64,000 nucleotides of DNA from assembly GCA_003153375.1 (NCBI GenBank), contig PLYM01000103.1:50736-114735 (forward strand). Direction: 5' to 3'. The position numbers were made by a program, and so were the translations under genes. Below the pieces are notes generated by a model, which searched no databases, was not told the origin of the DNA, and was given only the letters and a program-made list of their open reading frames with translations. Below, piece by piece: positions 1 through 64,000 of this stretch; the stretch's first letter is position 1; each line of letters starts with the position of its first letter. The DNA is from Planctomycetaceae bacterium (GTDB taxonomy: Bacteria > Planctomycetota > Planctomycetia > Pirellulales > PALSA-1355).

Positions 1-455
1 ATCAGGGTCGAGGCGGCCGTGGGAAACAACTTGAGCGACGCGGTCGGGAACTGTGTCTTCAACAGCCGGTCCAACTCGCGCACGTCGCCCGAGATGATCA
101 CGTCGATCGTGTGGACCGTGTTCTTCGAGTCCCACAGGTTGACCGAGGTGATGCCCGGCTTCTTGGCGTGGATCTGGACCTGATTCTCCGACAGGACAGT
201 GAAGTCGAGCAGGTCGGGATTGCCCACCTGGGCCTTGGGAATCGGCCCGTCCATGCTCAAGATGCGGCTGGTGTTGACCATCAGATCGATCGTGGTATTC
301 ACGGCGTCGATCTTCTGCACGACCTGGTCACCGGGGCCGGCGGGGCCTTTGCCATCGTCGGCGCGGGCCGCGAGGCGTGGCGAACTTGCCAGAATCAAGG
401 CGGCCAGGCAAAGGCCAACACACTGCCTGCGTCGGGTGAGGACCATTCTATACAT
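1..455 (-). CDS. Type II/III secretion (Tad/Flp pilus) secretin N-terminal region, CpaC/RcpA-like, partial at window edge
   Basis: Minus-strand reading MYRMVLTRRRQCVGLCLAALILASSPRLAARADDG...VNTSRILSMDGPIPKAQVGNPDLLDFTVLSENQVQIHAKKPGITSVNLWDSKN..., signal peptide plus pilus-secretin N-domain pattern; next to CpaB. Confidence 0.75.
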   Translation of the reverse strand, partial: MYRMVLTRRRQCVGLCLAALILASSPRLAARADDGKGPAGPGDQVVQKIDAVNTTIDLMVNTSRILSMDGPIPKAQVGNPDLLDFTVLSENQVQIHAKKPGITSVNLWDSKNTVHTIDVIISGDVRELDRLLKTQFPTASLKLFPTAASTL

Positions 456-580
456 CCCTGTATAAGTCGGAGACACGTGGCGTGAGATCGCTGCGCTAGC
501 CCGTTGGCATCCTTGCCTCGAGGTTAACGGTGGAGATTGGCAGGTAGGTGGCGGCCGCGGTCGGCCGCGTGTCAGGTGGT

Positions 581-1705
581 TTAGTTTCCGTTCGCGGGGG
601 GCTCGGTGGGGGCACTGGGTGGAATCTCCGCGCCAGGAGGCGTGGGGGTATCGATCCGCGGCGGAGTCAACGGTGGTTCAGCGGGGATGACTGACGGCGG
701 CGCGGGAACGCTCGCCGGTTCGTTATCGGGTTGGCTGATCGGGGGCGCGCCGTCGCTGGGGAACTCGACCTGCTTCATGGTCGAGCCCATGATCACGATC
801 ATTTGCCGCGGCGGAGTGCTAGCGGTTCGGTCGGCTGGCAGTGCCGGCGCGACGGGGACCTTTTCCTTCTGCTTGTCGAGCCATTCGGTGACGTCGCTCT
901 TGTCGGCGGTTTTGTCACCGGCCCTTTCGCCCTTGTCTCCCGTCTGTTCCCGGGCACGATCCGAGGGCTGGTCGGGGCCAAAGATGTCGGCCAAGGTGGC
1001 GACGTGCGACGAGACGTACAAATCGTCGTCGGGATTACGAAGGACGAGCCGCAGCGAGCCACCGACTTCCGAGGCCGCATGCAGAATCAACGACTGCTGC
1101 GGCGTCACCAGCAGCGAGATCGTCTTGGCACTGATCGGGTCACCCTGTTCTGACTTGTTGCGGGAGAACTCGGTTTCGGTATGGGTGTCGACGGCAAAGA
1201 CCTTGATGTCTTGCAGCACGATCTTGGCGGCCGTGGCGTTTTGATCGGAGTTCGGCGGCTGACGGAAGAGCAACACGTCCACCCGATCTCCGGGCAGAAT
1301 CAGGTTGCTGCTGCCCGCGGCCGAATCGATTCTCACCTGGCCGACGCGATATCCGGCGGGAATGTCCTTGGCCGCGCCCACCGCGTCGGCGGCGCCTAGC
1401 AGCTTCGAGGAGAGGATCGGTTCGCCGGCATAGAGCTTGAGCCGGGCCCGCTTGCCTTCGACTTCCTCGAGCTTGGTCAACGCGCCCTGGGGCACGATGT
1501 TCTTGGGCCACTCTTCCAACTTGATGTTCTGGGCGGTCAGCTCTTCGTTGGCCGGGATGTCGAGCATCGCCACGAAGACGGGCTGCTTGTCGGTCGGATC
1601 GCCGGTCTTGGTGTGGGCGTCCATGACCTGGCTAATGCCGATCGCGGCAACGAGGCCACAGCCAATGGCCAGGGCCATCAAGATCATCGATTTCGAACGC
1701 ATCAC
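581..1705 (-). CDS. cpaB: Flp pilus assembly protein CpaB
   Basis: N-terminal TM, SAF-like domain (VAMLDIPANEELTAQNIKLEEWP...AGEPILSSKL), RVDVLLFR motif, Pro-rich tail. Confidence 0.85.
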   Translation of the reverse strand: MMRSKSMILMALAIGCGLVAAIGISQVMDAHTKTGDPTDKQPVFVAMLDIPANEELTAQNIKLEEWPKNIVPQGALTKLEEVEGKRARLKLYAGEPILSSKLLGAADAVGAAKDIPAGYRVGQVRIDSAAGSSNLILPGDRVDVLLFRQPPNSDQNATAAKIVLQDIKVFAVDTHTETEFSRNKSEQGDPISAKTISLLVTPQQSLILHAASEVGGSLRLVLRNPDDDLYVSSHVATLADIFGPDQPSDRAREQTGDKGERAGDKTADKSDVTEWLDKQKEKVPVAPALPADRTASTPPRQMIVIMGSTMKQVEFPSDGAPPISQPDNEPASVPAPPSVIPAEPPLTPPRIDTPTPPGAEIPPSAPTEPPANGN

Positions 1706-2129
1706 GTTCTCCCGGAAGTAGGGCCTGTCACACCGGACTGTTGATCGACCGAGCGCCGTTGGTGTCCGCGCATGACAAAGGCAACTGCTTTCGTCGTGTT
1801 ATGAAGGAACATTGGCGTGCGCAGGCAGCAAACTTGATAAAAAAGGAATTCAAGCCACCCGCTACACACCTGGCGGCGCCGCGCGAGCGAAAACGGCGCA
1901 AACAGCGACTCGGACTTGCGCCCCAGGGCAATTGCCGATCGGCTTGTCGTCGCAATGGTTTCCGATCACGGCCCGCGACCGAAAACGCGCGGCCGACTCG
2001 CCATGGTGGCGGTCGGCCCGACGTGTCAACGTGATCGGAACAGCCCCTCCAGGCGGCAAATCCTGCCGTATTCAGCGGCCGTTGTCGACTCCGGAGGAAG
2101 GGCCCTCGTGTGGCCCGCGGCCGGTGCGA

Positions 2130-2696
2130 TTACAGCAGCATTCCGGTGTACGCAAAATAGGCGATTGTGCCGATCGCGATGGGAATTCCATAGGGCAGCA
2201 AGAGCATCGTGCTCTTGCGGTCTGCCGCGATCACCGACAATTGCTCGGGGTCGCGGATCGTGATCATCTCGTTCCAGATCGTCCAGAACTGGCTGTAGTG
2301 CTTGTGCCACGAACGGCGATAGAGCACCATCAGGATGGCAATGACGCCGCCGATCAGGACCGATACGCAGTAGGCATAGAGCGTGACCGTGCCGCCGACC
2401 CAAGCGCCCACGCCGGCCAGCAACTTCACGTCGCCGGCGCCCATGCCGCCGATCGCGTACGCCGGCAACAGCAAGGCCAGTCCGACCAGCGTGCCGACCA
2501 GGCTCCAGCCGAGGCCGGCCCAGCCAAACGACATGGCGCTGACGGCCCAGCCGCTGAGAATCATGGGAAACGTGATCCAATTGGGCACTTTGAGTTTGTA
2601 TCCGTCGATGACCGCGGCCACGACCAACGTGATCGTGACCAGCCAAAACGGCCAATTCTGGTTAGCTGATGCGCCGAGCAAGGAGGAGTCGATCAT
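2130..2696 (-). CDS. Prepilin peptidase, A24 family (CpaA/TadV-like)
   Basis: Multi-TM with VAAVIDGYKLKVPNWITFP and GMGAGDVKLLAGVGAW motifs of A24 peptidases. Confidence 0.85.
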   Translation of the reverse strand: MIDSSLLGASANQNWPFWLVTITLVVAAVIDGYKLKVPNWITFPMILSGWAVSAMSFGWAGLGWSLVGTLVGLALLLPAYAIGGMGAGDVKLLAGVGAWVGGTVTLYAYCVSVLIGGVIAILMVLYRRSWHKHYSQFWTIWNEMITIRDPEQLSVIAADRKSTMLLLPYGIPIAIGTIAYFAYTGMLL

Positions 2697-2747
2697 CCCA
2701 CGATCCTTTTCGTCGTTAAGAAGCCTATGTACCGTTGGGTAATGTCA

Positions 2748-2852
2748 TTACCGAGACAACATCACGCTGAAGGCGACGGTCAGGGTCGTGACGAAGTAGC
2801 AAATGAGCTGGACGGATTCGACCATCCATTCGTTGGGCAGAACCGGAACCAT
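2748..2852 (-). CDS. Hydrophobic micro-protein (34 aa) between prepilin peptidase and Flp pilin
   Basis: MVPVLPNEWMVESVQLICYFVTTLTVAFSVMLSR, single TM-like; position inside the pilus locus; no homology evidence. Confidence 0.3.
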   Translation of the reverse strand: MVPVLPNEWMVESVQLICYFVTTLTVAFSVMLSR

Positions 2853-3090
2853 ATCACACACTCCCGCAAGATCGCTTGCGTCGAACAGGCATTTCGGGGC
2901 AGGGAAGTCGCCTAACCGAGCCGGTTGAAGGCCGTGGCATCTCACTGCGCACCGCGATTGGTAACGTCGTTAATCCGCGCAGGTCGATCGAACGACCCAC
3001 CAGAAAACCCTACCTTGCCGTTTAGGCAGGTGTGGAAGAATGCCCAAAAAAATCGGGCAAGCCGGGCGGCTGCTGGGCAGGCCTTTCCAG

Positions 3091-3131
3091 AAAAAGCGAA
3101 CCCCTCGGTATGCCAGGCACACCGAGGGGTT
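3091..3131 (-). terminator. Rho-independent terminator downstream of Flp pilin
   Basis: Minus strand AACCCCTCGGT-GTGCCTGGCAT-ACCGAGGGGTT followed by CGCTTTTT; 11-bp stem. Confidence 0.8.
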
Positions 3132-3184
3132 GGGCTTATTTCTCAACAAGCCAGCCGACGAATCGGCCGAGCCTGCGTTTTTGC

Positions 3185-3361
3185 TTAGGTACCAATCGAG
3201 TTGGCAACGTTCGTGAACTGCGTGCTGGCCTTCGAGCCAATCGAGCTAATGGCCGTCAAGCAGACGATGATAATCAGGGCCAACATGACCGCGTATTCGA
3301 CCGCGGTGGGGCCATCTTCCGAAGTGAGGAAACGTTGCAGCTTCTTGGTAAGGTATTTCAT
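3185..3361 (-). CDS. flp: Flp family type IVb pilin (58 aa)
   Basis: MKYLTKKLQRFLTSEDGPTAVEYAVMLALIIIVCLTAISSIGSKASTQFTNVANSIGT; GxxxxEY processing motif and hydrophobic helix; below the ORF-track length cutoff. Confidence 0.9.
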   Translation of the reverse strand: MKYLTKKLQRFLTSEDGPTAVEYAVMLALIIIVCLTAISSIGSKASTQFTNVANSIGT

Positions 3362-3756
3362 GGTGTCCTCCGAATTCGACCGGCCGTGTCACGCTGACGT
3401 CGGGCGATCGTGAAGTGTAATTGGGGCTTTGTTTTCTGCGGCGTTTGCCCCCGAGGCAAGCGCTCGCCTGCTATGCAGTCTCCAAAGCCCCGAAATCAAA
3501 ACCATCGCCTCTTAACCGCGAGAGGTCGCCGGCCGCGAGGGCCGGACGCGCCTGACTCGACGGCTTTTTGAGGCCGCAGGCCATCACGCAAGTCTTTCGA
3601 GCTGGCCGAGCGGTGAAGTGAATGCACCGTGGTTCGGGCCAGTCGAAAGGTGGCTCACGTGCGATGTCCCGCAGGACATCTCAGAGGCGTTCGCTTTCAC
3701 GTTCACCTCTGTACTGCAAACGTATGTCAGCTTCTCACCAAGTCAAACCGCGAGCT

Positions 3757-5409
3757 TTAATAATTCTGGAAAAACTTTTCCGCCGGCCCGACGATGGTCA
3801 ACAACGCTCGGCCGGCGTAGTCGCGAATCGTGGTTTCTCGAGTGATTCGGTCTGCCGATTCCAAGCGGCGCCGCGTTTCACGTTCGCCGTCAGTATCCGC
3901 AAAATCGACAAACCAGGTATTGTCTACCGAGCGGGTCGAAGAATCTCGGGTTTCGGTCTGCCATTGTTCCCAGGTCAGCACCCGTAGATCCCGCTGACCA
4001 AGCGCCAGATACTCGATCGGCCAATAGTTCCACCACTCGTGGCACACGACCGTCGTCGTTTCACCGGGGCGCCGATGCGTGTTGATGAACTCCAGGGCCT
4101 GCTGCTTGGGCTCGACCGCCGCGGCGCGGAACGTCAGGTGCGACGAACCGCCGGTACGTTCGACATAAGCAAAGTAGCCCAGATAGAACGAGAGTGGCAG
4201 CAGCCAGGCGGCGGCACCGATCGCCGCCATGGCAGCGGCGCGGCGCGGTTGGTGGGCTTCGATCCACCAGGCCAGGCCACGTGAGAGGACCAGAGCGCCG
4301 GGAGCAACGAGGCAAATACCATAGCGTTCGTGATGGGCTGCGATGGCCGTCGGTCCCGCGACGACGAAGAAGCCGGCGGCCATGGTGAACCAGGAAAGCA
4401 CCAGCATTTCGTCGCCGGCGGTCGGCCGGCGCGCGAGACGAGCGAGCAAGCCGAGCAAGGCCACGATGGCCACGCAGCCGAACAGCAGGTTACAGGTCGC
4501 GGGCAAGTAGGCGAACCACGATCCATTCGAGTCGGCGGTGCCCACGCCGGCCACGAATTCATAGATCGTCGCGCCGGAAAACAGTCGCAGATAGTTTTCA
4601 GCAAAGGGGCCCAGCTCGCCCCACCCGTATCCATGGCTCACGACGACGCGCACGCCCAGCAGCAATCCAAGTGCGACCGCGGCGCTGCTCATCGCCAGCA
4701 CGGTCCGCGACGAGGTTTTCGCGGTGGCCAACGCGGTTTTCAGAGCTTGAGCAAGTTCCTGCCGCCGTCGGTAGACCGGGGGCACGACCAGCAACGGCGC
4801 CGCGAAGACATTCGTCGGATGGACCCAAATGGCCACGACCAGCGCCAGCACGGCCGCCGTGGGAATCATGCTGGTCACCTGCCGCCGGCGAAAGTGGATG
4901 AGCGCCAGATACATGACCAGCAGCGTGGCCAACATGCTCTGGCTGGCGTCCCAGCCAAATCGACTGTAGGCAATGTCGATCGGCAGTAGCGCCAGCAGCG
5001 ACGTGGAAACCACGGCGGTGCGCCGATCGAACGCGCGCCGACAGAGCCCATAGTTAATCGGCAGCGCCAACAAGCCGCTGATCAAGGCCGACAGCCGCAG
5101 CAAGACGAACGACGGCGGAGCCACGGCGTGCAACGCCACGAGCGGCACAAAGTAAAACCAGTTGAGTGGATTGCCGGTCGGCGTCCACCAGGAGATCCCT
5201 TCGCCGCGCAACCATCGCAGCGCCTGCACTCCCGACCAGGCCTCGTCGCCGTTGACGCCCGGCAAATTGGCCAGGTGGTAGCAGCGAAGAAACACGGCGA
5301 CGCACAGCAACGCCAGGCAATTCAGGCCGATCGCCAGCGAACGACGGCGACGGTGTCGCCGCGACGTGCGAGCTGGAGCAACCGGAGCTGGAGGGGCGAG
5401 GAGTCTCAT
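3757..5409 (-). CDS. GT39/ArnT-like membrane glycosyltransferase
   Basis: Multi-TM, GVNGDEAWSG early-loop Asp/Glu motif; start placed at ATG 5409 (MRLLAPPAP...). Confidence 0.65.
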   Translation of the reverse strand: MRLLAPPAPVAPARTSRRHRRRRSLAIGLNCLALLCVAVFLRCYHLANLPGVNGDEAWSGVQALRWLRGEGISWWTPTGNPLNWFYFVPLVALHAVAPPSFVLLRLSALISGLLALPINYGLCRRAFDRRTAVVSTSLLALLPIDIAYSRFGWDASQSMLATLLVMYLALIHFRRRQVTSMIPTAAVLALVVAIWVHPTNVFAAPLLVVPPVYRRRQELAQALKTALATAKTSSRTVLAMSSAAVALGLLLGVRVVVSHGYGWGELGPFAENYLRLFSGATIYEFVAGVGTADSNGSWFAYLPATCNLLFGCVAIVALLGLLARLARRPTAGDEMLVLSWFTMAAGFFVVAGPTAIAAHHERYGICLVAPGALVLSRGLAWWIEAHQPRRAAAMAAIGAAAWLLPLSFYLGYFAYVERTGGSSHLTFRAAAVEPKQQALEFINTHRRPGETTTVVCHEWWNYWPIEYLALGQRDLRVLTWEQWQTETRDSSTRSVDNTWFVDFADTDGERETRRRLESADRITRETTIRDYAGRALLTIVGPAEKFFQNY

Positions 5410-5669
5410 GACGTCTTTGTCAGTTAATTGCGGCACGTACCGCTGTTGGCGCGAAGGACCTGGAAAACATAGGCCAGACGCTGATGGGTTGCGCGGCATA
5501 ACCGGGCAATGGCGGCCGACATCCCAGCGCATTTGCCGCTAGTAGATCCGTCACCTTGCGAAATCCCGAGGTATCTTTTTCATACCCCGCAACCGGCGAT
5601 GTCGTCGCCGGTCGCCCCGCACCTGACGGTGCGCCTGCCTGTAACGCTTAGGACGATGGGAACGTTGAT

Positions 5670-6560
5670 ATGGATCTTGTCGACGTACTAGGACGACTCG
5701 CCGCGAAGGACGCTGGCGGCTATCAACCAGGCAGTCCGCGCGCGACCGAGCCGACCGCTCTGGCCGCGTTGGCCTTGCTGGCCCACGGCCGTGAGGCCGA
5801 GGCGCGCCCGTTGCTCGATTGGCTGGCCAGTTTCCAGTCAGGCGACGGCGGCATCGGCATCTGGAACGAGCAGCCGACGCCGGGCTGGCCGACCGGTTGG
5901 GCCATTTTGGCCTGGACCGCCGCCGAACAAAGCGCGATTGCCGACGCCAACGACGCACGGGCGCGTCAGCGAGCCATCGACTACATCCTGAGTATCAAAG
6001 GCTCGCGCATTGAGTGGATCGAGCACTCGGGCCACGACACCACCATTATTGGCTGGCCCTGGGTCGACGGCACGCACTCCTGGCTCGAGCCCACGGCGAT
6101 GAACGTGCTGGCCTTGAAGCACGCGGGCTTGGGCGATCACCCGCGGACGCGCGAGGGGGTACGTCTGCTGCAGGACCGGCTGTTGTCCACCGGTGGCTGC
6201 AACTACGGCAACACGGTCGTGTTTCGGCAACAACTCAAACCGCAACTCGAGCCCACCGGGTTGTGCCTGGTGGCGCTGGCTGGCGAACCTGATGCGTCGG
6301 GCCGAGTTGCGAAATCGATCGACTATCTCCAGCGCGAGCTGACGGCCAGCACCGCCACGATCTCGTTGTGCTATGGCCTGCTGGGCCTCGCCGCCCAGGG
6401 GCATCCGCCGGCGATGGCCGACGCGTGGCTGACTGCGGCTTGCAGGCGAACGCTGACGCGCGACCCCTCGACTTACAAATTGGCGCTCGTGGCCTTGGCG
6501 GCCTTGGGAACCGCCTGTCCCCTGATCCACATGAGTGCCCCGCTGGAGCAGGCGACATGA
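5670..6560 (+). CDS. Prenyltransferase/squalene-cyclase-type repeat protein
   Basis: Repeated alpha-alpha toroid motifs (LASFQSGDGGIGIWNEQPTPGWPTGWAILAW). Confidence 0.6.
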   Translation: MDLVDVLGRLAAKDAGGYQPGSPRATEPTALAALALLAHGREAEARPLLDWLASFQSGDGGIGIWNEQPTPGWPTGWAILAWTAAEQSAIADANDARARQRAIDYILSIKGSRIEWIEHSGHDTTIIGWPWVDGTHSWLEPTAMNVLALKHAGLGDHPRTREGVRLLQDRLLSTGGCNYGNTVVFRQQLKPQLEPTGLCLVALAGEPDASGRVAKSIDYLQRELTASTATISLCYGLLGLAAQGHPPAMADAWLTAACRRTLTRDPSTYKLALVALAALGTACPLIHMSAPLEQAT

Positions 6561-7594
6561 CGACCAGCCCTTCCACCGAGCGTGCCCAGCAGCAGGGTCA
6601 GCAATTCGATCGCCGCGCGATGCTGGTGGCCTCGGGTGTCGCGGCGGCCGGAATCATCGGACTGCCGCTGTTGCACCGCGCGCTGCAGATGACGGCACCC
6701 GTGTTCGTCGCGCGCCATCAACGCTACGACGGGCCCATTGAACAAACGATTCGCGACGGACTGCTCTCAACGGGATTTGATCCCGCGACCATTCGGGGCA
6801 AGACCGTGTTGCTCAAGCCAAACCTGGTCGAGCCGACGCGCGCTTGTCCGCAGATGACCACCCACCCGGCGGTCGTCGTGGCGGCCGGCGAAGTCTTTCG
6901 ACGCTGGGGCGCCACGGTGCTGGTGGGCGAAGGCCCGGGACACGTGCGCGACACCGAGATGGCGCTCATCGAATCGGGCATGCAGGACGCGCTCGATAGT
7001 TCGGACCTGGAGTTCGACGATTTGAATTACAGCCAGGTCGGCTGGCAGAGCAATGGCGGGCGGAAGAGCAGCTTGAAGGGCTTTTATTTTCCGCGGCAGG
7101 TGATCGAGGCCGATTTGATCGTCTCCATGCCCAAGATGAAGACCCATCATTGGGTTGGCTACACCGGCTCCCTGAAGAATCTGTACGGCGTGATTCCGGG
7201 CTGCAAATACGGCTGGCCTAAGAACGTCCTGCACCACGCTGGAATCCCCGAGACGGTTTTCGACATCAACGCTTCGTTGCCCAAGACCGTCGCCATCGTC
7301 GACGGCATCCTGGCCATGGAGGGCGACGGCCCGATCATGGGCAGCGCCAAGCCGATGGGGCTGCTGGTGGTCGGCACGAACTGCACGGCGGTGGATGCCA
7401 CGTTGGGACGCATCATGGGATTCGAACCGGCGAAGGTGGGCTACCTGCAATTGGCCGCCAACCGGCTGGGGCCGGTCGAAGAGCGTTGCATTGAGCAGCA
7501 CGGCGAGCGATGGCAGAGCGTCGCCAGTCCGTTCAAGATCATCGACTTCCCCCACCTGCAAGAACTGCGCGCCCCGGGCGTGCTCGTCACCTGA
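6557..7594 (+). CDS. DUF362 domain-containing protein with Tat-like signal
   Basis: Start overlaps the previous stop (ATGA); KTVLLKPNLVEP, MPKMKTHHWVGYTGSLKNLYGVIPG motifs of DUF362. Confidence 0.75.
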   Translation: MTTSPSTERAQQQGQQFDRRAMLVASGVAAAGIIGLPLLHRALQMTAPVFVARHQRYDGPIEQTIRDGLLSTGFDPATIRGKTVLLKPNLVEPTRACPQMTTHPAVVVAAGEVFRRWGATVLVGEGPGHVRDTEMALIESGMQDALDSSDLEFDDLNYSQVGWQSNGGRKSSLKGFYFPRQVIEADLIVSMPKMKTHHWVGYTGSLKNLYGVIPGCKYGWPKNVLHHAGIPETVFDINASLPKTVAIVDGILAMEGDGPIMGSAKPMGLLVVGTNCTAVDATLGRIMGFEPAKVGYLQLAANRLGPVEERCIEQHGERWQSVASPFKIIDFPHLQELRAPGVLVT

Positions 7595-7635
7595 TCCCTC
7601 CAGTCACTTGATCATCATTGTCGACAGGCCAGCCG

Positions 7636-9852
7636 ATGAACGCAGATTGCACCAGCGGCGCACGGGCTGACGGCTTGCGCGGGGAACGAACGCGGTCGGC
7701 GTGGATTCAGTTGGCCGCCATCGCCTGCTTCGCGGCGCTGGCTGCCCCCTACTTTCTGGGCCGAGTGTATGTGGCCGACGACCTGGGCGAGTTTCATCTG
7801 CCGGTGCGGAATTTCTATGCCGAGCAATTGAACCACGGCGAAGCCTTCGACTGGATGCCCAGCCTGTACGGCGGATTTTACGTCGCGGCCGAAGGGCAAC
7901 TGGGGGCTTACCACCCGCTGCACCTGCTGCTGTATCGTTGTCTGCCCCTGGGCGCCGCGTTCGATGTCGAGCTGTTGGTCAGCTACCCGCTGCTATTCGT
8001 CGGCACCTATCTGTTCCTCCGTCGGCTCGTTGGGCGCCGCGACGCCGCGTCGTTTGGGGCGCTCGTGTTCACGTTCGGCGGGTTCAACCTGTTGCACTTC
8101 GTGCATCCCAACGCGATCGCGATTGTCGCCCACCTGCCTTGGCTACTGTTGGCGATCGATGTGGAATTGTGCGGCAGGAACCGCCGACAAAGTGCCTGGG
8201 CTGGTGTGGCCATCGCGATGCTCACCGGGTCGCAATTGCTGTTGGGATATCCGCAATTCGTCTGGTTTTCTCTGCTCGCTGAGGCGGCGTTCGTGTTTTG
8301 GCGCGCAAAGCATCGGCGCATCGGAATGCGCGGCGTGGGGCCGATCGGGTTGGCCGTGTTCTGTGGCGTGTTGCTGGGAGCGATTCAGTGGTTGCCCACC
8401 TGGCACGCGCTCTCGGACTCGGTTCGGCGAGCGCCCGACCTGGGGTTTGCAAATACCGGTTCACTGCACCCGTTGAATTTGTTGCAGTTGGTTGCTCCCT
8501 ATTTGTTCACGACCCGGGTGGTCGGCCAAAACACGCACGAGTTGGGGCTTTATGCCGGCGCGGTGCCGCTGGTGCTGTGCGTGTGGCTGTTCGCCGAGCG
8601 TCGTAATTGGGGGCGCTTTCGACCGTTGATTCGCGCGTTGACGGTGTTTGCCGTCTTCTCGTTGTTACTGGCAGCTGGTGAACATGGCGGGCTGTATCGT
8701 TTGCAATCATTCATCCCGCTGGCCAATCGCTTTCGTTTTCCCTGCCGGGCGATCGTGCTGGTGCAGTGGTGCATCGCTTCCGGATCAGCCGTGGCCTTGG
8801 CCTTGCTGCTGAGGAACGCGCAGGCGACAGGCAATGAAATCACTCGAGCGACGAGCAACACCACGCGGCGAGCGTTGGCTGGCGTGTTTGTGGTCAGTGT
8901 GGCCTTGGCGGTGATGGGCCCGCTGGCGTGGCCGCGATTTGTCGCCGACGGATGGCTGGTGTGGTGTGGACCGCTGTTGATCGGCGCCGCCGCGGGCCTG
9001 GTGGCCTTGGCGGAGCGCGGGCGACAATGGGCCGTGGCCGGCCTGGTCGTGCTGACGGCGGTGGATCTGAGCTGCTACGGGCTTAGCTATGCAGTCTATG
9101 GTCACACGGCGGACCTGCACGAGTTTGTGGCGGACATTTCCTCTCCGCCCAGTCACGGCGGCGCGCGGGTGGCGGCACCGCATCGTGCCGGCGAGCCGCG
9201 GACGGGGGATCGCATGTTGTTGGCCGGGCTGAGCCGTGTGGATGGTTATGCAGGTTTGGAGCCGGCGAAACAACTTGACTACCGTCAATTGGCCGCCTTG
9301 CAATGCGCGGGGGTCGATTGGATTTGGCAGGACGACGAACAGGCGGCCGAGTCGCAGCGTCGCTGGAGCCCGGTTTCACCGACGGCTGCGCGCGCCCGAT
9401 TGATCACGCAGGTTCGCCGCGACGACCGAGGGCCGGATACGCCGCCGCCGCCGCTGGACACGGCCGTGGTGGACGAGTCGCTGGATATCGATCCGGCCTC
9501 GGCGGGGACCGCCCAGGTTGTGTCCGATCAGCCGGGTCGTATCGCGGTCGAGACCGACGCGGTCAGCCGGCAGCTGCTGGTCACGACCGAGAGCTTTGAT
9601 TCTTATTGGCGGGCCACGGTTGACGATCAACCCCGGCCGATTGTGCGGGTAAACGGAGATTTTCTGGGTTGCGTGGTCGAGCCCGGCCGGCACGTCGTTC
9701 GTTTCGAGTTCCGCCCCAGGGCTCGGGAGGCGGGGGTCTTGGCCGGCGCCTGTGGCCTAGAGTTGATGTTGTGCGTCTTCTGGCTCCGCGTGCGCGGAGT
9801 CAGGCGCGATCGCGGCCAGCCGGATACCCGGCCTGGTCGTCCCGCTTGCTGA
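7636..9852 (+). CDS. YfhO-like polytopic membrane protein
   Basis: Many TMs; VYVADDLGEFHLPVRNFYAEQLNHGEAFDWMPSLYGGFY pattern; C-terminal ESFDSYWRATVDDQPRPIVRVNGDFLGCVVEPGRHVVRFEFRP typical of YfhO. Confidence 0.7.
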   Translation: MNADCTSGARADGLRGERTRSAWIQLAAIACFAALAAPYFLGRVYVADDLGEFHLPVRNFYAEQLNHGEAFDWMPSLYGGFYVAAEGQLGAYHPLHLLLYRCLPLGAAFDVELLVSYPLLFVGTYLFLRRLVGRRDAASFGALVFTFGGFNLLHFVHPNAIAIVAHLPWLLLAIDVELCGRNRRQSAWAGVAIAMLTGSQLLLGYPQFVWFSLLAEAAFVFWRAKHRRIGMRGVGPIGLAVFCGVLLGAIQWLPTWHALSDSVRRAPDLGFANTGSLHPLNLLQLVAPYLFTTRVVGQNTHELGLYAGAVPLVLCVWLFAERRNWGRFRPLIRALTVFAVFSLLLAAGEHGGLYRLQSFIPLANRFRFPCRAIVLVQWCIASGSAVALALLLRNAQATGNEITRATSNTTRRALAGVFVVSVALAVMGPLAWPRFVADGWLVWCGPLLIGAAAGLVALAERGRQWAVAGLVVLTAVDLSCYGLSYAVYGHTADLHEFVADISSPPSHGGARVAAPHRAGEPRTGDRMLLAGLSRVDGYAGLEPAKQLDYRQLAALQCAGVDWIWQDDEQAAESQRRWSPVSPTAARARLITQVRRDDRGPDTPPPPLDTAVVDESLDIDPASAGTAQVVSDQPGRIAVETDAVSRQLLVTTESFDSYWRATVDDQPRPIVRVNGDFLGCVVEPGRHVVRFEFRPRAREAGVLAGACGLELMLCVFWLRVRGVRRDRGQPDTRPGRPAC

Positions 9853-9860
9853 GGTTTGCC

Positions 9861-10922
9861 ATGCCCCGCCCCGCGGTTCACGAAATCCTGATCAGCGCCG
9901 TGCTGCCGGTGTACAACGAAGTCGACGTGCTGCACGAGTTGCTGCGCCGCGTCGGCAGCGCGATTCAAAGGGTCGGCGCTCGCCAGGAAATCATTTTTGT
10001 CGACGATGGCTCGCGCGACGGCAGCGCCGAAATGCTCGACGTATTGGCGGCCGAGTATCCGCAGGTGCGGGTGGTGCATTTCTCGCGCAATTTTGGCCAC
10101 CAGGCCGCGGTGCAGGCGGGATTGGCGCAAGCCTCGGGCGACGTCGTGCTCCTGATGGACAGCGACATGCAGGATGCGCCGGAAACGCTGGAGCGATTTT
10201 TGGCCGAGTGGCAAGCCGGCTGGGACGTGGTTTACGCGGTGCGCCGCAACCGGCAGGAGCGGCTGTGGAAGCGTTGCCTGTTCGCCGGCTTTCACCGCAC
10301 GCTGGCCATGATGGCCGACACGCCGATTCCGGTCGACGCTGGCAATTTCAGTCTCATGGACGCCCGCGTGGTGCAAGAGATCGTGCGCTTGGGCGAACGC
10401 GATCGCTATCTGCCGGGTTTGCGCTCGTGGGTCGGATTCCGACAAAAGGGCATCGAAGTGCGCCGCGACGCCCGTTATGACGGCAAGCCGCGCGTTTCAT
10501 TGCGCGGCCTGTGGCGGCTGGCCAAGACCGCGATCTTTTCGTTCTCGACGGTGCCGCTAGCGTTGTTCTCGCTGATCGGCTACTCGGCCATGGCCATCTT
10601 TCTGGCGCTCAGCGGTTACTCGCTGGTGTGCCGACTGTTTACCGACCTGGCGGTTCCTGGCTGGACGTCGCACGTGCTGATCGCCAGCTTCTTTGGAGCG
10701 GTCAACGCGCTGGGCATCAGCATGTTGGGCGAGTATGTGGCGCGGATCTACGATCAGGTGAGGGGACGTCCGCTCTACGTGGTCGATCGCGGCGTGAATC
10801 TCGAAGGGCGTTCGCGGGCCGAACGGCCGGAGGGCCGCGTTGCATCGGCCGAAGACCGTGCTTATGAAGCGCTGTTGAACGATTCGCACGAGTTGCTCGA
10901 GCTGAGCCAGAAGAGCTCGTAG
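9861..10922 (+). CDS. Family 2 glycosyltransferase (DPM1/GtrB-like) with C-terminal TMs
   Basis: SAVLPVYNEVDVLHELL...IIFVDDGSRDGSAE...LLMDSDMQDAPE motifs. Confidence 0.85.
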   Translation: MPRPAVHEILISAVLPVYNEVDVLHELLRRVGSAIQRVGARQEIIFVDDGSRDGSAEMLDVLAAEYPQVRVVHFSRNFGHQAAVQAGLAQASGDVVLLMDSDMQDAPETLERFLAEWQAGWDVVYAVRRNRQERLWKRCLFAGFHRTLAMMADTPIPVDAGNFSLMDARVVQEIVRLGERDRYLPGLRSWVGFRQKGIEVRRDARYDGKPRVSLRGLWRLAKTAIFSFSTVPLALFSLIGYSAMAIFLALSGYSLVCRLFTDLAVPGWTSHVLIASFFGAVNALGISMLGEYVARIYDQVRGRPLYVVDRGVNLEGRSRAERPEGRVASAEDRAYEALLNDSHELLELSQKSS

Positions 10923-10945
10923 AGACCGCACCCAGAGCCTCACGA

Positions 10946-12052
10946 TCAGCCGCTGCTGGCCTTGGCTTCGAGTCTGCCCGTCATCAACGGTCCTCCTTCG
11001 GCGGCGCGCCACAGTTGGGCAAACCGTAGGGGGAATCGCGCGGCTGCCAGGCACATCAGTGGGGCCGTGACCGAACCCCAGTACTGATTGAAGTCGTGGC
11101 CGACCAGGCTCATCGTGATTGCATACACCACGATCGGAAGGCTGATTCGCCGGCCCGCGGGCGTGTTCCAGGCCGCGCAGCCGACCAGCGTGCAGCCCAG
11201 ATAGACGGCCGTGATCCACTGGGGCAGCAGCAGCAGGTAAGCATTCATTTGCACCGTCGAGATCAGGAAGCCGGCGCCGCCGAAGCGGACCCAGCCGTCG
11301 GCGTGGGCGATGTCATCGGGCGTGATTCGCGGCAGCACGTGCGCGAAGTGCGCCGCGTAAAAGACCGCATAAGCCGCCAGTCCGATGCCCCACAGGGCCA
11401 GTTCGCGATAGCGGCGTTCCCAGCCGGACAGTGCCAGGCAAACCAGCACATAGGGCGCGGCCAGTTCGCGAAAGAAGAGCGCCCCGATCGCGGCCACAAC
11501 GCCCAGCCGGTTGCGCTCGAGAGCGAAGGCCACGGCCGACAGGGCGATCAGCTCTCCGCACCACAGCTCGGACATGACGAGCAGGTCGCCCAGGATGCTC
11601 GGCAAGAGCGCCCCGCCTAGCAAGAAGACTCCGAGCAGGGCCTGTTTCACGCTGGCCTGTTCGGCCAGCAATTTGAAGCTCAAGCACAACAGCACCAGGC
11701 CCGTCGCGCCAAGCAGGGCCTGGGCGAACTCGATATTCGGCAATTTCCCGATCAGCCAGACGGGCAACGGCGTGCGCCAGTTGAACACGTTGCGAGTCGG
11801 ATAGCCCCGCTCGCGCAACTCGGCCGCCGCCGCCTCGTAATATGATTCGCCTTGCCGCATGCGATCCACTTCGGCCCGATAGAGCGCGACATCGCCCGGC
11901 CCGCGGCTCGCCGCGTCGGCAAATCCGCTACGGAGTGGCGAAAGCGTGATCGCGACAAAGAACGCGGTCGCGGCAAAGAACAGCCCGAGCGTGATCCGGG
12001 CACGAATCGGCCCTAAAGCCTTGCGATTAATGATGGCAAACGATTCAACCAT
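10946..12052 (-). CDS. Polytopic membrane protein (GT87-like/unknown)
   Basis: Multi-TM; start placed at ATG 12052 (MVESFAIINRKALG). Confidence 0.5.
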   Translation of the reverse strand: MVESFAIINRKALGPIRARITLGLFFAATAFFVAITLSPLRSGFADAASRGPGDVALYRAEVDRMRQGESYYEAAAAELRERGYPTRNVFNWRTPLPVWLIGKLPNIEFAQALLGATGLVLLCLSFKLLAEQASVKQALLGVFLLGGALLPSILGDLLVMSELWCGELIALSAVAFALERNRLGVVAAIGALFFRELAAPYVLVCLALSGWERRYRELALWGIGLAAYAVFYAAHFAHVLPRITPDDIAHADGWVRFGGAGFLISTVQMNAYLLLLPQWITAVYLGCTLVGCAAWNTPAGRRISLPIVVYAITMSLVGHDFNQYWGSVTAPLMCLAAARFPLRFAQLWRAAEGGPLMTGRLEAKASSG

Positions 12053-12248
12053 GGATGACCGGGGCCTGGCGAAGTCCAAGTAGGCGCCCGACGCACTTTC
12101 CTGACTCGGGGCCTGCAACTTGTTTTCGGCACTCAAGGCTAGCTTGAGCAGCCGGCGCGACCGCGGCGGAGTATCTGTTGCCCCCCGCGCGCAGCAGGCG
12201 GCACGACCGGCATATCCGGAAGAGCATCGGCCGGGAAAAAAGCTGCGC

Positions 12249-13556
<1,308 letters not shown>

Positions 13557-13827
13557 CCGTCACAACTCCTGGGAGGGCCAGCTGTAAAAGTCGCCATTCT
13601 AATGGCCGCCTCCGCCTGACGAAAGCTTGGGGCGGAGTTTTCGGGGCGGCGGTCGAGCGGCTGGGCGAGGAGCCGCTGGATGGGTTCCGCTCGCGCCGGT
13701 CGCAAGGTCGACGGGGTATACTAGGGCGCGCCGTCGGCAGCGAACGAGCGGTACCCTTTCGTGGTCCAACGCGGCGTCGATGGTTTCCGGAGACTCTCAG
13801 CAACAACCCCATGCGGCAGGATGAACC

Positions 13828-14037
13828 ATGAAGATCAGCGCGCGCAACATGCTCAAGGGCAAGGTGAAGTCGATCACGCCGGGTGCCGTGAATTCGGAGG
13901 TCGTGATCGAGCTGCCCGGCGGCCAGGAAATCGTGTCGGTCATCACCAATGGCTCGGCCGACAGTCTCAAACTCGCGACGGGCAAAGAGGTCTATGCCAT
14001 CATCAAGTCCTCGAACGTGATGATTGGCGTCGATTAA
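13828..14037 (+). CDS. TOBE-domain molybdopterin-binding (Mop) protein
   Basis: 69 aa MKISARNMLKGKVKSITPGAVNSEVVIELPGGQEIVSVITNGSADSLKLATGKEVYAIIKSSNVMIGVD. Confidence 0.9.
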   Translation: MKISARNMLKGKVKSITPGAVNSEVVIELPGGQEIVSVITNGSADSLKLATGKEVYAIIKSSNVMIGVD

Positions 14038-14454
14038 CCTCGCCGCAAGGCGGCGATCGGCTTTCCCACCGGGGCATGTGCCCAGGCAATTTGGGAATTT
14101 CTCACGATTCGGCGCTTGACAGCGGCCTCGACAGGCTTAGACTGGGCCGTTATGCACGGTGGTGCATAGCGACTAGTCGAGGCTTTTCCTCGACTGGCCA
14201 CCCTCCGCTCGAGTGCCGCTAACGAACGCACCTTCTTCAGCCTGCCAATCCGCCTGAGGCTCTCAATCACCTCGGGCTCCCAGTGACGCGTATCGGCGCC
14301 CTGGCGGGCACCCTTTCCAGCTTTTGCGCGTTTTCGGCCGTTGAATTGCTTTGCCGCGCGATCGCGGCGCTCCAAGGGCCTTTGGCGCGATCAGATAAGA
14401 CGTTTGGAGATCGCTGTAGTTGCACCACATTGAACCGGTTTTTATGGGGCTATC

Positions 14455-15219
14455 ATGAGAGCGCACACTGTTTCCCGACTGACTAGGGTCTTGGTGATTG
14501 GCAGTCTTGCCGCGACTTTCGCCGGCCAACTCAACGCCGCGTCCATCACCTTGAATCCAAGTTCCGACGCTTTTGTTTCGTCGGCCAATCCCACCAATAA
14601 CTATGGCGGAGCCGGCGCGCTCGAGGTCTCGGCGGCGGGTCTGGCCAAGGGGGAATTCCAGTCGCTGATGCAGTTTGACCTGTCGTCGGCCAAGACGAGT
14701 TTCGATGGGACGTTCGGGGTTGGGCAGTGGGTGGTGCAGTCGCTGTCGCTGCAATTGACGGCCGGAGCCCCCAACAATGGCATCTTCAATACCTCGGCGG
14801 CCGGGCAGGTTTCGGTCAACTGGATGCAGAATGACAATTGGGTCGAAGGATCGGGAACGCCCATGGCGCCGGGCGGCACGGGGATCACGTTCAACACGCT
14901 GCCCTCGTTCCTCTCCGTTGGCGATCAGTCGCTGGGCTCATTCAGCTTCAGCGGATCGACAACGGCCACGGCGAGCTACGCTCTGTCGGTGGGGTCGGGG
15001 ATTGCGGCCGATGCCGTCGCCGGCGGTCTCGCCAGCTTGCTCCTGAAAGCGGGGGATGCGACAATGTCGGGCCAGTTCGATTCCCGCTCGTTCAATACCG
15101 TCGGAAGCCGCCCCGTTCTCTCGGTAACCGCCGTTGCCGTGCCAGAGCCCGCGACTTGGATTCTTGGCACTTTGGGCGTGAGTGGGTTGACACTGTTCCG
15201 CCGACGGTTCGTAGGTTAG
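14455..15219 (+). CDS. DNRLRE-type protein with PEP-CTERM sorting signal
   Basis: Signal peptide; DAFVSSANPTNNYGGAGALEVSA; C-terminus VPEPATWILGTLGVSGLTLFRRRFVG. Confidence 0.8.
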   Translation: MRAHTVSRLTRVLVIGSLAATFAGQLNAASITLNPSSDAFVSSANPTNNYGGAGALEVSAAGLAKGEFQSLMQFDLSSAKTSFDGTFGVGQWVVQSLSLQLTAGAPNNGIFNTSAAGQVSVNWMQNDNWVEGSGTPMAPGGTGITFNTLPSFLSVGDQSLGSFSFSGSTTATASYALSVGSGIAADAVAGGLASLLLKAGDATMSGQFDSRSFNTVGSRPVLSVTAVAVPEPATWILGTLGVSGLTLFRRRFVG

Positions 15220-15261
15220 CGGCCGTCTGGAAAGTAATTGGCAAGCGAAAGGAGAGGACCC

Positions 15262-15867
15262 ATGCTCAAGTTCGCGTTGCAACCTTATGGTGCGCTGGGA
15301 ACCGCGCGCCGCATCAGGCCTCTCGAAACTCGCACCGATTATCTGACGGCTGGCGAATTGGCACTTTTGCTGTTGGCCGGATCGCTGGCCACGGTGGCCG
15401 TGGCCGCGTTTTCGCCGGGGCTGCGCATTCCTGGCCATGCGATTCTGCGGGCCGCGTTGCCGATGGTCTGCGGCATGGCATTGGTTCCGCGGCGGATGTC
15501 GGGCACGATCATGACCCTGGGCGCCATGGCGACAGCCGCCGGGATTTCGACGATGGGACTGGGGCGTTGGCAGCCCGGAGCGATGGTGTCGCTGTTAGCT
15601 TTGGGCCCGGCGATCGATCTGGCCATGCTGGGGCGGGAAATGACCGGCTGGCGGTTGTATGTGCGCTTTGCCCTGGCCGGAATGCTGGCCAACTCGCTGG
15701 CATTCGCTGCCCGCGCGGGGAGTGCGTGGTTGCAACTGGATGATGGGCGGCCCCACTCGATCAGCCACTTTGGCCTGGGGGTGTTCCTGTCGTTCGCGGC
15801 CTGCGGAGCCTTCGCCGGATTGCTCAGTGCCGCGGTCTGCTTTCGCTCTTCGACCCAGTCCGATTGA
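15262..15867 (+). CDS. Integral membrane protein of unknown function
   Basis: Multi-TM; GGAGAGG ribosome-binding site before ATG 15262. Confidence 0.5.
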   Translation: MLKFALQPYGALGTARRIRPLETRTDYLTAGELALLLLAGSLATVAVAAFSPGLRIPGHAILRAALPMVCGMALVPRRMSGTIMTLGAMATAAGISTMGLGRWQPGAMVSLLALGPAIDLAMLGREMTGWRLYVRFALAGMLANSLAFAARAGSAWLQLDDGRPHSISHFGLGVFLSFAACGAFAGLLSAAVCFRSSTQSD

Positions 15868-15908
15868 TCGACCAGGCCCGATTGATCGAGCCGGAGGAAG
15901 GTTGCCCC

Positions 15909-16625
15909 ATGATCTTCGTTGGCATCGACGACACGGATACGCTCGACGACCCGGGCACGAACCAACTGGCCCGGCATCTGGTGCGCGAACTGCACGAATC
16001 GGTTCGCGGACGGCTGATCACGCGTCACCAGCTGTTGGAAGATCCGCGCGTGCCGTGTACGCGCAAGAACGGCTGCGCGGCGATTGAATTCGAGCCCCGC
16101 GGTTCGGCATCGCTCGCCGAACTGGGAGAGCAAATTCGCCGGCTGATGCTCGCCTGGTGCCCCGAGGGCAGCGATCCGGGGCTGTGCATCGCGTCGGCGC
16201 CCATTCCCCAGGCCATTATCGACCATGGACGGGCCTGCCAGAAGCGTCTGGTCAGCCAGGGCGAGGCGCGGCAATTGGCCGCCAGCCACGGCATCTATCT
16301 GGAAGGGCTCGGGGGAACGCAGGACGGCGTGATTGGCGCGCTGGCTGCCATCGGGTTGATCAATACGCGCGACGACGGGCGAGTCATTTTTCTGGGATCA
16401 TCGGCCGTCGATCATTTTGACATCGGCGGAGTTCGCGAGGTCGACGAACTGCTGCGCTCGGGAGTCGAAGAGATCCGCTGCCAAGCCGACCAGGTGCTGG
16501 TCACGGCCGGTTCGGTCGATCTGGGCAAGCGACTGCGGCCCAATTACCGTGGCGGCAAAGTCGTGCTCTACGTGTCACGTGTCGAGGGCCAGCCGTGCGA
16601 ATGGCTCGCCCAGCGGGTTGTCTGA
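15909..16625 (+). CDS. TiaS-like (tRNA-Ile2 agmatinylcytidine synthetase N-terminal) domain protein
   Basis: [28 protein letters not shown]...[19 protein letters not shown]; resembles archaeal TiaS N-terminal domain. Confidence 0.6.
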
Positions 16626-16653
16626 CGCGCACTATTCCGATCGAAGCGAACAC

Positions 16654-17676
16654 ATGGCGCTAGTCTCGCCGCGGAATTCCGTCCTATCGTGCCCTGCTCG
16701 GGCTGGGCGTGGTTTTACGCTGGTTGAGTTGCTGGTCGTGATCCCGATCATCGGCGTGCTCGTGGCGCTGCTGTTGCCGGCGATTCAAGCCAGCCGTGAG
16801 TCGGCCCGGCGTTCGCAATGTCAGAACAATCTGCGGCAATTGGCGCTCGCCGCGGTGAATTTCGAATCGGCCAAGCGACAATTCCCGCCCGGGGTGCAAC
16901 AGGTGTTTTTTGCCGTAGCGCCGGTGTATCGTGGCTCGTCGCTGTTTGTCTATCTGCTGCCGCAACTGGAAGAGGCGAACATTCAGCAGACCTGGGATTT
17001 TGACGATCCTGGAAACAACGCGCTGGGCGGCGCGACGGCGCGAACCGCCACGGTGCTGCCGATGTTGCTGTGCCCCTCGGACTTGGTCGATCAGAATCCG
17101 GTGCAGTTCAACGGCAGTTTCTACGGACTGACGAGCTATGGCGGAAACGGCGGCTCGCGATCCTATTTTCCTTCCTCGGCGACGGCCGACGGAATCTTTC
17201 ACACCACCGGCTCGGCATCCGAGCCCAGCACGAATCAGCACGCCGTACGGCTGGCCGAAATCACCGACGGCGCGAGCAAGACGATCTTACTGGGCGAGCG
17301 GCGGCACGACGACGACAACTACGAGTCGTTCGCGGCCCAAGGCTGGACGCAATCACTCAAAACTTGGGGCTGGTGGGGACCGTCGGGCGCCCGCAAAGCC
17401 ATCGGGCACGTCACGATGAGCGCTTACAGCCCGATCAACTATCAGCTGCCCTTCAGCTTTGGCAACGGCGCCAGCGCCTCGCCGCCGGCCACCGATGGCG
17501 TTTCGTTTGGGTACTACGTCGACCTGCGAACGTGTGCCTGGGGCAGCAACCACGGGGATGGGGCGAACTTTGCCATGGCGGATGGTTCCGTGCGATTGAT
17601 GACCAATGACACGCCGCTGCCGCTATTGCAAGGACTTTCGACGCGCGCCGGCGGCGAAACGGTCGTGGTTCCTTAG
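16654..17676 (+). CDS. DUF1559 type II secretion pseudopilin-like protein
   Basis: [47 protein letters not shown] ... [16 protein letters not shown]. Confidence 0.9.
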
Positions 17677-17847
17677 CGCGTCATTGCATTTTAGCGGTTA
17701 CATGAATCGATGCGTTTTTCCGCTGCCGCCCTAGCCAGCAGAAGTGCCGCCGATACTTGGGGGGGTGTGATATTGGCTGAGATAATATTGAATCATTTGC
17801 CGAGAAAATGCCGAATGGGCGGCCCTCGGCGTGGTACAATAAAACCC

Positions 17848-18042
17848 ATGCAAGTTGCCTCGAAATCTCGTACCGCCATCCTCCACCGACTGGAACAACT
17901 CGAATCCGAATTGCGGCAGGTAAGGATGCAACTCAAAGGGTTGCGTTTGCATGACCCCGCGACGGCTGAAGTTGTGATTCGCGGTGCGCGGCTTTCTCGC
18001 GAACGATCCGGCCTGGAGCGCAGGCTCGAAGTGCGAAACTGA
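17848..18042 (+). CDS. Small coiled-coil protein
   Basis: MQVASKSRTAILHRLEQLESELRQVRMQLKGLRLHD...; ATG 17848 inside ORF 17710. Confidence 0.4.
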   Translation: MQVASKSRTAILHRLEQLESELRQVRMQLKGLRLHDPATAEVVIRGARLSRERSGLERRLEVRN

Positions 18043-18091
18043 ATTTCTTCCGCAGATCCATTCGCCTCACGCAGCTAACAGGAGCACCACG

Positions 18092-18250
18092 ATGATCGAC
18101 GTCAAGGCCGAAGAACGCAAGGAACTTGCCGCGCAATTGGAAGTCGTTCGGGCCAAGTTGCGGGCTACCGGAGCCACGGTGTTGTCGCCCACCGCCGAGT
18201 GGACCGAACTGCGCAAGGAAGCCGTGGCGTTGAGCAAGAAGCTCCGCTAA
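18092..18250 (+). CDS. Small charged coiled-coil protein (52 aa)
   Basis: GGAG upstream of ATG 18092; MIDVKAEERKELAAQLEVVRAKLRATGATVLSPTAEWTELRKEAVALSKKLR. Confidence 0.45.
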   Translation: MIDVKAEERKELAAQLEVVRAKLRATGATVLSPTAEWTELRKEAVALSKKLR

Positions 18251-18336
18251 ATCGACCGCCGCTCTGGCGGAACGTTCTCAGCTCGCTCAGTCCGACGAAA
18301 GCCGTCTGACTTCGTGCGCTTAATCGCGCCCGTGGA

Positions 18337-18633
18337 CTAACCCCCGGCGAGAGCCCCGATAATCAAGAACGGCTCCGCGCCCTGGGCTACGGATGCTGGC
18401 AGCGGGGCGTCCGGCGATTCGTGCGACACGTCTTGCTCGCAAGCGAAGAACCTCAGGAAGGGTCGCCGCTCGTGGGTGGTGTGGTCGCGAATCGTGCCGC
18501 GGAGCATGGGAAAACGTGCTTCCAGCGCATCGAGCACCCGGCGCTGTGTGGGCTCCCCCTCCACGTCCAGACGCACTTCGCCAGTGACCTGCGCCAGCAT
18601 GCGGAGATGTAACGGAAGCTCGAGGCGTATCAT
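18337..18633 (-). CDS. MoaD/ThiS family ubiquitin-like protein
   Basis: 98 aa, [46 protein letters not shown]...; ends in GG; start overlaps upstream stop. Confidence 0.8.
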
Positions 18634-19748
18634 GCCAGAGTTTGGACCTCGACCGATAGCACCGGCGGAAGGTCGCGGACGATGGGCGCCCAGCTGTCGC
18701 CCGAGTTGGCCGAACCATAGACCTGGCCGCCGGTCGTGCCGAAGTACACGCCACACGGATCCAACTGGTCGATCGCCATGGCGTTGCGCAGCACGTTGAC
18801 ATAGCAGTCGCTTTGCGGCAAGCCGTTGGTCAGCGCTTCCCAGTCGTTGCCGCCGGTGCGACTGCGATACACGCGCAGCTTGCCATCCGGAGGAAAGTGC
18901 TCCGAGTCGCTCTTGATCGGCACGACGTAAATCGTTTCGGCCTCGTGCGCGTGAACTTCGATCGGGAAGCCAAAGTCGGTCGGCAAGTTGCCGCTGACCT
19001 CCTGCCAAAGATCGCCCGCATTGTCGCTGCGCATCACGTCCCAATGCTTTTGCATGAACAGCACGTTGGGATTCGACGGGTGCATGGCGATGCGGTGGAC
19101 GCAATGACCAACTTCGGCATCGGGATCGGGCAGGACATAGGGCGACTTCAAACCCCGGTTAATGGGTTGCCAGGTGGTCCCCCCGTCGTCGGTGCGAAAG
19201 GCGCCGGCCGCCGAGATTGCGATGAACATCCGCTGAGGATTGCTGGGATCGAGCAGGATCGTGTGCAGGCACATTCCGCCGGCGCCCGGCTGCCAGAACT
19301 TTCCGGAGCCGTGGCCGCGGAGGCCCGACAGCTCGTGCCACGATTGCCCGCCGTCGGTCGAGCGAAACAAGGCCGCGTCTTCCACCCCGGCATAGACCGT
19401 GTCGACGTCAGTGAGCGACGGTTCGAGGTGCCAGACGCGTTTGAACTCCCAGGGGTGCGGCGTGCCGTCGTACCACAGGTGCGTGCCGGGAATGCCGTCG
19501 TAGACGAATTTGTTGTCCACCGGCTCCCAGGTTTTGCCGCCGTCATTCGACCGCTGAATCACCTGGCCGAACCAACTGCTCGACTGCGAGGCATACAATC
19601 GATTCGGATCGACGGGCGAGCCTTTGACGTGGTAGATTTCCCAGCCGGCAAAGTGCGGGCCGCTGACATCCCACTTTTGCCGCCGGGCGTCGGAGGTCAG
19701 GACGAACGCGCCTTTGCGCGTGCCAACGAGTGCTCGTATCGCGGTCAT
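18630..19748 (-). CDS. BNR/sialidase-like beta-propeller protein
   Basis: Repeated [33 protein letters not shown] motifs; start ATG 19748. Confidence 0.85.
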
Positions 19749-19965
19749 TCGGAAATCTCCCGATCCGATCGATTGCCCAGCCGCCTCCCGCAGGTTGGGC
19801 CCGCCAACAGCGACGGGTTCGCTCAGCGGGTTCCCAGATTGGTTTTCACATCGAGGCTCTGATATTATCACGGACTTGGTCGGAAACGCAAAGATCACGT
19901 TGCCTCGCCGTGCCGAGAGAGCGCCGGCAAGTTGCTCGCGGCCGGCCACATCGTAGGGTGCGGGA

Positions 19966-20535
19966 ATGCGCAAGAAACTGTTGATCGCCCTGGGCGTGCT
20001 GCTGGTCGTTTGCGTTGGCTTCTTGGGCCTAGTGGCCTTGCAGCCGAGCACGTTTTCGATCGAAAGGTCGACGAACGTCGCCGCTCCGCCGTCCGTGGTG
20101 TTCGCCGAGCTTGACGACTTCGAGGCTTGGAATGCCTGGTCTCCGTGGGCCAAGCTCGATCCAAACGCCAAGACCACGATGTCCGATCCCTCGTCGGGCA
20201 CGGGCGCTCGGTTCATCTGGTCCGGCAACGATCAGGTGGGCGAGGGCAGCCTGACCATGCTGCAAAGCAACCCGCCCGAACTGGTTGAGGTCGAACAAGA
20301 ATTCGTGCGACCGATGGCCGGCAAGGCCCGGATGACGTTCCATCTCGTGCCAGGCGATGGCGGGACGCGGTTGACCTGGAAAATGGATGGCACGAACGAC
20401 TTCATCGGCCGGGCGATCTGCATGTTCATGGACATGGATGCCCTGGTCGGAAAAAACTTTGAGAAGGGTCTGGCGGCCATCAAGTCTCTGGCCGAGGAAC
20501 GCGCGGGGCAGCCGGCAACGGCGCCCGCGTCCTGA
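19966..20535 (+). CDS. SRPBCC family protein (polyketide cyclase/dehydrase-like) with N-terminal TM
   Basis: [43 protein letters not shown]. Confidence 0.8.
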
Positions 20536-20656
20536 ACCGCGAGGCTGCAAGCGGCGATTCCGGCTTGGAAGGTTGCCAAGCGACTCGACCGCATCGATCG
20601 CGCCGCGTATCCTGAAGACGCCCTCCGAGTTTGTCTCCTGACGAGTTGTGACGCGT

Positions 20657-21439
20657 ATGTGCCGACTTTTCGTGCTTCGATCCGCGGTGCCATTGTGTGA
20701 GCAGGTTTCGCTGTGGGATGCCGGCAATTCGCTGGCGGCCCAAAGTCGACGCGATGCGCGGGGCGAGTCGCACCTCGACGGATGGGGCGTGGCCGCGTTT
20801 TCGGCAAGCGGCGAGCCGCGGATCACCCACTCGCTGCTGGCCGCCTGTGACGATCCGGCGTTTGAAGACCTGGCGCGCTCGCTGAGCAGCACGACTCTTG
20901 TGGCCCACGTTCGTCAGGCCAGCGTCGGCAGCAAAACCTTGAAGAACACCCATCCCTTCACACACGGCCGCTGGGTTTTCGTGCACAATGGCACACTCGA
21001 GAACTTTGCCCATCGCAAGGGCCCGTTGCTCGAGGCCATCCCCGACGATCTCCGCGGGCAGATTCAGGGCGAGACCGACAGCGAGCACGTTTTCTTTTGC
21101 TGGTTGGGCCATTTGCGGGCCATGACCGGCGACCTGACCGAGCCGGTGGATGCCGACACGCTGGCGTCCGCGATGCGGCAAACGATCGAGCCCTTGCCCG
21201 ACTGGTTTCCGCCGCACGAGGGGGAAGTATCCAAGTTCAACTTCGTGGTCACAGACGGACACTTATTGGTCGCCACGCGCTGGTGCCATCGGTTGAGCTG
21301 CCGCGAGGCGGTCGACGGCGACCCGGCGATTCGCATTGCCTCGGAACCGACCGAGTCGACGGGCTGGCAGGAAGTGCCCGATCGGTCAATGCTGGTCGTC
21401 GACGAAGAGCTGACGGTGCAGACGGCGAGCCTGGCGTAG
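20657..21439 (+). CDS. Class II glutamine amidotransferase
   Basis: MCRLFVLRSAVPL... N-terminal Cys; HLDGWGVAAF; LVAHVRQASVG; NTHPFTHGRWVFVHNGTLENF. Confidence 0.85.
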   Translation: MCRLFVLRSAVPLCEQVSLWDAGNSLAAQSRRDARGESHLDGWGVAAFSASGEPRITHSLLAACDDPAFEDLARSLSSTTLVAHVRQASVGSKTLKNTHPFTHGRWVFVHNGTLENFAHRKGPLLEAIPDDLRGQIQGETDSEHVFFCWLGHLRAMTGDLTEPVDADTLASAMRQTIEPLPDWFPPHEGEVSKFNFVVTDGHLLVATRWCHRLSCREAVDGDPAIRIASEPTESTGWQEVPDRSMLVVDEELTVQTASLA

Positions 21440-21469
21440 GCGGCCCGCCAACTAAGACCTAAGACCGCT

Positions 21470-22267
21470 TCACGACCGTTTCACCGCGTCGGGGGGCAGC
21501 ACGAAGTCGGTGGTCATGGTTCCCGCCTGGCTGGATCCCTGGTGGTCGAAGCGAATCAGCGGCAACTCCTGCATGGCCTTGCGCAGTGCCTGTTCCCATT
21601 TGGCGTGCACGTCGAGCAAGTCGGGATCGTTGCCCGCCAGCCGCCGCCGCCGGGTGATGGTCAACTCGTCGGTCGGATAGAGCACCATGTCGATTGGCGG
21701 GCCCACCGTGACGTTCGATCGCATCGTCGAGTCGATCGAGATCAGGGCGTATTTGGCGGCTTCTTCGAGCGACGTGGTCTGATAGCGAATGCCTCGGTCG
21801 AGGATCGGCCGTCCATACTTGCACTCGCCGATTTGCAGAAAAGGCGAATCTTCACTGGCCGAAAGCGGATTGCCCTGGGGGTAGACCAGGTAAAGTCCCG
21901 GCGATTCGCCACGAATCTGGCCGCCGACCAAAAAGTGGACGTTGAAGCGGAAATCATCGCGTTCGAGCGCCGCCCGATCGATCTCGGCCACACGATTGAT
22001 CTGCTGGCCGACAACCCGGCAGACGTCGTACATCGAAGGCGCGGCCGCCAGCCCCAGGCCTTGATCGAAGTCCCGCTTCAACAGCGTGATGATCGACTGG
22101 CTCAACGACAGGCTGCCGCTGGTCAGGACGATCAAAACCCGCTCGCCCGGGACGCTAAACGTGTACATTTTGCGGCAAACATTCACCTGGTCGTATCCCG
22201 CGTTCGATCGCGAGTCGGACGCCATAATCAGGCCTTCACGGGTGATGATGCCCAGGCAATAGGTCAT
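21470..22267 (-). CDS. Proteasome-type protease (Anbu-like)
   Basis: MTYCLGIITREGLIMASDSRSNAGYDQVNVCRKMYTF, Thr-1 Ntn hydrolase; start at ATG 22267. Confidence 0.8.
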   Translation of the reverse strand: MTYCLGIITREGLIMASDSRSNAGYDQVNVCRKMYTFSVPGERVLIVLTSGSLSLSQSIITLLKRDFDQGLGLAAAPSMYDVCRVVGQQINRVAEIDRAALERDDFRFNVHFLVGGQIRGESPGLYLVYPQGNPLSASEDSPFLQIGECKYGRPILDRGIRYQTTSLEEAAKYALISIDSTMRSNVTVGPPIDMVLYPTDELTITRRRRLAGNDPDLLDVHAKWEQALRKAMQELPLIRFDHQGSSQAGTMTTDFVLPPDAVKRS

Positions 22268-22563
22268 AGGGAAATCGCTGCTGGCTGAAACCTGAGGAAA
22301 CCGGGAGGCGGAAATCGCGTCCGTACCTTTCATCTTAAACTCGCGGCCTGACAGGTGCCACGCCCTCGCGTGGATGGCCGATTTCGCCGCGATTCGCCTA
22401 ATTCCGTGGCGGGTATTGCTCTCGATGCGGGCTCAAATCGCCGGTTTTCGTCCGCCCAACGAGCGCGGCACGACAGTTGCTCAACGAACCGAGGGCGATT
22501 TGGTAGGTTGGAGTGCGCGCGGGCAGGAGTCACGGGAGCAGCCAGGCCAAGGGAGAATCAACC

Positions 22564-23379
22564 ATGCTGATTCGCGCAGGCTATGAGATTTCTTTTGCGA
22601 CCGACGCGCCGTTGGCGATGCTGTTGCTGCTTTACACGCACCCGTCGCGACGCGATTCGGTCGAAAGCGAGCGTCTCAAGCTCGTGCCCGATCTGCCCAT
22701 GGATGTCTTTTACGACGCCTATGGCAATCAGTGCGCGCGGGTGGCGGTGCCGGCCGGCACGATCACGATTCGCAATGATTGTCTGGTGAGCGACAGCGGC
22801 CATCCCGACCCCGTGAATCCCTATGCCCGGCAGTGCGACGTGGCCGAGTTGCCGGTCGAGGCGCTCCACTTTCTGCTGGCGAGCCGCTATTGCGAGGTCG
22901 ATCAGATGTCGAACATCGCCTGGCAATTGTTCGGCCACACTCCCTTGGGTTGGGCTCGCGTGCAGGCCGTCGTCGATTGGGTGCATTCGAACGTCGAGTT
23001 CGGTTATCACCACGCCCGGCCCACCAAGACGGCCGTCGACGTCTACAACGAGCGAACCGGGGTGTGCCGCGATTTCACGCATCTGGCGATCACCTTCTGT
23101 CGGGCGCTCAACATTCCCGCCCGTTATGCAACGGGCTATCTGGGCGACATCGGCGTGCCCGCGGTGCCCGCGCCGATGGATTTTAGCGCCTGGTTCGAAG
23201 TCTACCTGGGTGATCGTTGGTACGCCTTCGACGCCCGGCACAACAAACCGCGGATCGGACGCATTCTGATGGCCCGCGGACGCGATGCGGTCGACGCCGC
23301 GCTGACGACGTCGTTCGGCGTCGCCAACCTGGTGAAGTTCGAGGTTTGGACCGACGAAGTGGTCGCCGCCGGCCGGTAG
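22564..23379 (+). CDS. Transglutaminase-like protein
   Basis: NERTGVCRDFTHLAITFCRALNIPARYATGYL ... DFSAWFEVYLGDRWYAFDARHNKPRIGR. Confidence 0.85.
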   Translation: MLIRAGYEISFATDAPLAMLLLLYTHPSRRDSVESERLKLVPDLPMDVFYDAYGNQCARVAVPAGTITIRNDCLVSDSGHPDPVNPYARQCDVAELPVEALHFLLASRYCEVDQMSNIAWQLFGHTPLGWARVQAVVDWVHSNVEFGYHHARPTKTAVDVYNERTGVCRDFTHLAITFCRALNIPARYATGYLGDIGVPAVPAPMDFSAWFEVYLGDRWYAFDARHNKPRIGRILMARGRDAVDAALTTSFGVANLVKFEVWTDEVVAAGR

Positions 23380-23472
23380 TTCACCGGGACCGCTGGCCAG
23401 GATTGCGGCCGTCGGCTAGAACGCCCGACATGGACGACTTGGGCGATTCGCCGATCGCACGCCGCCAGAGCG

Positions 23473-24915
23473 CTAGAGCAAGATTTCTTTCACCGGCTGC
23501 CCGCCTTGTGCGACGGCGATCGGGCGGTTGGCTCGATCGTAGACGGGCATCTCGGGGTCGATGCCCAGCAGGTAGTAGATCGTGGCGCAAATGTCGCGGA
23601 TGTGTACCGGCTTGTCCTTGATAAAGGCCGCTTGCTCGTCCGATGCGCCATAAATGGTGCCGCCGCGAATTCCGCCGCCGGCCAGCAGCACGCTGTAGCA
23701 GTACGTCCAGTGGTCGCGGCCGCCGTTGACGTTGATTTTGGGGGTGCGGCCCATTTCGCCCATCGTGACGACCAGCGTTTCGTCCAACAAGCCGCGCGCG
23801 TCGAGGTCTTCGATGAACGCCGAGTAGGTCTGGTCGAAATTGGGTAGCAACGTGTTGCGGAGCATGGGGAAGTTGTTTTGATGGGTGTCCCAGCCCGCCT
23901 TGCTGACTTCGAACCGCTTGGAGAAGTTATCCCAACTGACGTTGACGAACCGCACGTCGCGCTCGACCAAGCGGCGTGCCAACAGCGTGGCCGAACCGAA
24001 CAAAGTTCGCCCGTAGCGGTCGCGGGTGCGATCGTCCTCGCGGCTGATATCGAAGGCCTCGCGAACTTGCCGCGAAGTGAGCATTTCGAAGGCCAGCCGC
24101 TGCTCGCGCGGATAATTGCCCAGGTCGCGCTTGGCTTCCAGGCCGCGAAACTCTCCATCGAGTTGTTCGACCAGCCGGCGACGATCGTTGAGGCGGTCAA
24201 GCGTCACGCCCTCGAGCATCTCGGTATCGCGCAGCCGCGGTTCTCCCCGCACGACTTGCGGGTTCCAGATGTCGTCAGGCGGATGGTCGACCGAGGCCGT
24301 ACACTCGGTGCAGAACGGATCGAACCGCCGGCCCAGGAAGCCGCCGTGCGGACCGGCCTTCTTACGCACCTCGCCCCAGCCGAGCGGGCAGGGCAGGTAG
24401 GCATAGGTTGGCAGCTCCTTTTTGCGATCGCGCTCCAGATAAGCGCAGACCGAACCCATACTGGGCGGATCGCTGTCGCGGAATTCTTCATCCGGCAAGT
24501 TGACGTCATAGCCGGTGTACATCGGCAGGTTTTTGTGGCAGCCTCCGTTGTGATAGACGCTGCGCACGATCGCCGACTTGTGCATCCAGCGCGAGGTGAG
24601 CGGCAGCATTTCGCAGATCTCGATGCCCGGCGCACTGGTGGCAATCGGTTTGAACTCGCCGCCAGCGCCGCCCGGGGCGCGGGGCTTCATGTCGAACATA
24701 TCCTGCGTCGGGGCCCCGCCTTGCAGATAGAGCAGGACGACGCGCTTCGCACGACCGGGCCGCAGATACGGATTGCGCGAGTTCTCGAGGGCCAAGAGCG
24801 ACCGTGTGTTGAACAGGCCCCCCAAAAGCGATAGCGCGCCGACTTTGAGCGTCTCACGCCGTGTGGGCCCCGAACACGCGCGACGCGGATTACCGAGCAC
24901 CGTAATCTCGCTCAT
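23473..24915 (-). CDS. DUF1501 domain-containing protein with Tat-like N-terminus
   Basis: TRRETLKVGALSLLGG; AKRVVLLYLQGGAPTQDMFDMKP; MGEMGRTPKINVNGGRDHW. Confidence 0.9.
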   Translation of the reverse strand: MSEITVLGNPRRACSGPTRRETLKVGALSLLGGLFNTRSLLALENSRNPYLRPGRAKRVVLLYLQGGAPTQDMFDMKPRAPGGAGGEFKPIATSAPGIEICEMLPLTSRWMHKSAIVRSVYHNGGCHKNLPMYTGYDVNLPDEEFRDSDPPSMGSVCAYLERDRKKELPTYAYLPCPLGWGEVRKKAGPHGGFLGRRFDPFCTECTASVDHPPDDIWNPQVVRGEPRLRDTEMLEGVTLDRLNDRRRLVEQLDGEFRGLEAKRDLGNYPREQRLAFEMLTSRQVREAFDISREDDRTRDRYGRTLFGSATLLARRLVERDVRFVNVSWDNFSKRFEVSKAGWDTHQNNFPMLRNTLLPNFDQTYSAFIEDLDARGLLDETLVVTMGEMGRTPKINVNGGRDHWTYCYSVLLAGGGIRGGTIYGASDEQAAFIKDKPVHIRDICATIYYLLGIDPEMPVYDRANRPIAVAQGGQPVKEILL

Positions 24916-25297
24916 GGCTGTTCCTTCCGGCCGCCGGGAGTCCATGGGAAACGGGGAATGCCACCGCTTCCCCAGAATCCTAGTTGTTGTGAACGGCACC
25001 TGCAAGATGCCCGGGTTTTGGTGGCCACGCGTGGGCGGATGAGAATATACTTCTCGGGCGAACCGCAGGTTCTCGTCGGCGTTCTGCCCGGAGCCTGGTT
25101 GGAACTTAAATCATCTCCATCGGTGTCGGAATTGCCTCGGATCTTTTAGGGCGATTGGCGCACGTTAGCCTAATCACAAAGCGGTCGGGCCAGTTGAAAA
25201 AGTCCGATTTACGATCGGGGTGGTTGGTTGGTGAAGCTGGCCACGATCGCTTGCTGAGCCACCAAACCTCCAGCCAAGGTGTAAGGACGTCGCGGAT

Positions 25298-26695
25298 TCA
25301 ATTCGCGGCCTTGGCTTGGCGCTCCCAAGTCTCGCCGCGCTTATAACGATTGGCCCGCTCGACGACCTCGGGGTTCTTGCTGATCGCAATCACCTGGTCG
25401 AGAGCCTTGTTGAACTCGACTTTGTTGGGGTCGCGAATTTCCCGATGATGTGCCAATTCGACGATCGTCTCGCACGCAGTCTCGGCAAAGGGCGCCTTGT
25501 CCACATAGGGGAAAACAAATCGCAGCGTTTCCACATCATAGGCGGTGCGGCAACGATTGATGACGAGCAATTGCTCCTCGTTCGACTTTGCCGCCTGCAT
25601 GGCCTGCTTCATGCGATCGAGCCGCTGACCGTCATTCCGCTTATCGCGAGTCGCCGCAATCTTGACGTAGCCCTGAAATGCCTGGCTGCGCTCGGCCGAA
25701 TCCTTCGTATTGTTGGCGATCTCGAGCAACGTGTCGGCCGTGCTGGCGTCGGGCCATTTGCTGAGCGCGTCGATGCCCAGCTTTCGCCGTTCCGCATCGC
25801 CGGCCGTGGCAATCTGGCCGACGAAATCGATCAGCTTCTTACCGCCCACACGCCCCACCAACGACAGCAATTGATCGCGTTGGGCCATGTCGACCGCGTC
25901 GAGAGCTTTGATCAACTGGGTGCCGCGATCGTCTTCGTTGTCGATTCGTGAGCAAACCAGCGCCACGCTCTTCTCGGCGGCATCGCGTTCGCCACCCCGT
26001 TGGGCCTTGAGGATACCAGGGAGCAACGCAGCAAGTTGACCGGCGCTGCCGAGTTGCCCCAGCGCCGCCATTGCCGCGGTGCGGACCTGGGCGTTGTCAT
26101 CGACCGACGCCGTCAGAAAAGCGGGCAGCTCGTTGCTGGCGCGGCGGTCGGCCAGAACTTCGATCAAGGCGGCCTTGGTCGTTGGCGAACCGGACGACAA
26201 TTCGGCTGCCAACGCCTTGGTAATCTTTTCGCCCCGCATTTGCGTCAGGCTCGCCTGGGCGGCAGCTTGTTCGGCCGCCGACTTGCTCGACAAGTACGTC
26301 ATTAGCAACGGCAGATCGGCGGGCTCTCCCAACTTGCCAAGAGCACTGATCGCCGCGGTACACACGCTTTCATCGGCACTGGATTTCAATAGCCCGACGA
26401 TGGCCGGGCGAGCAGCAGGATCGCCCCGATCGGCCAGAGCGCTAACGAGCGCCGTCTGGGCCGCAGGGTCAAGTTCGGGCAACCGGCCGGCAAACAGCTT
26501 GGTATCCTCGGAGCCGCCGGCAGAAGTTCGCACATGGTCGAGCCCTGCAGCTCGAAACTCCCGATCGCTGTCGCTGATCAGCTTGACGACCAGTTGCAGG
26601 AATTCGTTGGGCGTGTCGGCAGCGATCGACGTCACCGACGGGAACAGCAACAACGCCCCCAGAACCAACCACGCATAGACAGTCCGCCGCGACAT
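25298..26695 (-). CDS. HEAT-repeat protein, secreted
   Basis: Signal peptide and tandem alpha-solenoid repeats (AAMAALGQLGSAGQLAALLP). Confidence 0.75.
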   Translation of the reverse strand: MSRRTVYAWLVLGALLLFPSVTSIAADTPNEFLQLVVKLISDSDREFRAAGLDHVRTSAGGSEDTKLFAGRLPELDPAAQTALVSALADRGDPAARPAIVGLLKSSADESVCTAAISALGKLGEPADLPLLMTYLSSKSAAEQAAAQASLTQMRGEKITKALAAELSSGSPTTKAALIEVLADRRASNELPAFLTASVDDNAQVRTAAMAALGQLGSAGQLAALLPGILKAQRGGERDAAEKSVALVCSRIDNEDDRGTQLIKALDAVDMAQRDQLLSLVGRVGGKKLIDFVGQIATAGDAERRKLGIDALSKWPDASTADTLLEIANNTKDSAERSQAFQGYVKIAATRDKRNDGQRLDRMKQAMQAAKSNEEQLLVINRCRTAYDVETLRFVFPYVDKAPFAETACETIVELAHHREIRDPNKVEFNKALDQVIAISKNPEVVERANRYKRGETWERQAKAAN

Positions 26696-26740
26696 AACGT
26701 GATCTCCGCAGAATGTTTCCTGGTCAGTTTTCAAATGCGG

Positions 26741-27460
26741 CTAGCTTTGCTTGCTGGTGCAGGCCAAAATGCCGCGCGTCGCGGCCAAGCGTACCAGCCT
26801 GGCCTGGTTGTCGGCAGCCAGCGACCGATAGATCGCCAGCGCGTCGGTTTGTTTTTGGCCGGCCAGCAGCGCTTCGGCACAGGCCAACAGGGCATCGATG
26901 ACGGCCGGTTTGTCTCTTGCCGCCGACGTTGCCGCTACTTTCAGCACCGCAGCTGCATCGACGCTGCCAATGGCGCCCAGCGTCAAAGCGGCAGCCCGGG
27001 CGACCGCAGGATCGCCGTCGTTGAGTAAAACATTGAGCACGGAAACCGACGCCGCATCACGGCGCGAGCCGAGCGAACTGATCACTCCGACTTTGAGCTC
27101 GTTGCTCACCTTGCCGGTTGCATCACGCAGGGCCTGGGCCGCCTCGGGCGCCGGCATCCGTTCGAGGGCCATGCGAGCCATGTGCGAATAATCCTTCTGG
27201 CCGAGCATCGACGCCAGGGCGGGCACCGCGGCGACCGTGCCGACGATCGCCAGTTTGCGGCACACATAGTCTTTGGCATCGCGTGAAGCGTCGCTTTGCA
27301 AAGTGGCGATCAGGCGGTTTTCGAGATCCCGGCGAACCTCGGCCTGGTCGTGTGATACCGCTACCGCATCCTCGATCGGCGCCAACGGCGCCATGTCGGA
27401 ACCCCAGTCATATTGCTTCAGTACCGCGAAAGCTTCGTCCAACATATTGAGAATCCTCAT
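26741..27460 (-). CDS. HEAT-repeat protein
   Basis: VGTVAAVPALASMLGQKDYSHMARMALERMPAPEAAQALRDA; start uncertain. Confidence 0.7.
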   Translation of the reverse strand: MRILNMLDEAFAVLKQYDWGSDMAPLAPIEDAVAVSHDQAEVRRDLENRLIATLQSDASRDAKDYVCRKLAIVGTVAAVPALASMLGQKDYSHMARMALERMPAPEAAQALRDATGKVSNELKVGVISSLGSRRDAASVSVLNVLLNDGDPAVARAAALTLGAIGSVDAAAVLKVAATSAARDKPAVIDALLACAEALLAGQKQTDALAIYRSLAADNQARLVRLAATRGILACTSKQS

Positions 27461-27496
27461 GAAATTGGTTGCAAGAATGGATTCAGCGGATCCTGT

Positions 27497-28717
27497 TTAC
27501 ACCTGCCACGGCTCACGGCGGGCGCGGTCGACCAGGCGATTGGCCTCGGCATCGCCGGGGAATTGCTGCGCCCTGGCATCCCACTTCAGCGATCGCCTCA
27601 ACTGATAGGCGATGTTGCCCAGGTGGCTGACGACGGCGGTGTTCACCGCCAATTCGATATCGCGGAACGGCTTTTCACGTGTTTTCACGCACTCAATAAA
27701 ATCACCGTGGATTCCCCCCTCGCCTTTGTACATCGGCACCGGTTTGGCGGGTGTTCGTTCGCTGGGCGTTCCTTCGATGGCCAGGTTTTCCGTGTTCGGG
27801 CGATTGTGATAGATGATCAGTCCGTTGGGATAACGATAGCTGAGATAGGGCACGCCCGATTTCTCGTGATAGGTGACCTCTTCGGGTTGCAACTCGCGGA
27901 CATCGCAAATGAACGTTGCGCCGCCAAAATGATGAGCGCCCCAGTCGGTCATGCCTCCGCCCGAATAGTCGCTGAACGAGCGCCAACTCGCTCCGTTGAT
28001 GGAGAAGCTGCCGCTGCAGCGCTTCGAGTTGTAGGGCGCCCACGGGGCGGGGCCGAGCCACAGATTCCAATCGATTTTTTCGGCCATCTCTTCGGCCGGC
28101 AGGTTGCAAAGCTTGGGCAACGGGTTGACGTTGACGTTGATCGACTTGATCCTGCCCAATTCCCCCGCCCAGGCTGGATCGACATACTTCCGATAATCTC
28201 CCAGCACGCGCTGACTGCCGCCTGAAAAGACCCGTCCGTAGCGCCGCGCGGCGGCGATCATCAAGGGGCCTTCACGCAGGGTGAGCGTTTCGGGCTTCTG
28301 GCAGTAAACGTCTTTGCCTTGTCGGCAGGCCTCGATGGCCATGACCGCGTGCCAATGGTCCGGCGTGGCGATATGAACGGCGTCGATGTCGGAGCGCGCC
28401 AAAAGTTCGCGAAAATCGTTGTAGGCCGTGCAGTCTTTGTTGCCGTATTTGTCGTCGACGGTGGCTTTGGCCTTGTCGCGCACGTCGTCGCGCACGTCGC
28501 ACAGAGCGACATATTGCACGTCCTTGCGATGCAGAAAGTCAGACTGGTCTCCTCGGCCCATGTTGCCAATGCCGATGCCGCCCATCACAATCCGATCGCT
28601 GGCTGCCGGGCAGTCGGCATTGCCTAGCGCCGTAGACGTTATGATGTACGGTGCCGCGACGGCGGCGCCCGTGGTCTGCAAGAAACGACGGCGGCTGGTT
28701 CGTTCGAACATGCTCAT
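27497..28717 (-). CDS. Gfo/Idh/MocA family oxidoreductase, Tat-exported
   Basis: TSRRRFLQTTGAAVAAPYIITS; MGGIGIGNMGRG; ATPDHWHAVMAIEACRQGKDVYCQKPETLTLREG. Confidence 0.9.
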   Translation of the reverse strand: MSMFERTSRRRFLQTTGAAVAAPYIITSTALGNADCPAASDRIVMGGIGIGNMGRGDQSDFLHRKDVQYVALCDVRDDVRDKAKATVDDKYGNKDCTAYNDFRELLARSDIDAVHIATPDHWHAVMAIEACRQGKDVYCQKPETLTLREGPLMIAAARRYGRVFSGGSQRVLGDYRKYVDPAWAGELGRIKSINVNVNPLPKLCNLPAEEMAEKIDWNLWLGPAPWAPYNSKRCSGSFSINGASWRSFSDYSGGGMTDWGAHHFGGATFICDVRELQPEEVTYHEKSGVPYLSYRYPNGLIIYHNRPNTENLAIEGTPSERTPAKPVPMYKGEGGIHGDFIECVKTREKPFRDIELAVNTAVVSHLGNIAYQLRRSLKWDARAQQFPGDAEANRLVDRARREPWQV

Positions 28718-28994
28718 GGGCACACACCCTCGTGACGATTCGTGAATAGGTGACGCAAATCGAAGCGACGTCGCACAAAGCGCCCTAGTCTAGCATGCCC
28801 TGGTCGTGAGTTTAAGCAGCATCGTGGAGCTTCTTGTTCTGGGGGTCACGAGGTCGAAGCGGTCCAGATCATTCTGCACTGTCATGTCGAAAGGCGTGTG
28901 GCCGGTGTTCTCTGTTCGTGCGGCAGGATTTGAACTCGGTCGCGCAAACCGTCGGCTTTTTTGCTCGTCTCAGAAACCGTAGAACGGTGGTTTC

Positions 28995-29750
28995 TTGACG
29001 CTTCCCGCAATACGTATGGGGCGTGTTGAAAAAGTCCGCTGGCTTTTACGCGTTTGCTTGGCTCCCGAAGGCCAAGCAAACGAGCATGACTTGCTCTTCA
29101 CGCAATTGCAGAGCCGCCCACTGTACCTTACTGCCGGAGTTGGGAAGTCGACGGTCGAACTGGACCTGGCGGCGTCCGGGCAAATTCGCATGCGTGTGAC
29201 GGACATTCCCAACAGCGTCACGATCGCTGAGGAAGAGGTCCAAGTCTCTATCGTGGTTGCGGCGTATCCGGATGGAATGAGGTATTACGAACCTGGACCG
29301 GTACCACCAAGCGCCGAGCCGCCGCGAGATGGTTGGCCGCTGCCACTTCCGCTAGCCCATCACAACATCGCCGCTGCCATGCAGAGGCCGGCGGATCTTC
29401 CCCGCGCCTGGCGGCTGCCGCCACGAAATTACTCCGTTATGGTGCAGCTCTCGTTCGTGGGGTCGAAAACGAATGCCGCTAACATCCCGCTCATACCGCC
29501 CACACAAACAAAATCGGTGCCATTTGACGTGAAACTCACGCCGGGCGGCACCGCCACGTTCACCGTCAGCGTGCCCGGCGATCCACTGGAGAATCGTTTC
29601 GAGGCCGCCGTGAAAGAGTTTGAGAAGAATTATTATCAGGCGAAGCTTGGACCTGTGCCAGAAATTGGTCCCACCATCCTCAAACCCGTTGCCGATGGAA
29701 TTGAACTCAACGTGGCCATCACCATGGAAGAGACAGCCGTCGAGCGGTAA
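28995..29750 (+). CDS. Hypothetical protein; 5' end uncertain
   Basis: ORF begins at TTG and spans a perfect 12-bp inverted repeat; the true start may be downstream. Confidence 0.4.
   Translation: MTLPAIRMGRVEKVRWLLRVCLAPEGQANEHDLLFTQLQSRPLYLTAGVGKSTVELDLAASGQIRMRVTDIPNSVTIAEEEVQVSIVVAAYPDGMRYYEPGPVPPSAEPPRDGWPLPLPLAHHNIAAAMQRPADLPRAWRLPPRNYSVMVQLSFVGSKTNAANIPLIPPTQTKSVPFDVKLTPGGTATFTVSVPGDPLENRFEAAVKEFEKNYYQAKLGPVPEIGPTILKPVADGIELNVAITMEETAVER
29051..29082. repeat. Perfect 12-bp inverted repeat with 8-nt loop
   Basis: cgtttgcttggc-tcccgaag-gccaagcaaacg. Confidence 0.9.
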
Positions 29751-30066
29751 GCAGTTGCCTCACGCTGCCGAGTCAATTGATCCTGAAAAAGGTTGGATAA
29801 CTCGGAAGACGGCGGGCGATCCAAGTCATCACCGTAGTGGTAACGGCAGTAGTCTCGGATTGCCGTATCAGAAATCAACGTCCCATCAACTCGCCAATTG
29901 GGAACGAGTGCTACAACGGTCGCGCAGCTTGAAGTTGCCGGTCGTAGCCGCCTGGCAAGGATCGCCCGCGAGATGGGCGTGGGCCGAATCGAGTCAACGA
30001 GTTCCTAAGTCCAATGGACCCGAATGGCAAGCGCGCGCGGCGGAATCAACCGCCCACCCGCCCGTG

Positions 30067-31425
30067 TCAGCGGTTCGCGGCCGATTCCTTCGAGCCGATG
30101 CAATAGATGCGCGGCGCGGTGCGAATCAGCAGCTTGTCGCCGACGATGATCGGCGTGGCCATGCCCATGTCGTCTTCGGCCAACGTATTGGTGTGCAGGA
30201 TTCCGAAGTCGGTTCCGGTCTTGATCACAAAGGTCACGCCGTCTTCATTCAGGCAGAACAGCTTGTTGTCGTAGGCCCAGGGCGAGCTGGTAAAGGCCTT
30301 GCCGTTGGGGATGCGTTTGCGGGCGTAGATCTCACGGCCGGTTTTGGCGTCGTAACTGGCCAGCAGGCCGCGATCGTAAAGAATATAGAGCGTGTCGCCC
30401 CAGATCAGCGGAGTTGGATGATAGGGTCCGGCCTTGGGGTGCGACCAGGCAATAAAGTCGTTGGTCTTTTCGGTTTCCCCCAGCGAAATGTCGCCGGTTG
30501 CGCCCGGCTTGATGGCATAGAGAGGATTGCTGCCCCACACGACGTGGCCCGACGTCAGAAACAAGTAGCCGAACTGGGCAAAGGGCGTGGGGATGGCCAG
30601 GACTGACTTGCCCTTCAGCTTCCATAGCAGACGGCCTTCGAGATCGTAGGATCGGGCCCAGCCGATGCCCGAAGTGACCAACTCGGTACGCTGCTCATTT
30701 TCCCAGATGAAGGGAGTTGAGTAGTTGGTTTTTTCGTCGCGGTCGATCCGCATGATCTCTTCGCCGGTCACCTTGTTCAGCACCAGCAGATAGGACTTCT
30801 CCTCATTGTCGTTGACGATGTACAGCCCGTCCTTGTAGAGCACCGGCGACGTCGAAGTGCCCCAGCCATAGTTCGTTTCGGCGGCCGGCAGCAAGCGCGA
30901 CCAGAGCAGCTTGCCGTCGAGGTCGTAGCAGAACATGCCCACGTTGCCGAAGTAGGCATAAATGCGCTGGCCGTCGGTCGTGGGCGACTCGGAGGCCAGG
31001 GTGTTCTTCAGATGGTGCGGCTTAGCCGGCACCCCTTCGTGCGACACGCGGTCCCACAACTTGTGCCCGGTGTTGAGGTCGAAGCAATAGACCTTCCACT
31101 CGTGTTTGTCGGTGTCCTTGGGATACTTGTTGGCGTCGACGTCTTCGAGATATAAGCCTTTGCGCGGCTCGGTCGTGGTGCCCGTATTGACGCAGGTCGT
31201 GACCACGACGCGGTTGCCCCACACGATCGGCGACGACCATCCCAGCCCCGGCACGTCGACCTTCCAGACCACGTTCTCCGTGGCGCTCCAGTGGTCGGGG
31301 GGAGAGGCCTGGCTCGTTGGCTCGCGCAAACGGCCCGCCAAAAATTGCGGCACGTGTTCTTCGGCCACGGCCGCCAGCGAGAAATTGCAAACGGCCAGAC
31401 AAGCCAGCAGCATAGCGCGCGTCAT
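30067..31425 (-). CDS. PQQ-like beta-propeller repeat protein, secreted
   Basis: Signal peptide; VWKVDVPGLGWSSPIVWGNRVVVTTC; YCFDLNTGHKLWDRV; SYDAKTGREIYARKR. Confidence 0.85.
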   Translation of the reverse strand: MTRAMLLACLAVCNFSLAAVAEEHVPQFLAGRLREPTSQASPPDHWSATENVVWKVDVPGLGWSSPIVWGNRVVVTTCVNTGTTTEPRKGLYLEDVDANKYPKDTDKHEWKVYCFDLNTGHKLWDRVSHEGVPAKPHHLKNTLASESPTTDGQRIYAYFGNVGMFCYDLDGKLLWSRLLPAAETNYGWGTSTSPVLYKDGLYIVNDNEEKSYLLVLNKVTGEEIMRIDRDEKTNYSTPFIWENEQRTELVTSGIGWARSYDLEGRLLWKLKGKSVLAIPTPFAQFGYLFLTSGHVVWGSNPLYAIKPGATGDISLGETEKTNDFIAWSHPKAGPYHPTPLIWGDTLYILYDRGLLASYDAKTGREIYARKRIPNGKAFTSSPWAYDNKLFCLNEDGVTFVIKTGTDFGILHTNTLAEDDMGMATPIIVGDKLLIRTAPRIYCIGSKESAANR

Positions 31426-31586
31426 GGAACTCGACTCCAACCCACGGAAAAGTCGCTTGACCACTGCCAAACTGAGTCCGGCGGCGTCTTCTTGCCGTCG
31501 ATGCTAGCCTTCGCCCTGGGCAAAGACAATAGTTCCGCCGCAAAAGCAGGGCCAGGGCCTGCTTGCCCTGAGTGCAGGCGGCAGGA

Positions 31587-33494
31587 TTAGGTGCCCGGCA
31601 CGGCCGGAGTAGTCGTGGCAGCAGCGTCTACCGATCCGTGCAACACGCGCAAGTAGGCGCTGTTGATATCCGACCGGCGGACCATGCCCAGGACGCGATT
31701 GTCTTGCAAATTATTGACGATCGGCAGCGCGGGCAGGTCGTTGACGACGAACATCTCGGAGGCACGTTCCAGGGTATCGTCGGGCGTCAGCGGAGTGACA
31801 CCGGTGTGCATCATGTCGATTGCCAGCACCAAGGGTTTCACTTCCGGCGTGTGAGAAACCAGGTACGTGTCGTCGCGATAAATGACGCCCAGCAGTTTTT
31901 GTTGATCGTCGACCACCGGAAACACCGAATCTGCGGACGAATTGAACAGTTCCAGCACGCGGGCCAAGGGATCCTGGGCTTTCAGCAACGACAGCCCGGT
32001 CGAGACGTCGATGAACTGACTCACGAATGCGCCCGACAGGGCATCGCGCACGAAACGGCCCTGGTGGGCCGGCGATTGGGCGCGTCCTTCGACCTGCGCG
32101 CTATAAATCGACTGCTCGTCGGAGAGCATGAAGGAAATCGTACAGACCCACAACGCCGGCAGCAGCAACTGATAGCCGCCGGTCATCTCGCTGACGATGA
32201 TCAAGGTCGAGAACGGCGTCTTGGCGGCGGCGGCGAAAAAGCCGGCCATACCGACGATCACAAAACTGACGGGATGCACCAGGTGGGGCCAGAATTGCGC
32301 CATGACAATTCCCAACGCTCCGCCGCCACAGCCGCCTATGACCATCGAGGGACCGAACACGCCGCCCGAGCCGCCGCTGCCGATGGTCAGGCTGGTCGTG
32401 AGAATCTTTCCCAAGGCAATCGCCAACAGCAACTCGGCTCCCAGGCTCTCGTGGTCGGTTAGCGCCGCTTGAATGGCGCCATAGCCAAACGAGAGCACGG
32501 CGAGGGATTGCTCATTGCGGTCGAGCAGCAGATACAACCCCACGCCTACCGATCCGGCCAGCAGGGCGCCGATGGCCGGTTTGACGAACCGCGGGATCGG
32601 CAGCCAGTGAAATAACCGCGTGATGCCGTAGAACGTGCGCGTATAAATCGATGCCAGGATTGCCATGCAGATCGCCAGGGCGACGTAGGGGACGAGTTGC
32701 AACGGATCATCGAACTGGACGCTGGGAATGGCGAACAGTGGGGTCCAGCCGAAGACCGAACCATAGGTGCAGTAGGCGATCACGCTGGCGATCGCGGCGG
32801 GCAGGATCACGTCGGCTTCGAACTCGGGCGACCAATAGAGTACTTCGGCGGCGAACAGCGCGCCGGCCAACGGTGCGCGAAAGATCGCGGCGATGCCCGC
32901 GCCCATGCCGGCGGCCAGCAACACGCGCCGATCCGATGGCCGCAGACGGAACAGATCGGCCAACGCCGAGCCGAAGCCGGCGCCGATCTGCGCAATGGGG
33001 CCCTCGCGCCCGCCGGAGCCACCGCTGCCGATGGTCAGGGCGCTAGCGACGATCTTGACCAACGGCACGCGCGGCCGCATGTAGCCCTGGTGCAGATGAT
33101 AGGCGGCAATCACCGAATCGGTGCCGTGCCCCTCGGCCTCCGGTGCCAAGGAATAGACCAGGATTCCGCTGAGCAGACCCCCGACGGCCGGAATCGCGAT
33201 CAGCATCCACAAGTGCAACTCAGGAGCCGCGGGGGGCAACCAGCCCGTCGCGTTCTCTCCGGCCGGACGCGGCTCGGGCCGATAGCCGGCCAGTGCGCCC
33301 ATGGCATAGGCCGAGGCAGCATGCGTCGCGAGATAAAAGACGATCGCGGCCACGCCGGCGGCAAACCCCACCAGCACGGAGAACCCCAGAATGCGAATCT
33401 GACTGCGACGACGCCCCTGGCTGAGGACCAGGAACTCGGGCAGCCATCGATGGCGGCGCGGCGCCGGCGCGGCACTGGCGACAGGTTTTTCCAT
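31587..33494 (-). CDS. ClC-type chloride channel with C-terminal CBS domains
   Basis: GSGGSGGREGPIAQIG and GSGGSGGVFGPSMVIGG selectivity motifs; tandem CBS region. Confidence 0.9.
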   Translation of the reverse strand: MEKPVASAAPAPRRHRWLPEFLVLSQGRRRSQIRILGFSVLVGFAAGVAAIVFYLATHAASAYAMGALAGYRPEPRPAGENATGWLPPAAPELHLWMLIAIPAVGGLLSGILVYSLAPEAEGHGTDSVIAAYHLHQGYMRPRVPLVKIVASALTIGSGGSGGREGPIAQIGAGFGSALADLFRLRPSDRRVLLAAGMGAGIAAIFRAPLAGALFAAEVLYWSPEFEADVILPAAIASVIAYCTYGSVFGWTPLFAIPSVQFDDPLQLVPYVALAICMAILASIYTRTFYGITRLFHWLPIPRFVKPAIGALLAGSVGVGLYLLLDRNEQSLAVLSFGYGAIQAALTDHESLGAELLLAIALGKILTTSLTIGSGGSGGVFGPSMVIGGCGGGALGIVMAQFWPHLVHPVSFVIVGMAGFFAAAAKTPFSTLIIVSEMTGGYQLLLPALWVCTISFMLSDEQSIYSAQVEGRAQSPAHQGRFVRDALSGAFVSQFIDVSTGLSLLKAQDPLARVLELFNSSADSVFPVVDDQQKLLGVIYRDDTYLVSHTPEVKPLVLAIDMMHTGVTPLTPDDTLERASEMFVVNDLPALPIVNNLQDNRVLGMVRRSDINSAYLRVLHGSVDAAATTTPAVPGT

Positions 33495-33585
33495 ATCGGG
33501 CGGCACCTCACGCTACGAAACCGTTGCCCCACGTTGTAGCGTAAAGGGCCGGCGTGAGACAGTCGAAACGTGGCTCAGCCGCGTC

Positions 33586-36500
33586 TTAGTCGGCGGAGTG
33601 ACCGGCCGCGGGCGCCGTGACTGGGACGCGGGCGGGACGTCTCAAGATTTTGGTGCGAGCCCAGGAGATCACGCGGGTCGTCCGGGGGCTGAATCGGCCG
33701 CGAGAAATATCGTTGCCCCATTCGATGACGTAGTAGAAGACGGGCGTCAAGAAGATGCCAAACAGCGTCACGCCCAACATGCCGCCGAACACGGCGGTGC
33801 CCAGCGTACGTCGCATTTCGGAGCCAGCGCCCTCGGCCAGCACCAAGGGCACCACGCCCAGGATGAAAGCGAACGAGGTCATGACGATCGGCCGCAGGCG
33901 CAAACGGCAAGCATCGAGCGTCGCCTGGTAGCGGTCTTTGCCGGCCAGTCGCTGCGCGCGGGCAAACTCCACGACCAGAATCGCGTTCTTGCAGGCCAGG
34001 CCGATCAGCACCACGAAACCGACCTGGGTGAAGATGTTGATGTCCATCAGCGAGGACGTGACGGCCACCACGGAGCAGAGGAGGCACATTGGCACCACGA
34101 GGATGACCGCCAGCGGCAGCGACCAGCTTTCGTACTGAGCGGCCAAGACCAAGAACACGAGCACCACGGCCAGCAGCAACACGAGCAAGGCCGTGTTGCC
34201 GGTCTGCAACTGCAACAAGGCCAATTCGGTCCACTCGAAGCGCATCGACCAGGTGAGGTTGTCGTTGACGACGCGCTCCAATTGTTGGATCGCCTCGCCC
34301 GAGCTGACGCCAGGACCGGGGCTGCAATTGACCGGCGCGGCCGGATACATGTTGTAGCGGGCGATCAATACGGGGCCGCTCACCTCGCGCACGGTGGCCA
34401 ATGTGCCAAACGGCACCATCAGCCCGGCGGCGTTGCGCACCTTGAGCTGGTTGAGATCCGAGATCTGCTGCCGGAAGTTCTGGTCGGCCTGCACGTTGAC
34501 CTGCCAGGTGCGGCCGAACAGGTTGAAGTCGTTGACATAGAGCGAGCCGAGGTAGACCTGCAGGGTGCTGAAGACGTCGGACATCGAGACGCCCTTGGCT
34601 TTGGCCGCCGTGCGATCGATGTCGAGATAGAGCCAGGGGGTGCGAGCGCGGAAGCTGGTGAAGGAGCTTTCCAACTCATCCGTGGCCTCGGCCTCGGCCA
34701 CGATGCGGTCGGTGACCTGTTGCAGCGAGTCGAGTCCCGAATTCCCGCGATCCTCGATCATGACCTTGAAGCCGCCCGCCGTGCCGAGCCCTTCCAGGGG
34801 TGGCGCGCCCAGCACGTTGATCAACCCGCCGCTGATCTGTTCTTGCAACTTGCGCTGCAGCTGTGCCGCCAGGGCATCGCCCGACAGCTCGGGCGAGCGA
34901 CGCTGGTGAAAATCGTCGAGCATCACGAACATTGCGCCGAAATTGGGGGCATTGGCGTTGAGCAGGATCGACTGCCCCGAGATGGCCACGGTGTGCCGAA
35001 TGCCCGGCGTAGCCAGCGCGATCTTTTCGATCCGCTGCATGACCTCCTCAGTGCGACCGACGGACGCGGAGTCGGGCAATTGCAGATTGACGAGCAAGTA
35101 GCCCTTGTCTTGCATCGGGATGAAGCCCTTGGGCGCTTCGTCAAAGCTGACATAGGTGAGATGCACGAGCGCCGCGTAGCCGACCAGCACCAGCAGGCTG
35201 ATTCGCAGCAGCCGGCCGACGGTCCAGGTGTAGATCTCGCCGGTCAGGTCAAAGGCTTTGTTGAACGCGCGAAACGTGATTCGCAGCAGCATATTTAGCG
35301 GCCAGCTCAACACGCCGCCGGCAATCGCGCCAGCCGTCGCCGCGACCCAGGGAAGATTCTCGGCACTGACGCTCGGCAAATGATGGCCTTCGACGATCCA
35401 GGGCGTGAGATATTCCCAGCCCAGCCAGCCGCCAGCGACCACGAACGCCAGCCAGGGCAGGGGGGGCGCCGAGCCCTTGTCGCGTGCCCGCAGCAATAGC
35501 GCGGTCAGGGCCGGGCTGAGTGTCAGCGAGTTGAACGTCGAGATCATCATCGAAACGGCGATCGTGAGCGCGAATTGCCGGAAGAACTCGCCCATGATGC
35601 CCGTGATGAACGCGCAGGGTACAAACACGGCGCTGAGCACCAGCCCCACGGCGATCACGGGCCCCGAAACCTGTTCCATGGCGCGAATCGTGGCATCGCG
35701 CGGCGACAGCCCGTGCTCGATGTGATGTTCGACGGCCTCGACCACCACGATCGCATCGTCGACCACGATGCCAATCGCCAGCACGAGGCCGAACAGGGTC
35801 AGGTTGTTGAGGCTGAATCCCATCGCGGCCATGACGGCAAACGTGCCCACGATGGCCACGGGCACCGCGATCAACGGAATGATCGCCGAGCGCCAATTCT
35901 GCAGAAACACCAAGACTACGATCGCGACCAGCACCACGGCATCGCGCAAACCGTGAAACACCTCGTTGATCGACTCGGTGATGAAGGGCGTGGTGTCGTA
36001 GACGATGTCGTAATCGACCCCCTTGGGAAATCGAGCCTTGAGCTCCTCCATCTTGTTGCGGACCAAGGTCGCGATGTCCAGGGCATTCGAGCCGGGCAAC
36101 TGATAGATCGACAGAGCCACCGAGGGCTTGCCGTCGAGCGTGCAGGTCTGGTCATAGCCCTGGGCGCCGAGCTCGATGCGGGCCACGTCGTGCAAACGCG
36201 TCAGGCGGCCTTCGGCGTCGGTCTTCAAGATCATGTCGGCGAACTGCTCGGGATCAGTGAGCCGGCCCATCGTGCTGATCGTGAATTGAAAGACCTGGCC
36301 ACTTTTGACCGGGGGCTGCCCGATCTGGCCGGCCGCCACTTGCGTGTTTTGCTGCTCGATGGCCTGCACCACGTCGGTCGTCGAGAGGTTGCGCGACGAC
36401 ATTTTCTCGGGATCGAGCCACAGCCGCATGCTGTAGTCGCGCTGGCCCAGATAGGTGATGTCGCCCACGCCGGGCAGCCGCGACAGCTCGTCTTTGAGTT

Positions 36501-36984
36501 GGATCGTGGCGTAGTTGCTCAGGTAGAGACTGTCGCGCGTGTTGTCGGAGGAGAACAAGTTGACGATCATCAGCACGCTGGGCGACTTCTTCTTGACGCT
36601 CACGCCGCGCCGCTGGACCAGGCTGGGCAGAATCGGCTGGGCCAGGGCCACGCGATTCTGCACCAGCACCTGCGCCATGTTCAGGTCGACGCCGTTCTTG
36701 AACGTGACGGTCAAGATATACGTGCCGTCGTTGGCGCATTGCGAGGACATGTAGAGCATGTTCTCGACGCCGTTGACTTGCTGCTCGATCGGCGCCGCCA
36801 CGGTATCGGCCACCACCTGGGCATTCGCGCCGGGATAGGAGGCCGAAACTTCGACCGTGGGGGGGGTGATGTCGGGATATTGGGCGATGGGCAGCGTGAA
36901 CAGCGCGATGCCGCCGCCCAGGGTGATGACGATCGACAGCACCGAGGCGAAGATCGGCCGGTTGATGAAGAAATTGGAAAACAC
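33586..36984 (-). CDS. RND efflux permease (HAE1/AcrB-like)
   Basis: MFSNFFINRPIFASVLSIVITLGGGIALFTLPIAQYPDITPPTVEVSASYPGANAQVVADTVAAPIEQQVNGVENMLYMSS. Confidence 0.95.
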   Translation of the reverse strand: MFSNFFINRPIFASVLSIVITLGGGIALFTLPIAQYPDITPPTVEVSASYPGANAQVVADTVAAPIEQQVNGVENMLYMSSQCANDGTYILTVTFKNGVDLNMAQVLVQNRVALAQPILPSLVQRRGVSVKKKSPSVLMIVNLFSSDNTRDSLYLSNYATIQLKDELSRLPGVGDITYLGQRDYSMRLWLDPEKMSSRNLSTTDVVQAIEQQNTQVAAGQIGQPPVKSGQVFQFTISTMGRLTDPEQFADMILKTDAEGRLTRLHDVARIELGAQGYDQTCTLDGKPSVALSIYQLPGSNALDIATLVRNKMEELKARFPKGVDYDIVYDTTPFITESINEVFHGLRDAVVLVAIVVLVFLQNWRSAIIPLIAVPVAIVGTFAVMAAMGFSLNNLTLFGLVLAIGIVVDDAIVVVEAVEHHIEHGLSPRDATIRAMEQVSGPVIAVGLVLSAVFVPCAFITGIMGEFFRQFALTIAVSMMISTFNSLTLSPALTALLLRARDKGSAPPLPWLAFVVAGGWLGWEYLTPWIVEGHHLPSVSAENLPWVAATAGAIAGGVLSWPLNMLLRITFRAFNKAFDLTGEIYTWTVGRLLRISLLVLVGYAALVHLTYVSFDEAPKGFIPMQDKGYLLVNLQLPDSASVGRTEEVMQRIEKIALATPGIRHTVAISGQSILLNANAPNFGAMFVMLDDFHQRRSPELSGDALAAQLQRKLQEQISGGLINVLGAPPLEGLGTAGGFKVMIEDRGNSGLDSLQQVTDRIVAEAEATDELESSFTSFRARTPWLYLDIDRTAAKAKGVSMSDVFSTLQVYLGSLYVNDFNLFGRTWQVNVQADQNFRQQISDLNQLKVRNAAGLMVPFGTLATVREVSGPVLIARYNMYPAAPVNCSPGPGVSSGEAIQQLERVVNDNLTWSMRFEWTELALLQLQTGNTALLVLLLAVVLVFLVLAAQYESWSLPLAVILVVPMCLLCSVVAVTSSLMDINIFTQVGFVVLIGLACKNAILVVEFARAQRLAGKDRYQATLDACRLRLRPIVMTSFAFILGVVPLVLAEGAGSEMRRTLGTAVFGGMLGVTLFGIFLTPVFYYVIEWGNDISRGRFSPRTTRVISWARTKILRRPARVPVTAPAAGHSAD

Positions 36985-36988
36985 GGCC

Positions 36989-39900
36989 TCACTCCTGCAG
37001 CATCGGTTTGGAGGGAGCCGGTGATTTTCGCGAGGCGGGAGGCGCTGGGTTCCGCCAGCGGCCGGCCAGACGGCCCAGCGGCTTGAGCGAGATCAGGCCC
37101 AGCGTCCATTGGCTCGCGCCGCGCAGCACGCGGGAGGCAAACAACGGCGTGCCGCCCAGCCAGTCGATGGTGAAGAAAAAAATGGGCGTCAGAAAAACGC
37201 CAAACAGCGTGACGCCCAACATGCCGCTGAACACGGCGGTGCCTAGCGTGCGCCGCATTTCGGCGCCGGCGCCCTGCGCCAGCAGCAACGGTACGGCGCC
37301 GAGAATGAAGGCGAACGAGGTCATCACGATCGGCCGCAGTCGCAAACGACAGGCTTCGAGCGTTGCCTGGCGGCGCGATTCGCCGGCTTCGCGTTTCATT
37401 TTGGCGAACTCGACGATCAGAATCGCGTTCTTGCTGGCCAGGCCCACCAGCACGACGAAGCCGATTTGCGTGAAGATGTTGATGTCCATCGAGGCCAGGT
37501 TGACGCCGGTGATGGCGCTCAGCAGGCACATCGGCACCACCAGAATCACGGCCAAGGGCAGCGACCAGCTTTCGTACTGAGCCGCGAGCACGAGAAAGAC
37601 CATCACGACGGCGAAGGCGAAAATGATCATCGCCGTGTTGCCGGCCATCAGTTCCAGATAGGCCATTTCGGTCCACTCGAACGCCATCGACTGCGGCAAG
37701 TCGGCATCGGCCAGCCGCTGCATGAGATCGAGCGCGTCGCGCGAGCTGACGCCCGGCTTGGCCGCGCCGGTGATCGACGCCGCGGGATACATGTTGTAGC
37801 GTGTCAGCACCAGTGGGCCGTTGACCTCACGAATCGTGGCCAGCGATCCCAAGGGCACCATCGTGCCTTCGGAGTTGCGCACCTTGAGCTTGGGAATATC
37901 CTCGACCTGGTCGCGATATGCCTGCTGGGCCTGAACGATCACCTGCCAGGTGCGGCCGAACAGATTGAAATCGTTGACGTACAGCGAGCCCTGATAGATC
38001 TGCAGCGTGTCGGCAAAGTCGCGGAGGCTGACCCCCTTTTCCATGCACTCGCGCAGATCGGGGTCGACCGTCAGCATCGGCACGTTGGCGCGAAAGGGGG
38101 CGAACAGGTTGGCCAACTGCGGTTGCGCGTTGCCCGCCCGCACCAGGTTTTCGGCCTGGCTTTGCAGGGTCTTCAGCCCCACGTCGCCGCGGTCCTCGAC
38201 CATCAGCGTAAAACCGCCGGCGCGACCCACACCGCGCACCGGCGGCGGGGGGAACACCTGCACCATGGCTTCGTGAATGGGCTTGAAGTCCTCGTTCAGC
38301 CGCGCGACGATGCTCGGGCTGGAAAGGCTCGGATCGCGCCGCTTGTCGTAGTCGTCAAGACCGATGAACAGCGAACCGAAATTCGAACCGAGGGCATTCA
38401 GCGCGAACGATTGGCCGGTGACGCCCGTGACGTGCTTGATGCCCGGCACGGCGGCGGCGATTTTTTCGATCTTGCGCAGCAGGGTCGACGTTCGCTCGTC
38501 GGAAGCCGAGTCGGGCAGTTGCACGTTGATCAGCAGGTAGCCCATATCCTGAGCGGGAATGAATCCCTTGGGCGTGTTGAGGAACTGTTGATACGTGAGC
38601 CCGAGCAGCCCACCGTAGACGATAAACACCAGCACGCTCACGTAGAGCAACTTGCCGATGGTCCAGGTATAGATGCTGCCGACCAGCTCGAAGCCGCGAT
38701 TGAACACCCAGAATGCCCAGTGCAGTAGCCGGTTGATGGGCCACGCCAGGACGGCGCCGCACGCGGCGCCAGCGATCAGGGCCGACCAGGGCAGCGTTTC
38801 GACCAGCCAGTTGGTCGGAGCAATCCAGGCGGTAAAGAAGTCACCCAACCGTGCCCATCCCAACCAACCGCCGGCGGCGACAAAGGCGACCCAAGGCAGG
38901 GGCGGAGCCGGGCCGTCGCTTCGTGGGCGCAGCAGCAGCGCGGTCAGCGCGGGACTGAGCGTCAGCGAGTTGAACGTCGAAATGATCGTGGAAACGGAAA
39001 TGGTCAGGGCGAATTGGCGGAAGAATTGCCCCGTGATGCCGCTGATAAACGCGCAGGGCACGAACACGGCGCTGAGCACGAGGCCCACGGCGATCACCGG
39101 GCCCGAGACCTGCTTCATGGCCAGGATCGTGGCATCGCGCGGCGCCAGGCCGTTTTCTATGTGATGTTCGACGGCCTCGACCACTACGATCGCGTCGTCG
39201 ACCACGATGCCAATCGCCAGCACCAGCCCGAACAGGGTGAGATTGTTGAGGCTGAACCCGAACACAGCCATGGCCGCGAAGGTGCCGACGATGGCCACGG
39301 GCACCGCGACCAATGGAATGATCGAGGATCGCCAGTTCTGCAGGAACACGAGCACGACGAGCGCCACCAGGATCACGGCGTCGCGCAGGGCTTTGAAAAC
39401 TTCCTTGATCGATTCGCTGGTATAGGGCGTGGTGTCGAAGTTGATCTCCCAGGCCAGACCCTCGGGAAAATCCTTGGCCAGGTCGTTCATCTTGGCCAGG
39501 ATCGCCTCGTGCGTGTCCAAGGCGTTGGCGTCGGGCAGTTGGAAAATCGGCATGAACACGGTCGGCCGGCCGTCGAACACCACGCTCAGGTCCTCGTTCT
39601 TGGCCCCCAGTTCCACGGTGCCGATGTCCTTGATGCGGACCAGGCGTCCGTCGGGCAGGGCCTTGATGACGATGTCTTCGAACTGTTCGACGTTGTCGAG
39701 CCGGCCCAGGGTGGTGAGCGTGACCTCGAAGTCCTGGTTGTTTCGAATCGGCGAATTGCCCAGCACACCGGTGGCCACCTGCGCGTTTTGCTCGCGAATG
39801 GCTTGCACGACGTCGCTGGCCGCGATTCCGCGCCCGGCCATCTTCGACGGATTGACCCAAACGCGAATGCTATAGTCGCGCTGGCCCATCATCATGATGT

Positions 39901-40423
39901 CGCTGACGCCCGGCACGCGCGACAGCTCATCCTTGATGCGGGTGACCGCATAGTTGCTCAAATACAACTGGTCGTAGCGGGCGTCGGGCGAGATGATCGC
40001 GATGCCCATCAACACGTCAGGGGCCCGCTTTTTCACTAGCACGCCGGTTTGCTTGATGACGTCGGGCAGCTTGGGCGTCGCCAGGCTGACGCGGTTCTGC
40101 ACCAGCACCAGCGCCATGTTCAGGTCGACGCCATGCTTGAACGTTACCGTAAGGTTGTAGGAGCCGTCGTTGGTGCAGTTCGAAGCCATGTAGAGCATGC
40201 CTTCGACGCCGTTGACGTATTCCTCGATGGGCGCGGCCACCGAGCCGGCAACGTCGACCGCGCTGGCGCCCGGATAGGTGCAGCTCACCGAGATATTCGG
40301 CGGCGAAATCGGCGGAAACTGCGCCAAGGGGAGCATGAAGACCGAGATGCCGCCGGCCAGTGTGATCAGAATCGAGAGCACGCAAGCAAAGACGGGGCGA
40401 TCGATGAAGAATCGCGAGATCAC
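36989..40423 (-). CDS. RND efflux permease (HAE1/AcrB-like), second copy
   Basis: VISRFFIDRPVFACVLSILITLAGGISVFMLPLAQFPPISPPNISVSCTYPGASA; GTG start at 40423 or ATG at 40477. Confidence 0.93.
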   Translation of the reverse strand: MISRFFIDRPVFACVLSILITLAGGISVFMLPLAQFPPISPPNISVSCTYPGASAVDVAGSVAAPIEEYVNGVEGMLYMASNCTNDGSYNLTVTFKHGVDLNMALVLVQNRVSLATPKLPDVIKQTGVLVKKRAPDVLMGIAIISPDARYDQLYLSNYAVTRIKDELSRVPGVSDIMMMGQRDYSIRVWVNPSKMAGRGIAASDVVQAIREQNAQVATGVLGNSPIRNNQDFEVTLTTLGRLDNVEQFEDIVIKALPDGRLVRIKDIGTVELGAKNEDLSVVFDGRPTVFMPIFQLPDANALDTHEAILAKMNDLAKDFPEGLAWEINFDTTPYTSESIKEVFKALRDAVILVALVVLVFLQNWRSSIIPLVAVPVAIVGTFAAMAVFGFSLNNLTLFGLVLAIGIVVDDAIVVVEAVEHHIENGLAPRDATILAMKQVSGPVIAVGLVLSAVFVPCAFISGITGQFFRQFALTISVSTIISTFNSLTLSPALTALLLRPRSDGPAPPLPWVAFVAAGGWLGWARLGDFFTAWIAPTNWLVETLPWSALIAGAACGAVLAWPINRLLHWAFWVFNRGFELVGSIYTWTIGKLLYVSVLVFIVYGGLLGLTYQQFLNTPKGFIPAQDMGYLLINVQLPDSASDERTSTLLRKIEKIAAAVPGIKHVTGVTGQSFALNALGSNFGSLFIGLDDYDKRRDPSLSSPSIVARLNEDFKPIHEAMVQVFPPPPVRGVGRAGGFTLMVEDRGDVGLKTLQSQAENLVRAGNAQPQLANLFAPFRANVPMLTVDPDLRECMEKGVSLRDFADTLQIYQGSLYVNDFNLFGRTWQVIVQAQQAYRDQVEDIPKLKVRNSEGTMVPLGSLATIREVNGPLVLTRYNMYPAASITGAAKPGVSSRDALDLMQRLADADLPQSMAFEWTEMAYLELMAGNTAMIIFAFAVVMVFLVLAAQYESWSLPLAVILVVPMCLLSAITGVNLASMDINIFTQIGFVVLVGLASKNAILIVEFAKMKREAGESRRQATLEACRLRLRPIVMTSFAFILGAVPLLLAQGAGAEMRRTLGTAVFSGMLGVTLFGVFLTPIFFFTIDWLGGTPLFASRVLRGASQWTLGLISLKPLGRLAGRWRNPAPPASRKSPAPSKPMLQE

Positions 40424-40477
40424 GGTCGCGGCACCTTGTGTTTCGATCCGGACACTGCGTCCGGACCGAGATCCCAA

Positions 40478-41698
40478 TCACTTCTGCGACATGCCGGCAC
40501 CGGACGTCGGCGCTCCAGCCATCGCCGCGCCCTGATCGCGCGCGGCATCGGCCGTCGGCTCGATCATGGGCTGCACGACGGCTCCCGGTCGAATGCGCTG
40601 CAAGCCGCTAACCACGATCCGCTCGTCGGGCTCGAGGCCCTTGAGGATCACGCGATGTCCTTGCTGTAGCTTGCCGATCTGCACGCGGCGATATTGAGCT
40701 TTGTTGTCCTGGTCGATCACGTAGAGGAATTTCTGGCCCTGGTCGGTCCCCAGGGCTTGTTCGGAGACCAGCAGCGCGCGGTAGGAGTTTCCGATGGGCA
40801 GGCGCACGCGCACGAACATGCCCGGCGAGAGCATGCGATCCGCGTTCTTGAAAATGCCGCGCAGTTGCAGGGTGCCACTGTTGGGATCGAGCCGGTTGTC
40901 GACGAAGTTGACGACCCCCTCGTGCGGAAATCCGTCCTCGTCGGCCAGTCCCATTCCGACCGGGATCGAAGTGGCCCGATCGCCCGAGAGGCGAATACGG
41001 CCTTCGTCGGCATAGCGACGCAGGCGAAGCATCGTGCGCTCGTCGACGTCGAAGTAGGCATAGATCGGATCCATCGAGACGACCGTGGTCAAAATCGTTT
41101 CGTCGGCCCGCACCAGGTTGCCCACGTCCAACTGCGTGCGGCTGACACGGCCGCTGATCGGTGCCCGCACCTTAGTGAAGCTGAGATTCAGCCTGGCCAT
41201 GTCGCGGTTGGCACGGGCCACCTCGACGGCCGATCGGGCCTCGTTGCGGTCGCCCGTCACGAGGTCGAACTGTTCCTGAGTGATGACTTTCTTGTCGACC
41301 GTTTTGGCCGCCCGTTGATAATCCAGGTCGATTCGCTTGAGGTGCGATTGAGCTTGCAGGAAGGCGGCTTCGGTGCGGGCCATTTCGGCTTCGTAGGGCC
41401 GCGGATCGATCTCGAACAGCACCGAGTTCTGCTCGACGTCCTGGCCTTCCTTCTCCGAGAAGTTGATCTTGGTGAGATACCCGGTGACGCGGGCCCGGAT
41501 GTCGATCGTCTTGGTGGCCACGGTGCGGCCGGTGAAGTCTTCGTAGTCGGTGATGTCGCCGGGCTGGGGAACTTCGACCAGCACCTTGGGCGCTTCGGGC
41601 GCCCCGGCGGCCGGTGCCGGCGGTTGCTGCGGCTTGATGCAGCCGGCAAAAGCCGCTGTCAGGCCGAACATCACGATCCACAAACTCCAACTTCGCAT
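40478..41698 (-). CDS. RND efflux periplasmic adaptor (membrane fusion protein), lipoprotein
   Basis: LTAAFAGC lipobox; ITDYEDFTGRTVATKTIDIRARVTGYLTKINFSEKEGQDV; GRVSRTQLDVGNLV. Confidence 0.93.
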   Translation of the reverse strand: MRSWSLWIVMFGLTAAFAGCIKPQQPPAPAAGAPEAPKVLVEVPQPGDITDYEDFTGRTVATKTIDIRARVTGYLTKINFSEKEGQDVEQNSVLFEIDPRPYEAEMARTEAAFLQAQSHLKRIDLDYQRAAKTVDKKVITQEQFDLVTGDRNEARSAVEVARANRDMARLNLSFTKVRAPISGRVSRTQLDVGNLVRADETILTTVVSMDPIYAYFDVDERTMLRLRRYADEGRIRLSGDRATSIPVGMGLADEDGFPHEGVVNFVDNRLDPNSGTLQLRGIFKNADRMLSPGMFVRVRLPIGNSYRALLVSEQALGTDQGQKFLYVIDQDNKAQYRRVQIGKLQQGHRVILKGLEPDERIVVSGLQRIRPGAVVQPMIEPTADAARDQGAAMAGAPTSGAGMSQK

Positions 41699-41765
41699 AC
41701 GTTTCGTTCTCTGCTGGGCTCCCAGGCAAGAGCCGGCGCACGGCCGGTAGGTTCGGAGCACCTCG

Positions 41766-42416
41766 CTAGCTCGGGTTGTGTCGTTCGTGTTCGCCAGCAG
41801 TCAGAATGCCGTGGAAGGCAATGTCGAGGACGTCGCGAACCTGGACGTCGACCGACTTGGCCTGGCCGCTGAAGTAATTGGTAAAGATCGTTCCGTAGAG
41901 CAAGTTTCCGATCATGTCGGTGATGCGATCGATCGGCACGTCGCGCACGCGTCCCTCGGCGATCAGCCCTTGATAGATGTCGCGCCAGCGCTGCACGTTG
42001 GCCTGGCGATGCTCGATGAAAGTGGGCTTGGTGCGATCCTTGAACTGGGCCCGCTCCTGAATCAGCAACTCGACGAACTGCGGATTCTCGGCGAAAAAGG
42101 TCAAAAACTCGCGGACGCCGGTGGAGATCTTTTCGATCGGATCGACGACGTCGGCAATGCCGCGATCGATTCGCTCGCGCAGCATCCGCATCACGCGGTC
42201 GGCGGCGGCCAAAAACAGCTCGCGCTTGCTGGGAAAATAGCGGTAGACCGTTCCCTTGCCGACCCCAACGGTCTCGGCCAACAACTGGGTGTCGGTCTCC
42301 GAGTAGCCGTGCTTGGCAAACAGCAACGCGGCCTGAGTGAGAATTTCCTCTTTGCGGCTGGCCCAGAGGGCTTCGCCGCAGGCGCGTTTGGGCGATTTTT
42401 GCGTGTTTTCGGCCAT
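41766..42416 (-). CDS. TetR/AcrR family transcriptional regulator
   Basis: ASRKEEILTQAALLFAKHGYSETDTQLLAETVGVGKGTVYRYFPSKRELFLAAADR. Confidence 0.93.
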   Translation of the reverse strand: MAENTQKSPKRACGEALWASRKEEILTQAALLFAKHGYSETDTQLLAETVGVGKGTVYRYFPSKRELFLAAADRVMRMLRERIDRGIADVVDPIEKISTGVREFLTFFAENPQFVELLIQERAQFKDRTKPTFIEHRQANVQRWRDIYQGLIAEGRVRDVPIDRITDMIGNLLYGTIFTNYFSGQAKSVDVQVRDVLDIAFHGILTAGEHERHNPS

Positions 42417-42436
42417 TTGAGGAATTGCCCAACTCC

Positions 42437-42454
42437 GGACTGACTGGTCAGTCC
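42437..42454. promoter_or_regulatory. Putative TetR operator
   Basis: ggactgac-tg-gtcagtcc, perfect 8+8 bp inverted repeat 20 bp upstream of the TetR start codon. Confidence 0.7.
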
Positions 42455-42600
42455 ACATCTTACGAGGCCTCAGGAAGGCGGTCAAGCGGGGTTTGCGGCA
42501 TGTTGCTAGCAATTGCCGAGATTGCCGACATGCGCAGCGGAAGCCTGAATCCCGGCGGCTGAGGACGCACCACCACAAACGCGCTGACCTAATGGAAGAA

Positions 42601-43557
42601 CTACTTGGACGCGGGGCTCGTGTCCGTCTTGCCGAGCTTCTCGAGCAGGTAGGCCACGACCTTGGCCGACTGGCTGACGCGATCGGGCTCGTCGGCGTGC
42701 AGGACCAGCAGGCAAGGCACGTTCATCTGCTTGCACCGCTCGGCAATGGCGATCGAGTGCTTGGGGTGATGCACGAAGTCGCCCCGGTTCTGAGGGTCGT
42801 CGGCGGGCAGCGAACAGGCCACGGCCACGGCCGGGTCATCGGCCGAGATCAGGCCGAGCATGCTGCAATCCTTCATCGTGCGGTCCCCCGCGGGCGACGT
42901 CATGTCGGCTTCTGAGGCAAAACCATAGAAACTCAGCAGCTCACTTTCGCTGCGTTGGAATTTGTGGCCCACGACTCCCTCCCAGTCGCGCAGATCGTAG
43001 GATACCTGGCCATTGAGAGAGCCAGCCGCACGGAGCCGCGAGGACTCTCGCAGTACCGGGTCGTCGGACTTCGGATCAGCCAGGTCGTCGTGGAACGCCA
43101 GCCACAGGCTGGTGCCGGCGCCGGCCGAACCGCCGTAGGATGCGATTCGCTCGCGATCGATATTCCAGTCGCTCGCCTTGCTGCGAATGAACTGCACCGC
43201 GCGCGCCGCGTCGCGCAGGATGTCCTGAATCGGCGCGCTGTCGCGGAAGCGGTAATTGATCGACGCGAAGGAAACGCCCTGCTCGAGACAATGCTTGAGT
43301 TCAGGATTGCCGCGGACGCCTTTCTTATCGCCGTTCACGAAACCGCCGCCGTGGATGAAGATCAACAGCGGCGTCGGCCGATCGCTGGGGGCCTGCCAAA
43401 GATCGAGCACATTGCGCTCGTGCGGGCCGTAGGCCACGTTTTCGAACGTCGGCGCCGGTCGCCTGGCTTCGGCGCCCGCCGCCGGGGCCGATGTTGTGGC
43501 CACGACCAGCAGCCAAATCATCATCAAGCGAACGGCATAAGCTCGCAGGCGACGCAT
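42601..43557 (-). CDS. Alpha/beta hydrolase (carboxylesterase-like)
   Basis: LLIFIHGGGFVNGDK oxyanion motif; IASYGGSAGAGTSLWLA nucleophile elbow. Confidence 0.85.
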   Translation of the reverse strand: MRRLRAYAVRLMMIWLLVVATTSAPAAGAEARRPAPTFENVAYGPHERNVLDLWQAPSDRPTPLLIFIHGGGFVNGDKKGVRGNPELKHCLEQGVSFASINYRFRDSAPIQDILRDAARAVQFIRSKASDWNIDRERIASYGGSAGAGTSLWLAFHDDLADPKSDDPVLRESSRLRAAGSLNGQVSYDLRDWEGVVGHKFQRSESELLSFYGFASEADMTSPAGDRTMKDCSMLGLISADDPAVAVACSLPADDPQNRGDFVHHPKHSIAIAERCKQMNVPCLLVLHADEPDRVSQSAKVVAYLLEKLGKTDTSPASK

Positions 43558-43643
43558 AAATCCCCCTCGAATGTTGACGGCGGCTGGAAGATTCCTGCGC
43601 TAATATATCAAACTTTTGGGGACCCTTGAGCCGAATCAAGGGC

Positions 43644-45134
43644 TCACTTCACGCTGTCGGCCGTCGCGGCCAATTGGGCCAGATAGGCATCTAATAGCCG
43701 CCGAGCGTCGTCCGACGAGCAGGTTCGCGGATCACAGCGCAGGCTGATCGTGATCGCGCGGTCGCTGCTCATGACAGCGAAGGCTGCGTGCGTATGAGGT
43801 CGCAGCGGCGGGCTGGCCGTGATTCCGGTCAAGATAAGGTTGCCGGCCAGCAGGCCCTGTTCCGAACGCGGAAATTGAGTCAGGAATCGGCGCGTCGGAT
43901 AGCCCAAATTCGACAACACGGCGGTGGCAAAGCACAGGCGACGCTTCAACAGCCAAGGCAGAATGCCCAGCGATTGCAGTGAAAACAGGCCGCCGATGAA
44001 ATAAAGCGACAACAGTCCGCGTTTGACCCCTTCGGTTTCAACACGAATTGAATGCAGCAGTTTCTGGGGCGAATCGCACAATTTCGCCTGCCGAGTCACG
44101 AAGGCGAAACTCATCACGTTGGCCGCTGGCATCCGGCCATCGTCGAGGCCGCGGAGGTTTTGAGGCATGAGAATTCGCAGTCGGCGGCGTCGCGTTGTGC
44201 CATCACGTTCCGTGTTCCAACGCCTGAGCGTGAGAAACAAGTCGCGCATCAGGACGTCGTTGGTCGTGCCGCCTGCCTGCACGGCCGCGCGGCGTAGACC
44301 GGCGGTCACCTGTTCGGAACACGTCGCGGTGATAAACCCCGGACCGTTGATCGGCGCCGGACCACCGCCTGGCAACTCCACGTTCACCGTCGAGGCTCCG
44401 GCCGCCAACGGCATGGGGCGCTGCAGCAAAAATCGCTCACCTTCGAACATCCCGATAAGCGCGTCGCGCACCTGTTGCCAAAACGTGCGGCCCACGATGC
44501 CAATTTCGCCACGATGCAATAGCCGTTCGGGCTCGAGGGGGCGGGGCTCAACCGGCTGCCCGCCGGGCACTGCGGCGGCATAGGCCGCCAGGAGGTCCTC
44601 GACAAACCCGAAGCAGCCCAGGCCGTCGGCGCAGGCATGGTGGAACTGGAGGAGGATCTTTGATCGATCCTCGGTCTGACGCACCCAGATTCGAAAACCC
44701 GGCTCGGTTGTCAGATCGAAGTGCCTCGCATAGGCGTCGCCCAGCGGCGCATCCAGGCCCACCCAGTACACCGCCGGGCCTTTGCCGCTCGGCACCCAGG
44801 CGAGTGCCCCGCTCTCTTTCCGGTCGATACGACAGGTCAGCAACGGATTGCGAGCCAACGCCCAGCATACGGCTTGTTGGAACGTAGCCGGATCAAGTCG
44901 CCCCTGCAACTCGACCTCCACCTCCGCGTGCATGGGATAGTCGGGGCGGCTGTCCAAGACCAAAAACGACTCAAGAATCGTCAACGGCAAGGGAAAGACC
45001 GAGTCGAAGGAAGCAATCGAAGGCAAGGGCTGCGCCGCGACGACCGACATCTCGCTTTCTCCCTCCGATTCGGACTCGAAATCCACAGGACGGGCAGTTA
45101 ATGAACCCGCGGCGTCCTCATTGAACCATAGCAT
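43644..45134 (-). CDS. Condensation-domain/acyltransferase-like protein (HHxxxDG superfamily)
   Basis: LLQFHHACADGLGCFGFVEDLL; start possibly ATG 45050 (MSVVAAQPLP). Confidence 0.7.
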   Translation of the reverse strand: MLWFNEDAAGSLTARPVDFESESEGESEMSVVAAQPLPSIASFDSVFPLPLTILESFLVLDSRPDYPMHAEVEVELQGRLDPATFQQAVCWALARNPLLTCRIDRKESGALAWVPSGKGPAVYWVGLDAPLGDAYARHFDLTTEPGFRIWVRQTEDRSKILLQFHHACADGLGCFGFVEDLLAAYAAAVPGGQPVEPRPLEPERLLHRGEIGIVGRTFWQQVRDALIGMFEGERFLLQRPMPLAAGASTVNVELPGGGPAPINGPGFITATCSEQVTAGLRRAAVQAGGTTNDVLMRDLFLTLRRWNTERDGTTRRRRLRILMPQNLRGLDDGRMPAANVMSFAFVTRQAKLCDSPQKLLHSIRVETEGVKRGLLSLYFIGGLFSLQSLGILPWLLKRRLCFATAVLSNLGYPTRRFLTQFPRSEQGLLAGNLILTGITASPPLRPHTHAAFAVMSSDRAITISLRCDPRTCSSDDARRLLDAYLAQLAATADSVK

Positions 45135-46614
45135 TTGCGAGCGGCTTGGCGTTTCGCGGCAGGGCCAGGTCGGCGAAGGCCCGTGCCAGCTCGCTGGGAT
45201 GCACCGAATTGCCCGCCAGGACCACCTGGCCGCGACGGATCGAGTCCTCGAGGGTTGCGTTGCCGCGCGTCAACTCGGCGAGCGTCGCCGCAGTGAGATA
45301 GCACGTCAAACCATTGCCGTTTTGCAGGCCCACACCGGCGCCAACGACCCGTTGCTGATCCATCACCAGGTGCCATTGTCCGCCGCCCGGTCCACTGACG
45401 TGAAGGCTGACATACCGCAAGCGGCCATCGGCGGCTGGTGCAAGGGCGCCGTTGTCCAACCAAGGGTTGAGCAGGCTGGCGGCTTCAAAGGTCGGTACGA
45501 TCGGAGCTTCACGCGGCCAGCCGAAATTGGCTCCGATCGCGAATCGGATCAGCCGGTCCATGACTTCCGCATCGACTTGCGGACAGGGCACGTCCGGCAG
45601 GGCGGCCTCGGTTCGAGCTGAATCAAACTGGGGATCGTCGCTCCAATAGGACTGATAGACTCCCATCTGCTCGCGGAATGAATTGGCATAATCGTCGCCG
45701 ATCTCGTGCAGCGAACGGCTGGACTTGAAACCTTGGACAATTTCACCGAGCACGAGGCCCATCGCGTGGCGGATGGACTGCGTGGTGGCCGGATGCGGGT
45801 TCGTCAGATGATAGGTTTGGCCATGCAGTCCAGGGGTCGCAATCAGACGGGTCATGACCGAGGAGACCCAATCCACCGGGACCAGATTCTTTCGCTCGTT
45901 GCCCGCCAATTGCAGACTGCCCATCCAGTCGCCGCCCATGATGACTTCAGCGGGCAGCGTCTTGAGGAGAGAGTACACCAGCCTCAAGGGCGTATAAAAG
46001 CCGTGGTAGGAAGTCGTAAAGCCCGTTCGCGAGTCGCCGACGATGATCGACGGACGATAAATCGTCACGCGGTCGAAAATGTTCGCCGCCAGGACTTCCT
46101 TCTCGGCCGTGATTTTGGTCAGTTCATAGTCGTTGCCAAACTGCTGACCGAGGTCGAGCTCGGATTCGAGGATCCGTCCGCGCCGCAATCCGCAAATGTA
46201 CGCGGTCGAAACGTGATGATAGTTGGGAATTTGGTACTGGCGGCAAACATTCAGTACGTTGCGCGTGCCCTGGACATTGCTCCGCCCTGGTTCGCCGCTC
46301 GTCGCGTCGGCATGAAAGGTCAAGGAGGCCGCGGAGTGCACGACCGACCCGCAGTTGCGGCGTACCCATTCGAGGTCCCGAGCATTGAGTCCCAGTCCGG
46401 CTTCACTGATGTCGCCTTGCAAAACGACAGGCCGCAGGAGCGGTCGGCCGAGTTCGCGTTCCCAGCGGGCCATCGCCGTTTCGACGCGTTGGGCGGCCGA
46501 TTCCCATCTCGTCGGCCGCACGATGACGGCCAGCGGAATCTCGGCCAGAGTGAGGTCACACAGCAGATAACGTCCGAGCAGGCCGGTTGCCCCGGTCAAA
46601 AGAAAGTACCGCAT
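45118..46614 (-). CDS. Thioester-reductase-like extended SDR with SCP2-like C-terminal domain
   Basis: MRYFLLTGATGLLGRYLLCDL; YELTKITAEK (YxxxK); C-term GGQWHLVMDQQRVVGAGVGLQNGNGLTCYLTAATLAELTRGNATLEDSIRRGQVVLAGN. Confidence 0.75.
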   Translation of the reverse strand: MRYFLLTGATGLLGRYLLCDLTLAEIPLAVIVRPTRWESAAQRVETAMARWERELGRPLLRPVVLQGDISEAGLGLNARDLEWVRRNCGSVVHSAASLTFHADATSGEPGRSNVQGTRNVLNVCRQYQIPNYHHVSTAYICGLRRGRILESELDLGQQFGNDYELTKITAEKEVLAANIFDRVTIYRPSIIVGDSRTGFTTSYHGFYTPLRLVYSLLKTLPAEVIMGGDWMGSLQLAGNERKNLVPVDWVSSVMTRLIATPGLHGQTYHLTNPHPATTQSIRHAMGLVLGEIVQGFKSSRSLHEIGDDYANSFREQMGVYQSYWSDDPQFDSARTEAALPDVPCPQVDAEVMDRLIRFAIGANFGWPREAPIVPTFEAASLLNPWLDNGALAPAADGRLRYVSLHVSGPGGGQWHLVMDQQRVVGAGVGLQNGNGLTCYLTAATLAELTRGNATLEDSIRRGQVVLAGNSVHPSELARAFADLALPRNAKPLANAMVQ

Positions 46615-47055
46615 GATCAAGGTCGCTCAGCTTGGGTGAGAAAATGACGTCCATCAGCTCGCCCCATCCTTAGGCGCAGGTCGCGACAACAGCCAACCAG
46701 GCTTCGATGCATCAATCGCGGAGAACCGCCTACGAAAATCGCCGCGACCTCACTCGGTCGAAGGCACTGAATGCACTGCATGTATAAGCTGCACCGAATG
46801 GTGAATGCAAGTCTTTTGAGGGGAATGGTATCTGCTAACGTCTCCCGGTGGGGTTTTCGACCGATCACCAGCAAAAAAAAGCCGTAGCGTTAGACCACAT
46901 ATTCCCCTCCAAATGGGGGGGGTCCTCCTCGTTTGCCGGCTCTGGCAGGTTTCGGTCGATAAGCGACCATTGTTTGCTCGGAGCAGATGTTCCGGTTGGC
47001 ACAGCAGCCATTTGACAGTCCATCAACGCGCGCCTAGGTTAACGACGGCCCCCGG

Positions 47056-48423
47056 GTGAAAAACGTGCTCTTTCCTTTGCCGTTAACTCCATTCGAGCGC
47101 TACTATTGGGCCGACAATCGTCCCGATTATCCGACCACGTTTCCGATCGAGTTATCGTTCTTCGGCACGTTGAACGAACCGGCTTTCCGCGCCGCCGTGC
47201 TGGCGGCCCAAGGCCGCCACCCCCTGTTGACCGCGCGGATTGACGACCAGGGGGTCGACCCGCGCTGGGTCGCGACCGAAAAGCCCGAGCCGCCCATCGA
47301 TTGGGCCGCCGAGGGCGAGCCCATTCGCTATCCGGGCGACGCCCCCATCAATCTGCGAGTTCAAGTCGGCCTGCGGGTCTGGGCGCGGCCCGGCGTGGCC
47401 AAGAGCCTGGCGCGGTTTGAGTTTCATCACGCTAGCTGCGACGGACTGGCCGCGATCCAGTTTGTCAGCGATTTTCTGGTCTGTTATGCGAATGCCTGTG
47501 CGGGCGAGGGTGCCATTGCGACATTGGCCGAGTTGGTTCCCGAACGATTGCTCGAACGCGGCAGCCTGTCCGTTGACAACCCGGAACCACCGTCGCTGAA
47601 GACGGCCGCGCGCGATTCCTGGGTCACCGCGCGGTTGTGGATTGGCATCCTGGTGCAACGTTGTGCGCTGCTGGCCGCTCCGCGAGGCCCGGCCGATGTT
47701 GCCGCCAGAGTCGGGCCGTCCGAGCGGATCATCGAGTTCGAGACGCGCGTCTTGGTGCCCTCGGAAGCCGAGCAACTGCGGGCTGCCGCCAACTCGCAGG
47801 GAGTGACGGTCAATGACCTGTTGACGCGTGATCTGTTGGCGGTGCTCAAGGATTGGAATCAATCGCACGGCGAGCCTGGCGGGCGTCGGCTGCGCATCAG
47901 CGTGCCTGTGAATATCCGCTGCTCGTTGGACCGGGACATGCCGGCTGCCAACCGCATCGGGTTCGGCTTCGTCGAGCCCGAGCCGCGAGACTTTCGCGAT
48001 CGCGCGACATTGCTGGCCGCGGTCCGCCGGCAGATGGACCAGATCAAGCAGTGGAAGCTCGGCCTTTACTTTCTGGGCGGGCTGGCATTTGCCAGCCAAT
48101 TCAAGTCGCTCATTCCCTGGGCGCTGCACCGGAATCGGTCGTTCGCCACGATGGTGCTGAGCAACCTGGGTCGCATCTTCGCCAAGACGCCGCTGCCACG
48201 GCGCGAGGGGCGATTGATCTGCGGCGACGTCGAACTGGAACGCCTGACGGGCGTGCCGCCGATTCGCCCGCTGACGCGAGGCTCGTTCGCCATCTTCGAA
48301 TACGCCGGCGAATTCGCGATCTGTCTGCGGTGCGATCCCAAACTGTTTCGGCCGCGCGATTGCGGCGAGCTGGTCGACGCCTATGCCGATCGGCTGCGCG
48401 AGACCGCCCGTCTGGGTGCTTAG
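47056..48423 (+). CDS. Condensation-domain/acyltransferase-like protein (HHxxxDG superfamily), second copy
   Basis: RFEFHHASCDGLAAIQFVSDFL; N-term LFPLPLTPFERYYWADNRPDYPTTFPIEL matches 43644 copy (VFPLPLTILESFLVLDSRPDYPMHAEVEV). Confidence 0.7.
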   Translation: MKNVLFPLPLTPFERYYWADNRPDYPTTFPIELSFFGTLNEPAFRAAVLAAQGRHPLLTARIDDQGVDPRWVATEKPEPPIDWAAEGEPIRYPGDAPINLRVQVGLRVWARPGVAKSLARFEFHHASCDGLAAIQFVSDFLVCYANACAGEGAIATLAELVPERLLERGSLSVDNPEPPSLKTAARDSWVTARLWIGILVQRCALLAAPRGPADVAARVGPSERIIEFETRVLVPSEAEQLRAAANSQGVTVNDLLTRDLLAVLKDWNQSHGEPGGRRLRISVPVNIRCSLDRDMPAANRIGFGFVEPEPRDFRDRATLLAAVRRQMDQIKQWKLGLYFLGGLAFASQFKSLIPWALHRNRSFATMVLSNLGRIFAKTPLPRREGRLICGDVELERLTGVPPIRPLTRGSFAIFEYAGEFAICLRCDPKLFRPRDCGELVDAYADRLRETARLGA

Positions 48424-48438
48424 GTAGGCACGGCGTGC

Positions 48439-49209
48439 TTAGGGATGCACGGCGGCGCCGCCATCGACCGTCAGTACTTCGCCCTGCACCAGGTCGCTCA
48501 AGGGGCTGACCAGGAACAGCGCCGCGTCGGCCACATCGGCGGCCGTGAGGACGCGATCGCCCATCATCGATTTTTCCTTGCGACCTTCGAAGATCGCTTC
48601 GGCATTCGGAATGCGCCGTGTCGAGTCGGTGTCGACGAGACCTGCCTTGATGACGTTGACGTTGATGCCATGCTCGCCCACTTCGAGGGTCAAATGACGG
48701 GCCAGGCTTTCCAACGCGGCCTTCGAACTGCCGATCAGGCCGTAGAAGGGCAGGGCGGTGCCCGAGCCGTGGCTGGAGAAGGCGATCACCTTCGTGCGCC
48801 GCTCGCCTTCGTTGCGCTTCATCAGCGGAAACGCGGCCTGCACCAGGTAGAGCAGGGCCAGCACGTTGGTGTTATACGCCGCCTCGAAATTGCGGCCGGT
48901 CGCGGTCAGCAGCGTGCGAAAGCCGCCCGTCGCGGCATTGCTGACCAGGATATCGAGCTTGCCGAACTCTTCCTTGACGGCCTCCATCATGCTGCGCACG
49001 TCGTCGACTTCACTGACGTCGGCCTTGACGACCAGCACGCGGAGGCCCATCGCCGAGATCTGCGCGGCCACGGCGTCCGCGGCCTGGCGGTTAACGACAT
49101 AGTTGACCACGATGTCGGCGCCCGCCTCGGCCAATCGCAGAGCGCACGCCTTGCCGATACCCCGGGAACCGCCGGTTACCAAAGCCACTTGTCCGCTGAG
49201 ATCGATCAT
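48439..49209 (-). CDS. SDR family oxidoreductase, FabL-like enoyl-ACP reductase candidate
   Basis: GQVALVTGGSRGIGKACALRLAEAGADIVVNY; SNAATGGFRTLL; FYGLIGSSKAALESLARHLTLEV. Confidence 0.7.
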   Translation of the reverse strand: MIDLSGQVALVTGGSRGIGKACALRLAEAGADIVVNYVVNRQAADAVAAQISAMGLRVLVVKADVSEVDDVRSMMEAVKEEFGKLDILVSNAATGGFRTLLTATGRNFEAAYNTNVLALLYLVQAAFPLMKRNEGERRTKVIAFSSHGSGTALPFYGLIGSSKAALESLARHLTLEVGEHGINVNVIKAGLVDTDSTRRIPNAEAIFEGRKEKSMMGDRVLTAADVADAALFLVSPLSDLVQGEVLTVDGGAAVHP

Positions 49210-49227
49210 GAGTCACCTGTTCTTTGT

Positions 49228-49986
49228 TCAACGCGAAGAGGAATTGGGATCGTGGTCGCCCTTGACCGTCGCCAGCACGGCGATTTGCTTGTCGACGCTC
49301 CAGAACCGCAAGCAGCCCGGGAGCGAAATCTGTTGATAGCTGCAGCGTCCACCGGGAAGCACCTCGATCATGCGAGGTGCGAATCCTTCTCCCCGATTAC
49401 ACGCTTTGAAGAGTGCTTCCTTGGCTGCCCAGATCGTTGCGGCGGCATGCGCATCGGTCGACTCGGCCAGCCACCGCTGTTCGGCCGGCGTAAACCAAAG
49501 CCGCACGAAACCCGCGGAAACGTCCTGGCGCGCTGCCAGGTCGACACCCACGGCAACGCTCGGCGCCGTCGATAGCGCAACCAGCACGCCACGTTGGGTG
49601 TGCGAGATCGACAAGGACCACGGCATTTGTTGTCCATCGCAAACGACTCGCGGCCGGCGGCCCCGGCGTTGATCATTGAGCGAGAGGATCTCGATCGCGG
49701 AGTCAGCCGGCGCAGCGGACCAGGTTTCGCGCACTAGTTGTTTGGCGAGCAGTCGGCCGGCGAGCCACGAACGGCGACGGTCAGGATCGTGCCAGGCCGC
49801 GAGTTCAGCCCGTTCGCGGTCGCTGAGCAACGCACCGCTCCCCGAGGCCAGCAGTGCGTCGAACGCGTCGAACGCCTCGAGCGCGCTGTAACGATGAGCG
49901 ACCTCGGCAACGTCGGCGCGGGCGCCGCCGGCGAGCGACTCCAGCGCGATTCGAGTGGTTTCGGCGTTAGGTGCACAGAGGGTCAT
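49228..49986 (-). CDS. 4'-phosphopantetheinyl transferase (Sfp superfamily)
   Basis: WSLSISHTQRGVLVALSTAPSVAVGVDLAAR; IWAAKEALFKACNRG; start at ATG 49986. Confidence 0.88.
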   Translation of the reverse strand: MTLCAPNAETTRIALESLAGGARADVAEVAHRYSALEAFDAFDALLASGSGALLSDRERAELAAWHDPDRRRSWLAGRLLAKQLVRETWSAAPADSAIEILSLNDQRRGRRPRVVCDGQQMPWSLSISHTQRGVLVALSTAPSVAVGVDLAARQDVSAGFVRLWFTPAEQRWLAESTDAHAAATIWAAKEALFKACNRGEGFAPRMIEVLPGGRCSYQQISLPGCLRFWSVDKQIAVLATVKGDHDPNSSSR

Positions 49987-50017
49987 GCTGATTCTCGTAC
50001 GCAGGTACTCATGGAGG

Positions 50018-53000
50018 TTACTTGATCGTGATGACGCGATGGCCATCGACGCGGACGATGACCGATCGGTCGTCACCAAACACGGTGAAGTCGTAAATGG
50101 CATGTTCCGGTTGGATCTCGCGGCACGTGAATGCCACCAGGCATTTTTCGTTGTCGCGTGGCCGCCGGCCGAGGTGTACCGCTTCGATCGACGATGGCAG
50201 CGAAAAGGCCCCTTCATTGTGGAAGTAGCAATGGATGCCGCACACATAGAAGCCGGCATCGATGAGCGTGGCCGGCACCAGCCAGTCATGACCCGTGCGC
50301 TGGCCGCCGAGCTCGGCCATGGGCATCGCCACGAGCTGCCCCCAGCCGCCGGGCGTGTCGAATATGGCAGCTTTCAGTCCGTGCAGCGCCGGGCCGTGCA
50401 CCAGCGGGCCATCGTGCTGAAAGATTACCGGGTGCCATTCGGTCGGCGGCTCGGGCATTGGCACGTCGAGCGACGACGCTCGCTCGGCCACCTCGGCCGT
50501 GGCCCGCAGGTGAACGCGGTCTTTCTTCATCAGCATGCCGGCTCGATTGCGAAAATCGCTGAGCAGTTCGCAACTCAACGACGTGCCTTGCTCGTTCGTC
50601 ACGCGGATGCGGCCGACAATCGGCTGATCGCTGTGGCACAAAAAGCCCTCGATGAGCTGGACGTCGCGAATGGCAGTGACCGTTTTTCCGCTGGCCAGCG
50701 CGGCCGCCTCGGCGACGGCTTCCATGCCAATCACGGCCGGCAGCAGCGGCTTGCCGCGCAGCTTGTGATCGATCAGGAAAGGATCGGCCGCCGGTTGAAA
50801 GTGAATCTCGGCGTCCAAGTGGCCGGCCGTGTCGCGGCCGATCTTTTCGACCAAGGGTACACGACCGATTGCCGCGCCCGAGGGTACGGTGGCCGCTCCG
50901 CCCGCACCTTCACAGGTTACGAACGGATAGAACGTGCGTTCGAAAAATCCGTCGCCGATCAGCACTTCACTCGCGGGCAAGCCGGCTTCGAGCTCGCGGC
51001 ACAAGTGTTCGACGCCTTCCTTGGGCGGAATGAAGGCCATCTTCAAAATGCCCTTGGTACCGACGGCACTGTCGCCGAGCATGGCCATGCCGATTTCATC
51101 CCACGACTGCCAATGCATGCAGCAGGCGGCGCAGTCCGGCCGCTGGGAGCGATACCAGTCGATGAGCTTGGCCAACATCTCGTTGGACGTTGCATACTCG
51201 CTCAGTCCATTGCCGCCGTAGCGGCCGCTGATCGAGCCGAAGCCCAGGAAATAACGCACCGGATCGTTTCGCGTCAGCGACATCAGGCCGACGGCGCCGT
51301 CCAGTTTTCCGGCCAGCGTGCGTTCGACCAGATCGCGGCTTCGCGTGCCAAATTTTCCGGAGCGGGCAAAGCCGGCGCCGTGCATGATGCCCTGGATGGG
51401 ACCATCCTGGCGGCGGACCTGGTCGAGAATCGTGGCTAACTGGGCCCAGTTCGAGAGATCGCACGAATAGTACGTGGCCTGCACACCGGCAGCGGCAAAT
51501 TTCTTCAACGTTTCGTCGATCTCAATATCCGATTTGATCGCATCCCACTCGGGCTCGGGCGAGCGACCCTCCGCGACGGCCTGGCGAACGATCTTGGCTT
51601 TGATTTCGTTGAGCTTCTCGGGCGTGCAATCGCGCCACTCGGAGTCGGGACGCGGCACGCGACTGCGGCCGATCAGGTGCAGCTTGATGCCGAACCGCTT
51701 ACCGAGCTCGAATGCCGCCGCCGCCGTAACGCCGCGAGCGCCGCCAGTGACCACCCACGTGCCTCCGTGCGGCATGTCCGTCTTGGGCAACGACTCGACG
51801 GGCCGGGCGAATGATTGAATGACGCTTCGCGCGCCACGCGACCAGCCGACCTCGACATAAGGATCGTTGGCCGCCAGTTCGCGGAAGATCGCATCGACGA
51901 GCGTGGCCGGCGCTTCGTCGGCCGGGGCGTCGATCACCTTCACGCGGACTTCGCTCGGTGAGCGGCGCGTGTCTTCCACATAAATCGACTTGAGCATGCC
52001 GCAGATCGCTCCGCCTTCGGGCGTTGCGACATGGCTCGAGAGGGCGAAATCGCCACCCATCGTCGTGGCGGCCACGATCGTGATAGGCGTCGTGTCCTTG
52101 GCCTTCATCCGCAGACGAAACCACTGTTGGGCGGCCATGAACGGCACCACGACTCCGGCCGCGCGGCGATCGAGCCAGCCCGCGTGGTCCAGCAACGAGG
52201 CATTGCTCGTGTCGCGGCCCGACATCAGAAATAGATAGCGCGGCCGCCCGGAGGCGTAGATCGTGTCCATTGCCGCTGCGGCTTCCTCGGGCGATTTCGT
52301 ATCGGGCAGCATGTGTACCGGCACGCCCGCGGCTTGCAAGCGATCGCGCAGAGCGAAGGCCGCGGCGTTATGGCCCATGATCACGGCCGGACCTTGCCAT
52401 TGCGGTGCGATGGCGCTGCCGGCCGGCAACGGCGCTGCGACCATCCGCAATTCGCTGCGATAGGTTAGCGGCACGAAGGGCACGGGATCCCATTTGGCCT
52501 GAGGCGCCGGCCGGGCCGGTTTCACAACCGGCGCGGGCGGAGCAATAGGCGTGGCGGCTTCGGTCGATGGAATCGAGTCGGTGGGCGACTGACTGGGGCC
52601 ATCCTCGTCGCCCGGCTTGGGGTGATCCTCGGTGCCGTAGAAGCGACCGTGATAGTCCCAAGTCGTGATCAGGACCTCGGAGATTGGCGCCCCGGCGTAC
52701 ATCTCGCGGAGCAAGTGGTTGATTCCCTCTTGCTTCGACATGTGGCCGGGCCCGTCCGTCATTTTCAGCATCGTGATCGTCTCGGGTCGCGCGGCCATGC
52801 CGACTTCGTCCCAAGGATGCCAGTGGATGCCGACCGAGTGAACGCCGGCTCGTTGGCCGCGATACCAGCCTGCCAGCTTGCACAGCATGTCGCTGGCCAG
52901 GCAATAATCGGTTTGCCCGTTGCTGCCCATGCGGCCGCTGACGGAGCCGAAGCCGATGAACCAACGCACCGGATCCTGCCGGGTCAACCGCATCAGGTTG

Positions 53001-56000
53001 AGCGCGCCGTCAACCTTGGCGGCCAAGGTGGCCATCACGGCGTCGCGAAGCTTGCGCTCGTAAATTCCGGCACGTTCGATGCCCGCGCCGTGGACGATAC
53101 CCTCGATTGGACCGCTCTGCTGCCGAATGGTGTCGAGCACCGCCGCCATGGCGTCGCCGTTGGCCACGTCACAGGCGTGGTAGGTGGCTTCGACACCGGC
53201 GTCGGCGAAGGCTCGCAGCGAGCGGTCGATCTCGATGTCCTTTTGCACGCGGGCCCAATCGTCGTCCATGTTGCGTTTGGCCGCGCGCGCGTCGCGCATC
53301 ACGGTCAGCTTGAGCGCCTTCAACTCGTCGGCCGAAAGGTTGCGCCAAGCGGGATCGATCGCTCGCAAGGGAGACGTGCCGATCAGGTGCAGTTTCAGGC
53401 CGAAGCGACGCCCCAGCTCCAACGCGCATTCGGCCGTGATGCCGCGGGCGCCTCCGGTGAACACCCAGGTGCCTCCTGGTCGCACGTCGGCAAATTGCCG
53501 AGGCGTGGCCTTTTCGGGAACCGCATATTCCAAGCGGCGGGTGCCTTTGACGAACGCAACCGCGTAGTCGACGCTTTTGCCAGCCAACTCGCGGCAGATG
53601 TTGGCGGCCAGCAACTCGGGCGACTCCTCGTCCGGCGCGTCGACGACCATGGCCCGCATGCCGGTTTGCTTGCGAAGCACGGCCACTTCGACGTGGACCG
53701 CTTTCAGCAGGCCGGTCAGGGCCGCGCCCTCGGGCCGATCGACCTGGCCCGAGAAGCCGAAATCGCCGTTCATGGCGGTGGTGCCCACGAACGTGCAACG
53801 CGGTAGCAAGTTGGCCTGACCGGCCAACTGCACCCAGCGCTGGCCCAGAAAGTAGGGCAACACGGCGACGCGATACCAGCGGCGCTGCCAGGCGACTTCG
53901 TCGTTCGGATCGGCCGCCTCGGCGTCGCGACCTGCCACCAGGAACACGTGGGGCGTGGGCTGTTCATTCCAAATGCGCTCGAACGCGCCCAAGGTCTCGT
54001 CCAGGTCGTCGGTGACCGGCAACTGGAGCACGGTCACGCCAGCGGCTTCGAGTTGGCGTCGCAGGGCATCGCCCAAGGCGTTTTCGCCGACGATCAGCGC
54101 GGCGCCGGACCATTGGGGCATGGCGGGAACCGACGAGTCGAGCGGCACGTCGACGATCGTCGTGGCAAAACGATGGGTCGCGAGCTCGTCGTTGCCCGGC
54201 AGGTCGTAGGGGGCGGACGGCGCGACGACCGCGCCACGGGGCGTGGCAGTCGGGTCGACCTTGGGCAGCAGCTCGCCCAGCGCGAAGCGATAGTAGCCGT
54301 TGGTCTTGCCATTGCTCGACAAGGCCGGGTTGACCCAGAAGTCGCCGCGCGCCGGATCCATGACCACATCGATGCGCCGCGCCGCGTGATGAGCGTGGGC
54401 TTTGCCGTTGGTCGAAGCCTTGCCGTTGGTTTCGGCTTGGGACCACAACGAACGGATTTGATCGGCCGTGAAGCCTGTCTGTGGAGCCGTCGACAGCAAA
54501 TCTTTTACCTGGTTCCAGCGATGCTTGGACGCGAGGGGCACTTCGGCGGTTGCTTCGAGCACGGAGTGATTCGCGGCGATGACGGTGTCTTTGCTGTCGC
54601 GCACGTGCAAGCGGCGACCATCGGATTCGACGTACCGCAAGCGGTCGGTCGGATAGTGGCTGAGGCAGGCGCTCCAAGCCGCGCCGTTGCGATAACGTTG
54701 CAACAGTTCGACGGCCGAATCGAGACAGATGGCCTCGGCAAGGACGTGCGACGTAATGGCCGCGTGCATGCGGCCGCGCAATGCCGGTTTGCCCTCGACA
54801 CGTTGCTCGAGCGCGCCGGCCGTGATTGCCAGCCCGTGGGCGTTGACGCCCGTCAGCCCGCCGATGGCTCCGGCGATCGAAAGTACGACGTGCGGAATGC
54901 CGCCAGCCGGGCTGCGCACCTGAACGACCGGTTGCACAACGTCGGCCAGAGCCGACGACAGCGGGAGCTGTTCGCTCGAGGCGTGCAGGAGTGTGCTGGC
55001 CTGGTTGCGGGCCGCGGCCACGGCGAAGTGCAACGACGCGACCCCGAGATCGGAAAACACCGCCAGGTTGTGGACCAGTATGCTGGTCAACGGCACCTGC
55101 ACCGCGTCCGCTATGCCGCGCAGTTCTTCGACTTCGCTGGGCGTGAAATACTTTGCCAGGTCGTCCGACGATTCGAGATCGAACGGTAACTCGTCGAAGC
55201 CGGGTCCGGCCATGTCGACGTAGCGCCGCAAGATGCGCCGAATCTCTTGCTTCTTTTGCCGGCCATGCTCCAGGCCCATCTCATAGGGCGTGCCGGCAAG
55301 GTGCAGCGGTTGCAACTTGTCACCCGAAGTCTTTGCTTGCTCGAAGACCGAGGGCGCGGCAGTCGGCCCCTCGACCGGGGCGCTCGGACCGTCGCTGGCG
55401 ACCGATTCCACCGGCGAGACCGTCTCCGGCGAAGTTTCCGCGGCGTCAGATGGGCTGGGAGTTAAGTTTTTTTTTTGCTCGCCGCCGGCGAGGAAGTTCA
55501 ACACATGTCGCAACGTCGGGAAATCGTCGAGCGTCATGTTCTCGGTCGGCTGGACGTCGAAATACTCGGCCAACTCGCCGAATAACTGGGCCTTCTTGAT
55601 GCTATCGATGCCGAGGTCGGCTTCCAGATCAGCATCGAGTTCGACGACTTCGGGCGGATAGCCGGTCTGTTCGACGACGAAGTTGATGAGAAACTTTTCC
55701 AATTCGGCCGGATCGAGCGAGGGCCCCGCAGCCTGCGATGGAGCGACGGGGGCCGGTTGCTGCTCGATCGGTGCCTGCCAGGCAGGAGCAGCCGGAGCGG
55801 CGGCGACGGGTGCTGGCGCGGCTGCAGGAGCTGCCGTCGTCAGAGGGCTTTTGGCCGTGGCGTCGCCGAGGAAATTCAGCACGTGACGCAAGGTGGGGAA
55901 ATCGTCGAGCGTCATGTTCTCGGTTGGCTGGACGTCGAAGTATTCGGCCAGCTCGCCGAACAATTGAGCCTTCTTGATGCTGTCGATTCCCAAGTCGGCT

Positions 56001-59000
56001 TCCAAGTCGGCGTCGAGTTCGACGACTTCCGGCGGATAGCCGGTCTGCTCGACGACGAAGTTGATCAGGAACTTTTCCAACTCGGCCGGGTCGAGCGAGG
56101 GACCAGCAGCCTGTGATTGCATCGCCGGGGCTGTTGCTTGAGCGACCGGTGCGGGCACGGGAGCGGTCGCAGCAACCGCGACGGGAGCCGGAGCGGCCGC
56201 CGTCGTCAGAGGGCTTTTGGCCGTGGCGCCGCCGAGGAAATTCAGCACGTGACGCAAGGTGGGGAAATCGTCGAGTGTCATGTTCTCAGTCGGCTGGACG
56301 TCAAAATACTCGGCCAGCTCGCCGAACAATTGAGCCTTCTTGATGCTGTCGATGCCCAAGTCGGCTTCCAGATCGGCATCGAGCTCGACGACTTCCGGCG
56401 GATAGCCGGTTTGCTCGACGACGAAGTTGATCAGGAACTTTTCCAACTCGGCCGGGTCGAGCGAAGGACCATCAACCTGCGATTGCGTCGCCGGGGCTGT
56501 TGCTTGAGCGACGGGTGCGGGAGCAGCTGGAGCAACCGCGACGGGAGCCGGGGCGGCCGCCGTCGTCAGGGCACTCTTGGCCGTGGCGCCGCCGAGGAAG
56601 TTCAGCACGTGACGCAGCGTCGGGAAATCATCGAGCGTCATGTTCTCAGTCGGCTGGACGTCAAAATACTCGGCCAGCTCGCCGAACAATTGAGCCTTCT
56701 TGATGCTGTCGATTCCCAGGTCGGCCTCCAGATCGGCGTCGAGCTCCACAACTTCGGGCGGATAACCGGTCTGCTCAACCACAAAGTTGATCAAGAACTT
56801 TTCCAATTCCGCCGGGTCCAGCGAAGGGCCGGCCGCACGCGTCTGCGCAGCAGGAGCCGCTTCACGCACCACGGGCGTCTCTCGGACCGCCGGAGCGGGT
56901 GCCACGGCAATCGGAGCGCTGGGCGCCGACTCGCCCTTGGGCTGCGATCCGGCCAGGAAGTTCATCACGTGACGCAGCGTGGGAAAATCATCGAGCGTCA
57001 TGTTCTCGGTCGGTTGAACGTCAAAGTATTCGGCCAGCTCGCCGAACAATTGCGCCTTCTTGATGCTGTCGATCCCCAGGTCGGCCTCGAGGTCGGCGTC
57101 GAGCTCCACGACTTCCGGCGGATAACCGGTCTGCTCGACCACAAAATTGATCAAGAACTTTTCCAGGTCCGCCGCGTTCAAGCCGCTGCTTGCCGGATGC
57201 GTTTGGGCCGCCGGCGCCTTTTCTCTCGGCACGGGTACTTCTCGCGGAGCCGGCGTCGGAGCAACCGGACGCGGCACAGCCACCGGCGCGCGGGCCGTGG
57301 CGGCGGCAATCGGCGCAGAGGACCGTTGCCCGGCCGCGACCGCACTGGGCTGCGGCACGGCTGGCCTGGCGGCGGGCGACGAGCCGTTCGAGTGACCAGC
57401 CTGATCGCCATTCTTCGCGGCAGGCGCGGATTGGAGCGAGCGGCTGGTCGTGGTCGGTCCAGACGCCTGTTTCGTCCCGGGCGACGGCCCTGAGTCGTTC
57501 TTGGCGACCGGTTTCTGGGTGGTCTTCGTCGCCGCTTGCCGCATCTTCTCAATGCGGCGCTGCGTCGCGTCGAAGTGCGCAATCGTTCCCTTCTCGGGTT
57601 TGCTAATCGCCGTTGCGGCGGTCGCCGCCGGCTGAGTCAGGCTCGTTCGTTGAGCCTGCTGTTCGTCAAACGCGCCCAGGCAGTCCAACATCGCGCGAAC
57701 ATTGAAGAGTTGCTCCACGCCCGGATACTTCGAATTGTCGCAGCCGATGATTCCCGGCACGCTGCTCCCGTCCAGGATTCGGCGGTTGAGTTTCGTCAAA
57801 GCTTGCTGCGGCCCGACCTCGACGAACACGGTTTCTTGCTCGTCCGCGATACGATTGACCAGGTCAACGTAACGCACGGGCGTGGTCAGTTGAGCGGCCA
57901 GATTCGCCCGGATGTCGAGCGGTTCGGCCACGTAGCGGTTGGTCACGCTGGAAAGCAACGGCACCCTGGGCGGCCGCAGCCGCAAGGTGTCGAGCGTCCG
58001 CTTGAGGATCTCACCGCTGCCGGCCATGAGCGGCGTGTGGTACGGACAGGGGACGGAGAGCAACTGGGTTTTGTGACCGCGAGCACTCAACAACTCGGCC
58101 AGTTGTTTCAGCGTGTCGCTTCGCCCGCCAATCACCGTTTGATCCGCCGCGTTGTAATTCGCGATATAGGCGCGATCGCGCAGCGTCGCGGCCAACTGCT
58201 CGATCAACGGCGGCGGGGCGGTGGTCGCCATGAGCGAGCCGCGGGCGCTGGGCGTCACTTCAATCGCGTCGTAGCGAGCACGCGCGGCTGTAATAACGCC
58301 CTCGATGTCCCAGACCCCGGCGGCCGTCAGCGCGGCAAATTCGCCGTAACTGTGGCTCGAGACCAGGTCTGGTTGAATCCCGAAATCGACGACGGCCGCG
58401 TGAACGATCAAATCGGCTAACAGCATCGCGATCTGAGTCACCCAAATGTTGGCGCCGAGTTGGTTCGGATTCTCCCACACCATCTGGCCAAAAGTCTGGT
58501 AGCCGCGCTGCACCATAACCGCGTCGATCGCGCGCATCGCAGATGCGGCGGCGGGAACGTCGCGCACCAGTTCGCGGAGCATGCCGGCATATTGCGAGCC
58601 TTGCCCGGGGAAGAGAAACGCGATCCGCGGGCGGCGGGCGGCCAGTTGCCGGTAGAAGCAACCCTGCTGTTCGAGCACCGGCTGAGCGTCGGGGTTGGCG
58701 AACTGCTTGGCAGCCATCTGCAGCTTTCGCGCGAACATTTCCGCATTGCCGGCGACGATCGCGATGCGCGAATGATCCTCGGGCGTGAACCGTGCGGCGG
58801 CCGCGGCCGTGCGCGCCGCCGGACAATCCGCGAGTGCCTGTTGAAGCTTCGCATTGAGCTCGGCGGGCGTTGCCGCGCCCAGTCGATAGATTTGCCAATC
58901 CAGTGTTTGTCCCGCGGAGGCGACCGGAGTCGCCGGAACCGTCGCCGCCGCGACGATCGGTTTCTTTTCCGCGGCCGGCGTGGGAGTTCTTTCGCTGAGG

Positions 59001-61882
59001 GGCACCTTTTCGCCACGTTCCAGAAGGATGTGATACGCCAGACCTTTGCCGAATGAACTGATCGCGGCCAGACGCCGGCCGTCGCGAGTCGTATGGCGAA
59101 TCGCCAGCGGCGCGGTGGCCGCCTGAAGAACGCTGGCGTTTTGCGCCACGATCGACAGCGGCGTTTTGAGGCCGAACATGGCCGGCATCTGACCGGTTTC
59201 AATTTCCATGCTCGCCTTGATCAACGAGGCCATGCCCGAAGCGCCCATCGTATGCCCGATTTGACCCGTGAGGGAGCTAAACAACAGCGGCTGGCTACGC
59301 GGCGTGCGCCCGTAAACCGAGACGACTGCGCGCAACTGTTCCTGGTCGCACTGCGGCAAGCCGGTGCCGTCCATTTCGATCAGGGCGACGTCGGCCGGTT
59401 CGACCTCGGCGGTCTTAAACGCCCGGTCCATTGCCAGCCGCAAAGATTCCTCGACACTCTTGGCGTGTGCCCCGCCGACGCCCCGGACGATCGCGTGGAT
59501 TCGGTCGCCGTCTTTTCGCGCTTCGGACAGCCGCTTGAGCAGCAGTACGCCGACGCCCTCACCGGGCACAATTCCGCCGGCCGCCGCGTCAAAAGGACTG
59601 CTGGGATGATCGCTCAGGGCCAGGACACCGTTGATGGCCATGGCTTCGTATTGGGGCAGGTTCATGCATCGTTGGCCGCCGGCGCAGATCATCATGTCGC
59701 AATCGCCCGAAAGCAGCATGTCAACGCAGGCGGAAAGCACGGCGGCGGAGGACGCGTCACTGCTGTCGATGGACGCCGCGCCTCCCATCAGGTTCATCGT
59801 CTTGGTGATGCGCGACGCCAGCGTGCTGGTGCTGAAGCTGCCGCTTTCGTCAACCAGGGCGGGCCAATGTTTCAGCATGACCTCGCTGAACTCCGAGGCG
59901 ATCGCCGCGGAGCGATCCGTGGCAATGCCGTGTCGCCCCATCGATTGCCTCAGGAGCATTTCAATGTGCGGCAGCCGCAGGCCGAGTTCCAACTGTGCTG
60001 AGAAATCGCCGCCGAACTCGGTGCCGACCAACACACCCAGCCGTGTGCGATCGAACGGCTTCTTGTCGTAGCCCGAGTCGATCAACGCCTGGTCCGCGGC
60101 TTCCAAGAGCATGAACTGCAACGGGTCGGCCTGCTGGACTTGCTTGGGTGGCTCTTTATGCTTGCGCCAGTCATACGCAAAATCGGTGATGTAGCCGCCC
60201 AGCGTGGAGGGTGTACGGTAGGGCCGTCGCGATCCGGCTTCGTAACTCAGCGCGCTCAAACGTCCCGGCGGCATCGAACACTTGGGATCGCGGCCCGTGG
60301 AGAGCAGTTCCCAGAATTTCGAGGGCCGCGCGGCGCCCGGAAAGATGCAGCCGATACCGATGATGGCGACGGCCTCGTTTTCCGAATCGCTCGAGGCCGG
60401 CGTTTTGGGCTTGGCCTGTACTTGTCCATTCGCCTGGTAGGCGGCGTTGAGCGAGGCTCGCCGCGCTTCGGTGAACTCTTCGAGAACGATGTGTACGTTC
60501 AAGCCGCCAATGCCGAAGGCATTGACGGCGGCGCGGCGCGGCAAGCCATTCGGCTGCTCGGGCCAGGGCGCCGGTTCCGTGGGGATGTAAAAGGGAGCCG
60601 TCTCCCAGTTGATCTTCGAGTTGAGCGATTGGATATTGATGGCCGGCACAAACGTACGATGCTGCAAGCAGAGGATCGTCTTGATCACGCTCGAGACACC
60701 CGCCGCTTCCAGGGCGTGACCAATGTTGGCCTTGACGCTCGTTACTGGAATCTTCTTGCCGGGGGGGAAATTTTTGCCCAGGACTTCCGTCAGCGCGTTG
60801 AGTTCCGTGGCATCGCCCAGATTGGTCGAGGTCGCGTGCGCCTCGATGTATTGCAGCGTGCTCATGTCGACGCCATGTCGATAAGCGCGCTCCATGGCCT
60901 TGACCTGTCCCTCCTTACGCGGCGCCCAGAGGCTCTTGCCGCGACCATCGGACGACATTCCCAACCCCAAAATGACCGCCTGGATGGGATCGCCGTCGGC
61001 CAGGGCGCGCGGCAGGGTCTTGAGGACCAAGGCGACGTACCCCTCGGAACAGATCAGCCCGTCGGCCGTGGCGTCGAACGGTCGCGAACCCGTTTCGCTC
61101 ATCGACTGGGCGTGGGAGAACAGCACCAGCGAGTCGCTCTTGCAATCCGACGCGCCGCCGACGATCGCCATGTCGATCCGGCCCAATTGCAAGGCGCGAA
61201 CCCCCAGCATCACGGCTTGCAACGAAGACGCGCACGCGGAATTGACGGCCGTGAACGGGCCGTTCAGCGCAAAGGCCTTCGAGATCGTGCCGGCCACCAT
61301 GTTGATGGCAACATCCGGCGAATCCGTGGCGCGTTGGGGCGTCTGAGCTCGAACGGTTTCGACCAATTCGCGGACGATTGCTTCTTGATCCTGCGGCGGC
61401 AATTGCTGGAAACCGGGCACTTCGCGGAGCAGCTGCGCGGCATCTTCGATGCAGGTGCCATAGGTGAAATCGGCGGCCAGATTGCTTCCCTGGGCGTGGC
61501 CGACGTACACACCCGTGTTGCGCAAGGCCAGATTGAACGGATCGAATCCGGCGTGACGGCAGGCTTCGGCCGCGGTTTGGCACATCAGCAAATGGGCATT
61601 GTCGACGCTGTTCTCCAGGCTTTTTGGAATCGGGCAGGCTTCGCTGTTGAACTCGCGGCTGGAAATGATGGCGCCGATTTTCGAGTAGGTCTTACCACGT
61701 TGGCCACGCCTGGGATCGTAGTACAGCTCCTGGTCGAGGCGATCGTGAGGCAATTCAGCGATCGAACTGCCGCCACCGATCAAGAGATTCCAGAACTGTT
61801 CCAGGTTATCCGCGCCGGGGAGGCGGCAAGCCATCCCGACAATGGCAATCGGAACGTTGGTGTGTCCGAATGGAGTTTCCAT
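50018..61882 (-). CDS. Giant iterative type I PKS / PUFA-synthase-like megasynthase: KS-KS(CLF-like)-AT-ACPx5-C45-like-KR-KR-DH
   Basis: 3954-aa ORF. KS1 (~60440-61860) TAVNSACASSLQ, EAHATST, NIGHALEAAG; KS2 (~59010-60390) IDSSDASSAAV; AT (~57700-58640) FLFPGQGSQYAG, SSHSYGEF; five GIDSIKKAQLF ACPs (~55490-57180); C45-like LAGTPYEMGLEHG (~54325-55320); KR1 (~52600-54200) and KR2 (~50950-52470) GGARGxTAx, GSxSGRxGxNG; DH (~50018-50860) DHKLRGKPLLPAV. Confidence 0.85.
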   Translation of the reverse strand: METPFGHTNVPIAIVGMACRLPGADNLEQFWNLLIGGGSSIAELPHDRLDQELYYDPRRGQRGKTYSKIGAIISSREFNSEACPIPKSLENSVDNAHLLMCQTAAEACRHAGFDPFNLALRNTGVYVGHAQGSNLAADFTYGTCIEDAAQLLREVPGFQQLPPQDQEAIVRELVETVRAQTPQRATDSPDVAINMVAGTISKAFALNGPFTAVNSACASSLQAVMLGVRALQLGRIDMAIVGGASDCKSDSLVLFSHAQSMSETGSRPFDATADGLICSEGYVALVLKTLPRALADGDPIQAVILGLGMSSDGRGKSLWAPRKEGQVKAMERAYRHGVDMSTLQYIEAHATSTNLGDATELNALTEVLGKNFPPGKKIPVTSVKANIGHALEAAGVSSVIKTILCLQHRTFVPAINIQSLNSKINWETAPFYIPTEPAPWPEQPNGLPRRAAVNAFGIGGLNVHIVLEEFTEARRASLNAAYQANGQVQAKPKTPASSDSENEAVAIIGIGCIFPGAARPSKFWELLSTGRDPKCSMPPGRLSALSYEAGSRRPYRTPSTLGGYITDFAYDWRKHKEPPKQVQQADPLQFMLLEAADQALIDSGYDKKPFDRTRLGVLVGTEFGGDFSAQLELGLRLPHIEMLLRQSMGRHGIATDRSAAIASEFSEVMLKHWPALVDESGSFSTSTLASRITKTMNLMGGAASIDSSDASSAAVLSACVDMLLSGDCDMMICAGGQRCMNLPQYEAMAINGVLALSDHPSSPFDAAAGGIVPGEGVGVLLLKRLSEARKDGDRIHAIVRGVGGAHAKSVEESLRLAMDRAFKTAEVEPADVALIEMDGTGLPQCDQEQLRAVVSVYGRTPRSQPLLFSSLTGQIGHTMGASGMASLIKASMEIETGQMPAMFGLKTPLSIVAQNASVLQAATAPLAIRHTTRDGRRLAAISSFGKGLAYHILLERGEKVPLSERTPTPAAEKKPIVAAATVPATPVASAGQTLDWQIYRLGAATPAELNAKLQQALADCPAARTAAAAARFTPEDHSRIAIVAGNAEMFARKLQMAAKQFANPDAQPVLEQQGCFYRQLAARRPRIAFLFPGQGSQYAGMLRELVRDVPAAASAMRAIDAVMVQRGYQTFGQMVWENPNQLGANIWVTQIAMLLADLIVHAAVVDFGIQPDLVSSHSYGEFAALTAAGVWDIEGVITAARARYDAIEVTPSARGSLMATTAPPPLIEQLAATLRDRAYIANYNAADQTVIGGRSDTLKQLAELLSARGHKTQLLSVPCPYHTPLMAGSGEILKRTLDTLRLRPPRVPLLSSVTNRYVAEPLDIRANLAAQLTTPVRYVDLVNRIADEQETVFVEVGPQQALTKLNRRILDGSSVPGIIGCDNSKYPGVEQLFNVRAMLDCLGAFDEQQAQRTSLTQPAATAATAISKPEKGTIAHFDATQRRIEKMRQAATKTTQKPVAKNDSGPSPGTKQASGPTTTSRSLQSAPAAKNGDQAGHSNGSSPAARPAVPQPSAVAAGQRSSAPIAAATARAPVAVPRPVAPTPAPREVPVPREKAPAAQTHPASSGLNAADLEKFLINFVVEQTGYPPEVVELDADLEADLGIDSIKKAQLFGELAEYFDVQPTENMTLDDFPTLRHVMNFLAGSQPKGESAPSAPIAVAPAPAVRETPVVREAAPAAQTRAAGPSLDPAELEKFLINFVVEQTGYPPEVVELDADLEADLGIDSIKKAQLFGELAEYFDVQPTENMTLDDFPTLRHVLNFLGGATAKSALTTAAAPAPVAVAPAAPAPVAQATAPATQSQVDGPSLDPAELEKFLINFVVEQTGYPPEVVELDADLEADLGIDSIKKAQLFGELAEYFDVQPTENMTLDDFPTLRHVLNFLGGATAKSPLTTAAAPAPVAVAATAPVPAPVAQATAPAMQSQAAGPSLDPAELEKFLINFVVEQTGYPPEVVELDADLEADLGIDSIKKAQLFGELAEYFDVQPTENMTLDDFPTLRHVLNFLGDATAKSPLTTAAPAAAPAPVAAAPAAPAWQAPIEQQPAPVAPSQAAGPSLDPAELEKFLINFVVEQTGYPPEVVELDADLEADLGIDSIKKAQLFGELAEYFDVQPTENMTLDDFPTLRHVLNFLAGGEQKKNLTPSPSDAAETSPETVSPVESVASDGPSAPVEGPTAAPSVFEQAKTSGDKLQPLHLAGTPYEMGLEHGRQKKQEIRRILRRYVDMAGPGFDELPFDLESSDDLAKYFTPSEVEELRGIADAVQVPLTSILVHNLAVFSDLGVASLHFAVAAARNQASTLLHASSEQLPLSSALADVVQPVVQVRSPAGGIPHVVLSIAGAIGGLTGVNAHGLAITAGALEQRVEGKPALRGRMHAAITSHVLAEAICLDSAVELLQRYRNGAAWSACLSHYPTDRLRYVESDGRRLHVRDSKDTVIAANHSVLEATAEVPLASKHRWNQVKDLLSTAPQTGFTADQIRSLWSQAETNGKASTNGKAHAHHAARRIDVVMDPARGDFWVNPALSSNGKTNGYYRFALGELLPKVDPTATPRGAVVAPSAPYDLPGNDELATHRFATTIVDVPLDSSVPAMPQWSGAALIVGENALGDALRRQLEAAGVTVLQLPVTDDLDETLGAFERIWNEQPTPHVFLVAGRDAEAADPNDEVAWQRRWYRVAVLPYFLGQRWVQLAGQANLLPRCTFVGTTAMNGDFGFSGQVDRPEGAALTGLLKAVHVEVAVLRKQTGMRAMVVDAPDEESPELLAANICRELAGKSVDYAVAFVKGTRRLEYAVPEKATPRQFADVRPGGTWVFTGGARGITAECALELGRRFGLKLHLIGTSPLRAIDPAWRNLSADELKALKLTVMRDARAAKRNMDDDWARVQKDIEIDRSLRAFADAGVEATYHACDVANGDAMAAVLDTIRQQSGPIEGIVHGAGIERAGIYERKLRDAVMATLAAKVDGALNLMRLTRQDPVRWFIGFGSVSGRMGSNGQTDYCLASDMLCKLAGWYRGQRAGVHSVGIHWHPWDEVGMAARPETITMLKMTDGPGHMSKQEGINHLLREMYAGAPISEVLITTWDYHGRFYGTEDHPKPGDEDGPSQSPTDSIPSTEAATPIAPPAPVVKPARPAPQAKWDPVPFVPLTYRSELRMVAAPLPAGSAIAPQWQGPAVIMGHNAAAFALRDRLQAAGVPVHMLPDTKSPEEAAAAMDTIYASGRPRYLFLMSGRDTSNASLLDHAGWLDRRAAGVVVPFMAAQQWFRLRMKAKDTTPITIVAATTMGGDFALSSHVATPEGGAICGMLKSIYVEDTRRSPSEVRVKVIDAPADEAPATLVDAIFRELAANDPYVEVGWSRGARSVIQSFARPVESLPKTDMPHGGTWVVTGGARGVTAAAAFELGKRFGIKLHLIGRSRVPRPDSEWRDCTPEKLNEIKAKIVRQAVAEGRSPEPEWDAIKSDIEIDETLKKFAAAGVQATYYSCDLSNWAQLATILDQVRRQDGPIQGIMHGAGFARSGKFGTRSRDLVERTLAGKLDGAVGLMSLTRNDPVRYFLGFGSISGRYGGNGLSEYATSNEMLAKLIDWYRSQRPDCAACCMHWQSWDEIGMAMLGDSAVGTKGILKMAFIPPKEGVEHLCRELEAGLPASEVLIGDGFFERTFYPFVTCEGAGGAATVPSGAAIGRVPLVEKIGRDTAGHLDAEIHFQPAADPFLIDHKLRGKPLLPAVIGMEAVAEAAALASGKTVTAIRDVQLIEGFLCHSDQPIVGRIRVTNEQGTSLSCELLSDFRNRAGMLMKKDRVHLRATAEVAERASSLDVPMPEPPTEWHPVIFQHDGPLVHGPALHGLKAAIFDTPGGWGQLVAMPMAELGGQRTGHDWLVPATLIDAGFYVCGIHCYFHNEGAFSLPSSIEAVHLGRRPRDNEKCLVAFTCREIQPEHAIYDFTVFGDDRSVIVRVDGHRVITIK
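55490..57182 (-). repeat. Five tandem ACP-coding repeats, ~360-bp period in the ACP1-4 region
   Basis: 66-aa core EKFLINFVVEQTGYPPEVVELDADLEADLGIDSIKKAQLFGELAEYFDVQPTENMTLDDFPTLRHV occurs five times without an amino-acid change. Confidence 0.95.
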
Positions 61883-61998
61883 GATCTGCTACCCTTGGTG
61901 GTTTCTCACGATCATCATGCGCACGTAGGCGCAATTGAGATTCTTAGTTCACGTCACGGCGCCGTCAAAAGAACTTCTTCAGCAATTCGACTGGCTTC

Positions 61999-63465
61999 TC
62001 ATGAAGAAGAAACGATGGACTGGAGGATCCTGACAAAGTCTTGATGGCCGCCGATGCCATCACCGTCGCCTTCGATGAGAACGCGTCCCGAACGAATTGA
62101 CTGTTCCACCGAAAACCGCCCTTGCACGAGCGATGAAAAAGTGTTCGAGTTCAAGTAATAACGGGCCCGGTCGGCCGACCCTAATCCGAGATCGACGCCA
62201 ACCAAATTGCCGTCGCGAATCAACAGCCGCCACTGTCCCCCGCAAATCCCGGAAACTTGCAGACCGATCGTGTCCGCACCGGCGCCGCCCTGCGCCGCTT
62301 CCTGGCCGGAACCCACCGCCCGGAGCAAGTGCTCGCGCGGCTGGAAACCGGGCTTCGGCGGCTCAATCCGCCGGAGGAGGAAATTCTCCTTCACAGGGTA
62401 ACTCGCGATGCGAAGCAGCATCTCGTCGTCGATCTGCGGACACGGTAAATGCGGCAATGCTTGATCCGTATGGGTTCGATCGAACAGCGGATCGTCGCGC
62501 CAATGGGAGCGGTAAACTTCCATGTGCTGTTGGAATTCATGTTCGAATTGAACAATTTGCTCTTCGCTCAGCCTGCCGACAAACCGCCGGGTCGAGTACT
62601 TTTCGATGGCTTCTTGCACCACGCGCTGAATCAGCCGCACCGTCACGGGGCTGGGATTGGTCAAATGGTAGGTCTTCCCGTGATGCTCCGGGTGGCTCAC
62701 CAGCTCAACGATAGACGCCGAGAGCCAATCGACCGGCACGAGGTTTTTCCCTTCGTCGCCCCGCAAGCCGAGCAAGCGAAAGAACCGTTCGCCCATCAAC
62801 TCAGTCGGAACCTTGTCGGCGATGACGTAGGCCAGTTGCAGCGGCAGGTAAAAACCATGCGATGATACCGTGTAGCCGGTATGCGAGTCGCCGACCACGC
62901 TGGCCGGGCGGTACACGGTTACCTCGTCGAGGAAATCGGCCGCTCGCACCATCTTTTCGGCTGCTAACTTGCTGACTTCGTATACGTTGCCGTTCTGCTG
63001 ACCGAGGTCCACTTCGTCCTCGAAAATCCGCCCCCCCCGCAACCCACAAATATATGCCGTCGATACATGGTGGAACTTGCGAATTCCGGTCTGGCGGCAC
63101 AGTTCCAGCACGTTGCGCATGCCGTCGCGGTTCGTGCGGAACGGTTCGCCGTGTTTGTCTTCGCGAAAAGTCATGCTGGCGGCATTGTGCAAGATGCTAT
63201 CGCAGTTGTCGGCGATCCAGCCGCGGTGCTGCTCGTCGAGTCCCAACATCGGTTGGCGGAGGTCGGCCTCGAGCACCACGGGCCTCGGCAAGCTCCGGCC
63301 CGCGATGCGCTCCCAACGTTCCATCAACGCCTCGACCCGTTGAACGGCCGATTCGACCCGGTTCGAGCGGGACAGGACCGCAACCGGCACGTCAAGCGCC
63401 AACAGATCGCGCAGCAAGTAGCGACCAACGAGTCCTGTCGCGCCAGTTAGAAGAAGATATTTCAT
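61999..63465 (-). CDS. Thioester-reductase-like extended SDR with SCP2-like C-terminal domain, second copy
   Basis: MKYLLLTGATGLVGRYLLRDLLALDVPVAVLSRSNRVESAVQRVEALMERWERIAGRSLPRPVVLEADL; YEVSKLAAEK; C-term GGQWRLLIRDGNLVGVDLGLG...NTFSSLVQGRFSVEQSIRSGRVLIEGD. Confidence 0.75.
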   Translation of the reverse strand: MKYLLLTGATGLVGRYLLRDLLALDVPVAVLSRSNRVESAVQRVEALMERWERIAGRSLPRPVVLEADLRQPMLGLDEQHRGWIADNCDSILHNAASMTFREDKHGEPFRTNRDGMRNVLELCRQTGIRKFHHVSTAYICGLRGGRIFEDEVDLGQQNGNVYEVSKLAAEKMVRAADFLDEVTVYRPASVVGDSHTGYTVSSHGFYLPLQLAYVIADKVPTELMGERFFRLLGLRGDEGKNLVPVDWLSASIVELVSHPEHHGKTYHLTNPSPVTVRLIQRVVQEAIEKYSTRRFVGRLSEEQIVQFEHEFQQHMEVYRSHWRDDPLFDRTHTDQALPHLPCPQIDDEMLLRIASYPVKENFLLRRIEPPKPGFQPREHLLRAVGSGQEAAQGGAGADTIGLQVSGICGGQWRLLIRDGNLVGVDLGLGSADRARYYLNSNTFSSLVQGRFSVEQSIRSGRVLIEGDGDGIGGHQDFVRILQSIVSSS

Positions 63466-63577
63466 TCGAATTCAATGCTAGCTTGCAGGATTGCTCTTGG
63501 TACGAATGCCAACGTCCAGAGATAAGATAAATAGCTTGGGGTGGGCTGATGAACTTTAGCGACCTGTCAAACTGAAC

Positions 63578-63606
63578 ATGATAATGCCCTATTAACCAAT
63601 AGTCAA
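63578..63606 (-). promoter_or_regulatory. Putative sigma70-type promoter of the biosynthetic operon
   Basis: Minus strand TTGACT-17 bp-TATCAT in a locally AT-rich stretch, ~105 nt upstream of ATG 63465. Confidence 0.5.
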
Positions 63607-64000
63607 CAAGATAGGTATCTACTTCCGATTATTACACTTATGATGATTTTTAGGCTTGCTTATCGGGGGCCCAAATCGACCTAACTTTCGGACGCGGCTG
63701 GTGGCCAATGGGTTAAGAGTCAAACCCCTATGCTGGCGGAACTTCCGCTCGCCGGTCGCCGACCTCGATCCGCCGCGCGCCGGCCACGTCTTCGTTACCC
63801 GGCGCGGGAACCAGAGGCAGCTCAGCAAGCGGATGGTCCCGACCGACCCAACGCTCCCAAAATGGGCCAGCGATTCTTGCCGCACGCGGTGGACGGTTTG
63901 TGCGGCGCGCGTCCCCAGCCTGCCGCAGCAGCCGGATTCACGGGCAGCTCACCTCCGAAGCTGCGCCGCAACCATTCTAGTGGCAGTGCCACGAACATTT

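Follow-up and report, generated by a model that had tools for sequence, protein, structure and literature searches.

Fusions of KS, CLF and AT are already known: Shulse and Allen (2011) described them in HglC (type F) and, for types C and D, in fused pfaBC (PMC3098273). The same work describes type R, a one-protein KS-MAT-CLF-ACPn-KR synthase with an adjoining PPTase gene, in Koribacter, Solibacter, Roseiflexus and Elusimicrobium, and identifies tandem ACPs as a feature by which secondary lipid synthases stand out (PMC3098273). The Planctomycetota are abundant and their specialized lipids are almost uncharted. Species descriptions from this phylum mention clusters of the type I PKS and hglE-KS classes without analysis, and a 2025 review counts five compound classes and a single study directed at a gene cluster, which encodes a type III PKS (PMC12078418). 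Here we analyze a megasynthase encoded in a 64,000-nucleotide stretch of planctomycete DNA (the window) and compare it with these systems.

Domain organization of the megasynthase

An ORF check of the 64,000-nucleotide window finds the megasynthase in a single unbroken frame of 3954 amino acids (50018..61882, minus strand), which starts with an ATG; a thioester-reductase gene lies 117 bp upstream of this start. An earlier note on this DNA had described the uninterrupted ORF correctly, without mention of its strand. Pfam and NCBIfam scans independently give the domain order KS-CLF-AT-ACPx5-C45-KR-KR-DH, identical to the order proposed in that note, and the Pfam matches comprise two ketoacyl-synthases, one AT, five PP-binding domains and, as the note had also proposed, two KRs before a single PKS_DH. 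Sequencing or assembly error and chance are ruled out as sources of this arrangement, because the same architecture recurs in single ORFs of 3585–3956 amino acids in many independent genomes.

C-terminal to the two ketosynthase-like domains, and on the minus strand throughout, the acyltransferase (residues 1086–1370; 57773..58627) has Ser1178 in an HSYG motif. Five tandem ACPs follow (55463..57202), with phosphopantetheine serines at 1606, 1726, 1846, 1968 and 2094, and these domains are mutually 83–97% identical (n=5). Beyond the C45 insert lie two KRs, each accompanied by a structural subdomain, the first at residues ~2560–3060 (52703..54205; Tyr2993) and the second at residues ~3130–3650 (50933..52495; Tyr3563), and then a dehydratase with HxxxGxxxxP at 3706 (residues 3675–3950; 50033..50860). 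The tandem KRs fall into two paralogous clades common to the window’s lineage, with 84% support for the first-KR clade, a pattern consistent with the second KR being an old paralogue of the first that arose in one ancient duplication and has been retained since. Overall, the protein displays the features by which secondary lipid synthases are broadly recognized, namely KS, ACP and KR domains, usually with the ACPs in tandem, and homology to Pfa proteins.

The KS-CLF didomain

The first ketosynthase (residues 11–470; 60473..61852, minus strand) carries C217, H349 and H389, and this Cys-His-His triad is kept in all 89 copies compared. In the CLF-like domain that follows (residues 504–955; 59018..60373, minus strand), D709 stands in for the Cys and D838 for the first His, and both catalytic residues are missing from the second ketosynthase in 89/89 copies. 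Judged by these substitutions, no copy compared has a catalytically competent CLF-like domain; an active second ketosynthase can be dismissed, as the Cys occurs in 0 of 89 CLF domains. The domain also has the motifs YDWxxHKxPPKQ and GTEFGGDF.

AlphaFold modeling, one of the checks suggested in the earlier note, was applied to the C45 domain (below) and to the KS-CLF didomain, whose model has a pLDDT of 93 and a pTM of 0.95. Its best match in the PDB is the KS-CLF of PfaC (6riw; TM 0.77/0.80), which superposes on the whole didomain over 992 columns and is also the one solved chain displayed with a single sequence stretch that spans both KS and CLF. The remaining PDB matches listed cover one half only or fail to superpose along the full didomain. 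A quick, unrooted tree groups the dead domain with the PfaC CLFs, apart from every catalytic ketosynthase, across a branch supported at 98% (SH-aLRT). Together, the lost Cys, the 6riw match and this branch bear out the earlier proposal that a CLF-like ketosynthase is fused behind the first.

The catalytic ketosynthases were also placed against PfaA and PfaC, as the note had suggested. In two quick trees, in which deep branching is weak apart from the 98% branch, the planctomycete ketosynthases form a clade of their own (support 100), outside the PfaA/ArsA and PfaC KS clades. These trees, with their weak deep branches, thus lend no support to a simple derivation of the KS from PfaA or PfaC.

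Gene neighborhood and proposed function

The gene directly upstream, on the same (minus) strand, encodes a thioester/fatty-acyl reductase (NAD_binding_4) with a C-terminal extension (61999..63465). Downstream are genes for a 4'-phosphopantetheinyl transferase (PPTase; 49228..49986, minus; start inferred, in a frame open to 50289), a FabL-like trans enoyl reductase (48439..49209, minus), a WS/DGAT or PapA-like acyltransferase (47056..48423, plus), a second NAD_binding_4 thioester/fatty-acyl reductase (45118..46620, minus), a second WS/DGAT or condensation-type acyltransferase (43644..45134, minus) and an alpha/beta-hydrolase esterase whose membership in the pathway is unsure (42601..43557, minus). 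Beyond the cluster lies an RND efflux system, composed of an HlyD adaptor and two consecutive AcrB-type pumps (33586..41761, minus), which is common to the window and one close relative only and is a possible exporter. The enoyl reductase, an SDR, contains the sequence YGLIGSSK, with YX6K rather than YX3K spacing; 30 of 31 family members have the YX6K spacing, the motif of FabI/FabL enoyl reductases.

We counted neighbors in the 25 loci that span 19 kb or more (the long loci), in which limited flanks make every count a lower bound, using local profiles built from part of the same loci; a gene-order list for eight genomes, produced by a greedy ORF caller, includes false ORFs and was not used for these counts. 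The FabL-type enoyl reductase is present in 24/25 long loci, the NAD_binding_4 thioester reductase in 18 and the PPTase in 15. Less frequent are the WS/DGAT-like acyltransferase and an MMPL exporter (11 each), a metallo-beta-lactamase-fold protein (10), an AMP-ligase (8), a Rieske oxygenase (7) and a class III aminotransferase (6). When the aminotransferase and MMPL genes of relatives were sought in the window’s genome, good matches were found on other contigs only (up to 39% and 36–43% identical, respectively), and thus the cluster has no clear orthologue of either. In some family members, genes for the Rieske oxygenase and a HemL-like class III aminotransferase are found next to the synthase, as in the G034 region (19261–20496 and 22709–24172; L055 and the end of locus L054) and similarly in other loci. 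About 0.5 kb beyond the end of the window, a histidine-ammonia-lyase-like gene (L011, 13232–14845, plus) adjoins the AMP-ligase; the lyase gene is not kept in related clusters and has a second copy on another contig of the genome.

We consider it reasonably likely that the megasynthase works iteratively as a self-contained type I secondary lipid synthase, akin to fatty-acid and PUFA synthases, that depends on enoyl reduction in trans, releases its chain reductively and hands it on for acylation. As judged from domain and gene assignments, the full set of activities for an iterative malonyl-based cycle is present (KS-CLF, AT, ACP, KR, DH, trans enoyl reductase and PPTase). Iteration itself, the use of malonyl units, chain length, mode of release and an acylated lipid as product class are proposed by analogy with the Pfa and heterocyst glycolipid systems (PMC3098273, PMC11804610), the latter of which combines the same toolkit, thioester reductase included (PMC11804610). 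In this scheme, the PPTase of the same operon would activate the ACPs, and the AT would load malonyl units onto all five. The KS active site and the dead CLF, paired in a fused pseudo-heterodimer, would condense these units and set chain length. One or both KRs would then reduce and the DH dehydrate, and the FabL-type enoyl reductase, a separate protein whose gene lies just downstream, would, when used, saturate the double bond. Next, the neighboring NAD(P)H thioester reductase could free the finished chain as a long-chain aldehyde or alcohol, which the WS/DGAT-PapA-like acyltransferases could esterify or amidate. The product would be a wax-like or amine-capped long lipid, destined for the cell envelope or for export. 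Counting against this scheme, beta-hydroxyls could remain in a chain processed by two KRs and a single DH, and the reductases and acyltransferases may serve acyl chains from elsewhere. Moreover, the scheme alone does not account for the genes for AMP-ligase, aminotransferase and Rieske oxygenase seen in relatives.

A planctomycete family with several architectures

A search with a CLF marker finds the KS-CLF pair in 77 of 300 sampled genomes and 37 of 124 genera of the same order (Pirellulales), and a search of 60 relatives with the C45 region finds eight genomes, the window’s own included, with PKS frames of 2787–3956 amino acids. Among 399 genomes sampled evenly across the phylum, strong matches (E < 1e-130) occur in the same class only, in 14 genomes; weaker matches outside the class are probably generic ketosynthases. 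When 85,488 prokaryote species were scanned, the 79 best-scoring loci carried planctomycete names, save for one bin labeled just ‘bacterium’. Several of these bins are named Kuenenia, a planctomycete genus, and the 79 include loci from Blastopirellula marina DSM 3645, Bythopirellula polymerisocia, Planctopirus hydrillae, Rhodopirellula and Stieleria.

Profile searches of the loci, with examples checked by Pfam, distinguish three architectures: a long form, KS-CLF-AT-ACPn-C45-KR(-KR)-DH; a short form without C45, KS-CLF-AT-ACPn-KR-DH; and a split form, in which one protein consists of KS-CLF-ACPs or of ACPs alone and a second is KS-CLF-AT-C45-KR-DH. On these sequence comparisons, the megasynthase is one member of a large, planctomycete-specific and uncharacterized family with at least three architectures. 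The presence of this family in about a quarter of the sampled genomes of one order, cultured species such as Blastopirellula marina and Bythopirellula polymerisocia included, and of relatives in Planctopirus hydrillae and Stieleria makes it directly testable. More broadly, the one-chain layout could serve as a compact chassis for engineering long-chain lipids.

The window’s genome bears a second synthase copy (L009, G000:C213) at 2–4792 on the minus strand, which begins KS-CLF-AT-ACP, is truncated by the contig with 1597 amino acids visible, and has its own thioester-reductase gene upstream. In Rhodopirellula and Stieleria loci (L090, L091, L093 and L105), the first PKS protein contains a BioF/serine-palmitoyltransferase-like alpha-oxoamine synthase domain, placed behind KS-CLF among the ACPs at about residues 1230–1640; this fusion suggests release as a sphingoid-like amino-ketone. 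The actinomycete Nonomuraea gerenzanensis encodes a single-chain KS-AT-(divergent KS)-ACP-KR-DH protein (L143, 8896–16647), whose divergent KS has an apparent VNAACAST motif and whose domain order resembles published type R.

The C45 insert

The C45 or isopenicillin-N-acyltransferase-like domain (residues ~2190–2520; 54323..55315, minus strand) passes the cut-off of the NCBIfam C45_proenzyme profile NF040521 (90 versus 85 bits, residues 2197–2512), and the profile of the family matches isopenicillin N acyltransferase at 7e-18. The AlphaFold model of the domain (pLDDT 81.5) has isopenicillin N acyltransferase as its top structural match (2x1c/2x1d; TM 0.71 for 2x1c), and by this model the insert is a genuine isopenicillin-N-acyltransferase fold. 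The earlier note had called it acyltransferase/hydrolase-like, a description that stands for the fold and probably fails for a working hydrolase. In the window, Ser2283 occupies the nucleophile position and the Asn of the next motif is gone, making a working Cys hydrolase unlikely in this copy; a later Asn-His is retained. Ser2283 may itself act as a nucleophile, but the domain is probably inactive and would then be a non-catalytic relic or scaffold, with the Cys persisting in relatives. In an alignment of PKS-embedded domains with stand-alone C45 proteins, 8 of 9 stand-alone proteins have the Cys. A search of the window’s genome found no C45 beyond the megasynthase’s own, and we found no report of a penicillin-acyltransferase-like domain embedded in a PKS in the open-access literature searched.

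A more ambitious reading, which we advance tentatively, covers both the C45 insert and the serine-palmitoyltransferase-like fusion. In this phylum-specific class of one-chain lipid synthases, a PKS would have taken up an acyltransferase/hydrolase of the penicillin-acyltransferase fold, to serve for release or for self-splitting; the domain would then have decayed or become Ser-dependent in the window’s lineage, while sister lineages would have fused a serine-palmitoyltransferase-like domain to make amino-lipids. Jointly, these enzymes would produce long-chain (amino)lipids of a family not known before in planctomycetes.

That C45 is the release enzyme of the megasynthase or a self-processing site, which would move the ACP-bound acyl chain to an amine or to water and perhaps split the protein in two by autoproteolysis, we regard as improbable. 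Isopenicillin N acyltransferase does cleave itself by autoproteolysis, and the shared fold, a Gly-Cys retained in about one-third of PKS-embedded C45 domains (for example, in Planctopirus, Stieleria and Rhodopirellula) and an NF040521 score of 133.8 for the Planctopirus homologue all fit such a role. In the window and its close relatives, however, the Cys is replaced by Ser, Ala, Gly or Met, and the next-motif Asn is lost; thioester reductases also adjoin the synthase gene.

Alternative products

No better are the chances that the megasynthase is an ordinary Pfa-type PUFA synthase with fused subunits, making polyunsaturated fatty acids such as EPA, DHA or arachidonic acid. It has tandem ACPs and a KS-CLF fold like that of PfaC, and it passes the cut-off of the PfaA profile TIGR02813 (1071.9 versus 1010.1), but the Planctopirus homologue scores below that cut-off (794.8) and the KS clade lies outside those of PfaA and PfaC. 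Furthermore, there is one DH rather than the two FabA-like DH/I domains of PfaC, a FabL-type SDR is found where no PfaD-type enoyl reductase was recognized among the neighbors, and those neighbors indicate reduction and acylation, not incorporation into phospholipids. An aryl-polyene-like type I synthase, in which the ammonia-lyase and CoA ligase would supply a cinnamoyl-type starter for extension to a conjugated polyene by KS-CLF, is the least probable reading and was dropped: the lyase and AMP-ligase do adjoin each other just upstream, the ligase is kept in 6/8 genomes of the greedy-caller gene-order list, and KS-CLF, KR and DH would fit a polyene, but the lyase occurs in 1/25 loci, resembles histidine ammonia-lyases and has its second genomic copy, and an enoyl reductase in 24/25 loci runs contrary to an all-conjugated chain.

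Comparison with known systems

Isopenicillin N acyltransferase and the C45 family resemble the insert in fold and profile, but here the domain is embedded in a PKS and has Ser at the nucleophile position. Enediyne PKSs are single-chain iterative KS-AT-ACP-KR-DH enzymes with no CLF, one ACP and a PPTase domain in the chain, whereas the megasynthase has a CLF, a C-terminal DH and a separate PPTase; no enediyne cassette was seen among its neighbors. PUFA synthases (PfaA–E) share the KS-CLF didomain fold, tandem ACPs, AT, KR and the PfaA profile match, but consist of several proteins with two DH/I domains, a PfaD enoyl reductase and a distinct KS clade. The heterocyst glycolipid synthase (Hgl, type F) is similar in its KS-CLF-AT fusion (HglC), iterative long-chain synthesis, thioester reductase and PPTase. 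In contrast to the single-chain megasynthase, however, it is a split system of HglE and HglC that makes C26 diols, lacks C45 and tandem KRs, and is accompanied by a glycosyl transferase and ABC export.

Type R, compared here by its published description, likewise unites KS, MAT, CLF, several ACPs and KR in one protein with a PPTase gene next door (directly downstream in the window), but its order is KS-MAT-CLF-ACP-KR, it has no C45, one KR and no DH listed, and it comes from other phyla. The earlier note knew of no characterized system with the order seen here, and in the open-access literature searched we likewise found neither the KS-CLF-AT-ACP5-C45-KR-KR-DH order nor its C45 insert or tandem KR. 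Its description of the architecture as unusual therefore holds for the order and needs qualifying for the parts, as KS-CLF-AT fusions (HglC, types C and D) and the one-protein type R were already published (PMC3098273). The megasynthase is thus a novel arrangement inside the known class of secondary lipid synthases, phylum-specific and uncharacterized.
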